A stretch of 64,000 bases of DNA from Ptychodera flava (taxonomy: Eukaryota; Hemichordata; Enteropneusta; Ptychoderidae), in contig NC_091940.1 in NCBI RefSeq assembly GCF_041260155.1, positions 3,320,001 through 3,384,000 on the forward strand, written 5' to 3'. The translations under genes and the position numbers were made by a program. Below the pieces are notes generated by a model that searched no databases, was not told the DNA's origin, and saw only the letters and a list, made by a program, of their open reading frames with translations. Position 1 is the stretch's first letter, and the number at the start of each line of letters is the position of its first letter. Shown here one piece after another: positions 1 to 64,000 of the stretch.

Positions 1-1204
1 TCACAACATCATTTTCAAAATCATTTGAATGAACTCGCTCCTTCAATTCCAACCAGTGCCCACTGTCAACTGCAGGGTAATATTACAGGATGCACCAACG
101 TCAATGCAGTTCTGACACCTGAAAATAAGAGAAGACGATCATAATTAAATTTTGGAAATGTGATCTGAAAAATTAAAAACACATTCTAGTGGATGCAGGC
201 TTATCTCAACATCCCAAATTTTTTGCACCCCTCTACTAGTACACTCACACTTGGGCAATAAAGGAATGAGACAGACTGTAACTAAAATAAACTATCACTA
301 GATTTTAAATGTACAAATTAAATGACGAATAAAGAATGGAACATATTTTGACATCTGCTTTGAAGTTTTTCCCACAGTAACATGCATAGGTCAACCAGTA
401 TTGTTATTCTGCACTGATAAATGAAAGAGGAAAGGAAAATCTTTGTTCAATTTCACTTCAATGTTCAAAAGAAAATAACTGACAATCGAGCATTGCCAAC
501 GGTCAAATTAGATCCATGATGTCACAAAATCTTCCGGACACAAAGTAAAGTAAGTACTTTAAACAAAGGGAGAGGAAAATTGACCTACCGACCACGATAT
601 TTTGGATAATTCAATTTTATTAAAAGGAATGGTCCGTACACAAAGCTGCCACCATGGAGACACCTCCATGTGTTCTGTACATAGAGATAGAGTCACAGTC
701 CCTCTGTGATAGAGGCGAGTCTTTTAGCACTTTGCTTTCTATGTCCGCGCGTAGACTTAGTCAGAAAAAATTGCAGCTGAGTATATAAACACATCAAGAA
801 ATCACAAAAAATGAGAATAAATAATAGTATTGTTGACAACATTTGCGGAAACCCGAACTAGGGGTTTATTATGCGGTAGGTACGTCCACCAGCTCACATA
901 CACCACACTGTCACGGTGACTACGTACGTACACTACACGTACGGACGTACGAACACCAAGTTTGCCGCGCCGTGCGTATCAGACTACACTTGAACCCGCC
1001 GAAATAAAATATTGCGCTTTATAAATCATTTGACAGAAAACGTTATTTGGCAAATTTTTCTGGGAAAATATGTCACTGGATTCACTTTTACAACAAGCTG
1101 CATGTCTATCTTTCAAATACTGACAACCTGGACGGCAGAAACCCCGGAAGTACCGTGAAGTGTAAGGTTTCGGTCGCGGCGAAATATGCCGCGAATGAAC
1201 TCAC
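1..1204. other. Non-coding stretch left of the SAP exon
   Basis: No open frame here looks coding. On the minus strand a pyrimidine tract ending in CAG lies near 120, followed by a short open stretch that could be a following exon of the SAP-domain gene in compatible phase. Nothing else supports that, so I do not call it. Confidence 0.3.
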
Positions 1205-1497
1205 CTTTTTATCAGATCTCCTTTTTTTCCGCTTGTTTTCAACCCACGGCATTTCAACCATCTCTTAAGTTGATCAACAGAATGCTTCTCGACTGAGGCG
1301 TACATGAACTTCGCACCCGGAACATCATCTTCGTCCAACGATATAGGATTAACGACTGTATGCATTGTGATCGTGTATGTCAACACAGAATCAACGCAGC
1401 AGACTTTGTCCGCATTTGCGATCTCATGAATATCATGATTTATGATGACGTAAACCCTGAACTGGGCTATTTTACAAGAGGAACTTTTACAAATCAT
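1205..1497 (-). CDS. SAP-domain exon of a host (or host-captured) gene
   Basis: An open frame starts at an ATG at 1497 and runs to a strong splice donor (AAAAAG|GTGAGT) whose exon edge is at 1205. The last 25 or so residues fit a SAP motif, with VDQLKRWLKCRG followed by GKKGDLIKR, matching the family pattern of a helix, L-K-x-x-L and G-K-K-x-x-L. SAP domains bind DNA. In invertebrates such a motif often opens multi-exon proteins of uncharacterised or transposon-related type. The N-terminal half (MICKSSSCKIAQ...) is not recognised. The end at a perfect donor shows it is one exon of a spliced gene; the next exon would lie to the left, possibly outside the window. The start codon is the first ATG in frame, but the frame stays open slightly further upstream, so an upstream acceptor is possible. 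Confidence 0.55.
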
Positions 1498-1586
1498 TTT
1501 CTTTTTTGAAAATTCACCGACTTGAACCAAGTCTCTGGTTTACCTTCGTCCTGTGACACCCTAATGGCTCAAACGGAGATTTAGGA

Positions 1587-1856
1587 GTGGGAAGGCAATC
1601 TTACCTGAGTTTAATACAGGATTTGATTGTCATGCATGGCATCTTACTGCGTGTTAGCGAAAAAGTTACGGGCGATTTTCTCGTCATTCAGAGAGGTGGC
1701 GAAAAGTTCCGTTTCAGTGATCATGGGTTACAAAATGTATGGCAACGCTTTGTATCGTTTGAAGCGTTAGATATCTATCTCTCAAAGAAAAAAAAATCGA
1801 CGAATATCGATAGTGCAGAAGATGACTTTGAAAAAACTGACGCTTGTAGTCTATGA
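1587..1856 (+). CDS. Short unidentified open frame, possible exon
   Basis: An 80-90 residue frame with mixed composition (VIQRGGEKFRFSDHGLQNVW, then an acidic tail) ends in a stop at 1856. A plausible splice acceptor (tttaatacag) precedes GATTTG at 1621, so the coding part may begin there rather than at the GTG upstream. It is divergent from the SAP exon only about 100 bases away. I do not recognise a family. It may be a terminal exon or chance. Confidence 0.25.
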   Translation: MGRQSYLSLIQDLIVMHGILLRVSEKVTGDFLVIQRGGEKFRFSDHGLQNVWQRFVSFEALDIYLSKKKKSTNIDSAEDDFEKTDACSL

Positions 1857-2999
1857 AATTCACCGATGAGTATATTGCTTACTGTGATGAATAAGTGATT
1901 TTTTTCTGAACAACACCCAAACAAAATCCGGTTCTTTGATTTCCAGTTCTTGCATATTTCACAAAGTCCTAGTCCATGTTTTTGAGCCATGCTTCTAGTG
2001 TGTTTCTCCCGCGGCGTGTCGATGTTCTGTTCGGGTAAATCCTGTTCATCGTCTCACAATTTTTACAATTTTCCCAAAATATGAACAACAGAATAGCTGC
2101 CTGTCGCGCCAGTTGACAGGACCACAATGTCTGAACAACGTCTGAGTAATGGGTTTATCGTGAAATTTTGAGGTCAAAATGGAGGAGTTAACAGATTTGC
2201 TTCGGTGGGAAGCACATTTCTATTTCGCGCCACGATCTTTTGAATGTGGCGGGTTGATGTTTTCACCTTACAAGTTGAGCGACAGCTGGGAATATCTTGC
2301 AGTAAGACGCGCTGGCGGCTGGGCCTTTGTTTTGACGTTTTGAACACATCAGTTATTTCAGCAGTAGATTTCAGTAGCATGAAATGTAAGCAGTGACCAC
2401 GAATACTTGTAAATATAACACCAAGAAAAAAGTGGGAAAAGACCTATACTACAACATTCGTAGTAACCGATTATCTGATTGGCTATTCACTGGTCACATA
2501 CAGTCGTGTGGTGGCGCTTTAAAAAACACGACCTAGGGGGTCTATCAGCCAAGGTCTGATTTCGGGAAGCATCCAGCTGCCCGTAGTGGAGACCTTGGCA
2601 AGCGAAGATGATTATTTCTATAATTCTTGCCTCTTAGAAAAGTTATGCAATGATGTGCACTCAGGAAATGTTTGTTCTTTTCATGTGTATGCTATTTGGG
2701 GGGGGGGGGGGGCAATCTGTGGCTGCATTTTTCATTGATGTCTCCTGAGATTTTTCTTCCAAATTCTTTCTAATCCCTACCCCTGGAATACCAAATGATC
2801 CAATGCATAGGGAATGTCCTGCAAATAGTACTAATAATCCTGTAAACTTTGAAGGTTTATCATCTTTGGTGCAAGTATGATTGTCTCAGACCTTGCAATC
2901 AACGTTTTCCTCAAAGACAACCAAGCGTTTGACAGACATTCAATTGGTGACTGCTACCACTATTGCAGCATTGTACAAAGCAGACTGTTTTCTACTTAC
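1857..2999. other. Intergenic or intronic stretch with a poly-G run
   Basis: No supported gene. A run of 15 G lies at about 2698-2712. This is the region where the later exons of the reductase gene would be expected on the minus strand; I could not find the usual YxxxK-bearing exon here. Confidence 0.4.
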
Positions 3000-5345
3000 C
3001 CACGTTCTTCCAAGTAAGGCACAGCTTCTTTTGTTAAAAAAAATGCACTTTTTAGATTCAAATCGAAAATCTGCAAGAAAAACAACAGGCTGTTAAACTA
3101 GTCTTGGAGCATAAAGTATTACATCAAAATTGGCTTTCATGGTGTTATTTCAGTAGTACATACCTTATCCCACTGTGATTCTGTGGTCTGTACATAGAAG
3201 AAAAAAAATGAGCTTAATAGCATCGTAATAATATATTCACATAGGATGAAGAGTGTATCTTCCAGAACACTATCACAGTAGTTTGAAAATATTATAGTCG
3301 TATAGTGTATCTTGATGAATGACATTCTCTACAACATTATTCATTGGAAAGCTTTCCTTTATACTAAAATCTACATTTTGCTCAAAATGATCCATCTACA
3401 GAGGTTTTGCCCTGAATTGTTCACCTACAATACCCACACATGATAACATTAATGATTTTTATTCATGTTTCATGGAATGTATACTCCATTAACATTTCGC
3501 TGTCCACAGGGATATGTTGAATTTTATCCTGTAACATTAGGAACCATCTTCTGATTATGTTAAACAAAAGAATTTGAAAACATAATTTCTTGCAGAGAAA
3601 AAAGCTGTCCCTTACTTGTTGCAATAAACCTGAAAAAAACACTGTTTGGTAGTTTACTCTCACCTCAACATTCTACTTTTATATAATGATCATGATGGTA
3701 GATTTTTAAGGACAATGTAGAACATTGCAAACATTGTTTAACTTTTATCTATGGAGATCGAACTGTGAAAATAAATATAGATGTGTGCATAAATCACGCA
3801 TCAGTAAAAGTTTCTTTCAACAGCCAAACTGTCCCTAATTAAAGGGACAAAGTCGGCCGTTTTCATGAATTTTGTTTGATGCAAGATGCTGCGTATATTG
3901 TTGACATATGTTGAAAGATACTGAATAAATGGGTGACCATGCATATATTTGACCCTAGTTTTAGACAGATTAAATGAAACCATCGCAAAAATGAATTAAT
4001 AGTCATGACCATTAATTCATTTTTGCGATGGTTTTCATGCATCTTGTCTAAAATATAAGTTAAGTATCTCGTATCAAACGAAATTCATGCAAAATGGCTG
4101 ACTTTGTCCCTTAAACCCTGTTACCACCATGGTTTCATCCAAACCCATCGTTATCAGTGGTTATTGTGGACTTGTTCATAAGCAATTTGGGATATACAGA
4201 TTAAATGTCTCGTTGGTCTGATGAGTGTGAATGTGTAACGATCGATCAAGCTGTTCATGTTTACAAATGTTTGTCTGTAAAAATTAACGATCATCATGCA
4301 GAATTTTACTCGCAAAATGCATCTTCATTGAAATAATGAGATAAATCATAATTCTTGTTAAATTCAAACCCCTCCCTTCAATTTGACACCATGAAATAAT
4401 CAAAGTAATATATATATGACACTGTCTCCCTCACACTGTAAATCTCTAGTGATCACATACTTAAACTGAATGCCTGTTCCAGGTTTTGATGATGTAAATC
4501 ATTCTTTCTGTACAAAATACAATTGCCTTCACCCATATGGTATCAAAACCAATATTAAACACGTACTGAAGCAATTTTTGGATGTCAATTGTTACATAAT
4601 CTTGGTTACCTCTAAAATTGGTCCGATTTGTGGATTAACACCTGCATTAGAAATTAAAATATCTATGCCTCCATACAGCTCAGCTGTCTGCAAAAAATGT
4701 GAAATTAAAATATAAATGGTCGATATGAATACTGAAGTTAATGAAATGAATTTTTAGAGCTGACGTGTTTCCAACTGCTCTGATAATACCATAATCCTAT
4801 AAGTATACCCTTTAATCTACCTTTCATGCCATATATGATTTATCAAGGGCTTTCTACATGTGGTGTCACCCTATAGCAGATGTTTCGTTGTTACAAGATA
4901 CATGCTGTACACTTATAATGGAATCATATCATTTAAGTCATCACAAGAACTGATGTTGGAACAACTGAGGACTTAACTTTCTTTGAAAAAGACATTACAG
5001 CAAAATGGCACCTAAAGAAAAACTTTTGTTTCAAAAAAGTTAGTGAAAAAACTTCTCAGATACTGTTTGTCTTGTGTTGTTGTTATTGCCTTTTCCTAAA
5101 GTATGAGGTTCAGACACTTATTCTCTCAAAGTTACTGCTAAACTATGGTCAGACCAAGTGGAACCTACCGTTTTTAGCATATGTTTCCTCTGTTCTGAAC
5201 TACCAGCATTACATACCATACCAGACACCTCCAAATTCTCATTTTCAGTGATTTTAATGCTTTGTCAACATTGCTTTCTGTACGACTGCTCAACATGACT
5301 TTTGCCCCATCTCTGGCAAGTCTCCTGGCAATTCCAAACCCTATT
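3000..5345 (-). CDS. DHRS4-like short-chain dehydrogenase/reductase, partial gene (four exons)
   Basis: Four minus-strand exons with GT-AG borders read as consecutive pieces of an NAD(P)-dependent SDR close to DHRS4 (peroxisomal carbonyl/retinal reductase family): 5169-5345 (IGFGIARRLARDGAKVMLSSR, the end of the TGxxxGIG cofactor loop and the strand after it), 4610-4687 (ELYGGIDILISNAGVNPQIG, the NNAG-equivalent motif), a 24-base microexon at 3164-3187 (TTESQWDK) and 3000-3070 (IFDLNLKSAFFLTKEAVPYL). Phases join across the three downstream junctions. The first exon present starts in phase after a missing GG, so an upstream exon encoding the N-terminal TG motif is absent or beyond my detection; a LINE sits in the region where it would be. 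The catalytic Ser and YxxxK exons are also not seen. Exon 5169-5345 has one base too few near TCACTGAAAATGAG: the two halves match the family in different frames. This is a pseudogene mark or a base error in an A run. Confidence 0.8.
3839..4114. mobile_element. TTAA-bounded foldback MITE
   Basis: The ends are inverted copies: TTAAAGGGACAAAGTC at the left and GACTTTGTCCCTTAA at the right, with matching extending about 45 bases. The centre is a second, nearly perfect palindrome of about 45-base arms around AGTCATGAC near 4010. It has no coding capacity. It lies in the reductase intron between 3187 and 4610. The TTAA at its right end is shared with the next MITE. Confidence 0.75.
4111..4204. mobile_element. 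Short TTAA MITE, family copy 1
   Basis: A 94-base element bounded by TTAA on both sides starts TTAAACCCTGTTACCACCAT. It is a diverged homologue of the 93-base element at 61983-62075, with the same length, the same TTAA limits and a shared central CCCAT-GTTATCA-TGG motif. The TTAA limits suggest mobilisation by a piggyBac-type transposase. Confidence 0.65.
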
Positions 5346-5577
5346 CTGAAACACAGAATAGATGAGACAATACCATGAATACCACATTCAGGTATTTACA
5401 GTAATTAATTTCATAGACTATCAGTGCTCTGTCAAATCCATACACTACATGATGGCTTATTCCAGGGCCGCATTGAATATGAAAATAATGTTGAAGAACC
5501 CATTCTAATTCTTTGTTAATCAACATACAATAAGCACTGTACAAAGTCAAAGTTTTGGAGGCCAAGGGCATCAACCC

Positions 5578-6413
5578 TAATTAGGAGTGCCTTAGAATAT
5601 TGTAGTTGTCTGAGGGCGGGTACATCCAAGCATAATATAAAGGCTTTGGAAGGGTTCAACGAAGGGCTACTCAGTATATCCTTCACTACGCGGATTTAGA
5701 TTACAAAGACAGGCTTCTACCTCTAACATACAGAAGAGAAAGAGCAGATCTAATATTTTCTATAAGTATTTTAATGGAGTTTGTGATGTTAATTTAGATG
5801 ACTTTGTATCTTTTTCTAGTTCCACTTCCAATTATCCCAGTATGAGATCTAGTAACGACTATTTAAAACTCAAATCTCATTCCTGCCACAGAGATTCATT
5901 TACACGTTCTTATTTTAACAGAATTGTTCCCTTATGGAACCATGCAAGCAGTTGGATTCCCATATCAGATCTTCAGAGAGTCTATCTCTTTTTAAATGTA
6001 AAGTAAATTTGTTTTATCAGCAGAAATTTAAAACTCATTCAATTCCACTGACACTTGTACATGGATAACAACATGCCGCTGTCATAGTTGCCATCTAACG
6101 TAATTTGCTCCTGTGTGAGATTTTTAATATCTGACATTTTCTCTGTTTTTATCATGTGAACGTGAACTATTTGTCATTGTCCTTACATTTTTTCCCCATT
6201 TTTGATGTATGGTGGGACAGTGCTAGAGGTGTTTGACGCCTGTTTGTCTTAACCATTTACTGGCTTCTGTTTTAGTCTTGACTGTATGTATTGCTCAACT
6301 TTGGTGCAAAAGGGTCTTCTCTTGCAGTATAGCTGTTTTGTAATTTTTGGGTGTCTATGCTCAGTCTTGTGATCTTTGAATGCCAGTGAGGAAGTATAAT
6401 AAATAAATAAATA
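5578..6413 (+). mobile_element. Decayed LINE 3' end (RT tail plus 3' UTR)
   Basis: The plus strand encodes the C-terminal end of a CR1/L2/Jockey-like reverse transcriptase: ALEYCSCL, then LEGFQRRATQYIL, then DYKDRLLPLTYRRERADLI, and in another frame FNRIVPLWN. At least one frameshift separates these parts. A 3' untranslated stretch follows and ends in an (AATA)n run at about 6395-6413, the usual tail of this type of LINE. The 5' part is missing, as in most LINE copies. It lies upstream of the reductase exons and may sit in an intron. Confidence 0.75.
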
Positions 6414-6444
6414 AATTAAGATATGTGTCCAAGAAAGCACATTT

Positions 6445-7870
6445 AATACAAGTCATTGACAATGACACAGTCCCCGCTTGATAATGGGAGCTTTAATTAC
6501 AAGTCCTCTGAGAGGAAAGAGTCCTCTTCATTAATTAGGTCTGTGATTAAAAATACTGCGATACAGATGGGGTTTAATGGCCAAAAATGAGTTCCATGGT
6601 GATGAAAATATAAAACAATGTAAGCCGCCATACTAATTACAAAAGGTCATTAAAATGAATCAATTAGTACTTAATCGACAGGATGCTGCCAAACATTTTT
6701 GCATCCTATCCTAACACTGACAGATTATCACCGGTACCATATTTCATAAAGTTTGATGCAGTACTTTGGACATTCACCCTAAAAAAAAAAATCCATTATG
6801 TAAATGCAAACTAGTCTAGCAATTAATTCATATACGGTATATAAATGATACCACTAAGTCTCATTGATTTGTATTTACAACACTATGAGATCAAAATCTG
6901 TACCAAGTTTCATCAAATTTAACGCAGTATTTGTGGATATATCACTCTAATTAGGAAAGTTCATTACATATGCAATTACAAATTAATTAACTTGACACTG
7001 ATAAATGTCTTTTTCACTGTTAAAGCAATGTGAGCTTAACATCTGTACCAAGTTTCATGAAATTTGATGCAGTATTTCTTGACATATCAGACTAATTACG
7101 AAAATTCAATAATTGACATGATACTGCTACATGCCGTTAAACAAATTGATGTGCATATGTATGACATAGGTCAATGTCCTTGTGCCAACTTTGAATGATA
7201 CTGGTGGAAATATGTCTGAGTTATAGCTCTGTACATGAAAAAATCGTAACAAAATGGCCACCAGGCAGCCATTACATTGCATTGGACTGTGAAACCAATA
7301 GACATGCATATTTATGACATGATAGGTCAATGTCCTTGTACCAACTTTGAAAAAAATCAGTTGATGCATATCCAAATTATGGCTCAGGACATGACAAAAT
7401 CATAACAAAATGGCCACAAGGCAGCCATATTGCATCGGATTGTGAAACCAATTGACATGCATATTTATGACATAGGTCAATGTCCTTGTACCAACTTTGA
7501 ATAAAATCCGATGATACATGTCTGAGTTATGGCTAAGGACATGAAAAAATTGTAACAAAATGGCCGCCATGCGGCCATATTGGATCATATCGTGAAACAA
7601 ATTGACGTGCATATGTATGATATAGGTCAATGTCCTTGTACCAACTTTGAATAAAGTTGGTTGAGATGTGCCTGAGTTATGGCTCCACGTACATGAAAAA
7701 ATCGTAACAAAATGGCCGCATGGCGGCCATATTGGATCATATCGTGAAACAAATTGACATGCATATGTATGATATCGGTCAATGTCTTGTACCAACTTTG
7801 AATAAAATCGGTGAGATGTGCCTGAGTTATGGCTCCATACATGAAAAAATAATGTCAATGACACTGTTCT
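6445..7870. mobile_element. Pearl/Helentron-like element copy with core repeats
   Basis: It opens with caagtcattgac then ATGACACAGTCCCCGCTTG, the same start as the better-preserved element at 20757. Two arrays of about 150-base units follow: three units at 6720-7110 (accaagtttcat...gcagtattt) and five at 7127-7860. No terminal hairpin was found at the right, so the 3' end is lost or replaced. Open frames across it are repeats read as protein. Confidence 0.5.
7127..7860. repeat. Five tandem units of about 150 bp
   Basis: The phrase ggtcaatgtcc recurs at about 7169, 7325, 7475, 7625 and 7777, giving a period of 150-156 bases. Each unit also carries ccaactttgaat, cctgagttatggct and aacaaaatggcc. 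Later units are more alike than earlier ones. Confidence 0.85.
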
Positions 7871-8039
7871 CCCATTTTTCAGAGAGATACTAAGTTCTAG
7901 TACACACATGACATTGTATTCTTAGGTTGATTACTAAGAAAATTCCATTGCAAGTCCAAATTAATCTTATCCCCCAGCAATATGAAATGCTCCATCTCAT
8001 AATGACTTTAGCACATCCGACAGAAAACAACCCGAGGAT

Positions 8040-8480
8040 CAAGACTATCATGTTTTAAAGGAATTCAACAAATACTTTGGGAGAAAATGATTTTTTGACA
8101 AAAAATTGGAAAAATTTCCCCAAAAATACAAATATGAAAATTTCACCATAATTTAAACAAATGTGACAAAGGCCAACCGGATCATACGTACAAGTTTTCA
8201 AGGCAATGGGATGAACGCTTTCAGAAAAGAAGATTTTTTGACCAAAAACGGGAAAATCGCCCAAAAAATACAACTTTCAAAATTTCCTTACAATTTGAAG
8301 AAATGTAACTGAAGTCACTATAAAGAGGCTGCATACCAAGTTTCAACCAATTCTGGCCAGTGATTACAGAGTTTAGCAATTTGCAGGATTTTTCCTTTTT
8401 TTCCCTTCATTTCCATATTTTTGACTTTGACATGTTCATTGCAACAAATTCACATCTCCACCCCTGGGTGCACCTGTCCA
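8040..8480. repeat. Diverged tandem units, about 146-bp period
   Basis: Two similar units (gattttttgac..aaaaa..gg.aaaat..cccaaaaatacaa) lie at about 8085 and 8231. A related unit is at 9830-9990. They look like core units of the same class of element as the neighbouring repeats. Confidence 0.55.
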
Positions 8481-8522
8481 CCAAATACTAAGATGGTAGG
8501 TGCTGCAGTTTAGGAGTTTTTA

Positions 8523-8665
8523 ATGTGGACGGACATACATCCGCACATACTAACTAACATACATACGTACATAAATACATGCAAACATACATACATATAT
8601 ACATACGTACAGACAGACAGACACAGACAGATAGACATGCATACATACATACATTTATTTTTACA
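8523..8665. repeat. CATA/CAGA microsatellite
   Basis: Degenerate (CATA)n and (CAGA)n follow gtggacggacatacatcc, the same arrangement as the microsatellites at 10041, 11573 and 62818. A short open frame across it is spurious. Confidence 0.8.
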
Positions 8666-8734
8666 GCTTTTAACCTCCAACAGCCGACCAACCTATCAAT
8701 ATCAGTTTGTTCAACTTGACACTACTGCTTATAA

Positions 8735-9555
8735 TAAACAAGAGTTAATTACATTCTAATTAAAGTAAACATGCCTTGCTTATCAAGATTACGTCATAAA
8801 AAACAGCATATCTGTCAGGTTATAAAGAATCTTCCATTGGTTATCTTTATCAGAATTTTCATCCTATAATCAAGCACATTTTAACTCTCAAATTGATATT
8901 GCAAGTAAGTTCTGTTGAATAAGTTGAGCCTGTAGCTAAGTACTCAGAGAAAGCACACAGAAGAGACAAATGTTTGCAACTTAAGAAGTTCAAGGTCATC
9001 AAAAGCATTATAAGGAATCATGTAACACTTTCATTGCACTGTTTACACAGATTGCATAATTGCTATAAATAGAACATGAGGAATCTTATAGCCCAGCTTT
9101 ACCATAAAAACCCTATCACTTTGACCACTCTTTTAATTGACCACTCTATTTTTTTCCTCAAAAAGTAATTTTATTTTATCCTTACTTAGACGACCATAAA
9201 TGGAAATTGGAACTTTCTCTATCTCTATTTATTTGACCAACCTATCATGACAAACTATTATGAGCAATTTCTTTTAGATAACATACAGAGAACAATACAT
9301 GACGGTACAGAATATGTCAAAGTTGGGATTCAGGGAAGTTGCCTTACATGTTTTAATCATCCAAGATGGTAAGCATTTCACTATGAACTGTCAAAAAGTT
9401 GAACTTTCTAATAATTCTACACTAAAATTATTTTGGCTTTGTTGATTTCCTAATTAATTCAATTATTTAAAATCATATTAATTATTTTTTTCTGGGTGAA
9501 TTGATAGGGTTTATACAGTACAAGAGTTACATACAATGTAAGTCAAATTCAGTTA
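8735..9555 (+). repeat. Left arm of a 2.3-kb imperfect palindrome
   Basis: This segment is the reverse complement of 10395-11035 over about 640 bases; its outer part 8735-8900 matches the reverse complement of 63830-63970. It is a copy of the hairpin-ended element family that has lost its hairpin end at about 9555. Confidence 0.8.
9102..9518. mobile_element. Tigger/pogo-type MITE, copy 1
   Basis: TA target duplications (9100-9101 and 9519-9520) flank inverted ends CCATAAAAACCCTATCA and TGATAGGGTTTATACAG. TA duplication and an AACCC(C)TATCA-like end fit the pogo/Tigger group of Tc1/mariner. It has no coding capacity. The same MITE lies inside two other copies of the surrounding repeat, so it was there before that repeat spread. 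Confidence 0.65.
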
Positions 9556-9971
9556 AAACATCAATTACCGTCTAACATTGCATCATTCCTATAAATAGCA
9601 CCTCAGCCTGGAACAGCACAATCATAATCTGCTCATTCACACAGGCAATACTTGACTTTGAATGAATGACCTACTACATTTCACCTGTGTACCAAATTTG
9701 AAAGCATGGCAAAAAGTACCACAAAATTTGCAAATTTCGCCTTGAGTTCACCGAGTCATCTTCAGGCCACTCCTAGGAACCTGCACACCCAATTAGAAAG
9801 TAATGGCATACACAGTTTCACAGAAGATTTGTTAAAACAAAAATGGTAAAAATTGCCCAAAAATACAAATATGCAAATTTTGCCATAATTTTGATGAATC
9901 TATTTTGAGTTATCACAAGCACCTGCCAAATTTTAAAGCGATCTGGCCATTGGTTTAAGAAAAAAAAGATT

Positions 9972-11035
9972 TTTAGCTACTATAGACTATAGTCTATAGA
10001 AGCTATTGGGATGGGTATCCGTCCGGCGTCCGTCGTCAGTCTGTATGTATGTATGTATGTATGTATGTATGTATGTCCGTTTGTGAGGCGTCCGTCCACT
10101 CAAATATCTTGAGAACCGCAGTACTTACTGATTTGATATTTGTTGTGTAGATGAAAAATACGATTTTGAGAAACTATTTTTTTTAATTTTTTGATATTGT
10201 TGAAAATAGGCAAATTAATGCCAAAAAAGGTGTTTTTGTTAAAAAATCTTCTTCTTCATAACCGCTGGTCAGACAGCTTTGTTATTTGGTATACAGGTCC
10301 CTAGGGGTAACCCAACTTAGACTTGTTCAAATTGTGATGAAATATGCAAATCTGTATTTTTAAGGAATTTTTTTGTCATTTTTGGTCAAAATTTGACTTA
10401 CATTGTATGTAATTCTTGTACTGTATAAACCCTATCAATTCACCCAGAAAAAAATAATTAATATGATTTTAAATAATTGAATTAATTAGGAAATCATCAA
10501 AGCCAAAATAATTTTAGTGTAGAATTATCAGAAAGTTCAACTTTTTTTGACAGTTCATAGTGAAATGCTTACCATCTTGGAGGATTAAAACATGTAAAGG
10601 CAACTTTCCTGAATCCCAACTTTGACATATTCTGAACCGTCATTTATTGTGCCCTGTATGTTATCTAAAAGAAATTGCTCAAAATAGTCATAGAGATAGA
10701 GATAGAGATAGAGAAAGTTCTAATTTCCATTTATGGTTGACTTGGTAAGGATAAAATAAAATTACTTTTTGAGGAAAAAAATAGAGTGGTCAATTAAAGA
10801 GTGGTCAAAGTGATAGGGTTTTTATGGTAAAGCTGGGCTGTATAAAGATTCCTCATGTGCTATTTATAGCAATTATGCAATCTGTGTAAACAGTGCAATG
10901 AAAGTGTAACATGATTCCTTATAATGCTTTTGATGACCTTGAACTTATTAAGTTTCAAACCTTTGTCTCTTCAGTGTGCTTTCTCTGAGTATGTACAGTC
11001 TCAACTTATTAAACAGAACTTACAATGTTAATCAA
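9972..11035 (-). mobile_element. Hairpin-ended Helitron/Helentron-like element, copy 1
   Basis: Read on the minus strand, the 3' terminus is a perfect hairpin (CTATAGACTATAGTCTATAG core, 9975-10006) followed by CTAA then A. Just inside lie GGCGTCCG and a (CATA)n microsatellite (10041-10073). Hairpin plus CTRR plus an A/T site is the Helitron-class 3' signature; an internal microsatellite is typical of non-autonomous Helentrons. The body is shared with 62747-64000. It forms the right arm of the palindrome. Confidence 0.6.
10421..10827. mobile_element. Tigger/pogo-type MITE, copy 2
   Basis: Reverse-complement copy of the MITE at 9102, with TA at 10419-10420 and 10828-10829 and ends CTGTATAAACCCTATCA and TGATAGGGTTTTTATGG. 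It contains a short (GAGATA)n stretch near 10690. Confidence 0.65.
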
Positions 11036-11136
11036 AGATATCCACCTTCTTCATCGATGCATGTGTCACAAAAGGTTATTCTCTACAACTCAACAGAGCT
11101 CTGTCAACTGTTGAGTTGCTTGTTCTTTCAAAACCG

Positions 11137-11692
11137 CTGGTCAGACAGCTTTAATATTTAGTTTACTTGTCCGTAGGATGACCTTAGTGAGATAATTTCA
11201 TACAGTCAGGAAATACTTAATTTTGTATCCATGTCTATAGTAGCTTCAGGGACTTTGGCCCTATGTTTTACTAAAATGGCAAAAATGAAAAAAAAAAATT
11301 AAAAATAGAACGCATCAAATATTGACATCAAATCTATATGTTTAAATGAGTTGGGCCTAAGGTACCTAAAAACCAAATATGACAATGATCAGATGAGTAG
11401 TTCCTGAGTTATTGATTTTTGACCATTTTCGCCCTTTTTTCTACCTCATTTGCATATCTATGAGACTAAAAAGTTCATTTTAACAACGGCACATCTACAC
11501 CATATATGGCATCACTACACCAAAAATCATGTGCAGCGGTTCCTGAGTTTTTGCGTTGGACGGACAGACATCCATACATACATACATACATACATACATA
11601 CATACATACATACAGACAGACATCTCACATACAGACTTTTTCCAACCATATAACCTCCCAATTGCCATATATGTATGGCAAATGGGAGCTAA
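11137..11692 (+). mobile_element. Hairpin-ended Helitron/Helentron-like element, second family
   Basis: The plus-strand 3' end is a hairpin with arms CTCCCAATTGCCATA and TATGGCAAATGGGAG (11655-11688), immediately followed by CTAA and A-rich sequence. A (CATA)n run at 11573-11613 and a gttggacggacagacatcc leader lie just before it. The body includes the aaccgctggtcagacagc phrase also found at 10260 and 63045. The 5' limit is not defined; 11137 is where that phrase begins. Confidence 0.5.
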
Positions 11693-11694
11693 AA

Positions 11695-12070
11695 ATATAA
11701 TCTGCAAGTTGTTCATTAAAAGAGAACTCTTGTTTTGTTAGTAGAGAAATAAGCTGATTTTCAGTATTGTCGTTTGGGAAGTTGATTTTACTGAAAAAGT
11801 TCTTTCTTTGGACTTTGTATTTCTGACAGACTAATAAAAAGTGTGTTTCATCTTCAATACTGTTGGTGTTACACTGATTGCAGTATCTTTCAGTAATTGG
11901 GGTTTTTGGAACAGTGTATTTCCCTTTTATTGCTAGATCATGATTGTTAATGCGGAGTTTGGTGAGTATAGTTTCTTTTCTCACCTTGTAACTGTATTAA
12001 GTAAGGTTCTAATCTAAAATTATATTTTATTTTGGCGTACATTCTTAGTTTACTATTTTCATCAGTGATC
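11695..12070 (-). mobile_element. LINE C-terminal tail fragment
   Basis: The minus strand encodes LRINNHDLAIKGKY, RYCNQCNTNSIEDETHFLL and CQKY, the Cys-rich (CxxC...H...C) tail typical of non-LTR retrotransposon ORF2. A short LRMYAKIKYNFRLEPYLI segment lies upstream in another frame. It probably belongs to the same decayed LINE as the pieces at 14290-15345. The hairpin-ended element abuts its downstream end. Confidence 0.7.
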
Positions 12071-12094
12071 AAATTTTTTCCAGAAGACGTCATA

Positions 12095-12240
12095 CCGTAA
12101 AAACCCGATCAATCCGACCACCCTATTAATTCGACCACCCAATTTTTTCACGAAACATAATTTTATTTGGCCCCTTTCAATTCGACCACGACGGAAACTG
12201 GGACTTTCTCAATCCCTATTAATTCGACCGAATTACATAC
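12095..12240 (+). mobile_element. Diverged pogo/Tigger-type terminal sequence
   Basis: Following TA, CCGTAAAAACCCGATCAATC and repeated AATTCGACCACC match the left end of the MITEs at 9102, 10421 and 63203 over about 140 bases. No clear partner end is visible; a weak candidate near 14205 (GGGTCGTTACAG) is not flanked by TA. It breaks the LINE between its tail and RT pieces. Confidence 0.4.
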
Positions 12241-12689
12241 CCTTCAAAAACTTCCTTCAGTCGGTGAATGAACGATATTTCAAGACATCGAAAACCACCT
12301 TACGAATACGATGAACCACGGGTCAGACAAAAAGGCAGAAATGAGAACTACAAAGGGCTTTGTAAACGGCTTTCAGATTGGTTTCATTGGGTCACATGAT
12401 TATTTTCGCTGAGTGGGAAACCTCAGTGATTTTAGTGAGCTGGATCTCAGTCGCCGCTTTCGAAATATGCGTGAAGTTTCAGCGTGTGTGAAGTACCAAC
12501 CCTCTAGTCTCTGGTTTTGTAACTATTTTCTCACCTTAATATCGAAGAAAGTCAGAATAAATTACCTACTTTCTCCCTTTCTCATTGTCTTTTCCGAATT
12601 CTTACCATCCCGTGTCGATTGAAATTTACAGACTCTTTCTGTGTGTGAATCAATATCCCTTCCTAATTTGACAGATATTATGTTCTAAA

Positions 12690-13700
12690 CCACATGTTGC
12701 TTGTTCCTAAAACACATAGACAGATGTGCCCTTGCACTAAAAGTACGAGTTTGCGAAATCTTTTGCGAACGCTGAAAAAATTGCTGAGGAAAAATCGATG
12801 TTACATGTCGGTAAATACGGCCGACGCCGCCGCGCCGTGCGTTCTTACCGACTGGGAACAGACTAATATTTTCAAACGCAAATGGGGACAGTGTCAAGGA
12901 AAGAGAAAGACGACGACTTATTTTTTCAAGCTGAAGAAAATGCTCTTTCTGGTTGTTTTAATGACTCAATCGAATATTTTTGTTCCCAATTAATAAATCA
13001 TAGACAATTCGAATTCTCGGTTTATGGCAATTTTTGTCGACCGATAAAAGTCTTTTTATCTTCAATATTCCATTCTAATTTCACCTATATAATATCCTAA
13101 CCTCCTGTGACTTTCCTTCTAAACATTGATTTGCCTTGTGCACCAAAGAGATGCTGTATTTTATGCCAAACGATGAAAAAATAGCTGAAGAAATAACCAT
13201 GTATCAGTCAGTACGGCAGGCGAAACCCGGACGGCCATACCGATTGGGGACAGAGCAGAGTAGATCGAAACGCAAACGGGGTGTTATTATAGGAAAGGCG
13301 GTGACTTATTTTAAAGCTGAATAAATGCTGTCTCTGGTTGTGTAAGTCTGTCGATCGAAATATATATTTTGTTCCCAGTTGATTAATCATTGGGGGATGG
13401 CAGTCTCGATCTCCCCTTTATGGTTCGATATTTACTGACTCGTTCCTTCTCATTTTTGTCAATCGATGAAAGCATTTTCGTCTTCCATATTCAATCTTAC
13501 ATTGACCGATGTTATATCCTGACCTATAGTGTCATTAGTTTTGACCAACGTACAAAGACGTTGCCCATGCGCCCGGTTGACGAGATATTTTGCAAAACGG
13601 TGAAGAAATATTTGAACACGTACGGCCATACTGTATGCATGGGGGCCCGGGAGACATCGATGTCAGTCTTTCCGGACTGTTTACATGTAGCTTAGGGGAT
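12690..13700. repeat. Tandem repeat, about 400-425-bp period, about 2.5 units
   Basis: Matching landmarks (gaaaaaattgctgagg, gaaaaaatagctgaag, gaagaaatatttgaac) lie near 12775, 13176 and 13602. Other shared words are aagctgaa.aaatgctctctggttgt, tgttcccagttaataaatcat and a gtcgatcgataaaag..tttt.tcttcaatattc block. Units are perhaps 70-75 percent alike by eye. Frames inside are short and do not agree between units, so I do not call it coding. Confidence 0.6.
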
Positions 13701-14289
13701 ATCAAAGGAGATGAATCAGTTAGTTGAATAAAACATAACTTTTCGGACATATTTTATGTCAATTTTGTCAATGTCGGACTTTTGATTCGATTAAGAAACC
13801 AGAATCACCTACAGAGATGTCTGACGCACAATGCGGAATAGTTTGTTGTGCTACTGTCGGTCTCAGTCGTGGTGTCTCTCCCATAAAATTTCGAAGCTAT
13901 AGGTCTACACTTGTCGTTTCGATTCACAGGTAGCGGTACACCGATGACCAGATATTGTATGTTCTTACATATATAAAAATAGTCCAAGCAATTTTACGAC
14001 ACTGCACTCTTTGCCATCGTGTCTCCCAGTGGACGTCCTTGAACCTATGGACTGTGACCATTGTGTTACTGCGCCCATTAGAGTGTAAACGCCTGCTCGT
14101 TCCCAGCAGAGTACTTTTTTAAGTTCTGTACATCCATGTACACTGTGTATTTATGCCCTAAATCCATTTAATTCAATTATGGAAAGGTATTAGTAAAGAA
14201 TAAAGGGTCGTTACAGTTGCTAAATTGAGAGAAAAACGGCACGTTTTTCCACATACTTTTACAGTTCTGTGCTTTCCGTCCCCGTTACT

Positions 14290-14830
14290 CGGTAATTGTT
14301 GTTAAATTTGTTTTCATTAATTCAGTTATAACTTTATGGTGTTTAAGTGATGGAGTTTTATCAAGGAGAAAGTCCATTCCATTTTTGTTAATTAAAGCAC
14401 TTAAACAGTTAAACCAGGATCTATTGTTAGTGTTGTTTACCATTTGCTCCAGAAAAGCTTCTTTAGCAAGATTACAATGTTGAAGTTACAATGTGGAAGT
14501 TGTACAATATGAAGCCAGTATTTACAATATTAAGTTTGATCTTAAGTAGGACTGTCCTAGTTCACCCCTCACAGCGGCATTACAAGCTTGTCTATTACAC
14601 TGTAAAATGTTCTTACAAAATTTGGTTTTTCAATTGCTGATTTATCCCACTCTTGTAATCCATGAAATCTTGTCCCCAAATCTCTGAGCCATACAGTAAA
14701 ACAGATTTAATGAAAACATTGAATAAATGTAGGGGAAATTTTATCTTTCTGTTGTGCAATAAAACCCTTTTTAAACTATACAAAGATTTTGCTGCTTTTT
14801 TGCAGTTGTGTGTTTAAAGCATGAAGTGAT
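14290..14830 (-). mobile_element. LINE reverse-transcriptase C-terminal fragment
   Basis: The minus strand has KKAAKSLYSLKRVL and HLFNVFIKSVLLYGSEIWG, the RT thumb-adjacent motif of non-LTR elements, then CNRQACNAAVRGELG and NLAKEAFLEQMVNNTN. Frames change at least twice. The catalytic RT core is missing: the SGNH-like part directly precedes it, so the copy has a large internal deletion. Confidence 0.65.
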
Positions 14831-15345
14831 CATTGAATAATGAATTACTTTGTCTTGGAATGACTGATGAGATAAAAACTGTTGACTTTGGGAATTTATC
14901 TAATGTTACCTGAACCAACTCAGAATATTTGTGTACACATTCCCCTACTGAGGAATACATTATCAATATCATTCGTACCAGCATGAATAATATTGTCATT
15001 CATGCTGGTACGAATGACAATATTATTTATGTTGGAAGCTGACACAGATTGAATATAACTTGTGATTTGAGGAATATTACTTCCTCTAAGAGTTCTCACA
15101 TGAGTATTTCTGTACACCCTGGAAGGATTGATATCCTTCAGCATAGAGTCACCACAATGAGTGTATGAGTCTTTCTTACAAACTTTACCCTGGTGTTTTC
15201 CACGGTTGTTCTTGAGATGATTCATCTTCCCTTGCAAACAAGTCTGCCAAATTAGGATTAGATTGAAAATTGTATTGGTTGGAATTGAGATTACGGCTGC
15301 AAAAAGTGGAGTTGCGTTGAACATGAAAGTTTTGATCGGCAACAT
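14800..15345 (-). mobile_element. LINE SGNH/GDSL esterase-like domain fragment
   Basis: The minus strand has HCGDSMLKDINPSRVYR (block I GDS), LRGSNIPQITSYIQSV, a NNIVI...HAGTNDI block and SELVQVTLDKFPKSTVFISS. This is the SGNH hydrolase-like domain carried by CR1/L2-group and related LINEs. The HAGTNDI block is interrupted by a 27-base insertion that is an inverted copy of neighbouring bases. Confidence 0.65.
14962..15006. repeat. Local inverted duplication inside the LINE
   Basis: ATTCGTACCAGCATGAAT is followed within a few bases by ATTCATGCTGGTACGAAT, giving a near-perfect small foldback. Removing about 27 bases restores the expected NNIVIHAGTNDI block of this LINE, so the foldback arose inside the element. 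Confidence 0.7.
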
Positions 15346-15349
15346 GGAA

Positions 15350-16580
15350 TGAGTCAGCTGGCGTCATCGGGTTCCGAGGCGATGACCCTGATCCGAGCGC
15401 GACAACATAGTAAATACTAAAAGGAAGGCGAAGGGCAAAGAAGGTCGAACAGAATACCTATAATTCGTGTAGAGGTGAAACACAGTATTCTGTGTTTGTA
15501 ACGAGGTTAAGGACAATATTCTCAGCGAAGGATATTACCAACCTATTCTGTAACGAAAATATCTGTCTGTGGACTGTGGTACGTCCATGGTAAAGGATGG
15601 AATAGTTGAATGAAAATGGTACAATCGTACTTTATTCGTCTGTAGCTGCTGTTATACTACTGCCACTTTCCTCGCCAATTTACTGCTTTTACTGGATTAT
15701 GTTGTCTGTACATGTGTCCTCACTAAAATACCAAGGTAGTTACAAATTTGACGATTCCTGGCAAAAGACATAAAGGGTCAGGCGAATCCGGCGGCAAACA
15801 CTTTTGGATTCATATTAACGCTTTAGGTCAAGGAGATCAAAGTCAGAGTTATTCACAGTTCCGTGACTGTGAATGGTACGTCATGGGGAACCTTGAAAAG
15901 GAAACTACGTCACGTATGTTTAGCTGAAAAAGCAACTCCAATTTCAATAGTCTCATTTGGTCTGAGGGAGCCGTCATTATTTACGGCCTGGGGGTCGGAG
16001 GAATGTGAGGGGGTCACTCAAAAAATTGGAAACTTCAAGGGGGTTGCTCAATTTTTTGGGCGAAATAAATTGAAATACCTCTCGGATTGCACCGTTGCAC
16101 ACATCAATATCTCAAAATTTTCCATGCTGAATGATGAATTTAAGTAACCCCTCTCTCTAACACAGAAATTTTGACTGAACCCCCCCCCCCCCCCCAGCAA
16201 CTTGGAAAAGTTTAACATTAGTACATGTACTTGTGTAATGTACCGATACAGCAATAGTCTTTAAGACCTTTCAAATCCTGGTTTACTCTGCTAGATTATC
16301 ATCAGTTGTCTCATGACACTTGAAAACGACGAAACCAACAAAATGAAGATATGAAAGTTCACCCTGTCACCAGTATCTAACCATAAAGTATGGTTTAATT
16401 TGAATGAGTATGGTTAATATCAAAATGGTTATTGAACTTAAGTCACTTAAAATACATATTTCTGTAATAAAGGGTGACTTCACAGCAGTGCAGTTTGTCC
16501 TAGATCCTGTGCACTAGTATTTGTATCTGCTGCGAGGATTTTATTCATTTACGGTATCAAAACTTGTTTCTGCAATATTG
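15350..16580. other. Stretch without a supported gene
   Basis: It holds a run of 16 C at 16180-16195. The block gagggagccgtcattatttac... at 15960-16150 has the look of a dispersed repeat. The open frame across 15863-16147 has no recognisable domain. Confidence 0.4.
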
Positions 16581-16584
16581 TGTT

Positions 16585-17032
16585 CACTAGTACAGAAATT
16601 TTGCGAGAAATGGACACTTTCTCGCTGTATTGCGAGAAGTAAGCGAGAAAACATACTTTCTTGAAATCAAGCTGCGAGAACTGTGCTTTCTCACATGCAT
16701 CTGCGAGAAATTGAATTCTCGCAATCAATCAGCGAGAACTATGTTTTCTCGCTCTGCATCTGCGAGAAATTTGAAATTTTTGTGAAATGCTTACACAGAA
16801 GAATACAATTTCTCGCTTTGCAAAGCAAAAAAAATTTCTCGCTGACTGATTGCGATAATTCAGTTTCTCGCAGATGCTGAGCGAGAAAACACAGTTCTCG
16901 CCAGCTGATTGCGAGAAAGTTAAATTCTCGCTAGGTTATAGCGAGAAAGTTATGTATTCTCGCTTACTTCTCGCAAAAAAAGCGAGAAAGTGTCCATTTC
17001 TCGCAAATTTCTCGCAAATTTCTGTACTAGTG
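16585..17032. mobile_element. CACTA-like foldback element packed with GCGAGAA motifs
   Basis: The ends are CACTAGTACAGAAATTT and its inverse AAATTTCTGTACTAGTG, flanked by a 3-base duplication GTT (16582-16584 and 17033-17035). CACTA ends with a 3-base duplication are the EnSpm/CACTA signature. The 448-base body is an imperfect palindrome in which GCGAGAA or TTCTCGC occurs about two dozen times in both orientations, often at 20-30-base spacing. CACTA elements are known for repeated subterminal transposase-binding motifs, and this copy seems to consist of little else. It has no transposase. Confidence 0.75.
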
Positions 17033-17423
17033 GTTCATCAAGTGATTGCCAAAATGTGTGTCAAAGAGGACAAAGAAAATAAAGAAGACAAAGCAAACAA
17101 AAATTGAATGTAGAGATTAAATTTACACTTGTTGAAATGAACATGTTAGTGTCAAAAATATGCAAATGACGTAAAAAAGGGCATAATCTGTAAATTAGTA
17201 TACTTCTATAACCACAGGCCAGATTTGGTTGAAACTTAGTATGCAGATTACATAAGGTGATTTCAATTAGATTTGTTCAAATGTAGTGGAATTTTCATAC
17301 ATTTGTATTTTTGGTCTTATTTTCGAAGGATGAAGGATTACAGTGTTTTCTCTGTATGTTCGTTGAAAAGGGGCATTTCTATGGAAGACCGGTCACGACA
17401 TGCGACATGCGAGTTTTTTTTAA

Positions 17424-18531
17424 CACTTTCACTGCGTAATTAATTTTTATACGTGCATTCCTGTGCGTAGTTTTCTATGGAAATACGGCCTTATAAATAT
17501 TGATTTACATGCATAAGCTGTATCTTTGTAATTGTTACAGTATTCGGGACAATTTTTCAGTGAGTATTGCAATATGACAGAGCGTCATAAAAATGAACAA
17601 AATGTCATGTGACACACCTAGAAGGTCACGTGATCATGGTGGCCATATTGGATTTTACACAAAAAAAATCAAAAATGTTGCATTTTTTGTTATTTCAATA
17701 TATAAATGTATTTTTTTCAGTGCAACACTTTAAAAATTACTACTTACATTTTATTAACTCAGATTCAGTGGGGGGAACACATACTCTAAAAGATTTCCAC
17801 ATAAATGAGGTTAATATGCATATTTATACAAGTTCATCTTCGAACAACAGGTATATCTGACATTCAAAAGAGAGCTATATTATATATAGCTTATATACTG
17901 GTAGATAGTCCGATGTGTAATTGTCATTGATGATTGATATCGTACAACATCCACAGGATACACCATCAACGTTTGTGACGTCGTTCACAGACCTTTTGTT
18001 GCACTTTTCTCTCAGCATGCTCAGCTGGCCTACCTTCCTGTCTTGCTTGCAATGTCTGTCTTTGCTCAACTGGTTTGGGAACATATTCAAGTTCGATAAT
18101 AAAGTTGTAATTTGAAATTTGACTTCCGCTATCTCCGTCGAGTTCAGTTTCACGATCTCTGACAATTCCACTATCACTGTCTAGAAAAAACATGCTAAAG
18201 GGCTTAGTCGGTGTTAAACTGTGCCCGCGTCGCCATTTTTAAATATCTCCTGACAGAAAAACAACAACTGATCACTCGATCGTTACAAATTACGGCGGAG
18301 AAATGAGCGAGTATGGCGGCATTTGTTTACAAATTTGGCGCGCATGCTCCTTTAGGTTTGACCTCTACCTCGTACGCTTAGCTAGGCTTGAGGAAATAGT
18401 CAACAAACATGATTTAGATCAGACAAAGCCAACGTATATCGAACGCATATAAACGCGTACGTTCTTGGCGCGTTTACGCGCCTCCCGCAGTCTGGACGTT
18501 GGCGCAGAATGCGCCCTCCGCGGTGAAAGTG
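17424..18531 (-). mobile_element. piggyBac-like element nested in the TIR element
   Basis: TTAA (17420-17423 and 18532-18535) flanks inverted ends CACTTTCACTGCG and CGCGGTGAAAGTG. The flanking host repeat reads tgcgag-TTAA-actgcgac, and an unoccupied unit with agttcTTAActgcgac lies just to the right. It is too short (1.1 kb) for a full transposase. Confidence 0.7.
17966..18193 (-). pseudogene. Possible piggyBac transposase N-terminus remnant
   Basis: A 75-residue frame from an ATG at 18193 begins MFFLDSDSGIVRDRETELDG. The acidic, serine-rich start resembles the disordered N-terminus of piggyBac-type transposases, and it sits inside a TTAA-bounded element. No catalytic domain follows. The similarity is compositional, so confidence is low. 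Confidence 0.3.
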
Positions 18532-18785
18532 TTAAACTGCGACATGCGAGTTCTTAGACTGCGACGTGCGAGTTCTTAACTGCGACGTGCGAGTTGCAAA
18601 ACTAATATGACGTTTGCATACATGTCATTTCGTTCTCCTCCTAACGATGGATTACAGAGGTAGAGACGAGCTTATTGCTGCATACTTCTACAATGGATAC
18701 ATCCTGGAGAAATAGCGGCCACATTAGGACTCCGACATGTATGGAAGACCGGTCAAGACCTGCGACATACGACCTGCGTCTTTAA

Positions 18786-18985
18786 CTGTGATCTGCGACC
18801 TAACCCTAACCCTAACCCTAACCCCTAACGCTAACTAACCCTAAGTTATGCCGTTACAATTTTTCTGTCCCTTGGCCTAACCTCCAGGGTTGAGAGCGAA
18901 GTAAGGCTTTTTACGAGAGAAAACCTAACCCCTAACCCTAACCCTAACCCCTACCCTAACCCTAACCCTAACCCCTAACCCTAAC
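18786..18985. repeat. Interstitial telomeric (CCCTAA)n arrays
   Basis: Two short arrays of CCCTAA and CCCCTAA units (about 18790-18845 and 18925-18985) flank a unique spacer of about 80 bases. They lie between the inverted ends of the TIR element, so they are part of it and do not mark a chromosome end. TTAGGG is the ancestral animal telomere repeat. Confidence 0.9.
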
Positions 18986-19049
18986 CGCAGATCGCAGTTT
19001 TAAAAACTCGCATGTCGCATGTCGTGACCGGTCTTCCATACATTTCTGC

Positions 19050-20040
19050 CCTATTCAACAAAATTAGGGTGCAGACTTGACATTGCAGAGGGCCAGGCCT
19101 ACCATAGAAATTATGTGTTAAGCCTCAGAAACATACAGTGAAGCTACCAAAACTTGCAAGTCTAACATCCAAACTGTATAGCGTAGCCTCCGAGACCTTA
19201 AAGTGAAGCACAAATCTATATAGTTGAGCCTCCGAAAATTGCAAGTGTAACATTAATTTCTTTCCTTGACCACTTGTAGCGCTCTTCATCCATTTTCGTC
19301 GCCGACGCAGGTACGCGATTTACGCTATTTTTACCACATTAGAAACGTTTTTTATTTACAAAACTGCTATCAACGAACAACTACGAAGACTAAGGAGTAT
19401 TGACGAAAGTTTTAAGTCAGAATTTAAGGTAGTTCTTTCAGAGTACTTAGTTAACATTTCAGTAGCAGCCGGGGGTGATTGGTATAGCCTGTGACGAGTG
19501 TACTCCACAGACTTTACATGGAACAGGCGTGTGTTTCCATCAAATTTGACAAGAAAAAATAGTTTACACAGCTTCTATTCTGAACAATGTATTGTTGTTT
19601 TGACATCAGCTTTGCCTAAAGGCCCTGACGCACAGTCATTTTAGGTTTACACAGGCAATGGCCGCTCTATAGAAGAGTATATGCCCCAACCACGAGCGAC
19701 TGCCCCCTGAAGTTTTAATGCACATATACAACAAAGTTAAAATCATTTACATGTAAATAATCGTTGACAGTAAACAGGAATGTTTTGCTGTAAACTGTGA
19801 CAAAAACTATCCACAAATTGTTGCAATACTTCAATGCTAAAATGCAATAAAATAGGAAGTCACATGAAATAATTTTTATATGATTCCAGCAGCTTATTTT
19901 CACATAAGAAGGTACAAATGTATCATCACAAATTCATTGATAATTATGATGGTAGAGGCAACCATAAATTAAATTTAAATTTAAAAAAATAGAACCTTTC
20001 AGTAAGTAACTGTGCCCCTTGAAAATGTGGAATAAACCTT
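19050..20040. other. Stretch without a supported gene
   Basis: A loose repetition of gcctccgaaa/acttgcaagt/gtgaagc occurs at 19110-19260. Nothing else is recognised. Confidence 0.35.
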
Positions 20041-20049
20041 GTCATCACT

Positions 20050-20680
20050 TTCTGCAAACTTTTTCTTGACCATTTCTTTGTATGATGCTTCAGTGAATCC
20101 GCATTATCTGTGTTTTGTTGTCTGTTCTAATATGTTATTTGAAGTCACTTTTTCTCTTAAATTTAGCCTCACAAGTAGTACATCGGTGAGGTCTATAGTT
20201 GGAGTGGACGCTAAGATGGGATTTATAGATTTTCTGTAGATCAAAGCTCTTGCCATATTTGGTACGGGTAATAAGCTTTCCAGTGTGTAGTGACCTGCAG
20301 TTTTGTTGCACACCAAACTTAAACTTCCCCACGAGTCACAACCGTGGCTTTCAAGTTTATGTGTTGCCTCATGTTATTCAATATCTTGATAGGAGTTTGT
20401 TGAAAGCTAACATAGTTTACAGATTCAAATTCACCTTTGTAGTGTTTGATTAATGTTCACAAAGCCTCATTCACACATATAATCCTGTTTACAATATCAT
20501 CAGTTATTTGTGAAATGCATGACAGCTTAACTAGTTGTGCAGCCTGGTCAAACTGTTGTTGTCTTCTCACAAACACAACAGATTTTTCAGTGGTCTTCTT
20601 TTAGGAGCAGCTGCAACACGAACAGTATGACCACCATACTGACCAGCCTGGAAAAAAGTAAAGATTGGTGTTCAGTGAAT
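20050..20680 (-). pseudogene. C2H2 zinc-finger gene remnant
   Basis: On the minus strand a frame reads KYGKSFDLQKIYKSHLSVHS then RPHRCTTCEAKFKRKSDFK, a diverged finger lacking its first Cys pair followed by the first half of a good C2H2 finger. A stop follows the second at the point where its histidines should be. Upstream, KSVVFVRRQQQFDQAAQLVK and MRQHINLK remain open in other frames. The combination of finger spacing, missing ligands and stops points to a decayed host zinc-finger gene or processed copy. The linker between the fingers is not the usual TGEKP. Confidence 0.5.
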
Positions 20681-20756
20681 ATTTTATCTACTGGAAGCAA
20701 GGTGAGCATATCTGTGATCAGCAAATACTTTTCACATCCACTCACTCCTCAGGTTA

Positions 20757-22671
20757 ACAAGTCATCGTTGATGACACAGTCCCCGCTTGTCCATTTTGTT
20801 ATAATCTTTGGGGTCTAGGTAGCTGTGGTCTAGGTAGCTGTGGAATGACATTGATGCAACGGGTACATCAGGCCTGTGACTTGCATAATAAAGTAATCTG
20901 AGGAATGTTCAATAAATGACTCATCTCTGCCGGTAATGACCACTCAAGGAACTTTTGATTACATCACACATAACAATGCCCTTACTGCCTCCAGTGTCAT
21001 GATGGCACATACTATACACATGGTTTGGTGGAATTTTCGAAATGGTATGGGATCGGGTATGTTGTTGTAATCAGCCATTTCGGATCATATAATGAAACAA
21101 ATTAATGTGCACAAGAATGCAGCCATAGTATTTTATCTTTGTATCACGTTTGAACAAAATCAGTCTATCGAGGGACAGTGACCTATGTTTATGTTTCAAA
21201 CACATAAAAAAAATCACACCAAAATTTTAATCAAATGGCTGTCTATTGACCATATGGATCATAGCACAAAATTAGTAGACATGCATATGTATGCCATAGT
21301 ACTTTATCTTTGTTCCATGTCTCATCAACATTGGTTAAAGAATATTTGCATATGATTAAGCCTCAAAGACATGAAAAAATCCAAAAATGACCATCTGACA
21401 GCGATATTGGAAAAAATGACAATCTGGCAGCCATATTGGAACATGTCACGAAGTAAATTGACATGTATATGTATGCCATAGTGCTTGATCTTTGTGCCAA
21501 GTTTGGACAAAATGGGTGTAATGACCTTTGAATTACGATTCAAAGACATGCAAAATTCCAACAAAATGGCAGTTCTGCAGCCATATTGGATCCTATCGCA
21601 AGCTTAATTGATACATGCATATGTATGCCATTGTGCTTTGCCTTTGTGCCAAGTTTGAACCAAATCGGTTCAAGGATGTTTGAGTTATGGTTCAAAGACA
21701 TGAAAAAATCGCGAAAAAATGGCCGCCTGTTGGCCATATTGGATCATATCACGAAGTAAATTGGTGTTCATATGTAGGACATAATGTTTTGCTTTTGTGC
21801 CAAATTTGAACAGAATCGGATCAAGGATGTCTGAGTTATGGTTCAAAGACATGAAAAATCGCAACAAAATGGCCGCCTCACGCCCATATTGCATCGTATC
21901 GCAATATAATTCGACATGCATATGTAGGACATAGTGTTATGCCTTTGTGTCAAGTTTGAACAGAATCGGTTCAAGGATCTTTGAGTTATGGTTCAAAGAC
22001 ACGAAAAATCGCAAACAAAATGGCCGCCTCGTGGCCATATTGGATTGTATCACAAAATAATTTGACATGCATATGTACGCCATAGTGTTATACCTTTGTG
22101 GCAAGTTTGAACAGAATCTGTCCAAGGATGTCTGAGTTATGGTCCAAAGACATGAAAAATCGCAACAAAATGGCCGCAACGCGCCCTTATTGAAACATAT
22201 CGCGAAATAATTTGACATGGATATGAAAGCCATAGTGTTATGCCTTTGTGCCAAGTTTGAGCAGAATGTGCTCAAGGATGTCTGAGTTATGGTCCAAAGA
22301 CATGAAAAATCGCAACAAAATGGCCGCCACGCGCCCATATTGAAACATATTGCAAAATAATTTGACATGGATATGAAAGCCATAATGTTATACCTTTGTG
22401 CCAAGTTTGAGCAGAATGTGCTCAAGGATGTCTGAGTTATGGTCCAAAGACATGAAAAATCGCAATAAAATGGCCGCCTTGCGCCCATATTGGATCGTAT
22501 CATAAAATAAATCGACGTGCATCTGTAGGTCATAGTGTTATGCCTTTGTGCCAAGTTTGAACAAAATAAGTTAAGCAGTGTCTGAGAAACTGTTGATGAC
22601 GGACGGACGGACGGACACACGGACGGGACCCAATCTATAAGTCCCCGCCGGACTTCGTCCGCGGGGACTAA
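20757..22671 (+). mobile_element. Pearl/Helentron-like non-autonomous element, near complete
   Basis: The 5' end carries ATGACACAGTCCCCGCTTG. The core holds about ten tandem units of about 150 bases. Then come a (GGAC)n tract (22597-22625) and a 3' hairpin (AGTCCCCGC...GCGGGGACT, 22640-22669) whose CT runs into CTAA followed by T. AGTCCCCGC occurs near the 5' end and, inverted, in the hairpin arm, giving the subterminal inverted repeats that mark Helentron derivatives (DINE-1, pearl/CvA). It has no coding capacity: the 227-residue minus-strand frame is the repeat read as protein. Confidence 0.7.
21060..22600. repeat. About ten core units, about 150-bp period
   Basis: The word ccatagtgttatgcctttgt recurs near 21123, 21293, 21476, 21628, 21778, 21929, 22079, 22230, 22380 and 22529. 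The right-hand units have a steady 150-151-base period and are very alike; the left ones are longer (170-183) and more diverged, suggesting growth from the hairpin-proximal side. Confidence 0.85.
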
Positions 22672-23029
22672 TTAGCTCAAAATAATTGCAATCCCAGTCT
22701 TAATGTGCAGACGGTGCTCTCCTGCATTTGGTCTTCAAGGAGGCAGATCTAAGGAGAGGTGGAATGTCAGAGTTATTGAGATGGAATTATGTCTATATTT
22801 TGCTTTTGTCTATTCCCCTCGAAATGTATCTTCAAATGTACACACTGCAACAAAACGTACCCTATATTGTATGGCTACATAAATTATTTTCCAGGGAATT
22901 GGTAGTTTCAATTTCTCTGATTTCACATACAATGGATAATAAACACCTCATCTTTTTATTGTTAAATCCCCTGTGTTTAATTTAGCATTATATTTATCTA
23001 TGAAAATTTAAAAGACAAAAACGTATAAA

Positions 23030-23753
23030 TTTTATTCTACGTCTAAATTTGCTGCAGATAGTACTATCTATACCTGCCAAACATCAATTTAGATTAATTT
23101 TCTTTTTCAAACGAAATTTACCTTTCAATGAGTCAGCAAAAATTAAATGGCGGAAATGCCTATTTATTGATTTGCGGGACTGACACGGTTCTACGGCGAT
23201 TTCAATATTTTCCCCGAGGCAGTTGACGGCCGTGCAGTTAGTACTGCTCGGAGTGGTCAAGCCAAGTTCATGACAGAACGGATGTATGTTGTCGAGAATT
23301 AGGCAACAAATGTGCTTGGTAAAAGGTTGGCAATACCGACCACTAAAATTGCCGAGGACTAGAAAGTCGGACGGCGGGAATTGGCGACAGGTGTATCTGA
23401 TAAAGAGCTGACATTTTTCCGGACATAAAGACCGTGAATAAGGATGTCAGGCGGCCGGGAGCAGGGTACAGGGATGTCCGGTAAAAGACTAACAATCTTC
23501 GGTACCACAAGTACGGGTATTTGAATGTCGGATGGCGGCGATAGGACGACAGGTGTGCTAATTAAAGGGGTTTACAAATTCCCGCACTTAAAGTGCGACA
23601 ATTGGAATTGCATTGAATGGGCTGTCGGGGACAGGTATGCCGCGAAAGAGGTTGAAAATTTGCCGTGCAAAAAGCACGAGGATTGGTATCGCTGTCAAAC
23701 AGACGGCAGACCACAGGTGTGCCCGGAAAGGGTCGACATTTTCCGTACCTAAG
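23030..23753. repeat. Host higher-order tandem array, left part
   Basis: Units of about 80-84 bases (markers acaggtgt at about 23386, 23465, 23549, 23630, 23712) carry gacaatttccgtacctaaagtgcg and a g..ttg.aatg..ggcgg block. The segment 23030-23385 is a different sub-block, matched at 41920-42345. The array continues to the right of the Polinton. Confidence 0.75.
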
Positions 23754-23759
23754 AATATG

Positions 23760-23983
23760 AGTAGTAAAGTAAACGTGGGCAACTGGGATGAAGTAAGAAT
23801 TTTACACCCATTTTATTCATTTATCTACATGAAGCGAAGGAAAAATTAACCATCCATGTAACTAAAGTATAACCCTGACCTATATACGAACTCACTCACG
23901 CGCAGCAGTGCATTGTCCTGAACTAAGCGGGGAAATTCCCTGCTGAGTCATTCACATTCCAAATGGAACTTGCGCAATACAGT
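23760..23983 (+). repeat. Polinton left terminal inverted repeat
   Basis: It matches the reverse complement of 40838-41062, from AGTAGTAAAG at the tip to CTTGCGCAATAC at the inner edge, with a few substitutions and one indel of about 16 bases next to ACGCGCA. Confidence 0.9.
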
Positions 23984-24407
23984 AGCTATGACTCACCCCC
24001 ACTGAGCAAAACAGAACGACATTCTATTCTCTCTCTCATTTGTTAGATAGATTCTGACTGAGCCGTATCGGAGCCGTACCGGAGCTCTTACAAAGGCAAC
24101 CTTCGCTTACGGTTCCGGAGCTGATTCTCGTTTCTGGATGTGAATTTTATCTGCTGGCTGTTCCCTTTTCACTATGTTTGGAGTCGTCGGAACGAGATTT
24201 TCCCCTACCGGAACCATAGGGATGTTGCGCAATACCCCTATCAGGACGCAGCAGGAACTTTCCGGTAGGGAATTTCGCAATACCGCTTTCGCAATACCGG
24301 ACTTCAGTTGCTTAGTAACTTGTGATGTCATGTTCAATGTCTGTCATTCTACAGTTTTCAGAAAAATTTTCTGTGGAATTTTTTCTGAACGACTCTAGTT
24401 AACTTGT

Positions 24408-25468
24408 TCACCCGATAGATAAAATTTTAGTAATTTCCTCTGAACTTAAAATATGTCGGAAGACCATTACTTCAAACAAAATGAGACGTTTCAGATGAAT
24501 GGTACTGATATCTAAAGTGTTCACTCTTTTATCTCTACGTACAAATGTAGTTCCTAAGTCGTTCTCTATTCTATTCCCACCAACAAAACATTCAATACTC
24601 ATTTCCCCTCCCCGATCTTTATCAATACTTATGATAATATCACAAGTTGTTCTGTTATCTGTTTTCATAGCATAATATCCAACCAAATCGTCAAACTCGT
24701 CTCCAGTAGCTAACTTTACACATCTAATGAGAACTGTACCATGTTGAAGTATTTTCATATTATCAGTCATCTGTTGATTTACAGTCTGTAAAGTTAGAAC
24801 AGCTGCCTCATCACCGACACTTTTAAGACCAGTTTCTTTAAAGTTGTGTCCCAAAATAATCTTACTGGAACTCCGCTAGCTGTATACGAGCAATAATTCT
24901 CCCCCTCGTTTATCCACCTTCTTAGTGTATTATCTGCCTTCATTATTGTATTAAGAGGACTAATTTTAAGGTGAATCGGTATACCAAGAAGTGCAATGTA
25001 TGGATTTGTAGGAGTAAGCCAACTACGAAAATCTAACAATTTATATTTGTTTACATTGCTATCAAAATAAATCACATTCGGAGTTCCTGGTGGTTCAGCA
25101 ACACCTCCTGCAATTTCACTATCCAATATATCTAAGATGTTACGCGGCACATTATAAGGCATGAATTTCTGACTATCCCCATCCCATGTCAGAGCAAAAG
25201 GAGTAGGATCATTCGAAGCCTTTGTGGCGTCAATTACAGTTTCATCAATGTCTTTAAGTTCGGAAAATTCTACAGCATGTTCGTGGGGTGGCGCCGCGGC
25301 ATTGGCTAAAACGAAATATTTTTCGCGGTCTTTATAACGAAGGACGTAATCCTTATTATGATTAGCAGCCATCTTAGTATTATTGTTAACTTTAACATCA
25401 CTCAGATCTTCAAGCTCAAGATTTTGCATACGAATTGTACCTAGACCGAAGCCACTTGGATCAGACAT
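24408..25468 (-). CDS. Polinton structural protein(s) of unknown function, possibly lectin-like end
   Basis: This minus-strand coding region starts at MSDPSGFGLGTIR (ATG at 25468). The N-terminal part is unrecognised. The C-terminal part ends IHLKRLILFEVMVFRHILSS then EEITKI, which resembles the last strand of LamG/concanavalin-type domains (...I..L.LFNR.LS..E...). Such folds occur in virion surface and fibre proteins, so an attachment role is conceivable, by inference only. Reading frames overlap within the region, so it may be one gene or two. It diverges from the plus-strand gene at 25528, leaving about 60 bases for shared promoters. Confidence 0.55.
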
Positions 25469-25527
25469 ACTCCGTAGGGACCTATATACAGTGAAAATTA
25501 AAATAATACCTTGTAATATACACAACC

Positions 25528-25881
25528 ATGGCTTCAGCTATAGGAATGACAGTTCTCGGTGCTGTATTAAATGCAACGGCATTCACAGGAGGAAATATTA
25601 TCGGACAAAAGCTTTCCGGTAATGGTGACGCTCTTATTGAAGAAAAGGTCCGACATGATAAAGCATTAGAAAAATTTGAACATGATCGCAACGTCTGGTC
25701 AGAAAAAAGATTACTCCAGGCTGACTGGGAAAGAGAAAATCAAGCAAAGGATGCACATGCTGCGGCAGAATTAAGAGATACAGATGCAGAAATCCTGGAA
25801 GAAGCAGAAGCGGTGCAAAGCAACTCTACGTCAGTCCGAAGGGGCAGTTCAATTCTCAGATTATTATCAACCCAGTCCTGA
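25528..25881 (+). CDS. Polinton small protein: glycine-rich hydrophobic N-terminus plus charged helix
   Basis: 117 residues from an ATG at 25528. Residues 1-31 (MASAIGMTVLGAVLNATAFT...) form a glycine-spaced hydrophobic segment, followed by a long charged, probably coiled-coil stretch (EEKVRHDKALEKFEHDRNVW). Proteins of this shape recur in Polintons and adintoviruses, where some are compared with membrane-active or minor core proteins. I infer a virion-associated membrane role but see no diagnostic motif. The frame is intact. Confidence 0.6.
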   Translation: MASAIGMTVLGAVLNATAFTGGNIIGQKLSGNGDALIEEKVRHDKALEKFEHDRNVWSEKRLLQADWERENQAKDAHAAAELRDTDAEILEEAEAVQSNSTSVRRGSSILRLLSTQS

Positions 25882-26085
25882 GCAAAAGAAATATGAGATG
25901 ATCTATATTGCTGGAGGATTGGTCGTGGGATGGTTTATCTTCCGATAGGGTTACACCGGTAGGGCCCGCTTCGGGACTACAATAATTCAATACAAAAGCT
26001 AATTGGCCAGTTATTGAAATCGATCATGTTCCCATCCTGATCTGTTATCCAGATACGAATGAATTCATGTAATCTCCCCCTTTTC

Positions 26086-26705
26086 TCAATGGCATAGAAA
26101 TTGCTCCGTTTTAAAATCGTAAGTAACCTTTTCACTTATTTCTCTCGTATCCCGGATGGGAAGTATTTGTAAACAGTTCGATACTTTCCCCTGTATGTAT
26201 CCTCCGGAGGCACCCGAACCAAATGAAACATAATTTCCAGTAACATCGACTACATCTGAATGAACTATATATTTAGTGACTGTTAAGAAATCCACTTTCT
26301 TCGGACTCATAGTACTTTTATAACTGGGTTGTTCTCAGGTTTATCTGAAAAGCCGACGACGTTGGCGAAGCTACCTGTGGCATTGAAATAGACTTTAATA
26401 TCTTTAGCCAAAGTTAGATAAACATGGTTTGTCGGCAGATGTTTTTCAAAATTAATTTTTTGCTTCAACCCGATTGCTTTGTTTAACGTATCGATATTGT
26501 AGTTACCTGGACGTATTGATTTAGTCTTCTTCGGTTGGTCACCTTCTTGATATTTTATTACATTATTCGTCGATGTTATGTTATGCCATGAATTATATAG
26601 TCCACACTCTAGCAGTCTTATCTTCGTAAACTGCGTCGTGTCAATGCAAGGGTAAAAATTAACAGTGACTGGTTCACCTGTTTGGCTTTCAATCCAAATG
26701 ATCAT
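26086..26705 (-). CDS. Conserved Polinton protein(s), LLECGLYNSWHN type
   Basis: The minus-strand start at 26705 gives MIIWIESQTG. It contains FTKIRLLECGLYNSWHNIT and RPGNYNIDTLNKAIG, a pattern (R-L-L-x-C-x-L-Y-N-S-W followed by P-G-x-Y-x-I-D-T-L) that recurs in uncharacterised invertebrate proteins near Polinton genes. A second frame starts at MSPKKVDFLTV and overlaps the first by four bases (ATGA), as in coupled genes. The function is unknown; a minor capsid or vertex role is possible but unproven. Confidence 0.55.
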
Positions 26706-26774
26706 TGTTGTACGTTGTATATATTACTAAGTATAAGTGTTCGATGAATATTATTATTATTCCGAAGGTGCCCA

Positions 26775-27005
26775 TTACACAGTATAAGGTTCTGCAGGAA
26801 TAATATTTTTCTGTTCAAGGAGATCTTTGGTCGCAACCGCGGCAGCAGTCGCACCGCCTAATTTTGCCAATCGAGTTAAATTTGGTCGACTTGGATCACC
26901 AACCTCTATTTTCAGAAATTTGCTGGAGATCATAAGATATCCCATCGCAAGTCCTGCGATTACAATACCATCGTACATTGTGTTTACAACTGTTTTAATA
27001 TCCAT
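26775..27005 (-). CDS. Small Polinton membrane protein, AGLAMGY type
   Basis: 76 residues from MDIKTVVNTMYDG. A hydrophobic segment (IVIAGLAMGYLMI) lies at about residues 14-27, then a basic loop and a second weakly hydrophobic helix (GGATAAAVATKDLL), ending IIPAEPYTV. Similar short proteins with AMGY and an IIP tail recur in Polintons; their function is unknown. The frame is intact. Confidence 0.6.
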   Translation of the reverse strand: MDIKTVVNTMYDGIVIAGLAMGYLMISSKFLKIEVGDPSRPNLTRLAKLGGATAAAVATKDLLEQKNIIPAEPYTV

Positions 27006-27056
27006 GATTGCTGACTAGTATATAAAATAAAAAATAAAAATAAAAAATATGGGGAG

Positions 27057-27332
27057 TTAATCCATCTCATACAATGTAGAGGAGCTGGGAACACCCCCCT
27101 CCCCCTCCCCCTCCCCTCCCCTCGGAACCCCTGTCGGAACTGTTCCGGAGGGAGCTGCTACGGGCTCTGTTTTTTTCGCTTTCTGAAGCGGTTCCCGCGG
27201 TTTCCGGGGAGGACAGGGGGTATGCCGAGCACGCCCCCAATATAGCCCTAATGCAGTCAATGAAACTCCCACAATTCCTAAAACAAGATAACATTTATTA
27301 TACCAGCGTGAGCTATCACACTGTTCTTTCAT
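27057..27332 (-). CDS. Small single-pass membrane protein with proline/glycine-rich tail
   Basis: 91 residues. A transmembrane helix (YLVLGIVGVSLTALGLYW, about residues 15-32) is followed by a basic, proline-rich tail and a GGEGEGEGG stretch. Its start overlaps the stop of the upstream gene by four bases (27329-27332), suggesting coupled expression. No family is recognised. Confidence 0.5.
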   Translation of the reverse strand: MKEQCDSSRWYNKCYLVLGIVGVSLTALGLYWGRARHTPCPPRKPREPLQKAKKTEPVAAPSGTVPTGVPRGGEGEGEGGVPSSSTLYEMD

Positions 27333-27574
27333 TGTAGGCGTAGGTCTGCTACCGCATCACTATCATTCCCCTCCATTGCTTTTAGTTTCTTCTCCCTGTT
27401 TTGCCTGTTCCATTCCGCTAGTCGCTTGCCCGCAGCAACTCTCCCTGGATTCTTCGTCGGTAACGTCATTTTCTCTATGTTGCGCTGTGTCGGAGGTGCC
27501 GGTGTTGGTGGTAGGATCGTCCCTGACGGAGTCCCTGGCGGAGCCGTTTGCTGAGTCGGTGAAGTTGAATCCAT
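27329..27574 (-). CDS. Small basic Polinton protein, RVAAGKRLAEWN type
   Basis: 81 residues. The N-terminal half is proline/threonine-rich and low in complexity. The C-terminal half has PGRVAAGKRLAEWNRQNREK, a basic helical motif found in short Polinton proteins of other invertebrates. A core or nucleic-acid-binding role would suit the charge, by inference. It overlaps the next minus-strand gene by ATGA. Confidence 0.55.
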   Translation of the reverse strand: MDSTSPTQQTAPPGTPSGTILPPTPAPPTQRNIEKMTLPTKNPGRVAAGKRLAEWNRQNREKKLKAMEGNDSDAVADLRLQ

Positions 27575-27599
27575 TTATTTCAGGTACTATATTAAACCC

Positions 27600-27925
27600 G
27601 ATTTTTTAAAATTTAAATGTTTACCCGTAATTAAACCGGTGGAAATTAGAGCAATCAGGGGCCCCCACGTGTAAGCTATCCGTCCTGATAATCGTTTTAT
27701 TTCACTGTTTAGAATAAAATCCTTTTTAAGATCAGTGGCATAGTTATCTCGATCATCGATTGGAACTACTGACTTATTGCACGGGCTCCTAGATCTATGA
27801 AACTTTGAGTGATGGTATCACTTATAAGAGAACTGTATTTCGCTTCATAGACTTTAAAGGCTCGTGTTATGAATTCATCTTTCCACGTTTCCACTTCTCT
27901 AACTGTAACTCCTTACCAAAAAATA
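27600..27925 (-). pseudogene. Remnant of a small Polinton membrane protein gene
   Basis: The minus strand shows coding-like text (REVETWKDEFITRAFKVYEA and, nearer the end, RIAYTWGPLIALISTGLITG with a clear membrane segment). It is broken. It heads the minus-strand block of small structural genes. No family is assigned. Confidence 0.45.
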
Positions 27926-28233
27926 ACTTACTTTGACCACTTGCGATGACACAGAGTATTTTTTCACGTTTGTCTCTATTATGGATTGAGCGTCCGAAGG
28001 CACCGAAGGCGCCGAAGCCCCTTCGGAATGCGCTGCCATATTTGCCGCTGCTGAGACTTTATTAAATTCTCCATTGTTTGCAGTATGTTATCTATTCTTA
28101 CTAAAAAATAAAAAATTCGTTAAACCTGAATCCGAAATAAAGTATTAACATAGTCTGGAATGTTAGTACCCCTAACGTTCCGATAGGGATTCTGACAGGG
28201 ATTCCGGGAAAATTCTCCTCCATTTAAATCTAT

Positions 28234-29652
28234 ATGTATATAGAAACACGAATAATGAGTACAGACTTATTCCCAGTTGCTTTTCAATTGAATAAGACGA
28301 GCGTACCGACAGTACAGCATGCTGATATTCCTTCCAAACCGGACGGGGGAATAAAACCTATTCTCATGGACTTAGAAATATATGTAACGCCGACAGAAAA
28401 ATTTACTTTTCATCCTCGGGATGTGTTCAAAGATAACGTAATCACTCATCGATCAGCTAAAGAAAGTAATGTCTGGCTGGGCAGCCCAAAGATGAAATAC
28501 TGGGACCAGCAACTGAATTTCGCTGTATGGTGTAGCACTACTGGTTGTGGTATATCATTCGCCCATCTCTTTGATAAGAAATTTCCGCCCCAAATACGAT
28601 CATTCTGCCGTTTCCATGTATACTTTACAATACGTCGTATCCTTCACGAAATGGGCGTTGCACTTCCAGACGATACCCCCACCTTCAAAGCGGGCGACAA
28701 TCCGTACAATCTCGTCCAATATGAACTTCTATGTACTGAATTTGGAAATATAAGCCCAACGAAGTCCGACTTTCGATATCGAAAAGGTCAAAATAAAGGT
28801 CTTGGTTATGGATATGAATATTACACTAATCGTGGCCCTGTTCGACAGCCAAAAGCGATATACAACGGTCGGGACTTTTTCCTCTCCGCCGACGGAGGTG
28901 TTTTCTATACACATACAATTTTTGGAAAGAAAAAAACACGTACTGTCCGACAAAGACCGACCGCACTACTATTTCTTCCGAAATGATGGATCGGAGGGAC
29001 AATATAATAGTTTCATTCCTCTGACAGGAGACTCGGGACTAACAAAGGCCGGTCTCGCCGCCTCAATGAAAGCCTTGAAGCCTACGTATATTGCATACTC
29101 GGCGCACAAGCAAATATTCGTAGTACCATAGTAGGCGATACTGGCAGTGCAGAGCAAGTCCGAAAAGAATTCGGCGTTCTCCTCGAAGATGAAATTCGTA
29201 ATACCGACAAAGTAATCAGTTATCGGCGATACCAAGACACAATAATGAATACTGGTGTCAAACTTGATATGGCAGTTTCGCCCAATTTACTTCTCTTACC
29301 GTCTGAGATGGTCATCCTTTCGGGCCCGGCAATCTCAGGTTATAATAATGAACTGCAATACGCAACAGAATCTATGTCCTTCGGGGTGAACGGTGATATA
29401 AACACGGAAGTTCGAGAAAGTGCTATACATGAGATGGAAGGAGGAGGGGAGGGGGGAGATCCTGTGAAGTGGCAGGACGAGCCCGGAGAGTCACCACCAC
29501 CTCACAATGACACGACTCGGGGGCCTCCCCTCCCCTCCCCAGAACGGGCAGCATCTGCAGACCCTATTCACGAATATGGTAAAATTGGTTTGTTATCTTT
29601 AGCAATATTCATTACTATTGTAGGTACTGGAATAAAGTCACTAACTATATAG
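28234..29652 (+). CDS. Conserved Polinton protein, QLNFAVWC type, with C-terminal membrane anchor (broken)
   Basis: The likely start is MSTDLFPVAFQ at 28255. A conserved block reads YWDQQLNFAVWCSTTGCGIS, then RFHVYFTIRRIL and NPYNLVQYELLCTEFG, a pattern I associate with a widespread uncharacterised Polinton protein of about 450-500 residues. The distal part carries SGYNNELQYATESMSFGVN, an acidic proline/glycine-rich linker and a C-terminal hydrophobic helix (IGLLSLAIFITIVGTGI). It is broken at a small number of places. The role is unknown; conservation and a membrane tail suggest a virion component. Confidence 0.6.
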
Positions 29653-29757
29653 TTCATTCAGATGCTGTCGATGTGACTGGGTTTCATCTAACTCGAACCA
29701 GTAACTTAAAAGAACTAGAAGAGATTCATTAATTTACAGTATATAGATCCAGAGGAA

Positions 29758-30362
29758 ATGTCAATATACGTAACCCCACCATTCAACATGATTATAACTG
29801 GACCGACATATTCTGGCAAAACAGAATTTATGTTGGACCTCCTCACCGGTCCGTACTTAAGGAAATTCGAATATGTGATATTCATTTGCCCAACATTCAT
29901 GAATAATAAAGCGTATAATAGAAGATTCATTTCACCGATGATAATGTGTTTATATTTCCAGTCGGACTCGATGCAGTGGATGATACATTAACCTACGTGC
30001 ATAAAGAATGGGCTGGAACGAACACTTTAATAATCCTCGATGACTGCGCCTCGTCCAAAGATATGAAGAAGCGCAGTAACGTTTTAGTCCAACTTGGTTT
30101 CAGCGCAAGACATGACGGATTATCTGTCTGGGTTCTGACTCAACAATATACTAGTATTAGTAAACCATTTAGGGAAAACATACAGATGTTAGTACTATTT
30201 TACACACCGAACAAGATAGACAACAAAACTATTATAAAAGAATATGGAATGGAGGTGTCAGAACGGGAAGCCGTGGGCCTAATCAAGCAATTGAAAAGTA
30301 GGCCATTCAGTAAACTAGTATTTCGTTTACGGAATCCGTACGACATAAAATTATTCGTATAA
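29758..30362 (+). CDS. FtsK/HerA-type genome-packaging ATPase (broken)
   Basis: Walker A is IITGPTYSGKTEF near the start, and Walker B is TNTLIILDDCAS. LSVWVLTQQYTSISKPFREN then follows, fitting the sensor region of the A32-like packaging ATPases of Polintons and related viruses. About 200 residues is the family's usual size. The protein would drive DNA into capsids. It is directly followed by the integrase gene on the same strand. It is broken. Confidence 0.85.
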
Positions 30363-30372
30363 TATAGCAATT

Positions 30373-31477
30373 ATGGAAGCTGAAGCCGAAGGTACTCTTA
30401 GAGAATTATATTACAACCCGAAAACTGGTTTTGGAGGTGTGCAAAAATTGTATGACGCAGCACGGGCCAGCGGACTGAAAGTGACCAAGAAAGAGGTGCA
30501 GGAGTGGTTAAAAACTCAGCTAACTATAATCTACATAAACCGGTACCTCGTTCTCATGCTACGGGCGGCCGGCGCGTTTTTGTAACATCGATAGACTCTC
30601 AATGGCAAGCGGATCTCGTGGAATTCCCTCCCCCGTTCGCAAAAGAGAACCGTAACATTCGATACATGCTAACAGTAATCGATGTACTCAGTAAATACGC
30701 ATGGGCCAGGCCGATACAGTCAAAAACGGCTGATGATACGTTACAGGCGCTACAAGACGTGATTAAGAAATCTGGGAGAAGGCCCGACAAACTTCAGACA
30801 GATGAGGGGCGGGAATTTACTAATCGAAAAATGCAGGGGTGGTTGGAGGAGGTGGGAATTCACTGGTTTCACACCTACAGTGATAAAAAAGCTAGCGTCG
30901 TTGAACGTTTTAATCGGACTCTTAAGACGATGATGTGGAAATACTTCACATATAAACAGACACGTGAATGGCTTTCTATTCTACCAGAACTTCTTGAGAA
31001 TTACAATAACACCGTTCACGGAAGTATCAAAATGAAACCCAGGGACGTAACAGAGGAGAACGATTGGCAGGCATTTTATACACTATTCGGTCCTGAGTTG
31101 GCAGCCGGGGAGTTAACCCTGAATTCAAGCCGGAGAGAACGGGTTCGAATTACAAAATACAAGACCACTTTAAGAAAGGGTATTTACCAAATTGGACAGA
31201 GGAGATTTTCGTGGTTTCAAAAGTTGTGTACGCAGCTGGACTAGGAACGCCACCAGTTTACAAAATAAAAGATCTGAATGGAGAGGAAATACTTGGCACT
31301 TTCTACTCCGATGAACTTCAGAGCGCACCTTCAGAACGCGACGAGCTGTACAGAGTAGAACGAATTTTGAAGACGAAAAAAATTAGAGGAAAGAAATATT
31401 ATCTGATAAAATGGAAAGGTTATCCAGAAAGTTTCAATAGTTGGGAGCCAGAGGAAAATGTTATTAGAACTTCGTAA
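30373..31477 (+). CDS. RVE-family integrase with C-terminal chromodomain (broken)
   Basis: A short N-terminal helical part (LRELYYNPKTGFGGVQKLYD) precedes the DDE core: WQADLVEFPPP (first D), LTVIDVLSKYAWARPI, LQTDEGREFTN (second D) and KASVVERFNRTLKTMM (E). The end encodes a chromodomain (YRVERILKTKKIRGKKYYLI and KWKGYPESFNSWEPEENV). Chromodomain integrases are known in Polintons and in Ty3/Gypsy chromoviruses, where they steer insertion to marked chromatin. The gene lies downstream of the packaging ATPase with about 10 bases between them. It is broken. Confidence 0.9.
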
Positions 31478-31549
31478 GTTCCTGTCCATGGTACTGTCAA
31501 GTACTACGTAAGTTCCTGTCCATGGTACTTGTCAAGTACTACGTAAGTA

Positions 31550-32739
31550 CTAACGTAAGTATTTACGAAAGTTATTCAATAAGTACCATGGAAAAAGTCT
31601 TAATTTCTTGAAAGCCGAAAGTGTCAGTTTACCACCCCACTTCCACCCCCCACCTGGCCAAGTATTTATCATGTACTGTCGTAAGTAATGTTCACTTACT
31701 GCATCTTTTTCGGCCGTATGTGGATGAGGTGGTAACTCGGTTCCTGAACATATTAAGTTTGCAAGATCTTCAAAACGACTTCTCATGTTACCACAGTCCG
31801 TTCTTTCGAGTCCCCCTTTTTCAGCTTTATATATAAGTTCTGGTTGAAGTATAATGTACACAACTGACATGAGCCATAGACAAGTAACTTCAAAGTCCCT
31901 TTCAGAACCGTAGGGTTTCATAATGTCAAGTGCTCGTAGGTCAAACGAAGCATTATAAGCACACACAGATTCACAAGCGTTAAGAAGTTTGTGTAGGTTC
32001 TTTAGTGAGACTCGAGGTTGTTCTAGTTGTTCTTGACCAGGTGGGAAGTACGCTTTTTCAAGTTCCTCCTCCTTGAAACCGTCTATTAAAAATCCCTGGC
32101 TGCCGCCGCTCCATGCAATTCCAAAGTCAAAAGCTCGTGGATATTCTACTGGTCCGACTGTCTCGGTATCAATTGTTGGATTAAGTATATTCTTGAGAAC
32201 GAGGGGGGTAAGAGCGTTCCGAATTACCAAACATGGAAGTCTGTAGTCGTGGCAAATTTCTAAGAAAGTCTGTTTGAACTTGTTGTGAATCTCTTCTAGT
32301 TCTTCTAAGGCGGCTATTTCGTACGACCTGGCTCGAGTCAACACATTCCGCCTGCAATAATCCCAAGGCATATCTTTGAATATGATAATGAAACTGGGTA
32401 AATGGTCAAATGCTCTAGAAACAATCTTTTTTCTTCCGTTGCCACGCCCCGGATTCGAGAAAAAGTCAGATGTTGAATTATGGAAGAGTCACAAATAATG
32501 TATTGTTCTGAAGGGAGGGAGATCCTCCTCCTCCCAGCCTGACATTGTAAACTAAGAGTATGTTCTATAAACTGATTCTGAAAATCGGCAATCGAAACGT
32601 GGGTGACACGCCCATTATAAAAGTCGGCAATGTTGCTGGAAAAACTAGTGTCAAATTCTGGTACGTGATACGGATCCAAATTTATTGCATCGTAACTCTT
32701 ACCACTTCCAGTTGGTCCATTTATGAATATGTATGACAT
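31550..32739 (-). CDS. Deoxynucleoside-kinase-like module followed by DEDDh exonuclease (broken)
   Basis: The upstream part starts MSYIFINGPTGSGKSYDAIN (P-loop GPTGSGKS) and has a YIICDSSIIQHLTFSR segment. Further on, CRRNVLTRARSYE and LEELEEIHNKFKQTFLE recall the RxRxxE lid and helix of deoxynucleoside or thymidylate kinases. The downstream part has exonuclease motifs in order: IDTETVG (Exo I, D and E), AYNASFDLRAL (Exo II, N..FD) and HTAEKDAVSEHYL (Exo III, H and D), the DEDDh/DnaQ set. An exonuclease beside a protein-primed polymerase could proofread or trim, and a kinase could supply dNTPs; both are inference. It is broken. Confidence 0.65.
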
Positions 32740-32805
32740 TTTAGGATACTATATCATAGAAAAATTTTTTTAAATTTTTTTTATTAAGATATATACGATA
32801 AGACA

Positions 32806-33559
32806 ATGACAATCCTTTCTATTTCAACTGCAATAAAAATACTTGAAACCGGAGAAGAGAATATTCAAATCAGTGACGGCAAACTCATATTTGGTGAATC
32901 TTTGGTAGATCCTATTATATATGTAGACAGTGAGCTAGAAGTGGTTTTCAACATCGGACCTAAATATGGATCCAACGATCCTGCTACATGCGATGGGGTG
33001 TGTGTCCGTTGGCAACCGAGTCTTCAAAAGTTTACTGATTTAATAATATTCCGTACCCTAGGTGAAAGTTTCGATGCAAGCACTGCTAAAAGTTATGCTG
33101 CAAGCCTGGCCGCTCACTCCAAGAATAATTCCTGCGGATTTTACAATCCATCTAAAGTGTATCAGAAGCGAGGGAGCGGGGCGCAGCCAGTGGCGTATTT
33201 TAAATTTCAGTTTAAAAGAGGGAGGGAGGGAGAATCACGATTTCGCTACATGTATTGATATGGTTCAAGAAATTGACTGCGGTTTTAAAACAGTGAGTCC
33301 ATTGCCAGTCCGAGAAAATCCTGTTATTGTACCTCGTAATATCCGAAAAGGTAGTAAGATAGAATTCTTAGCATTTAAACCGCGCTTAAGTAAGCGTGCT
33401 CTTTCTTTCACTGTTGAGAGATTAATATTTTGTGCTGCGCCTAATAAACCAGAAATTCAAGATGCGGAAGAACTAGTCGACTTAGAAAGATTAGGCGAGA
33501 TATATAAACAAATAAATGCTGCCAAAAATATTATAGTGGATTTTGATGACCTATCATAG
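32806..33559 (+). CDS. Polinton protein of unknown function, candidate minor capsid (broken)
   Basis: It begins MTILSISTAIKILETGEEN with many beta-prone stretches (DPIIYVDSELEVVFNIGP) and ends in ALSFTVERLIFCAAPNKPEI and an IIVDFDDLS tail. About 240 residues with beta-rich composition is about right for a single-jelly-roll penton-like protein, but I see no diagnostic motif. It lies between the kinase/exonuclease module and the polymerase. It is broken. Confidence 0.4.
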
Positions 33560-33615
33560 AATAATTATTTTTTCATTTTAAAAATTTTAGGATAGTATAT
33601 ATCATAAAGATTATT

Positions 33616-36600
33616 ATGGCCCGTCGATTACATACAGCATTCAAGGGAGCAGTTTTACGAAAAGAATTTCCTGAAGTCAAGCGAGTCAAGGATATCGGGG
33701 AGCTGGTGGATATTGAAGGTATGGTTAAAGAACGAAAGATGTACTCTGTTTATACTGAAATGGAAGTCAAATTATCGGATCCGAAAACTGGTAATACACA
33801 ACCACGTTCATTGTATGTTAAATTAAATGATACATACACAAAAGATGTAAGAGGATCGGGATCGGATGTGGGGCAACAATTAATAGATCGCTACGATCGT
33901 ATGCTTGATACAATTGAAAATGTTGAGGGTTCTGGTCTCGTTCTCGAGGAGATACTTAATTTTGAAGTAATTCTAGTAGAAGTTTTACTCGGGGCTGGCC
34001 CGGAACGGATTCAACTTCCCAGATGGTTAAAAAATAAGCATTGTGTTAGCGATCTGGTGCTACCTTCGGGCAGCGAGAACTGTTTTCAATATGCCATCGT
34101 AGCAAGTTTAAAGTTGGCCGACCCCGAGTTTCGTGAAAAGAAATGTGGTCAGGTAAGGAGAAAATGGAATACGTACGCCCCATTTATGGCTGACTACTGT
34201 TGGGAAGGTATTCCCTTTCCTACGCCCGCCGATCTGACTGTATTCAGGCGCTTCGAGCAGCAAAATCCGGGCACGCAACTTCAAGTGTTTCAGATCTACG
34301 AAAATGATCCCGCTCCCCGTCCGACATAACTGTGTTATATAGTGCCCATTCCGAAGGTGAAGCCGATAGGAATCAAATAGCAAATATCTTACTGATAGTT
34401 GGCGAAGACGGCGGCCGTTCTCACTTCGTACCAATTACTGCGGAAAATCGCCTTCGTAATTCTCGTACTAATCGAAAGAATGAGCGCAGACGGAAGTGTA
34501 TTGTATGGTTTGTAAAAGAGGTTTTAAGTCAACAGAAGAATTAGAAAAACATCAGGTGTACTGTGGAACAGACACTGCCCAGCCAGATTTTCCTAAGGAA
34601 GTGTGTCAATTTGAAGGACATCGGAAGAAGGTTCCTTCTCCCTACGTCGTCTATGCAGATACTGAGGCAATTATTGAGAAGGGGACCGGCCGGCACATTC
34701 CAATTTGTCTTTCGTATGTTATGGTGGAACGGGGGTGGGGAGGATCGCGGGGACCTTCGGAACGAGGCCCGGGCCGACCCACTGTTTATGGTAAAAGAAC
34801 ATTCACAGGTCTCTCCTGTGTTACAGACTTTCTAAAGGATATGAAGAACGGGCCGAGTATTATTCTAAATCGTATTATTGGAAAATAATACCGATGAGGG
34901 ATCCTTCTAATTACCGGCGCGACGGATGTGATCCAGTCTGTATTGCATGTGGAGAGCCGGCAGGATACCGAGTAGTGAAGGAGGAGGCGACCTTCTATTG
35001 CGAAGGATGCCGGCCGTCGAGAACCATTCCTATCTACTTTCACAACCTCAAGGGATACGATGGTTCTTTTATTTTGAAAGAATTACATGAAATCGTTACC
35101 GAAGGAGATGATGGGGGTTCCGGACCAGAGCCTAAAATCATAGCTAAGACGAGCAATGGAGGAATTATGGGTCTCTCGAAAACATTTATTTTTCACGCCT
35201 CAATTGTTGTTGCCGGAGGAAGAGGGAGATAAAGAGACGTTTCTTTTCTATAAAGTTTATGGACAGTGCTCAGCTGATGATGGGTCATTGGCGAAGTTGG
35301 CAAAAACTGTGCCGGAGGATGGGTGGACGGCGGCCCCACTTTCGTACCCGGACATTCAAAGAGCGAAAGGTTTCTTCCCTACGAATATTTAGACTCGGTT
35401 GACAGACTGGGAGAGAACCAGCTCCCGGAGAGGGGGGAATTTTATAGCGAATTGACGGAAGAGGGGATTTCAGAGTCGATTACGAACATGCATTAAGAGT
35501 ATGGGACGAAGTTGAGTGTAAGACGATTCGTGATTATATGGAATTCTATTGTGAGACGGATGTTCTCCTTCTTGCTAATATATTCGAAAATTTTCGGACA
35601 CATGTTTAGAAGCATATAAGTTAGATCCGGCCCATTACATGTCAGCGCCTGGCTTGACATGGGATGCTATGTTACTTTACACGGGTAATAAGTTTAAACT
35701 CATTCAAGATGCTGAGCAGATGACTTTCGTACAACGGGGAATACGAGGAGGTATCAGCCAGTGTAATATTCATTATTTACAGACAAATCATCCTGCTTAC
35801 GCTGGCGCGAATTACGATCCAGAGAAGCCGGTGACCGAAATAAAATATCTCGATGCAAACAATCTCTACGGCTGGGCAATGAGTCAGGCAATGCCTACGG
35901 GCGGACTTCATTGGATGACGATGGAAGAGTGGGAGGAATGGGCCGCCGGCGGAGCGGGGGCCCGAGCTGGCGGAGCTGGCGGAGCGTGGGGACCTGGTTC
36001 CACCTTTCCACCAAGTTTTCTAGAAGTAGACTTAGAATACCCACCGAATTACATGAAGAACACAGCGATTTGCCATTAGCACCGCATCACTATGAATTTC
36101 GAGGCAGGGCGGTCGACTGATTACAAGTGTGATGGATAGAGAGAGATACGTCTTACACTACAAGTTGCTGGAATTCTATCTTCGGATGGGAATGAGATTG
36201 AAAAAGATTTATCGGGTGCTTGCTTTCGATGAAGCTCCATGTCTCGCGAAATATATTGACTTTAACACTAAAATGAGGGCAAAGGGGAGGACAGATTTGA
36301 AAGAATTTCTATAAGCTGATGAATAATGCAATGTTCGGTAAGACAATAGAGGATGTTCGAAAGTACAGAGACTTTAAATTTGTTTCGGACTGGAACGGTA
36401 CGGATAGTGGCCGTAAAAAGATTCAGAAGTATAATCCAAGATGAAACATATAACTTTCATAACTTCCGAAGAGGATGGCGATTCCTGCGACAGTGCCCTA
36501 CTGGAACTGAAAACGGATGAGCATAGATATGTAAAACCAGTTTTCATCGGCGCCGCAGTACTGGAACTTTCTAAGCTGCTTATGTATGAGACGCATTACA

Positions 36601-37169
36601 ATTACTTTCGGGTCAAGTTCCCTGGAATACGATTAGCCTACATGGATACTGACAGTTTGTTTACAGTGTACCGATCCCGGACCCGGACGTAACTTTCAAT
36701 GATATAGTCCGAGAAGATGTTGAAAAGAATGGTGAGAAGTCTATATATGATACTAGTGGGATGAGCGGCCCGCCCCAACTTTCCGAAGATTAATAAAAAA
36801 GTGATAGGTAAATTTAAAGATGAGTTGAATGGTGAACCTATTCTTGATTTTGTCGGCATACGCTCGAAAGTGTATGCTTTTCGAACTCCAACTTCGGAGA
36901 CGAAAAAAAATAAAGGGGTGAAAGATGTTTGTGTTAGAAAACATTTAAACTTTGAAGATTATAAAGATCTATTTGAAACTGGGAAGAAGCCGGAGCCGGC
37001 ACAATTTGTACAGTTTGTACGGAAAAAGGCTGGAGAAATCCGTAGTGAAAAGCGCAGTAAAATCATGATGGCGCCAAATGATATCAAACGTGTGCAGCTA
37101 TACAATCCAGACACAGGCGAATGGCTGGCAGAAACATGGCCGATAGGACGGACGACGGGTCATGGTTAA
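33616..37169 (+). CDS. Protein-primed DNA polymerase B (broken)
   Basis: The N-terminal region has [19 protein letters not shown] then [12 protein letters not shown], a conserved block of Polinton polymerases. Exonuclease-domain marks are [10 protein letters not shown] (Exo I) and [15 protein letters not shown] (Exo II). Polymerase marks are [20 protein letters not shown] (motif A), [14 protein letters not shown] (motif B) and [12 protein letters not shown] (motif C, YxDTDS). The 3' part has [11 protein letters not shown] and a thumb region. Total length is typical. The enzyme copies linear DNA from a protein primer. This gene carries most of the element's breaks. Its stop shares a TTAA with the convergent capsid gene. 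Confidence 0.92.
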
Positions 37170-38428
37170 TATTGTAAAGACATTAATCTACTATTTTCAA
37201 TAGAGACCAGGGCATCACTGATAACATAAATGTGGGCAAATATATTATCATTGTGAGCGTCATCGCCACTCCACGCGGTATCTTTCTTCAGGATCTCAAG
37301 TTGAATTCCGTCCTTTGTGTTCATTACTTTTAAACCATTTCCATGAAACTCAATATCTTTAAAGCTACGCAGATCGATAAATAGACAGAATTTATTCTTC
37401 AAATAATCGGCGTCATCTATATCAATTTCACACCAATCTTTATCTTCAGCAAAATACCGTCGTGTTTCTTTCCAAAATTGTCTTGGTATCATCTTCTGAG
37501 CGTACACTTTATTTGCAATGCCTTCGATTGATACAGACACAGATTCAATGGATGGGTTAAAGAAAAGTTCACTGTTCATTTCTGCCTGATTCTGATTTTT
37601 AGTGAAGAGTATAGCGATACCTCTAATGCTACGTCGTGGTACATTTATATTTTCATTGATAACCGTGTCCGATTCTTTGAATGGGATTGTTCTAAAATAA
37701 TGTATATGCTCGTAAAGGTAACTTTTTCCACCGTTGTAATAACCAGCAGTTGACCTCGCGAGATCGAGGTCAGAAATTGTCTCGTATTCCATTTGAATGT
37801 TTTTTAATTTATAATTGGTTGTAACAACCTGATTACTGACAAGTAATTGGGGGGCGGGTGCCAACGTAATTTCCCATTCAATATGACTCCCTAACGCTTT
37901 TGGATATGCAACTCCATGACCTGTTATTAGGGGGTGAGTGAGACGAATAGCATATTTTGTTTTATATGTGTCGAAAAGTAACTTATCGCCCACGACGTTT
38001 TGATCTGCATCGGTAGAACCGCTTCTCAATTTTCTTAGATTTTCGTTCTGAATTCCGTACAGTGTCATGTTAGTTCTCTCCTTTTTATGTTTGAAGAGAT
38101 CGCGATAACATTCAATAAGGTTATATTTATTCAAATCGAAAAGTGTCTGACCCTCAAATGTGAGTTTCATACGCTCCACCAAATTTTTTGCAACATTTTG
38201 TACTACTCGGTTATATTCATCTCCCATTACTTCGAGATCAAAAACCAGGTCGAAAGTATCTGGAACTAAGAGTACTCCGCTTTCTAACTTCGGACATCGT
38301 ATGATAAGTGTCTGGCCTGGATCTGCCTCACTTGGATTATGAGCAATCACATGATGAGTTCTTTCTGACTTCGTTCCATTCGGTATTCGGTTGGTGAAAG
38401 TCGGTGATAATGTTCTATCGTACCCCAT
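37166..38428 (-). CDS. Major capsid protein, double-jelly-roll hexon-like
   Basis: 420 residues from MGYDRTLSPTFTNRIPN; the longer upstream frame lacks support. It contains VAKNLVERMKLTFEGQTLFD, LNKYNLIECYRDLFKHKKER, TNMTLYGIQNEN and RLTHPLITGHGVAYPKAL, a set I recognise from capsid proteins of invertebrate Polintons and adintovirus-like elements. The length and beta-rich composition suit a double jelly-roll. The frame is intact and its promoter side faces the 38470 gene. It is convergent with the polymerase. Confidence 0.85.
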   Translation of the reverse strand: MGYDRTLSPTFTNRIPNGTKSERTHHVIAHNPSEADPGQTLIIRCPKLESGVLLVPDTFDLVFDLEVMGDEYNRVVQNVAKNLVERMKLTFEGQTLFDLNKYNLIECYRDLFKHKKERTNMTLYGIQNENLRKLRSGSTDADQNVVGDKLLFDTYKTKYAIRLTHPLITGHGVAYPKALGSHIEWEITLAPAPQLLVSNQVVTTNYKLKNIQMEYETISDLDLARSTAGYYNGGKSYLYEHIHYFRTIPFKESDTVINENINVPRRSIRGIAILFTKNQNQAEMNSELFFNPSIESVSVSIEGIANKVYAQKMIPRQFWKETRRYFAEDKDWCEIDIDDADYLKNKFCLFIDLRSFKDIEFHGNGLKVMNTKDGIQLEILKKDTAWSGDDAHNDNIFAHIYVISDALVSIENSRLMSLQY

Positions 38429-38469
38429 TTTCGTGTAATGTATATAGTAGAAGAAAAAAAGAAAATTAA

Positions 38470-38820
38470 TCACATCTTTACGTAAATATTTCCGTCTGAC
38501 TGAAAGATAAATCGATTGCCTGTGTCGCGAATCAATCGAAGAACCCAATATTCTTGGAGATGATGAGCCTCTTGGTCATCCTCAGTATCCTGGAATACAG
38601 CTATGAATTCTAGTCGCTTAAAGAAGTTAGTCTTTTGACATTCCTTCACGAAAGCTAATATGTTATGATAAAGATTATCATCTTTGAGTCGGACACCTGG
38701 ATTTGCTCGAAGGATATGTCGATTTACTCGTCGGAGTTTGCACCATTCCAATTCGACAGAGAAACCAAACAGGTCTTTATTTTTAGAAAGAAACTTTGCA
38801 ATATTCTTTTCACCAAACAT
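38470..38820 (-). CDS. Small Polinton protein, unknown function
   Basis: 116 residues from MFGEKNIAKFLSKNKDLFGF, mixed alpha/beta composition, intact. It sits between the capsid gene and the large coiled-coil protein on the same strand, with gaps of about 40 and 25 bases. It has no catalytic motif; specifically, no H-D/E-C protease triad is visible. Confidence 0.5.
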   Translation of the reverse strand: MFGEKNIAKFLSKNKDLFGFSVELEWCKLRRVNRHILRANPGVRLKDDNLYHNILAFVKECQKTNFFKRLEFIAVFQDTEDDQEAHHLQEYWVLRLIRDTGNRFIFQSDGNIYVKM

Positions 38821-38846
38821 GTTGATGCCGTAGGGAGTGTGATATA

Positions 38847-40139
38847 TTAATACATAATTTTATTTATAATGACTAATGTTAATCCAGTCAAAGATATCCA
38901 TAGCTGTTCTCCAACAAATCCGACCACCGATCCTGCTGTTTTTAATAGAAAACTGACAAGGGAGCCGATTAAACCTGGTATTGCAGCAGCACTTTTTGCA
39001 GCCAATGTTTTTAACCATTCGCCAAATTGCTTTACAATTTCTTTCGCTTTTGTATATACTTTGGGCGGACCTGAACCAGACCCGCCAGTTCCTGCTCCTC
39101 CTCCCCCTGCTCCCGCTCCTCCTCCTCCTCCTCTAGTCACAGCCAGGGCAATTGTTGATATTGTCATTCCAAGGGCAGTCAGTATTGCAGCGATTGTAAT
39201 ACCATTTCGTTTAAATAATTCTGTCAGCTTCAGTCTCAGTGATAATTCTGGATCAGAAATTACATCACGAAGAGACCTAGTCGTAGCCAGACTTTCACGT
39301 GCCTCACTGATCTTACCATGTTCGTATTCAATTCGATTGTCAACTTTAGCTTCTCTTGTTATGAGTTCAGCTAGTAGTTTCTTGGCTTTTTCTTTTCCTT
39401 GGGTGTGATCTTCAGGAATTTCCTTTAACTGTTTTTCAGCTTCTCTTTTCAATAGCCTTATTTTAACTTTTTCGTTGTTAAGCTCGCCAAGACGCATATT
39501 CGCAATCCTTAATTCATCATTAATAGCTCTATATTCTGGGTTTAGATTGTTCCATTGTTCGATTTTATTTTCAAAAGCTTGTATTTTATCTGCATTACCA
39601 GAAGCATCTTGTCGTAAGAATGTCAGTTTATCTTTGTATATACCCATGTCTTTTGGTGTCATCTTTTCAGCCGGTATTTTATCGTTTTCCACATCTAAAG
39701 AATGCAATTCACGACTCACATATTCGGGCTCTGCGCTTGAGTGATATTCGACTCCACTCCATGTGTATACTTTATTTATAAATTCAGGTCCTCCTTTCCT
39801 CCCCCTTAATGTGGATTTCTCTAAAAATCTACTTCCTTTATCCATTGTAACTCTGATGTCTTTATAATACAGTTCACCACCTTCAATCTTAGCATACAAA
39901 ATCAATTCGGTTCGTGCATCCGGATTAGTAATCTTATATTTGTCTAAGAGTCCTTCAGCCATATTTTCTGTAAGTTTTCTTCTCTGTTTAATTAAAATAT
40001 CCACCTGTGGGCTATCCACTGAAGGATCTGGGTTTGCAAAAGTATCATCGGTAAAAGATGTTTCAGCAGTAACATCATCATCATTCAAATTTGCATCATC
40101 GAAATCCTGGAGTGGTATATCTTCTCCTCCTTCTGCCAT
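38847..40139 (-). CDS. Large Polinton coiled-coil protein with C-terminal hydrophobic region
   Basis: 430 residues, intact. There is an acidic N-terminus (MAEGGEDIPLQDFDDANLND), a middle YTWSGVEYHSSAEPEYVSRE block, a long charged coiled coil (about residues 190-300), then RDVISDPELSLRLKLTELFK and a hydrophobic helix (GITIAAILTALGMTISTIAL). A poly-glycine linker (GGGGGAGAGGGGAG) leads to an amphipathic/hydrophobic end (IPGLIGSLVSFLLKTAGSVV). Proteins with this SDPELSLR...GITIA...poly-G or poly-P layout recur in coral and other invertebrate Polintons. The function is unknown; a membrane or scaffold role is inferred. Confidence 0.7.
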   Translation of the reverse strand: MAEGGEDIPLQDFDDANLNDDDVTAETSFTDDTFANPDPSVDSPQVDILIKQRRKLTENMAEGLLDKYKITNPDARTELILYAKIEGGELYYKDIRVTMDKGSRFLEKSTLRGRKGGPEFINKVYTWSGVEYHSSAEPEYVSRELHSLDVENDKIPAEKMTPKDMGIYKDKLTFLRQDASGNADKIQAFENKIEQWNNLNPEYRAINDELRIANMRLGELNNEKVKIRLLKREAEKQLKEIPEDHTQGKEKAKKLLAELITREAKVDNRIEYEHGKISEARESLATTRSLRDVISDPELSLRLKLTELFKRNGITIAAILTALGMTISTIALAVTRGGGGGAGAGGGGAGTGGSGSGPPKVYTKAKEIVKQFGEWLKTLAAKSAAAIPGLIGSLVSFLLKTAGSVVGFVGEQLWISLTGLTLVIINKIMY

Positions 40140-40230
40140 ATTGTATTTCTATATTACTACAATTATTTTTTTATCCCCCCTTACATATACAGTAAAAAAT
40201 GCACATCTCAGTTGTTGAAAGCGTTGAACA

Positions 40231-40647
40231 ATGGCCGACTATATAGAAAGAACAAGTGCTGCATATCGACGAAGTTATAAATTAATGGGTCGAATTGATA
40301 TGGCTCTTAATATTACTAAAGGAATTCTTGTAAGCTCTGCTGTAATAGCAGCAATTCCAACAGTTCCGGTACTGTTAGCCTTAACTCCTATACCTGGCGT
40401 CGTTATTGATGTAATACAAGGAAAAACGGGTGTATCAAAGAGGCGAGAGAAATATAAACATTATTATGTTCAATATAAACAGCTGCTTACACAAATACAA
40501 GAAAAAGGCGCAACAACAGAGGCTCCGGGGTCAGAACTTATTCAGGACATATTTCATCAGGCGCTAGAAATACAAAAACAAGAAGGATTTAGTCCGCCGC
40601 TGGAGCGATATCTACGATATTATGGATTGAATGGATATGAAAGTTAG
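40231..40647 (+). CDS. Small Polinton membrane protein
   Basis: 138 residues from MADYIERTSAAYRRSYKLMG. A hydrophobic stretch (GILVSSAVIAAIPTVPVLLA) lies at about residues 30-52, followed by a charged helical part and an ERYLRYYGLNGYES end. The frame is intact. It diverges from the coiled-coil gene, with about 90 bases between starts. No family is recognised. Confidence 0.5.
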   Translation: MADYIERTSAAYRRSYKLMGRIDMALNITKGILVSSAVIAAIPTVPVLLALTPIPGVVIDVIQGKTGVSKRREKYKHYYVQYKQLLTQIQEKGATTEAPGSELIQDIFHQALEIQKQEGFSPPLERYLRYYGLNGYES

Positions 40648-40837
40648 TTAACTTCAGCTAGACTCCGCGACTGACTGACAACGGGGGTAAAAGTCCCTTT
40701 ATATAGGCTAGTTTGATGGTGATGACTCACACGGAATTTCCCGTACATGTTTATACATGTTGTGTATTTAGGTCAGACAGAACAAGTTTCTACATGTCAC
40801 GGATCACTACCAGCATCAGTGGTACCCAGTGAGTGTA

Positions 40838-41062
40838 TTGCGCAAGTCCAGGTCTGACTCAGCAGGGAATTTCCCCGCTTAGTTCAGGACAATGCACTGC
40901 TGCGTCAAACCCCTGTTGCGCGTGCGTGAGTTCGTATATAGGTCAGGGTTATACTTTAGTTACATGGATGGTTAATTTTTCCTTCGCTTCATGTAGATAA
41001 ATGAATAAAATGGGGTGTAAAATTCTTATTTTGTCCCAGTTGTCCACCTTTACTTTACTACT
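40838..41062 (-). repeat. Polinton right terminal inverted repeat
   Basis: Inverted counterpart of 23760-23983, ending CTTTACTACT next to the AATATG duplication at 41063-41068. It carries about 16 extra bases relative to the left copy. Confidence 0.9.
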
Positions 41063-41068
41063 AATATG

Positions 41069-42371
41069 GATAGGAATGGCTTTCAGTGGGCAGTGATCGA
41101 AAGTTTCACCCAAAAAAGGATTAACAATCTGCCGTACCTAAAGTCCGTGAAATTGAATGACTCTGAGCGGGCAGTTTGCGATGAGTGCCCGGTAAACAGC
41201 TAACTATCTTCCGTACCTAAAGTGCGGGAATTTCAATGGTCATAAATAGGCACAAGCCGACAAGTATGCCGCTGCAGTACTACCAATCTCCCGTCAGAAA
41301 AGTAATAAAGACAGGTGTATCCGATAAAGAGCTGACATTTTTCCAGACATAAAGACCGTGAATAAGATGTCAGGCGATGGGAGCAGGGTACAGGTGTCCG
41401 GGAAAAGACTAACAATCTTCACTACCACAAGTACGGGTATTTGAATGTCGGATGGCGGCGATTGGACGACAGGTGCGTTGATTAAAGGGGCGACAAATTT
41501 ACAAATTTCCCGTACTTAAAGTCCGACGATTTGAATTGCATCAATGGGCTGCCAGGGACAGGTATGCCGGGAAAGAGGTTGAAAATTTGCCGTACAAAAA
41601 GCACGAGAACTGGTATCGCTGTCAACAGGTGCGCCCGGAAAAGGGTCGACATTTTCCGTACCATAGAATATGGACTGGAATGGCTTTCAGCGCGCAGTAA
41701 GCGAAAGTTTTACCCCAAAAAAGATTGACAATCTGCCGTGTCTAAGGTCGTGAAATTGAATGACTCTGAGCGGGCAGTTTGCGATAAGTGCTATCTTCCG
41801 TACCTGAAGTGCGGGAATTTCAATGGTCATAAACGGGCAGAAGCCTACAAGCAAAGTGTGCCGCTACAGTACTACCAATCTCTGTCAGAAAAGAAAATAA
41901 AGACAAAAATGTACAAATTTTAATCTGCATTTACATTTGCCGCAGATGGAAATATCTTTACCTGCCAAACATCAATGAAGATTGATTTTCTTTTTTAAAC
42001 GTAATTTACCTTTCAATGAGTCAACAAAAATAAATGGCGGAAATGCCTATTGATGTGTGGGACTAGCACGGTTCTATGGGGATTTTAGTATCTTCCCGGA
42101 GTCAGTTGATGGCCGTGCTGATAGAAGCTTAAGAAAGTCTCGTACTGCTCCTGAGCGGTCAAACTATCTCTTGACAGAGCGGATGTAGGCCTTTGTTGTC
42201 GAGTATGAAGCGACAAATGTGCTCAGTATAGGTTTGGCAATACCGACCACTAAAATTGGCTAGGACTAGAAAGTCGGACGGCGGGAATTGGTGACAGCTG
42301 TAAACGATTAAAAGAACAGACATTTTCCGTACAGAAGTGCGTGCATAAAGATGCTAGCGGCGGGACCAAGG
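41069..42371. repeat. Host higher-order tandem array, middle part
   Basis: The block after the Polinton (gataggaatggctttcag) is repeated at 41673 (gactggaatggctttcag), giving a higher-order period of about 604 bases. 41300-41667 repeats the sequence left of the Polinton (23385-23753). 41667-41672 is AATATG in an unoccupied unit. 41920-42345 matches 23030-23385. The array is cut by the hAT-like element at 42371. Confidence 0.8.
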
Positions 42372-42930
42372 CAGTGTGCGAAATTAACGTCGGTCCGACG
42401 GTCCGAGACCGACAGATTTCTCGTCGGACCGAAAGATTTTAGCAACATGTCGGTCCTTATGACCGACTGAAATTTTGAATAAATGATGAAAATTTCTCCG
42501 TCAAGACCTGTAACAGATGCAGATGATGACTGACTTTGAATCATGTGATTCAGATTTGAATGTCATGCACCTATCAATGTTTTCCACCTAGGGTCGAGTG
42601 CGAGGCAACGGGATATTGATCGCACTTCGTGTCCTCGCAGTGGGGAATTCGATCTATTGATACGCCAGACGGGGGGAGGTGACAATGTCGCAACAAAGTC
42701 TTGTTTTGTCTTGCGACGTTTTACATTTACGAAGAGTCTAATCCCTCCGATCGACGCGCATAGCACGGTGCAGCTGATTCAGTATGAATTACGTCCGTGC
42801 ATGTAGATACAATTTGGTGCAACAAGCGATATAATATGACATGTATAATAATACTTGCCTCATGACTGTAACCCTGGTAATGTTAGCATATCCGTGTCAT
42901 ATGACAACAACACCCAGAATCATTTCAATA

Positions 42931-43382
42931 CAGTGCTTTTCACCTAGGTACCGCAACTCAGCGTATGAGACGGACACAATCCACGTACGAAAACAAACGA
43001 TAAGCTTGGGTATCACGACACATTTGAAAGTCACCGACTCATTGATTAATTACAGTAAACCAGCATGGGGCAGCCGCTGTCTAGACTGAGAGATAAACAG
43101 TTGACCAGACTTGATCTACAATGTAACTCTTTCTTGTACAATTTCAGCTAAGAGTTCAAGAGGTGAAGGTATTCTCAACAGAAACTAACTAAAAAGCCAC
43201 ACATTGTAGATCAAATGTATCTCTCAGTCTAGACAGAACGGCTGTCCCATGCTGGTTTACTGTAATTAATCAATGAGTCGGTGACTTTCAAATGTGTCGT
43301 GATACCAAGCTTATCGTTTGTTTTGTACGTGGATTGTGTCCGTCTCGTACGCTGAGTTGTGGTACCTAGGTGAAATACACTG
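42931..43382. mobile_element. mariner-type foldback MITE inside the hAT-like element
   Basis: TA (42929-42930 and 43383-43384) flanks CAGTGCTTTTCACCTAGG and CCTAGGTGAAATACACTG. Inverted arms of about 160 bases (to about 43090 and from about 43215) are about 94 percent alike by eye around a 120-base centre. TA duplication and CAGTG ends fit Tc1/mariner. It has no coding capacity. Confidence 0.7.
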
Positions 43383-43639
43383 TAGTTCCACACTTTAAGT
43401 GTTCGGAATTTACATGTACACAAATGTACATAATACAGCCCTTCATTTTATAAAACTGACGCCATTTTCTTTGCTTTGATTTTCAATTGAAGCGTTCAAA
43501 ACATAAACGGTTCATAGAAGAGTTTAAGACAAAAACCTACTACGAGTACGGTGCTGTTGACTAAACATATTTGGTTTTGAACATGGAGGTATTTTTTACC
43601 TCCATGGTTTTGAACTACGCCCGATACAAGGACTAGATG

Positions 43640-44600
43640 TCACACGGTGGTGGCAGTCTCGGAGCAGCCGGGTACGCACGCTCGTTAGAAATTTCGCGGA
43701 AAAGGGGGTGATTTTCGTCGGACATTACGGAGACATCTAGGTCCGTGAAATCGGGAAAAAGGGGTACTTTTTCAGATCACCCTCCGAGAATAGGTCTGCT
43801 TCTTTTCAAGAAAAAGCGTACCCCACATGTATCTGTTGCAGCTACAGATGACGGACGATGTCTAATAACTCAAGAGCCATCAACTAATACAAGATCAAAA
43901 CGGATCAGAAAAGTGATTGTATATGAGCGTGACTGATTAACATATGGTGAAGACAAAACATTGAACGATCACAGTATTTCAAGTTTTCATTATGTCACTA
44001 AAGCATACATTGAACAAGGCAGTCTGTTACTGTGCCACATCAAACACAAAGTCAACCCATGCTAAGCTAATGTATTATGTGTTCCTTTTTCACCAAGAGT
44101 CAGTACACTTGCTTTGAAATTGGTAAATTATGGTATAGGGCCGTTCACAGTTTACGTCACTGTTCTCTCATTAATATGCAAAAATAAATATTTGTCCGCA
44201 TTTTTAGATTACGCTTTTGAAAATTACGCATGCAAGAACGACGAAAATACATCTCAGTGGGCGACACCTAGTGTAACAGTGAATACTAAAAAACATATTC
44301 ACGACTCAGAGTACAAGCTGCAAAAACAGCCACGCATGCAACATTGATAAAATTTGTCCGCATTTCAAGCTGCGTGTCCGATGTCGCGCGCGTACAGCTA
44401 TATTTAGTAACAAACCTGTAACCGTGAACAAGGCTATTCCCAGATATCGGAAAAAAGGGGTTGTTTTTCGCAGTGATTTTCTCCCAGATTTTCCCAAAAA
44501 AGGGGGTGTTTTTCAGAGAAAAATCCTGGGAAAAGAGGTACATTTGAAACTCTGCTAACGAGCGTGGGTACCCACCCATCCAGAGACTGCCACCGCCGGG
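43640..44600. repeat. Diffuse inverted repeat within the hAT-like element
   Basis: ggtggcagtctc...gggtacgcacgctcgttag at 43650-43690 recurs inverted at 44555-44595 (ctaacgagcgtgggtaccc...gagactgccacc), with similar gggaaaaaggggt stretches just inside. It may be another nested element. No duplication is found. Confidence 0.45.
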
Positions 44601-44677
44601 ACGACAGCCCAATGGTGCTACCTGCAGTCGACAGTCAAGTTAACGTTTGGCTACGTTTGTTTGAGGACCGCTAGAAC

Positions 44678-45019
44678 TGTCGTGATGGGGTTTTATGATC
44701 AAGGTTCTTGTCTGACTTATATACAGAACTGCGAACGACACCAGTTCATGCTAAGAACACAAGCTTTATTACGGAACACGCCGTGAGATAAAAAAGGCGC
44801 CAACCGGAACACGACTGTAGCAATTACATGTAAAGGCACCAAAGCGCATGCACCGAATGTAATAGAACACCAAAGGATAAACATTTTTTGGCGGGAGATT
44901 ATAGTCCACAGTCATTGGATGAAAGTTACCAAAGAGTCTGATTGGTAGAACGGATAACACATAGGCTCTGCTTAGTCCTATTAATAATGTTCAAATGATG
45001 TGTCATTTGTTCTCCGACA
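44678..45019 (-). repeat. BEL/Pao LTR (3' LTR of the minus-strand element)
   Basis: 342 bases, TGTCGTGATGGGG...TTCTCCGACA as read on the plus strand. It differs from the other LTR by about one substitution and one single-base indel. Confidence 0.93.
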
Positions 45020-45137
45020 TTCTCCGGCGACGAAAGATAATCTTGAACACTTTCAATATGAATATCAATAAATGATTCGTTTGAACAAAAAACTCAGAAA
45101 TTTCAAAGAGTTAATTGACTCAACAGTTACAACAATT

Positions 45138-47274
45138 TTATGAAAGTTCGGATATTCTCATCCTGGCTACAATGGCCGCATCTCTGGACGGTCTCCCCGA
45201 CTCGGGCGGGTCATTGGTTTTCTCAGCTGAAATTTCTTGCCGATGGATGTCTTCCCGCTCGTTCACATCTTTGTCTTCAGATGATGATAATTCTTGAGAG
45301 GCTACCTCAAGGGCGTATAACTTGTGTATAGGGCGGTTGGTGTGTCCCCTGGCGGTGGAGATTTCAGCTGATCGCACCAACTTGTCACGTCCATAAACAA
45401 GTCTCTTCACAGTCCCGAGCTGCCATTTCATCCTACGATCGATATCACTATGGATCAGTACCACATCTCCCACTTTAATTACATTGTGCTTGTTTCCGGA
45501 ACCGGAGTGACGTTCTCTCAAAGCTGTCAAATACTCGGTTGACCACCGCTTCCAGAACTGTTGTTGGAGATTTGACAAATGTGCGTAACTTCTGTTAACA
45601 TCACTGTGGTTTCCAAAAGTCGGGTCTTCGATTTCTTCATCGGAGACTGTGATGTATGGTAGTGAGGTTAAGCTTCTACCATGTAACAGGTGATTTGGGG
45701 TCAGGCTAACGTCATCATCCGCGCTGGATGAAACGAAGGTGAGTGGGCGATCATTTAATACAGTCTCAATTTCGGTGACGACGGTAGCAAGCTCATCATA
45801 CGTGATGAATGATCGACCGAGAACCTTTTAATCGCATTCTTCGTGAGACTTATGAGCCGCTCCCAAAAGCCGCCAAACCACGGCGCACGTTTGGGTATGA
45901 AAGTCCATTTCACTCGCTGAGATGAGAGATAATCTCGAACATCAGGCGTGTCGAGCAAGGAGCGATCTCCTCGGCTCCAGAGATGTACGTCGAGGCGTTG
46001 TCGAGTAACATTCGGCTAGGCAGGGATCGTCTTGCAGCAAAACGGCGAAACGCGAGTAGAAATGTTTTAGTCGTCAAATCCGGTACCAATTCCAAGTGTA
46101 TGGCCCGTGTAACCGCACAGGTAAACAGGCACACGTATGCCTTGTTTTGTTTACCATCAATAGCCTTGGTGAGGAGAGCCCCCGTGAAGTCGACCCCCGT
46201 CACACTGAATGGAGGGGTGATGTTCACGCGATATGCAGGCAGCGGAGCTTGGACTGGGTTAGTGTACGGCTTTCCTTCAACTTTCAGACAGGTAACACAG
46301 TTGTGAAGAATCTTGCTAACGATACGTCGTATTTTCGGTATCCAGTACTGTTGACGAATTTGTGTTACAGTCGACTGGACTCCTCCATGGAATACGCGTT
46401 CGTGTGCTTTCAGAACGACCAGTTTAGTGAATTCATGGTGGGAAGGCAGCAACGCTGGAAATTTCGTGACATAGTCCAATGCTGCATTGTGTACACGGCT
46501 GCCACATCGAAGTGTGCCCTCGTTATCGAGAAATAGGTTGAGTTGTTGAACCAACGGTCCGAACCTCTTCACATTCATCCTCATGGAATGAATAGTGTCT
46601 GTATATATCTCAGATTGTACGTCTTTAATCCAGATTTGTTCAGCATGTCGTATCTCGTCCGGTGAGACTGCTCCTGATGGCGTGTCTCTCTTTCGCTGCA
46701 GTCGAGATTTGAAACGAAATACATACGAAGTAACGCGGAATAGTTTGTCTAACGAGCTGAAACGAGTAATGTCCACCGCGTATTGTATGCCAACGTCAAT
46801 TGCGGGGTTGATTTCCGTGCTTGATGAGCCGATGTTCTCAGTGGATCGGCGAGAAAGATCCTCAACGTGTTGCATTTTATCGGCAACCTCAGCATCGATT
46901 TGTGTGTGAGGCTCGATCATGAAGTCGTCCGTTGTAGCGATATGGTGTACTGCGCTATCAAACAGTTCACAGATTGGCCAGTCTCCATTTTCTTTCAACC
47001 AAGTAGGGCCGTTCCACCATAGAGTAGAATTGGCTAGTTGATCAGAAGTAATGCCTCGAGTCAACAAATCAGCTGGGTTGTCAGCGGAGGGCAATATTTG
47101 TAGATGTGACGAAAACCATTGATCTCTCTGACGCGATTGCTTACGAAGATCGGCAGCTTCTTGACACTGTTGATCCAATACAACGCAATTTGACTGTCCG
47201 ACCAGAGATACCGCTGTGTAATGTTTATCTTGCCGGAGAGAGCGTTTATTACAATTTGCTGAGTCGAGTGCCAA
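45138..47274 (-). CDS. BEL/Pao RNase H and integrase region (broken)
   Basis: RNase H end: LPSADNPADLLTRGI and WWNGPTWL. Integrase zinc-binding part: AHERVFHGGVQSTVTQIRQQ, YWIPKIRRIV and CVTCLKVEGKPY. Core: GVDFTGALLTK, AYVCLFTCAVTRAIHLELV, LLDNASTY and, further on, RAPWFGGFWERLI with the catalytic E. C-terminal domain: VGDVVLIHSDIDRRMKWQLG and IHKLYALEV. This is the standard Pao-type integrase order. It is broken in a few places. Confidence 0.88.
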
Positions 47275-47379
47275 TCAGAGCGGCCATCAGTTCTAACCGA
47301 GGCAGTGACAAATCGGACGTTGGAGCGACGCGTGCCTTGGCCATAACGATAGAAGTTTCACTTGAACTGCGGAGATAAA

Positions 47380-49110
47380 CTACAGCTCCGTAGGCGGTAG
47401 TGCTGGCGTCAGCGAAAACATGAACTTCGCAGTCGTCGTTATCTTATTCCCTGAGAAGTATTGGCGGTTTATTGTCGTCTTGCGTGTAGCATTCAAGTCC
47501 GCTGCGATCTGTATCCATTGAGAGTTCAATTCAGCGTCGAGCGGTTCGTCCCAAGGGAGCCCGCGTTTCCATAGTGACTGTACAAAGAGTTTAGCTCTGA
47601 TGTGAACTGGAGCTACGAAGCCCAGTGGGTCGTACAGTGTAGCCGAGGAACTGAGAACATCTCGTTTCGTTATCAATTCATTTGGAATAGGCTCGCTATT
47701 ATTTTCTGAGTAGGTCATCGTGTCGCTTTCTGGTTCCCAACGCAGGCCGAGTACTGGTACATCACGAGAGGGTTCGTAGATATCGTCCTGTTTTGCGAGT
47801 TCACATAGTCGTTCACTGTTGGACGTCCATGAGCGTAGCTTGAACCCACACGACTGCATGAGGTGGTTTGCGTCGTTGTAATATGACACGGCCTTCTCAT
47901 CAGACTCTGCACCGTCTATCACATTGTCAACATAAATATTATGTTTGAGGTCATCAGCAGTCGGTATGGAGGCATTACTTTCCAAGTGAGTCTTGATTAC
48001 AGCGTTGAGCATGAATGGGGAACAAGCCGCCCCAAACAGAACAGACTTGAATTGATAAACATCAAATGGACTTTCGGGATCACGAATGTCCGATAACCAA
48101 AGAAATTTGGTGTATTGACGCTCGTCTTCCTCTAGACGTATGTTTAAGAATGCCTTTTCAATGTCACTGACGAAAGCGATTCGGTTAGCGCGAAATCGTA
48201 GCAAAATGGCAGGTAAATCATTGATTAATGACGGCCCAGTTTGAAGACAGTCGTTTAGACTTGCCGAGTCAGCATTTTGTTTGCTACTGCAGTCGTATAC
48301 AATACGGATTGGAGTGGTAACTGAGTCCTTCTTGACAGCTCGATGCGGCAAATAATGTCCTTCAGTTTTGTTGTCATCTTGAATCTTCTCGACGAAGTCT
48401 CGGCGCAGTTGATCGGTGATGATGTCGTCATATCTCTTCGTTAAGTCAGGGGTCAAACGGCGAACCATAGCGCGCGTGCGATTTTCAGTTGCCGCATAGT
48501 TTGAAGGCAGTGGCGGATGATCAGTTTTCCATGGTAAACGGGCAATGTATTTACCATTTTCAACACGTAGATGAGTGTCCCGATATGTTTCGAAGTCGGT
48601 ATTTTCATCATTTTGCGAGTCTGCCTTCACTCCGATGAGCTCTAAATTCCACCAGTTTCGTATGTCATCGTCGGTGTGTGTTTCTACGTTCACGTGATGA
48701 ATATTAATGTCAGAGTCCAATTTCCCACGCTTTCCAGTAGGACCGGACAACAAGTAGCCGAACTTAGATGATATTGCAGTTGGACCTGCCCCGCGCACGA
48801 TATGGTTTCCAACAAAGTTCCAATATTGATCAGCTCCGATGAGCACATCAATTTCCATAGTTTTAACATTGGAAACAGGGTGGGCAAGCTTTAATCCCCG
48901 TAGATGGTCTGAGTTGAGTATTTCTGCTGACACGTGGTTGAATAGGTTGGACGAAATCTCGGGAATTATCAGGGCGGTAACAGTACTGGTATGCCCATTC
49001 TGTTCGTGCAAAGTTACCATTGCACTTTTCATGGAATGAATTTGTTTCGAATTGTCCCCGAATGTTGACAGGCTCACGTTCTCATGAGTGTCCGATTTCA
49101 AGTTGAGTTT
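47380..49110 (-). CDS. BEL/Pao protease-RT region
   Basis: The protease-like start includes IDVLIGADQYWNFV and the SKFGYLLSGPTG block typical of BEL polyproteins. RT motifs: RIVYDCSSKQN, FVSDIEKAFLNIRLEEDERQ, YTKFLWLSD, LFGAACSPFMLNAVI and NIYVDNVIDGAES (YVDN in place of YxDD, usual for BEL). The connection includes LGLRWEPESDTM and LYDPLGFVAPVHIRAKLFVQ. Confidence 0.9.
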   Translation of the reverse strand, partial: KLNLKSDTHENVSLSTFGDNSKQIHSMKSAMVTLHEQNGHTSTVTALIIPEISSNLFNHVSAEILNSDHLRGLKLAHPVSNVKTMEIDVLIGADQYWNFVGNHIVRGAGPTAISSKFGYLLSGPTGKRGKLDSDINIHHVNVETHTDDDIRNWWNLELIGVKADSQNDENTDFETYRDTHLRVENGKYIARLPWKTDHPPLPSNYAATENRTRAMVRRLTPDLTKRYDDIITDQLRRDFVEKIQDDNKTEGHYLPHRAVKKDSVTTPIRIVYDCSSKQNADSASLNDCLQTGPSLINDLPAILLRFRANRIAFVSDIEKAFLNIRLEEDERQYTKFLWLSDIRDPESPFDVYQFKSVLFGAACSPFMLNAVIKTHLESNASIPTADDLKHNIYVDNVIDGAESDEKAVSYYNDANHLMQSCGFKLRSWTSNSERLCELAKQDDIYEPSRDVPVLGLRWEPESDTMTYSENNSEPIPNELITKRDVLSSSATLYDPLGFVAPVHIRAKLFVQSLWKRGLPWDEPLDAELNSQWIQIAADLNATRKTTINRQYFSGNKITTTAKFMFSLTPALPPTEL

Positions 49111-49111
49111 G

Positions 49112-50627
49112 TCAGCAAATCGCTGCGTGATAAAAGTTCTGTGGACCCATCGTCGAACAGCACGGTAGCGTTGATAGGTTTCCTATCGCCGACCGACATA
49201 GGAATGACTGCCGTCTTGAGGAGAACCGATCCGTTGGGTGTAGATTTCCCTTTGTGTCGTCTGTCTTCGCCAATGCCACATGAACTTCAGAAGTTCCCTT
49301 TTTCTCAGACGTTGTAGCTGATTTGGTGTCATGAAGGGTAGAGTGATGTTTACGCTTGCAGATCTTGCAAGTGTAACGAGACTTGCAATCGCTCACGCGA
49401 TGCTTTCCAAGGCAATTGTAACAGAGACGATCGCGTTTGACAATGTCTAAGCGACGTTTCGGGTCGGTGACAACTTGGCAATCACTTGTGTAGTGATTTC
49501 CCTTACAAAACACGCATGTTTTGATTCTCAAAGGCTTTGTTGTGCGCGTAGATGCGGCCTTAGTATGAAATGAAGCGGTCATATTAGACTGTGTTGCTGT
49601 GTCCGCAACCGATAACTCATCGAGTGGAACTCCGGCTTGAATGGCGTCGATTTCCCGTAGGATGGCTTTGCGCAACTCAGGTAAAGTCCAAGCCTTGTTT
49701 CCGTGATCTCTTGCGATTTGTTTCCGAATATTTGTGGTAGTTTATCTCGAATCATGGGAATGAGAAGCTCTCCATAAGCGTTCTCTTCTTTGCCAAGTGA
49801 TTGTAAACCGCGAATATGACTTTCTAATGTGTCATAAAACAATCTCAGACTGTTAATGTCACTCGTAGGTTGAGGAATCTGCCACAGTGCAGTCATGTGC
49901 GCATCGATGATCAAATGATTCTGTCCGTAGCGTTCGATGAGTAGCTCTAAAGCATGGTCGTAGTTGGAGTTTGTCAAGGCGAGACCGCTAATCGTACGGG
50001 CAGCTTCATCAGTTAAAACGCTGCGTAAGTATGTGAACTTTTGAATGTTCTCGAGGTTCTTATCATTATGGATGGACGATTTGAAAGTGTCGTAGAAACT
50101 CACCCACTCGAGTACGTTTCCTGAGAAAGTTTTCAGCTGTAGTTTCGGTAATGCGACCGTTTTCTTCGATGTGTCTTGAGTAGCGGTGTCGGAGTTCGCC
50201 GATGGGCCAGTCACATTGTTCGGTTTGTTGTTTTTGATGAAATCAGTGATCTTGTCGTTTCTCTCGAATATCTCGGACATGTAGTCGCCGGATTCTTGGC
50301 TCGCAGCATCGTAGCTTGCTTCATCCGTATTATCTAAGATATCTTCTTCGATCTTGGTTAAAGATTCGTATTTCTCAGTCAGTTGAGTGTTCAATGCTCT
50401 GAGTATCCTGTGAGCTTCAGTCTTGTTCTCAGCTGCAGCGAACGTTGATGTGAGTGTTCTGCACGGTTGAACAGCCTCGTCATTTGGGCACGTTGTCCCC
50501 TGCGCTTGAGTTTCAACTTGGCCAATTTCGTTGCCAGTTGCTCGGCTTGAGTTGGTTGCTGCTCCTCGTCAGACATCCTTATCCTGGTCTCGGCACCAAA
50601 AATGTCGTGATGGGGTTTTATGATCAA
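49112..50627 (-). CDS. BEL/Pao gag region (broken)
   Basis: The capsid-like part contains LPKLQLKTFSGNVLEWVSFY, KFTYLRSVLTDEAARTISGL and YDHALELLIERYG, the DUF1759 pattern of BEL gag. Three zinc knuckles follow: CVFCKGNHYTSDC, CYNCLGKHRVSDC and CKICKRKHHSTLH. The region is broken. Confidence 0.88.
50585..50598 (-). promoter_or_regulatory. BEL/Pao primer-binding site
   Basis: Read on the minus strand, TGGTGCCGAGACCA lies four bases inside the 5' LTR. A TGG start is the usual complement of a tRNA 3' CCA end. The primer tRNA cannot be named by eye. Confidence 0.6.
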
Positions 50628-50943
50628 GGTTCTTGTCTGACTTATATACAGAACTGCGAACGACGCCAGTTCATGCTAAGAACACAAGCTTTATTACGGA
50701 ACACGCCGTGAGATAAAAAAGGCGCCAACCGGAACACGACTGTAGCAATTACATGTAAAGGCACCAAAGCGCATGCACCGAATGTAATAGAACACCAAAG
50801 GATAAACATTTTTTGGCGGGAGATTATAGTCCACAGTCATTGGATGAAAGTTACCAAAGAGTCTGATTGGTAGACGGATAACACATAGGCTCTGCTTAGT
50901 CCTATTAATAATGTTCAAATGATGTGTCATTTGTTCTCCGACA
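50603..50943 (-). repeat. BEL/Pao LTR (5' LTR of the minus-strand element)
   Basis: 341 bases, nearly identical to 44678-45019, followed by the AGAAC duplication at 50944-50948. Confidence 0.93.
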
Positions 50944-51164
50944 AGAACATCGTGCTTCAATTGCTTGTTGGTCTTCAACCAAAGTTCACAAGGCCGACTG
51001 TTACCACGAGATATCGACGTGATAACAAGTGTACATTTATAAAACAGAGCGGCCTTATCATAACAGTTTTGTCGAGTTGCACGATCCGTCGTGTATACCG
51101 TACTCTCAGAGGCCGAGAGTAGGGCTTCAAATTGTTTCGATGTATACCGTTTTACGACAGGCAT
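50944..51164 (-). CDS. Open frame of the hAT-like element or host, cut by the LTR insertion
   Basis: From an ATG at 51164 the minus strand reads MPVVKRYTSKQFEALLSASE and stays open to the AGAAC duplication. On the other side of the LTR element the flank continues in the same frame for a few codons to a TAG at 44651-44653, giving about 80 codons in all. I do not recognise it. It lies inside the hAT-like element, so it may be part of a first exon of that element or captured host sequence. Confidence 0.35.
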
Positions 51165-52250
51165 GCAAAACTCACCGCCATCCTGGGCTGTAGGCCTAAA
51201 TGTCGCAAAAAATACGTCTTTTAAGATTTTACGGTATCATTAACTGATCGTGTCGCGATGGTTTTCAGCAGTATAGAGTGTCTGTCAAACTTTTCTGAGT
51301 CATTTTAATAACTTTAAGCTTTCAAAGGGCGATGAGACCCAGCAATCGCTCAGGCAAACCTTTTCGATCAGAAAATATGCATTCATTTCCGCGAGTGGCG
51401 ACGTGTGCATTCATGTTGTCTGCAATTTCTATAATCGAGAAAAAAGTTACGATACTTGTCCTTTTAATTAAAAGTATAACTTCACCTGTTTCTTCATGAA
51501 TACAATAGATGTCACATTTAAGCATACTTATTTTTTGAAAAATTTTGAAAGTAATCCATACGTCATATCAAAATACATACCAACTATTTTCTCCCTTCTG
51601 TTTTACATTTCAATAAAAAAGACGTAGTGATCAATGTTTACATAAAAAAATTATTCATACACTCCCCTTACTCATGACTATTTTCAGGATACTAAGCTAT
51701 TTACTCACTCTTCTACCACTCGCGTTGGCTATTAAATTTCAGAAGTGATTTTCAGCTCGCCAACCATTTTCAAATCACAATATCACATGTCCCGGTGTAG
51801 TGTACAATTGTATACAGTCATGTAGAGAACATCATCCTTCATAGAAAGTCATGAGAGACAAACTGTCTCGCTTTCATCATCCACATGTGCCTGTATTCCC
51901 CGCCCCCGGTGTTTGACATCATTTTATGGTCCGAGAGTTGGGGATTTGACATGGCTAGAAAAAATGTCAAATTCTTCTGATAGTCCCATATCCCCCAATA
52001 TTGGAAAACATTGATAAATGTGTGCGTATGACAGTGAGGGAGATTAGTGCTGTGATCTTTTCAGATTCCAGATCATGTAGATGAATGATTCATTCACTTA
52101 CACTATTCTGAAATCTATGTAAACAATAGTCCTTTCAGAGAATACTTACTGATTCTATTGATAAAAGGACATGAAAAATTAAATATTATAACATTCAAAC
52201 GCATAGAGTATTGGTGGAGAGAGTGTTGGCTTTAATGGTCGTTAACAACT
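51165..52250. other. Right part of the hAT-like element, no gene seen
   Basis: AT-rich sequence without a supported open frame; no transposase motif was seen on either strand. Confidence 0.4.
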
Positions 52251-52359
52251 GCATTTTATTGAGGACCGGCAGTTTTCTGTAAGGACCTGAAGCTTTGGCT
52301 TGATGCAGGTCCTTATGACCTGAAGCTATTTTCTCTTATTTTCGCACACTGGACCAAGG

Positions 52360-52990
52360 TAACTGATAATAAAGGGCTACAAGTTTCCCGTACTTAAATT
52401 GCGAAGATTGGAATTGCATTGAATGGGCTGCCGGGGACAGGTATGCCGGGAAAGAGGTTGAAAATTTCCCGTTGACGGTCTTGCAGATAGAAACTTAAGA
52501 AAGTCTCGTAATGCTCCTGAGTGGTCAAACCAAGTCTTGAACAGGCTGTTGACAGTACGGATGAATGTTGCCGTATATCGGCATCGTCGTAAACAACGAG
52601 CCTCTTTACGGCAACAGCTCAGCGCTACCCGTTAGGACTGATTTTTGATTTTTGCGTGGGTCAGCGGAGCGGAAATTATTGCTCTGGCTCGCGAGAATGT
52701 ATATCGGGCATTAGGCGACAAATGTGCTCCGTGAAAGTTTGGCAATACCGACCACTAAATGTGGCAAGGACTAGAAAGTCGAGCGGCGGGAATTTTCTGA
52801 CACCTATAGGGCCTATAGAGCTGACAATTTTCCGTACATACGTGCGTGAATAAGAATGTCAGTGGCGGGACCAGGGTAACTTATGTCCGGCGACAAATTT
52901 CCCGTACTTAAGTGCAACGATTGGAATTGCATTCAATGGGCTACCGGGAAAGTGGTTGAAAATTTCCCGAGCCTACCTAAATCAGCGACA
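52360..52990. repeat. Host higher-order tandem array, right part
   Basis: It continues the array right of the hAT-like element: gaattgcattgaatgggctgccggggacagg at 52410 matches 23610 and 41535, and 52470-52800 matches 42105-42300. 52866-52885 (gggaccagggtaacttatg) is an unoccupied equivalent of the hAT target. An unrelated insertion of about 100 bases lies near 52590-52690. Confidence 0.7.
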
Positions 52991-53014
52991 CCGATCGGTA
53001 TCGTAGTAATAGTC

Positions 53015-53165
53015 AGGTGGGCTTAACAAAAATATCGTTACACGGATGACAAAAGTACCAAATTTGAACTATTATGAAATGATGTATTATTTAACAATGG
53101 CCTCTGTCTGAAATACTGAATCGATGTAAAGGAAATGAAGGCAACTTTACCCATCGGTTCTACCT
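53015..53165 (+). repeat. Left inverted arm flanking the Penelope-like region
   Basis: 53015-53070 (aatatcgtta.acggatgacaaaagtaccaaattt) matches the reverse complement of about 56545-56605. 53080-53165 (ttaacaatgg...aaaggaaatgaaggcaactt) matches the reverse complement of 55875-55960. The right side has about 580 extra bases between the two blocks. Confidence 0.65.
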
Positions 53166-53212
53166 TTCAAGGTGTTACGTTATAGTGAGTAGATCAATAC
53201 AACCATTTGCAG

Positions 53213-53602
53213 TAATAGAGCGCGAAGCCACTGCAGTGAACTGCAATAAAACTGCTTACACTAATTAGTTTCAGCTGTAGCCGTGGCCACTTTGGTGTTG
53301 AACAAGGCTACTTGATAAAGACCAAAAAGTCTGCTTGTACAAAAGCAAAACAAGCTCTGTCTGAGGCTCGAGTTGTAAATGAGAGTTTACGATTGGCACT
53401 CTGTGTTCAAGATTAAGATACAATGTAACATTACCGTGCACTGGTCCATGTACAAATCTTTTTAATTTCAACTTCCCCAGACAAACTGTCTGCATGGGAC
53501 ATACAATGTTGTCGACTTTGCCAGCTGGCTACAGCTGAAACTAGTGTGAGCAGTTTTATTGCAGTTCATTACAGTGGCTTCGCGCTCTATTACTGAAAAG
53601 GC
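53213..53602. mobile_element. Foldback MITE
   Basis: Inverted ends CAGTAATAGAGCGCGAAGCC and GGCTTCGCGCTCTATTACTG continue to about 75-base arms, including gaactgcaataaaactgct and gtttcagctgtagcc. The centre is about 230 bases. No clear target duplication. It lies within or beside the left arm of the Penelope-like region. Confidence 0.6.
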
Positions 53603-53999
53603 CAGTAGTAGTGTGATTTCATGATAACGAAAAACATGGCGAGAAACCGATGAATAAATCATGCCTTGACCCTGGTCATGTGACCTTGGTCCCTGAAAAA
53701 AGATTGGGTTTGTGATTTTGGTCTTTTGTTTCCTTTGTTTCAGAGGCCTTTTTCGTTTGTTGAATTTTCTTCGTTTTTATGTCTCGATGTGTGGTGACAG
53801 ACACATAGTTTTGTGCTACAGTAGTTCTCTTTTTGGAGGATGTGCTGGCCTAAAAAGATCGTTTGGTCAGGGTTTTATGAACAAAGAGAAGACTCTTTTT
53901 TTTTTACTTTTTTGAAGCTAGCTTAGCTTTCTTTTTTGCAGCTTTCGTGAATTTTATTAAAAGCGTCTTTGCCTTTCGTTTTTAGTCTCGTTTTGCTGT

Positions 54000-55525
54000 T
54001 TGGAAACCAAAAACATAAAAAAGGCCAGGAAGAACATAAACAGAAATGGAAGGTTAAACAAAGACAAGAACTCAGAAAGATTCTCAGATTCATCAACAAT
54101 CTTGCAAATCAAACTCCAACAATGTTGCAATCAAAGCATTAGGCAAAGGCTTGCAATTTATTCCCACTCCGAAGTGCCTGTACAGGAAAATGGTCGTATG
54201 AGATATCAACAAAGTTATTCGCATCATAAGATTGTGCAATATCATGAGAAACAATCAATCAATCAGACATCTGTTCTAAGATAAGTTCATATTCAAAACT
54301 ACTAACAGCGAAAAACCTAAAAATTGTAAAACTGTTTCGAAGTAACTTAGATCGATAGAGGAAATTCCATTCGCAACCCACATCAGAAATAACATGACTC
54401 TAGCAGAAAAGACTGCCCCGAACAATCTGTCTAAAAACAAACAAATCTCAATAAACCCACCAATAAAGGAAGAGGCATAGAAATTGTGAATAAGACAAAT
54501 GACATTAAAGAAATAGACATCTGCATCTATTACACTTGATGATACGGTGGAAATTGTATATGAAAACATTTAAATGCGACAAGAGGTGATTTACAGTTTC
54601 CCCAGTCCCATAAGTAAAATAATTTGTACACCACGATGGTATCTCCTGCCAAAAATACACAAAACCAAAGCAGAAGGAACAATCATCACCCAACGTCTCA
54701 ATTGAAATGGCTGCTCAAGCCCAATAAATCAAATCTCGGAATTTCTAGATAAAACCAATCGTCCAAAGACGACTTACATATGTCAGGGACACAAAAAAAT
54801 TAATTAACTTGTTAGAATCAATAAGCAAACAAGCAAACTCTATTCTGGTAACATTAGACGTTGTATCAATGAAGAAAGCATGCCAAAAATGAAGCCGCCC
54901 ATAAATGCAGCGATCGTAGCGTTGGACTCTGAAAAAATACCAGCCAACCGATATGATAAAAAAAACACCAACAGCGTATATGAAAGCCTTACTGTCGATT
55001 TTCTTACACGCAACTACATATTTTAATTCAAGTGAGAAAAATACAAACAAATCTATTTATGCAGTATGGGCTCACCAGAAATAGCCGATATCACATACCA
55101 TGAAACGGAGAAAGTTATATTAAATCCCAAATCCGGTCAAATATTCGTATGAAAATTTAAAAGGTGACATTTTCATGATTTAAAAGGCAAAGAACATCAA
55201 CTTCTAACATTCAGAACACTTGTTGAGCAGTGCAACACCCTGTACCCTATGTTCAGCTAGGGAATTCATAATTAAACAATCTCATACCTTGGACCTTGTG
55301 GTCTTCAAATGTCAGAGGCGCAATTGAGAGAGATGGCTCGATTTTACAAACCAACACAAAACCATATGACGATATTTGTCTGCCACCAATTTTCAAATGC
55401 TTCATTGAAGGTGAATTACTCAGATATGTTCGTACATGCAACAACAATATGGACTTCATAAAAAAGGTCAATTTCTCAACGCAAAAACTTCAACAACGAG
55501 ATAACAAAAAGAAAGACATGTAGCT
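54000..55525 (+). mobile_element. Decayed Penelope-like retroelement
   Basis: The plus strand holds scattered Penelope-type RT marks: LGKGLQFIPTPK (the pre-RT block), WYLLPKIHKTKAEGT (the YxLPKIHK motif), LVTLDVVS (RT motif A) and a downstream LQTNTKPYDD...LLRYVRTCNNNMDF segment like the end of the RT. It is heavily decayed, with many breaks and no long frame. No GIY-YIG endonuclease is recognised. Confidence 0.6.
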
Positions 55526-55874
55526 TGTATCAAAAAGAAGTTAATGTAATAAAACGTCGGCCATCCTTCATCAACAAACGTAAGAGTAATGATGTAACAA
55601 AAAACTAATCAAACAATGTAATAAGAAACTGGAAAATAATGAAGGGTGATTAAACTCTGGCCATGATATTCCAGAAAACATATAATAACGCATAAAGGTA
55701 AAAAACATACAAGTTATCCTAATTCAAGCTCAATTCAAACACAAGGTACAAATGAAGGTCTGAGCAACGATTCACGCAACAATCAGACCATAACATAATG
55801 ATCTTATCATATCTCTTTGATGAACAATGGCTACCATTAAACTGAGCATGTGGGAATACAAACCATTCAAGTGA

Positions 55875-56605
55875 CTGCCGTAGAACCAATGTGTGAAGTT
55901 GCCTTCATTTCCTTTATCTCGATTCGATTTTTCAAACAAAGACCATTGTTTAATAATCATTAATCTCATAAGAGTTTGTTACCTGTGTTGAACTTATTGG
56001 CTAAGTTTTGGTACATTTATCTTTTATTTTGAATTTATAGAATACAAATTGTACGTTACCTTTACACTATCATTTTGTCACGTAAATGGGCTATTGTACC
56101 AAGCATAGGGAACTTCATAATAAGCCATTTTGCAACTTTCGGTCGCCATTTTGGTTTTATTACGTCATCTCCATAAATAATTTGCATCAATTATATGTTT
56201 TAGCTGTAATTTTGGGTGCTAATTTCAGTTCAGGTGATAAAATGCTGAAAACAGTGTTTTAACATTTTTTGACAATGTTACGACGTACATTTTGAATTTA
56301 GTCAGCCGTTTTGGCTTTATGACATCATCACAATAATTAATTTGCGTGAATTCAATGTTTTATTTATAATTGAGAATGTTTGTGTCAGTTTATTCAAAAG
56401 AATATTGAAAACTGGCTGAATAAACCGTAATGGCGGCCATTTTGAATTTATGACGTCATCGAGCCTTACCGATGGTCCAAATTTTTGGAACAATAGCTAA
56501 TTTTGATCTCCACACATATGTGAACCTCTGTAGCAAATTTGGCACTTTTGTCATCCGTTTAACGATATTGCTGTTTTTTGTTGCTAAGCCACGCAGAGAG
56601 GTATA
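55875..56605 (-). repeat. Right inverted arm with about 145-bp tandem units
   Basis: It carries the two blocks that mirror 53015-53165. Between them, three units (gcc.ttttgg.tttatgacgtcatc.c..taattaatttgc) near 56155, 56305 and 56435 repeat with a period of about 140-150 bases. Confidence 0.55.
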
Positions 56606-56609
56606 GTGT

Positions 56610-59090
56610 ACTCTACCAAAGACCATTTTTTCGTTCTATAACTCCCAATTAAATCTGTCTCTTGTAACCCTACCAGCTCCATATTATGCGCCAACGCTAA
56701 CGTTTGATAATTTTTCAACATTCCATTTGGCTATGTATAGATAAGATAAAAGCAAAGTTCACAGACCTATTAGGCCTACCATTTTTCGGAGCCAGCAGGA
56801 AATATATCTTTACTCTGCATAGTCGTTTAGAGCGTGACTGCTCTGCAGCATCACCCAACCAACATGTGGCGAGGCTTTCAGTTTCGAAATTGTAGTCCAC
56901 TGCAAACCAATCACTAGTTCTGCACTTTACCAGCTTTCCATTTGATCAACTAGATTATTCGTTGATGTTATCGGTGTTTCACTTTGTCTCGTCATGAATA
57001 GCGATTTGCATAAAGTCTTTTACCCCGAATACTTACGGAATGTGTAAACGTAGGTGAATTTATTCGTCAGAATCTTGTTGATCTCCGTATTTTCCATGAC
57101 GAGGGACAATTCACTATTTACAATACCCATCATGGTCTGATAACAATATTTCAATTGAAACATTTGTAATTTCAACAAATACGAGACTGATATTTGCGTG
57201 ATAGCATAGAAGAAACCATCGTTCCTTTATGTCATCGCTCAGGGAAGTTTTGGTTAAATGAAGAAGTTAAAGGTTTCGATGTTGCGACAGTACAAGTGTA
57301 GAGAAGAAATGACATAGAATTATAGTGACAGAGGTATTGTGGTCCAACTTTGTCAGAATCTAAGCTCCTACATACATTCATATCTCGGTATCCAGTCTAA
57401 TTTTTTAGTTTTAATTTTCAACGATAGGTGAAATTTGTAACACGTAAAGAAAATCGACAAACTATTCTACCCACTAACCAGACGCTTCCCAGTTTCTTGG
57501 AAGAAAATGCAGTACCCCTAGATTATTATCAGTGGCTAGCTGTTACTTCAGTTGTGTTGTCAAAGAGTGAATCGACGTCTACGCACCGAAGACTTGTAAA
57601 ATTAATTTCTCGGCAAATATATCACTACTTTGTCCACTATCCTCGGCCCACATTTGGCATCACTTTTCCTCCACGTTTCTTTCCCCTGACATTTGCCCGT
57701 TCTCTAAAAATCGTAATTTTAACATGAAACATCTCATCATATCAATAACTTTGCAGAAATAAAATTGAGAAACATGGAAATGGTAAGCACGAGACACTGA
57801 GTAGTCGGAGATATTGAATGAAAATTAGTCAGGGACGCACAAGCCAGCACTGAAACACTCACCGAGGACAACAAGAATCTTGGCTTCATTCAGCCACATA
57901 CCCTGCAGTCTATACTATGAATTCAGCTGAGAACATGTGAGTCAATAATTTCCGATGAAATAAAAAGTTATTCAAAGGTGATTACAAACAAAAATATTCT
58001 AAAATGGTAACAACAATCGCAGATATAAATCAACAGGGAATATAGTGGACAGGGACAGGCTAGTGAAGAAAACAATAGCCTCGGACTCATGGCACTTGAA
58101 GACTCTCTGTCATTATTATATATGTGGGATAGAGTTACCGTAAAATGATGGGTTGTGCTTGTTTTAACATAAGTATTGGCGGTCATACCGTGAATCAATT
58201 TAGTTATTTTTTATTGGTAAGGGAATAAGTTTCTTTGGCCGGGGAGGGGCGGTGGATTATTTTTTGCCGACGTCAAAAAAGTGGCTGGCTCCCAATGCCA
58301 ACTTTCAAAAACCGCGTGACCCTCCTCCACTGCGTGGGACAAAGGTAATACAAAAGGTGAAATATAAATTCAATAATTTAAGTGTATGAAGTCATTCTGT
58401 GTTTTAATGAAATTGTTGTCATGTCAGTTGTAAGATAGGAACTTCAAAGTGTCTTTTTAGTGTTTGAATACAGTATTTTGAAAGAGCTGTGAATGTGTTC
58501 CACACTTTCTATGCCCAGCAAGATGCCCAGAACTGTTATACATAAATGGATGTCAATCAGTAATATCAAAGAGAGAAAATCAGTAAATCATTTGCAAAAA
58601 CTTTGATGGGTGTTTAGACTTGCCAGCCATCCAGTTACATCTCCTGAGAAGCCATAGAGAGTGACTTTTATAAGTTGTAGCCAAATCTGATGTACGCAGT
58701 CCAGTGTCTGAGAGGATCTTTTTCTTTGAAACCACGAAACCACAGATAATAATGACAAAAACTGCCTTTTGCTATCTATTATTATCGTCATGAATAAAGC
58801 TTTTTACAGAAAACCTTCGACACAAAGGAAAATAGTTGTATCAATGAGAATGAAAAAAATATCCTGTCATTTTTCTCTTTCTAAAGTATGCCACTGTATC
58901 CAATAAATTGTGATATATTAGTGCATGTTGCTTTTTTTATACTGAATTCTCACAGAGAAAACAGAAAAGTATCAGGAATTAATGCTTTTCACTTGAACTG
59001 CAGATTTCATAATGATTAGTACACTTTGTAAAACAAACTTTCAATTTGCAGACATCAAGATATCTGTGACACATATCTCTGATATATTAA
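56610..59090. other. Stretch without a supported gene
   Basis: Several open frames under 100 codons show no domain or splice context. I see no repeat with clear limits. Confidence 0.4.
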
Positions 59091-59094
59091 AGTA

Positions 59095-59137
59095 CCGCAC
59101 CCAAAGGGCGACCAAAAAATATTAAACATCCAGATAT

Positions 59138-59219
<82 letters not shown>

Positions 59220-59410
59220 CTATGAAAGTCATGTAGCTGAAGGGCGTGCTGAAAAATATGTCTGATATTTTAGCGGAATGCGTCCGAAGGGAGCGCCGAA
59301 AAAATTTAAAAGCATACAGGTATCTCTGATATATTCGTCTGATATATTATAGTCACGTGCCCGAAGGGCTTGCTGAAAAATATGCCCGGAGGGCCGTCTC
59401 TGAAGAATGT
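59095..59410. repeat. (AT)n microsatellite and short cgaagggcg repeats
   Basis: An AT run of about 75 bases (59142-59216) is followed by repeated ccgaaggg.gtgc.gaaaaatat and tctgatatatt phrases at 59100, 59238, 59290 and 59370. It looks like a dispersed low-complexity repeat family. Confidence 0.75.
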
Positions 59411-59538
59411 GACAGTTCCCTATTAAGTCATTTTGTCCTAGTTGATATGCTGCCGAAAAGTGTTTGCATCATATTGTCAATACCCTGCACAGTCACTTGT
59501 GAGTAGGTACAAGGCGAAGGCCCCTGTAAGCACAGTTA

Positions 59539-59627
59539 CGAGTGTAGTGATACATAGCGGCCGCCGCGTTATTCTATGCATACTACGCGGCGCGGCGGCC
59601 GCTATGTATGTATCACTCCACTCGTAC
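59539..59627. repeat. GC-rich hairpin with CGGCCGCCGCG stem
   Basis: ACGAGTGTAGTGATACATAG then CGGCCGCCGCG is mirrored by CGCGGCGGCCG then CTATGTATGTATCACTCC. The arms are about 32-36 bases and the loop about 20. It may be a tiny foldback transposon; no target duplication is seen. It could extrude as a cruciform. Confidence 0.65.
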
Positions 59628-59629
59628 CG

Positions 59630-61980
59630 TGGGGGTCAATGGGTCGGGTCATGCATGATTGGATAAGTCTGTTCTACGCTTGCGCACATGATCAGTTATG
59701 TAAAATCAGAAAATGGCACCCGGAGACTCTACAAGACGTGTGATGTCCTGTTTGTATTTTGCTAAGGATAGATCTATGAACGGCTTCATGTTTCAGCGCT
59801 AATGCGCTCAATGGAAAGTTAACGGGCCTTGTCCTATTCTGATACGTTGTTTACCCATTTCACTCGCTAACCGCCCATAATTTTGACACTTACACTCCGA
59901 CCCTGGGACTCCCTACTCAGACGTTCGGTCTTTACCCGCCAAACCCGGTAACCCGTGAGACCGAACAACTTGTTGTGATACATAACACAGACGCACTTGT
60001 GACTTTGAATACAGCCCATATCCATGAGGCTACAACTGCTAGATACATTGAGACAACGCTTGTAGCTACCACCATGAATCACATCTTACAGTGCGAATGT
60101 TGATCTTCTGAAGGGAAGAACAATCACTGTTGCTCACAAACTACTGGGCGCCCAGCCACCACTGCACTGCTCTGCACTTCACTGCGACCAAGGTATCCTG
60201 CACTTGTTACCTGTAAGTATGTTAATCGGCCGCCGGGCACGTGGGCGTTTCTTTCTGAACGCGGGGAGAATACTGCAGAGTCGAGTACTCGCGGGAGGTG
60301 AATGTATGAAAACAACGAATAGAACAGTGTACAACTCTAGGATGATAAATGTAAGTGAACACATTTCTCAGACTATAGAATCCTGCTTGAAGTATGCAGA
60401 AAGCAATTTCAAACACTTATGTTCAATCATGTTTTTTTTTTTTACTTCCATGATTCGATCATTGAGTACAAATGTGAGAGGTCACAAAGCTGGTCAGCAC
60501 TGGTCTTATTCCTGTGATTCTTTCACTCCAAGAGTTACCCTCTAAGGGACTGTTCAGAATTTACTTCCAGGCCGGAGGATTTTCTCTTTTCCTGGTGATT
60601 TTTTCCATGCCCCCCCCCCCCTCTATAAATTATGGAGAAAATCGATGGTCCCCCTCATAGTTCTTTGTTTTTTTACCCGTGGCTCCCCAATATACATGTA
60701 CATGCATACATGCACCATACTTACACACTGAGACACATATATTCTGACAAGTTTATCAAACTTTACAAGAACAATGCAGCACTTGGTCAATCAATGATAT
60801 AACAAAATATTTCAGAGTTACAATTAAGTGGCCATAAAAAGCATGTTTTGCAGGAGCTGCAAGTGGCACACTTTTGGGAAGGTTAATGAACAAATCGGGT
60901 TGTAATACTTCTTTTGTTATGTCCACTATAAATGAGCCATTTTATAGCCCTTTTTTGATCATTTTGACAATTACTTTGCCCCATATATTGTTATATCAGT
61001 GGTCTATATCAAATCATTGACCCTGGAGGAAAACGGTACTGTTTTTCTCTAAGGTCTATGATCAAAACACTTTGGTTGTAAATGTTTCCAAGTTGCTTTT
61101 AACATTACATACTAGTGGTAAGTGCTCACAGGAAGAATATACCAATTATACACAGAGCAGGGTGTGTTCACTCACTAGACTAGTCATCTCACTTATTTCA
61201 GTGACAGAAGTAATAGGTGGAAATCAGTGTTTATCCAGGACGGCATCAGCAGGGGGGATTTTCCCCTTTACCAGAAAATTTAGGTGGGGATTTCACCAGT
61301 TCATGTGTTCTACTTGTATCTCTAAGGTGTGACTGCCAACAATACATGGGGGGCTGGTCCCCCCTTGACAAATTACTAGGGGATGCCAACATGTCAACAG
61401 AGGGGGAATCCCCCCATCCCCCTCTCTAGATGAAACACTGGGAAATGAATTGAAAAAAATTGATGAAAGTTTGACTGTAGCAGGTACAGACTTTTATGGT
61501 AGGGGACAACCTACCGGTAGTACCAGGGATATGGATTGCATGCAGTCGCAAAACAAACCGACAGATGTGTGAACAGCCCCTCTTTATTACATGACGTTGT
61601 CAGTTGCTGTCATTTTTATTCAATAGGCTTTCAGATATTGTTCGGACAACTGACTGTGAAAACAGTTTAGGCGACAGAAACAAAGGTGGGCGGGCGAGAT
61701 TAAAGGTGGGCGGCGATTAAAAGAAGCCGGGCGCACCGCCCGTCAAAAATCCCTAGTGGAGAACACTGATATTGTCATTTTCTAGAAATCAAATACTGGT
61801 ATGTTGTAGCATGTAAAATTGGAGTTCCCAATCTACTTTTTGAGATAATATATGTTCAATCATCCATTTCCCCATGATTTTGAGCTCCACACTTGACTTC
61901 ATTGCAAGTTGACGGAATGACCTGTTCAAAGAAAACAATAGCCATGGAGGATAAAAAATTTATTTCATCACCCTCTTGAT
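59630..61980. other. Stretch without a supported gene
   Basis: No domain-bearing frame. A possible minus-strand acceptor (ttctttgaacag) near 61922 leads into a short frame that ends in a stop within 70 bases; I do not call it. Confidence 0.35.
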
Positions 61981-61982
61981 TC

Positions 61983-62075
61983 TTAACCCTTTCACCACCG
62001 TGGTTTGGCCCGATCCCATTGTTATCAATGGTGGTAGTGGACCTGTTTACAGGGAATTGGGGGTGAACAGGTTAA
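61983..62075. mobile_element. Short TTAA MITE, family copy 2
   Basis: 93 bases from TTAACCCTTTCACCACCGTG to GGGGGTGAACAGGTTAA, with short inverted tips (TTAACC.TTTCACC and GGTGAACAGGTTAA). Homologous to 4111-4204. Confidence 0.7.
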
Positions 62076-62746
62076 GTATCCTCTACATGTAGTATTTCTG
62101 ATATAAACATCATGTATGAAGTTACTCATCCAATAAAAAAGATGTTGATCTGAACAGGAAAAAATAGACCTACGGTTTATCATCACAGCTTTGAATATTT
62201 ATTGCTTTTGAGTAATCCATGGAAGGGATGGAAAATATGGGAAATACAAAGGGAAGAATGCTCACAAATGATAACTCAATCAGCAGTAACCTCTGGCAAT
62301 TGACAGCTTGTGATTCAATAGAAGAGATGGCCCATGGTTCACATTTACTTGTGGTATAGGTATAATCAGGCAAACGCCCCTCTGACATCACAGGGATGTT
62401 TGCCCCGTACCTAACCACAAGCACCTGTGACATGAACCAAGGGATAGAATATTTGTCTGAATTGTTGTCGTGATCATTGTATGACTTCAAAAGGTTCGTG
62501 TAGAATTGTATACATTGGCCTTAGTTCAGAAGTTGGAGAAGACTCATGTTTTATGGCAATGAGGTTGATCTTTACTGTTGCTGTCAAATAGCAAAGTTGG
62601 CAGGAGTTTAATAGCAAGTTCTGATGGACATTTAATATTCAGTGTGAGAAGGTATTTATAATGGCATCAAGCATTCACTTATTTTCCCATTATATTGAAA
62701 CTATACATATATATTTTGGTCATTTTCATAAGGATTAGCTTCAATT

Positions 62747-64000
62747 TTTAGCTACTATAGACTATAGTCTATAGAAGCTATTGGGATGGGTATCCGTCCG
62801 GCGTCCAGCGTCAGTCTGTATGTATGTATGTATGTATGTATGTATGTATGTATGTATGTCCGTTTGTGAGGCGTCCGTCCACTCAAATATCTTGAGAACC
62901 GCAGTACTTACTGATTTGATATTTGTTGTGTAGATAAAAAATATGATTTTGAGAAACTTTTTTTTAAATTTTTTGATATTGTTGAAAATAGGCAAATTAA
63001 TGCCAAAAAAGGTGGTTTTGGTAAAAAATCTTCTTCTTCATAACCGCTGGTCAGACAGCTTTGTTATTTGGTATACAGGTCCCTAGGGATAACCCAACTT
63101 AGATTTGTTCAAATTGTGATGAAATATGGAAATGTGTATTTTTAAGGAATTTTTTGGTCATTTTTGGTCAAAATTTGACTTACATTGTATGTAATTCTTG
63201 CACTGTATAAACCCTATCAATTCACCCAGAAAAAATAATTAATATGATTTTAAATAAATTGAATTAATTAGGAAATCATCAAAGCCAAAATAATTTTAAT
63301 GTGGAATTATCAGAAAGGTCAACTTTTATTGACAGTTCATAGTGAAATGCCTACCATCTTGGAGGATTAAAACATGGAAAGGCAACTTTCCTGAATCCCA
63401 ACTTTGATATGTTCTGAACCACCATTTATGTTATCTAAAAGAAATTGCTCATAATAGTTTGTCATGATAAGGTGGTCAAATAAATAGAGATAGAGAAAGT
63501 TCTAATTTCCATTTATGGTTGACTTGGTAAGGATAAAATAAGATTACTTTTTAGGAAAAAAATAGAGTTGTCAATTAAAAGAGCGGTCAAAGTGATAGGG
63601 TTTTTATGGTAAGGCTGGGCTGTAAGATTCCTCATGTGCTATTTATAGCAATTATGCAATCTGTGTAAACAGTGCAATGAAAGTGTAACGTGATTCCTTA
63701 TAATGCTTTTGATGACCTTGAACTTCTTAAGTTTCAAACATTTGTCTCTTCAGTGTGCTTTCTCTGAGTACGTACAGTCTCAACTTATTCGACAGAACTA
63801 ACTTACAATGTTAATTTGAAAGTTAAAATGTGCTTGGTTAATAGGATGAAACTACTGATATTAAAAGATAACCAGCTCAAGATTCTTTATAACCTGACAG
63901 ATATGCTGTTTTTATGACGTAAATCTTGATTTAAGCAACTCTTGTTTACTTTAATTAGAATGTAATTAACTCTCATTTATTTGCTATTTTAGACTAATAT
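62747..64000 (-). mobile_element. Hairpin-ended Helitron/Helentron-like element, copy 2 (runs off the window)
   Basis: The same 3' hairpin (CTATAGACTATAGTCTATAG core at about 62751-62780) and CTAA tip, GGCGTCC leader and TATG microsatellite (62818-62860) as at 9972, followed by the same body. The match extends past 63830 into sequence that mirrors 8735-8900, so this copy is the longest of the three. Confidence 0.6.
63203..63609. mobile_element. Tigger/pogo-type MITE, copy 3
   Basis: It starts CTGTATAAACCCTATCA and ends TGATAGGGTTTTTATGG with TA at 63610-63611; the left TA has changed to CA. Same position within the host repeat as copies 1 and 2. Confidence 0.6.

What the first reader, a model, noticed from the sequence alone, without database searches (positions are those of the whole stretch)
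31550..32739. Polinton carrying a kinase-like module joined to a DEDDh exonuclease
Polintons normally encode polymerase B, integrase, ATPase, protease and capsid proteins. Here a minus-strand region between the integrase and a structural gene shows a P-loop with a deoxynucleoside-kinase-like lid region, followed by all three DnaQ/DEDDh motifs (DTE, NxxFD, HxxxxD). The polymerase already has its own exonuclease domain, so a second exonuclease plus a nucleotide-salvage enzyme would form an accessory replication module that I do not know as standard in this family.
Basis: partly seen in the sequence, partly recalled or inferred. Interest (0 to 1): 0.72.

Follow-up and report, generated by a model that had tools for sequence, protein, structure and literature searches.

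The report
Polinton gene joining kinase and exonuclease
A virus-like transposon in this genome carries one extra, now broken gene that appears to join a nucleoside-phosphorylating enzyme to a DNA/RNA-trimming enzyme, a combination that may have helped the element copy itself but is known here from a single damaged copy.

Summary
Window 23760-41062 is a Polinton/Maverick with inverted repeats, (AGT)2 ends and a perfect 6-bp target duplication. Beside its integrase lies one minus-strand gene (31550-32739), split by a frame change near 32.4 kb. Searched apart, its two frames match consecutive parts of a deoxynucleoside-kinase (dNK) HMM (positions 9-118 and 133-180 of 213) and rank first and second of 304 window frames. 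The trimmed lid piece lists PF01712 alone in Pfam, below cut-off (E 0.17). The frame of the lid then carries the D-E, D, H-D residues of DEDDh exonucleases in order, the only one of 304 frames to do so; PHROGs names a phage DNA-polymerase family over motifs I-II (E 1.6e-4). It reads as one dNK-DEDDh fusion gene. Weak points: no curated cut-off is reached, the DEDDh profile ranks the frame only third, structure prediction was off, and two PolB patterns found no Polinton in the viral collection, so conservation of the pair is untested. Likely role (inferred): accessory nucleotide-supply and end-processing enzyme. New variant of a known kind.

The parts
23760..41062 (.). Whole Polinton/Maverick element, 17,303 bp, with (AGT)2 ends
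   Evidence: inverted arms; end motif read; (AGT)2 is the commonest vertebrate Maverick end (PMC8097293 section 7)
23754..23759 (+). 6-bp target-site duplication AATATG, left
41063..41068 (+). 6-bp target-site duplication AATATG, right
23760..23950 (+). left terminal inverted repeat (at least)
   Evidence: arms I1, I3, I5
40855..41062 (-). right terminal inverted repeat (at least)
   Evidence: arms I1, I3, I5
29719..30359 (+). packaging ATPase in two overlapping frames (29719-29988, 29946-30359)
   Evidence: Pox_A32 E 9.7e-7 and 7.5e-7
30504..31474 (+). integrase (rve) and chromodomain in two overlapping frames
   Evidence: rve E 4.3e-16, Chromo E 3.2e-14
32341..32739 (-). Kinase piece: N-terminal part of a dNK-like domain
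   Evidence: dNK HMM positions 9-118, its frame rank 1 of 304, E 0.0017; AAA_28 E 0.0012 below cut-off; phrog_2107 thymidylate kinase E 0.046
32695..32718 (-). P-loop GPTGSGKS
   Evidence: translation; aligned
32656..32658 (-). Glu aligned with the dNK catalytic Glu (EP motif; here EF)
   Evidence: alignment; role of the residue recalled
32482..32490 (-). DSS in place of the DRS motif of many dNKs
   Evidence: alignments
31550..32488 (-). Second open frame: dNK lid and C-terminus followed without a stop by the DEDDh domain (ORF with ATG 31550-32371)
32219..32389 (-). dNK lid and C-terminal segment, includes RARSYE at 32318-32335
   Evidence: dNK HMM 129-183, 133-180; PF01712 120-169, E 0.17; 12 of 14 PDB matches are NDUFA10, best E 0.059
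32162..32170 (-). DEDDh motif I (DTE)
31940..31957 (-). DEDDh motif II (YNASFD)
31703..31720 (-). DEDDh motif III (HTAEKD)
34496..37166 (+). Protein-primed PolB in six open pieces over three frames; exonuclease motifs by eye YADTE, NLKGYDG, YEYLD
   Evidence: DNA_pol_B_2 E 0.013 and 0.038, below cut-off; PolB patterns hit

Best explanation
This is an accessory gene of a Polinton that encoded a single fusion protein of about 390 residues: an N-terminal deoxynucleoside kinase-like domain followed directly by a C-terminal DEDDh (DnaQ/RNase T-type) 3'-5' exonuclease domain. Shown by sequence: the element and its borders, the gene's place next to the integrase gene, the colinear dNK match of the two pieces, the shared frame of lid and exonuclease, and the full DEDDh residue set. 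Inferred: that the two frames were once one gene; that the kinase raised precursor supply for protein-primed replication; and that the exonuclease trimmed or recycled nucleic acid (3' ends, displaced strands, or DNA/RNA) during that replication. In this copy the gene no longer reads in one frame, like the polymerase, ATPase and integrase genes around it.
For: Borders with 6-bp duplication enclose the gene; 72 bases separate it from the chromodomain ORF and 66 from the next ORF. dNK HMM of 93 sequences: the two frames rank 1 and 2 of 304 (E 0.0017 and 0.3), kinase piece 0 of 5000 and lid piece 1 of 5000 shuffles as good, at adjoining profile positions; a 44-sequence HMM gives the same order. 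A thymidylate-kinase HMM ranks them 33rd and 79th. Lid piece: PF01712 is the only Pfam family listed for the trimmed piece (E 0.17), and 12 of 14 PDB matches are NDUFA10 orthologues, one family, which one search shows to be a dNK relative. DEDDh: phrog_17 DNA polymerase E 1.6e-4 over motifs I-II; hhalign 29.8 against a best of 20.6 in 60 shuffles; HMM 0 of 3000 shuffles as good; motif order and spacing.
Against: No curated cut-off is reached for either domain. The longer lid pieces list no Pfam family even at E 10. A single E near 0.01 among 304 frames is not rare: the thymidylate-kinase HMM gives an unrelated frame E 0.014. hhalign of the lid piece against the bacterial dNK profile gives 17.6, below the best of 60 shuffles (20.5), and the kinase piece's hhalign match covers the P-loop only (17 columns). 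A bacterial-only dNK HMM ranks the frames 42nd and 27th, a viral-only one 1st and 5th. The DEDDh HMM ranks the frame 3rd of 304 (E 0.38), DnaQ-only 5th, ExoX-only 3rd; Orn-, SbcB- and RNase T-only HMMs do not list it. The DRS arginine is serine. PDB search of the exonuclease piece gives nothing meaningful. One copy only; no relatives found.
Confidence: 0.6

Rival explanations
1. The dNK-like domain is a non-catalytic scaffold or nucleotide sensor (as NDUFA10 is in complex I, recalled), and the working enzyme is the DEDDh exonuclease, perhaps acting on host nucleic acid or RNA rather than in replication. (Shares its anatomy with the best explanation; odds are not exclusive. Lowered from 0.2 to 0.17 on recheck, because the missing arginine turned out to be missing in many family members too.)
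For: DRS arginine replaced; the PDB relative nearest to the lid piece is NDUFA10; all five DEDDh residues are kept.
Against: P-loop, the aligned catalytic Glu and the lid RxRxxE are kept; 13 of 15 bacterial PF01712 sequences of alignment A1 also lack the arginine.
Confidence: 0.17
2. The kinase is a (d)NMP kinase rather than a nucleoside kinase.
For: PHROGs names thymidylate kinase families for the first piece (E 0.046 and 0.27); hhalign of the kinase piece against the thymidylate-kinase profile is also above its shuffles (25.5 against 18.6, 11 P-loop columns).
Against: A thymidylate-kinase HMM of 17 sequences ranks the two frames 33rd and 79th of 304; the lid RxRxxE and the PF01712 and NDUFA10 matches point to dNK.
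Confidence: 0.15
3. The gene is a host gene captured or inserted by chance in this one element, with no role for the element.
For: No second element with it could be found, but two PolB patterns found no Polinton to look in.
Against: It lies tightly between element genes and inside intact borders; no intron is seen apart from the one frame change.
Confidence: 0.1
4. One or both motif sets are chance.
For: E-values are weak for each domain alone; the DEDDh HMM ranks two unrelated frames higher, and the thymidylate-kinase HMM gives an unrelated frame E 0.014.
Against: Two pieces independently top 304 frames at adjoining dNK positions; the loose three-motif pattern occurs in 24 of 200,000 shuffles and one of 304 frames.
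Confidence: 0.08

Closest known systems
Deoxynucleoside kinase family (PF01712: dCK, dGK, insect dNK, phage and bacterial dNKs; NDUFA10 as a relative)
   Same: P-loop, aligned catalytic Glu, lid RxRxxE, colinear profile match
   Different: DSS for DRS; C-terminal exonuclease; 0 of 98 viral dNK loci fetched here carry a DEDDh match in the dNK frame or in another frame of the locus
DEDDh exonucleases (PF00929: DnaQ, RNase T, ExoX, Orn)
   Same: D-E, D, H-D residues in order and spacing
   Different: profile similarity weak; nearest named family is a phage DNA polymerase; joined behind a kinase
Polintons/Mavericks and adintoviruses
   Same: TIRs, 6-bp duplication, (AGT)2 ends, rve-chromodomain integrase, A32-type ATPase, PolB pieces
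   Different: a dNK-exonuclease gene is not among the core genes listed for vertebrate Mavericks, whose accessory ORFs flank the modules (PMC8097293 section 7); here it sits between integrase and polymerase
Bidnavirus segments with thymidine-kinase-like (Tkoid) genes
   Same: a nucleotide-supply kinase in a virus with adintovirus-type PolB (PMC11071296 passage)
   Different: the passage mentions no exonuclease fusion; different genome type

Membership tests
[quoted passage not shown]
Polinton/Maverick | retroviral-type integrase with chromodomain | tested here: met
   (E 4.3e-16, 3.2e-14)
Polinton/Maverick | packaging ATPase | tested here: met
   Pox_A32 above cut-off in both pieces
Polinton/Maverick | protein-primed PolB | tested here: inconclusive
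   pieces only: DNA_pol_B_2 E 0.013 and 0.038, below cut-off, colinear; motifs by eye; patterns were written from this window's own motifs
Polinton/Maverick | protease and double-jelly-roll capsid protein | tested here: inconclusive
   460-aa ORF 37166-38548 gave no Pfam family and only weak PHROGs matches; protease not located
dNK (PF01712) | match above the curated cut-off of 27 bits | tested here: not met
   12.1 bits for the trimmed lid piece; kinase piece not listed
dNK (PF01712) | P-loop and lid RxRxxE at dNK profile positions | tested here: met
dNK (PF01712) | DRS/ERS motif | tested here: not met
   DSS. Arg is nearly invariant in A2 but absent in 13 of 15 bacterial members of A1, so it does not define the whole family
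DEDDh exonuclease (PF00929) | five catalytic residues D, E, D, H, D in three motifs | tested here: met
   motif definition recalled
DEDDh exonuclease (PF00929) | match above the curated cut-off | tested here: not met
   no Pfam family listed for the piece
DEDDh exonuclease (PF00929) | RNase H-like fold | not testable with these tools
   structure prediction switched off

The most novel reading that the evidence does not exclude
A self-contained nucleic-acid recycler: the DEDDh domain digests host or displaced DNA to dNMPs and the fused kinase phosphorylates those products on the spot, feeding the element's own protein-primed polymerase. No paper listed by the searches named in Tried and rejected was seen to describe such a bifunctional enzyme.
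Probability: 0.1. Interest if true: 0.7.

Novelty: new variant of a known kind. Interest (0 to 1): 0.45.

Why it matters
[quoted passage not shown] A nucleoside kinase joined to a second exonuclease would show a small virus-like element carrying a nucleotide-supply enzyme of the kind known from larger DNA viruses, and would suggest replication where host precursors are short. It is testable by a survey of intact Polintons.

Tried and rejected
Thymidylate kinase as the family of the first piece: a 17-sequence HMM ranks the two frames 33rd and 79th of 304. AAA_28 (PF13521): it matched 37 of 40 bacterial genomes at E <= 0.001, often over short P-loop stretches, so its E 0.0012 says little. DnaQ, Orn, SbcB, RNase T or ExoX as the particular DEDDh branch: no single-branch HMM put the frame first. 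Host-fragment reading: not favoured because of borders and spacing. Relatives: the search for related loci with the exonuclease piece, kinase piece, an integrase piece and a PolB piece in viral contigs, and with the exonuclease piece in genome contigs, gave none; two PolB DNA patterns gave 0 stretches although each hits the window once. tblastn in the phage records gave no match for the exonuclease piece or a PolB piece and one at E 9 for the kinase piece.

Rows dropped: DEDDh profile 41 of 43 loci L082-L124 (L089 and L120, open on both strands, left out); dNK 16 of 18 loci (L140, L141 not used); TMK 17 of 25 loci; AAA_28 6 of 30 loci; alignment A1 used 15 of the 16 dNKs. The 98 viral loci (28, 70 new, the latter cut at the best 80 of 98 found) include places fetched twice; 77 distinct strings entered the 93-sequence HMM, some still from one place. 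DEDDh branch HMMs were small (24, 5, 2, 3, 3 sequences). Shuffles that hmmsearch did not score count as worse than observed: scored were 2533, 2372 and 1421 of 3000 and 4067 and 3934 of 5000.

The statement that no paper on this fusion was seen rests on the searches, mostly as listings. One paper holds both 'Polinton' and 'deoxynucleoside kinase' (PMC4602308); it was seen as a listing and not read.

Full report
What is there. The window region 23760-41062 is a Polinton/Maverick. Inverted arms lie at 23743-23950 and 40855-41079. Reading the ends shows AGTAGT from 23760 on the plus strand and from 41062 on the minus strand, and outside them the same six bases AATATG on both sides. PMC8097293 section 7 (that section read) gives (AGT)2 as the commonest end motif of vertebrate Mavericks, a mean length of 16.9 kb, and accessory ORFs flanking two core modules. 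Inside are an rve integrase (E 4.3e-16) with chromodomain (E 3.2e-14) and an A32-like packaging ATPase (E 7.5e-7), and PolB in six open pieces. Integrase-chromodomain, ATPase and PolB are each spread over more than one frame, so this copy is damaged. Capsid and protease genes were not identified by Pfam.

The gene of the finding. On the minus strand, 31550-32739 holds two open frames. The upstream one (32341-32739, ATG at 32739) begins MSYIFINGPTGSGKS. The downstream one is open from 32488 to 31553 and runs without a stop from a lid-like segment into the exonuclease motifs. 72 bases lie between it and the chromodomain ORF (convergent) and 66 between the upstream frame's ATG and the next plus-strand ORF (divergent).

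Kinase part. Pfam gives AAA_28 at E 0.0012, below its cut-off, a family that matched 37 of 40 bacterial genomes, so it shows a P-loop and little more. PHROGs gives a thymidylate kinase family at E 0.046 over residues 3-107. I therefore built dNK profiles from fetched loci: 16 bacterial and 28, later 98, viral loci (77 distinct strings). With the 44-sequence HMM the kinase piece aligns to positions 6-115 and the lid piece to 129-183; 1 of 3000 and 0 of 3000 shuffles score as well. With the 93-sequence HMM they align to 9-118 and 133-180 of 213; 0 and 1 of 5000 shuffles score as well, the one at 14.5 bits against 8.1 observed, and among 304 window frames of 60 residues or more the two frames rank first (E 0.0017) and second (E 0.3). 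The pieces were never joined, so the adjoining positions are independent of each other. The exonuclease piece, as a cross-control, does not match the dNK HMM better than its shuffles (1768 of 5000 as good). In Pfam the trimmed 75-residue lid piece lists one family, PF01712 dNK, positions 120-169, E 0.17, while the 89-residue piece lists none; in the PDB 12 of its 14 matches are NDUFA10 orthologues, best E 0.059, and one search shows that NDUFA10 chains match a bacterial dNK (E down to 5.8e-8).

Results against the kinase reading. A bacterial-only dNK HMM ranks the frames 42nd and 27th and a viral-only one 1st and 5th; in the same test a thymidylate-kinase HMM gives an unrelated frame E 0.014, so single E-values near 0.01 must not be leaned on. 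hhalign of the kinase piece against the bacterial dNK profile exceeds its 60 shuffles (28.9 against 23.5) but over 17 P-loop columns only; against the thymidylate-kinase profile it also exceeds them (25.5 against 18.6, 11 columns); the lid piece does not (17.6 against 20.5). The aligned catalytic Glu and the lid RxRxxE are kept; the DRS arginine is serine. That arginine is nearly invariant in alignment A2 but absent in 13 of 15 bacterial members of A1. That these residues are catalytic in dNKs is recalled knowledge.

Exonuclease part. DTE, YNASFD and HTAEKD stand at residues 10, 81 and 160 of the 215-residue piece, the five residues of a DEDDh enzyme (definition recalled). A loose pattern of the three motifs occurs in 24 of 200,000 shuffles of the piece and in this frame alone of 304; a stricter one, written with the sequence in view, in none of the shuffles, while it hits 88 of 2485 frames from fetched loci, which are rich in DnaQ. 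hhalign against a 41-sequence DEDDh profile gives 29.8 over motif II, best of 60 shuffles 20.6; the HMM gives 5.7 bits, 0 of 3000 shuffles as good. PHROGs gives phrog_17 DNA polymerase at E 3.5e-4 to 1.6e-4 across motifs I-II and NCBIfam a Pol III epsilon subfamily at E 0.2 at motif II, far below its cut-off. But the DEDDh HMM ranks the frame only third of 304 (E 0.38), single-branch HMMs 5th, 3rd or not at all, and Pfam lists nothing. So the DEDDh call rests mainly on the motif set and PHROGs. It does not look like a copy of PolB's own exonuclease, whose third motif by eye is YxxxD in the frame 35281-35493.

Is the pair known? Of 98 viral dNK loci fetched, 0 have a DEDDh match in the dNK frame (E <= 0.01) and 0 in any of 2120 frames of 80 residues or more in those loci (E <= 1e-3); this bears on dNKs of other viruses only. 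In print: passages of PMC11071296 mention thymidine-kinase-like genes on bidnavirus segments; passages of PMC11071308 and PMC12721341 describe other polymerase fusions in Polinton relatives; word finds in PMC8097293, PMC8363768, PMC10120064 and PMC12220804 gave 0 occurrences of 'kinase' in the main text. The searches named in Tried and rejected listed no paper seen to treat a dNK-exonuclease fusion in Polintons; PMC4602308 was listed for 'Polinton' with 'deoxynucleoside kinase' and not read.

Mechanism. Shown: anatomy and residues. Inferred: that the two frames were one gene; that the kinase supplied precursors, as nucleoside kinases of larger DNA viruses are held to do (recalled); that the exonuclease trimmed or recycled nucleic acid. 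Products of a DEDDh enzyme are nucleoside monophosphates (recalled), which a nucleoside kinase does not take, so direct hand-over would need a dNMP kinase; this is the bold reading, at probability 0.1.

Verdict. A new variant (accessory fusion gene) of a known kind of element, known from one damaged copy. On recheck only the scaffold rival's odds were changed (0.2 to 0.17), because of the A1 count above.

Noticed in passing
window 31465-31575: Between the convergent integrase and kinase-exonuclease genes lies a 34-nt tandem repeat (31469-31548); the stretch folds better than all of 200 shuffles (z -3.74), possibly a shared 3' end signal.
   Followed up: partly
window 45913-50394: A BEL/Pao-type retrotransposon on the minus strand (Peptidase_A17 E 4.5e-22, reverse transcriptase, DUF1758, integrase H2C2), in several ORFs.
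   Followed up: partly
window 7135-7850 and 21431-22586: Two arrays of a 150-bp satellite-like unit that look related by eye.
   Followed up: no
window 18799-18986: Short stretches of CCTAAC telomere-like repeats outside the element.
   Followed up: no
window 26237-26281 and 29636-29680: A 45-nt inverted repeat pair (91%) inside the Polinton.
   Followed up: no
window 32806-33559: Unidentified plus-strand gene in two frames between the kinase-exonuclease gene and the polymerase region; no Pfam or PHROGs family of note.
   Followed up: no
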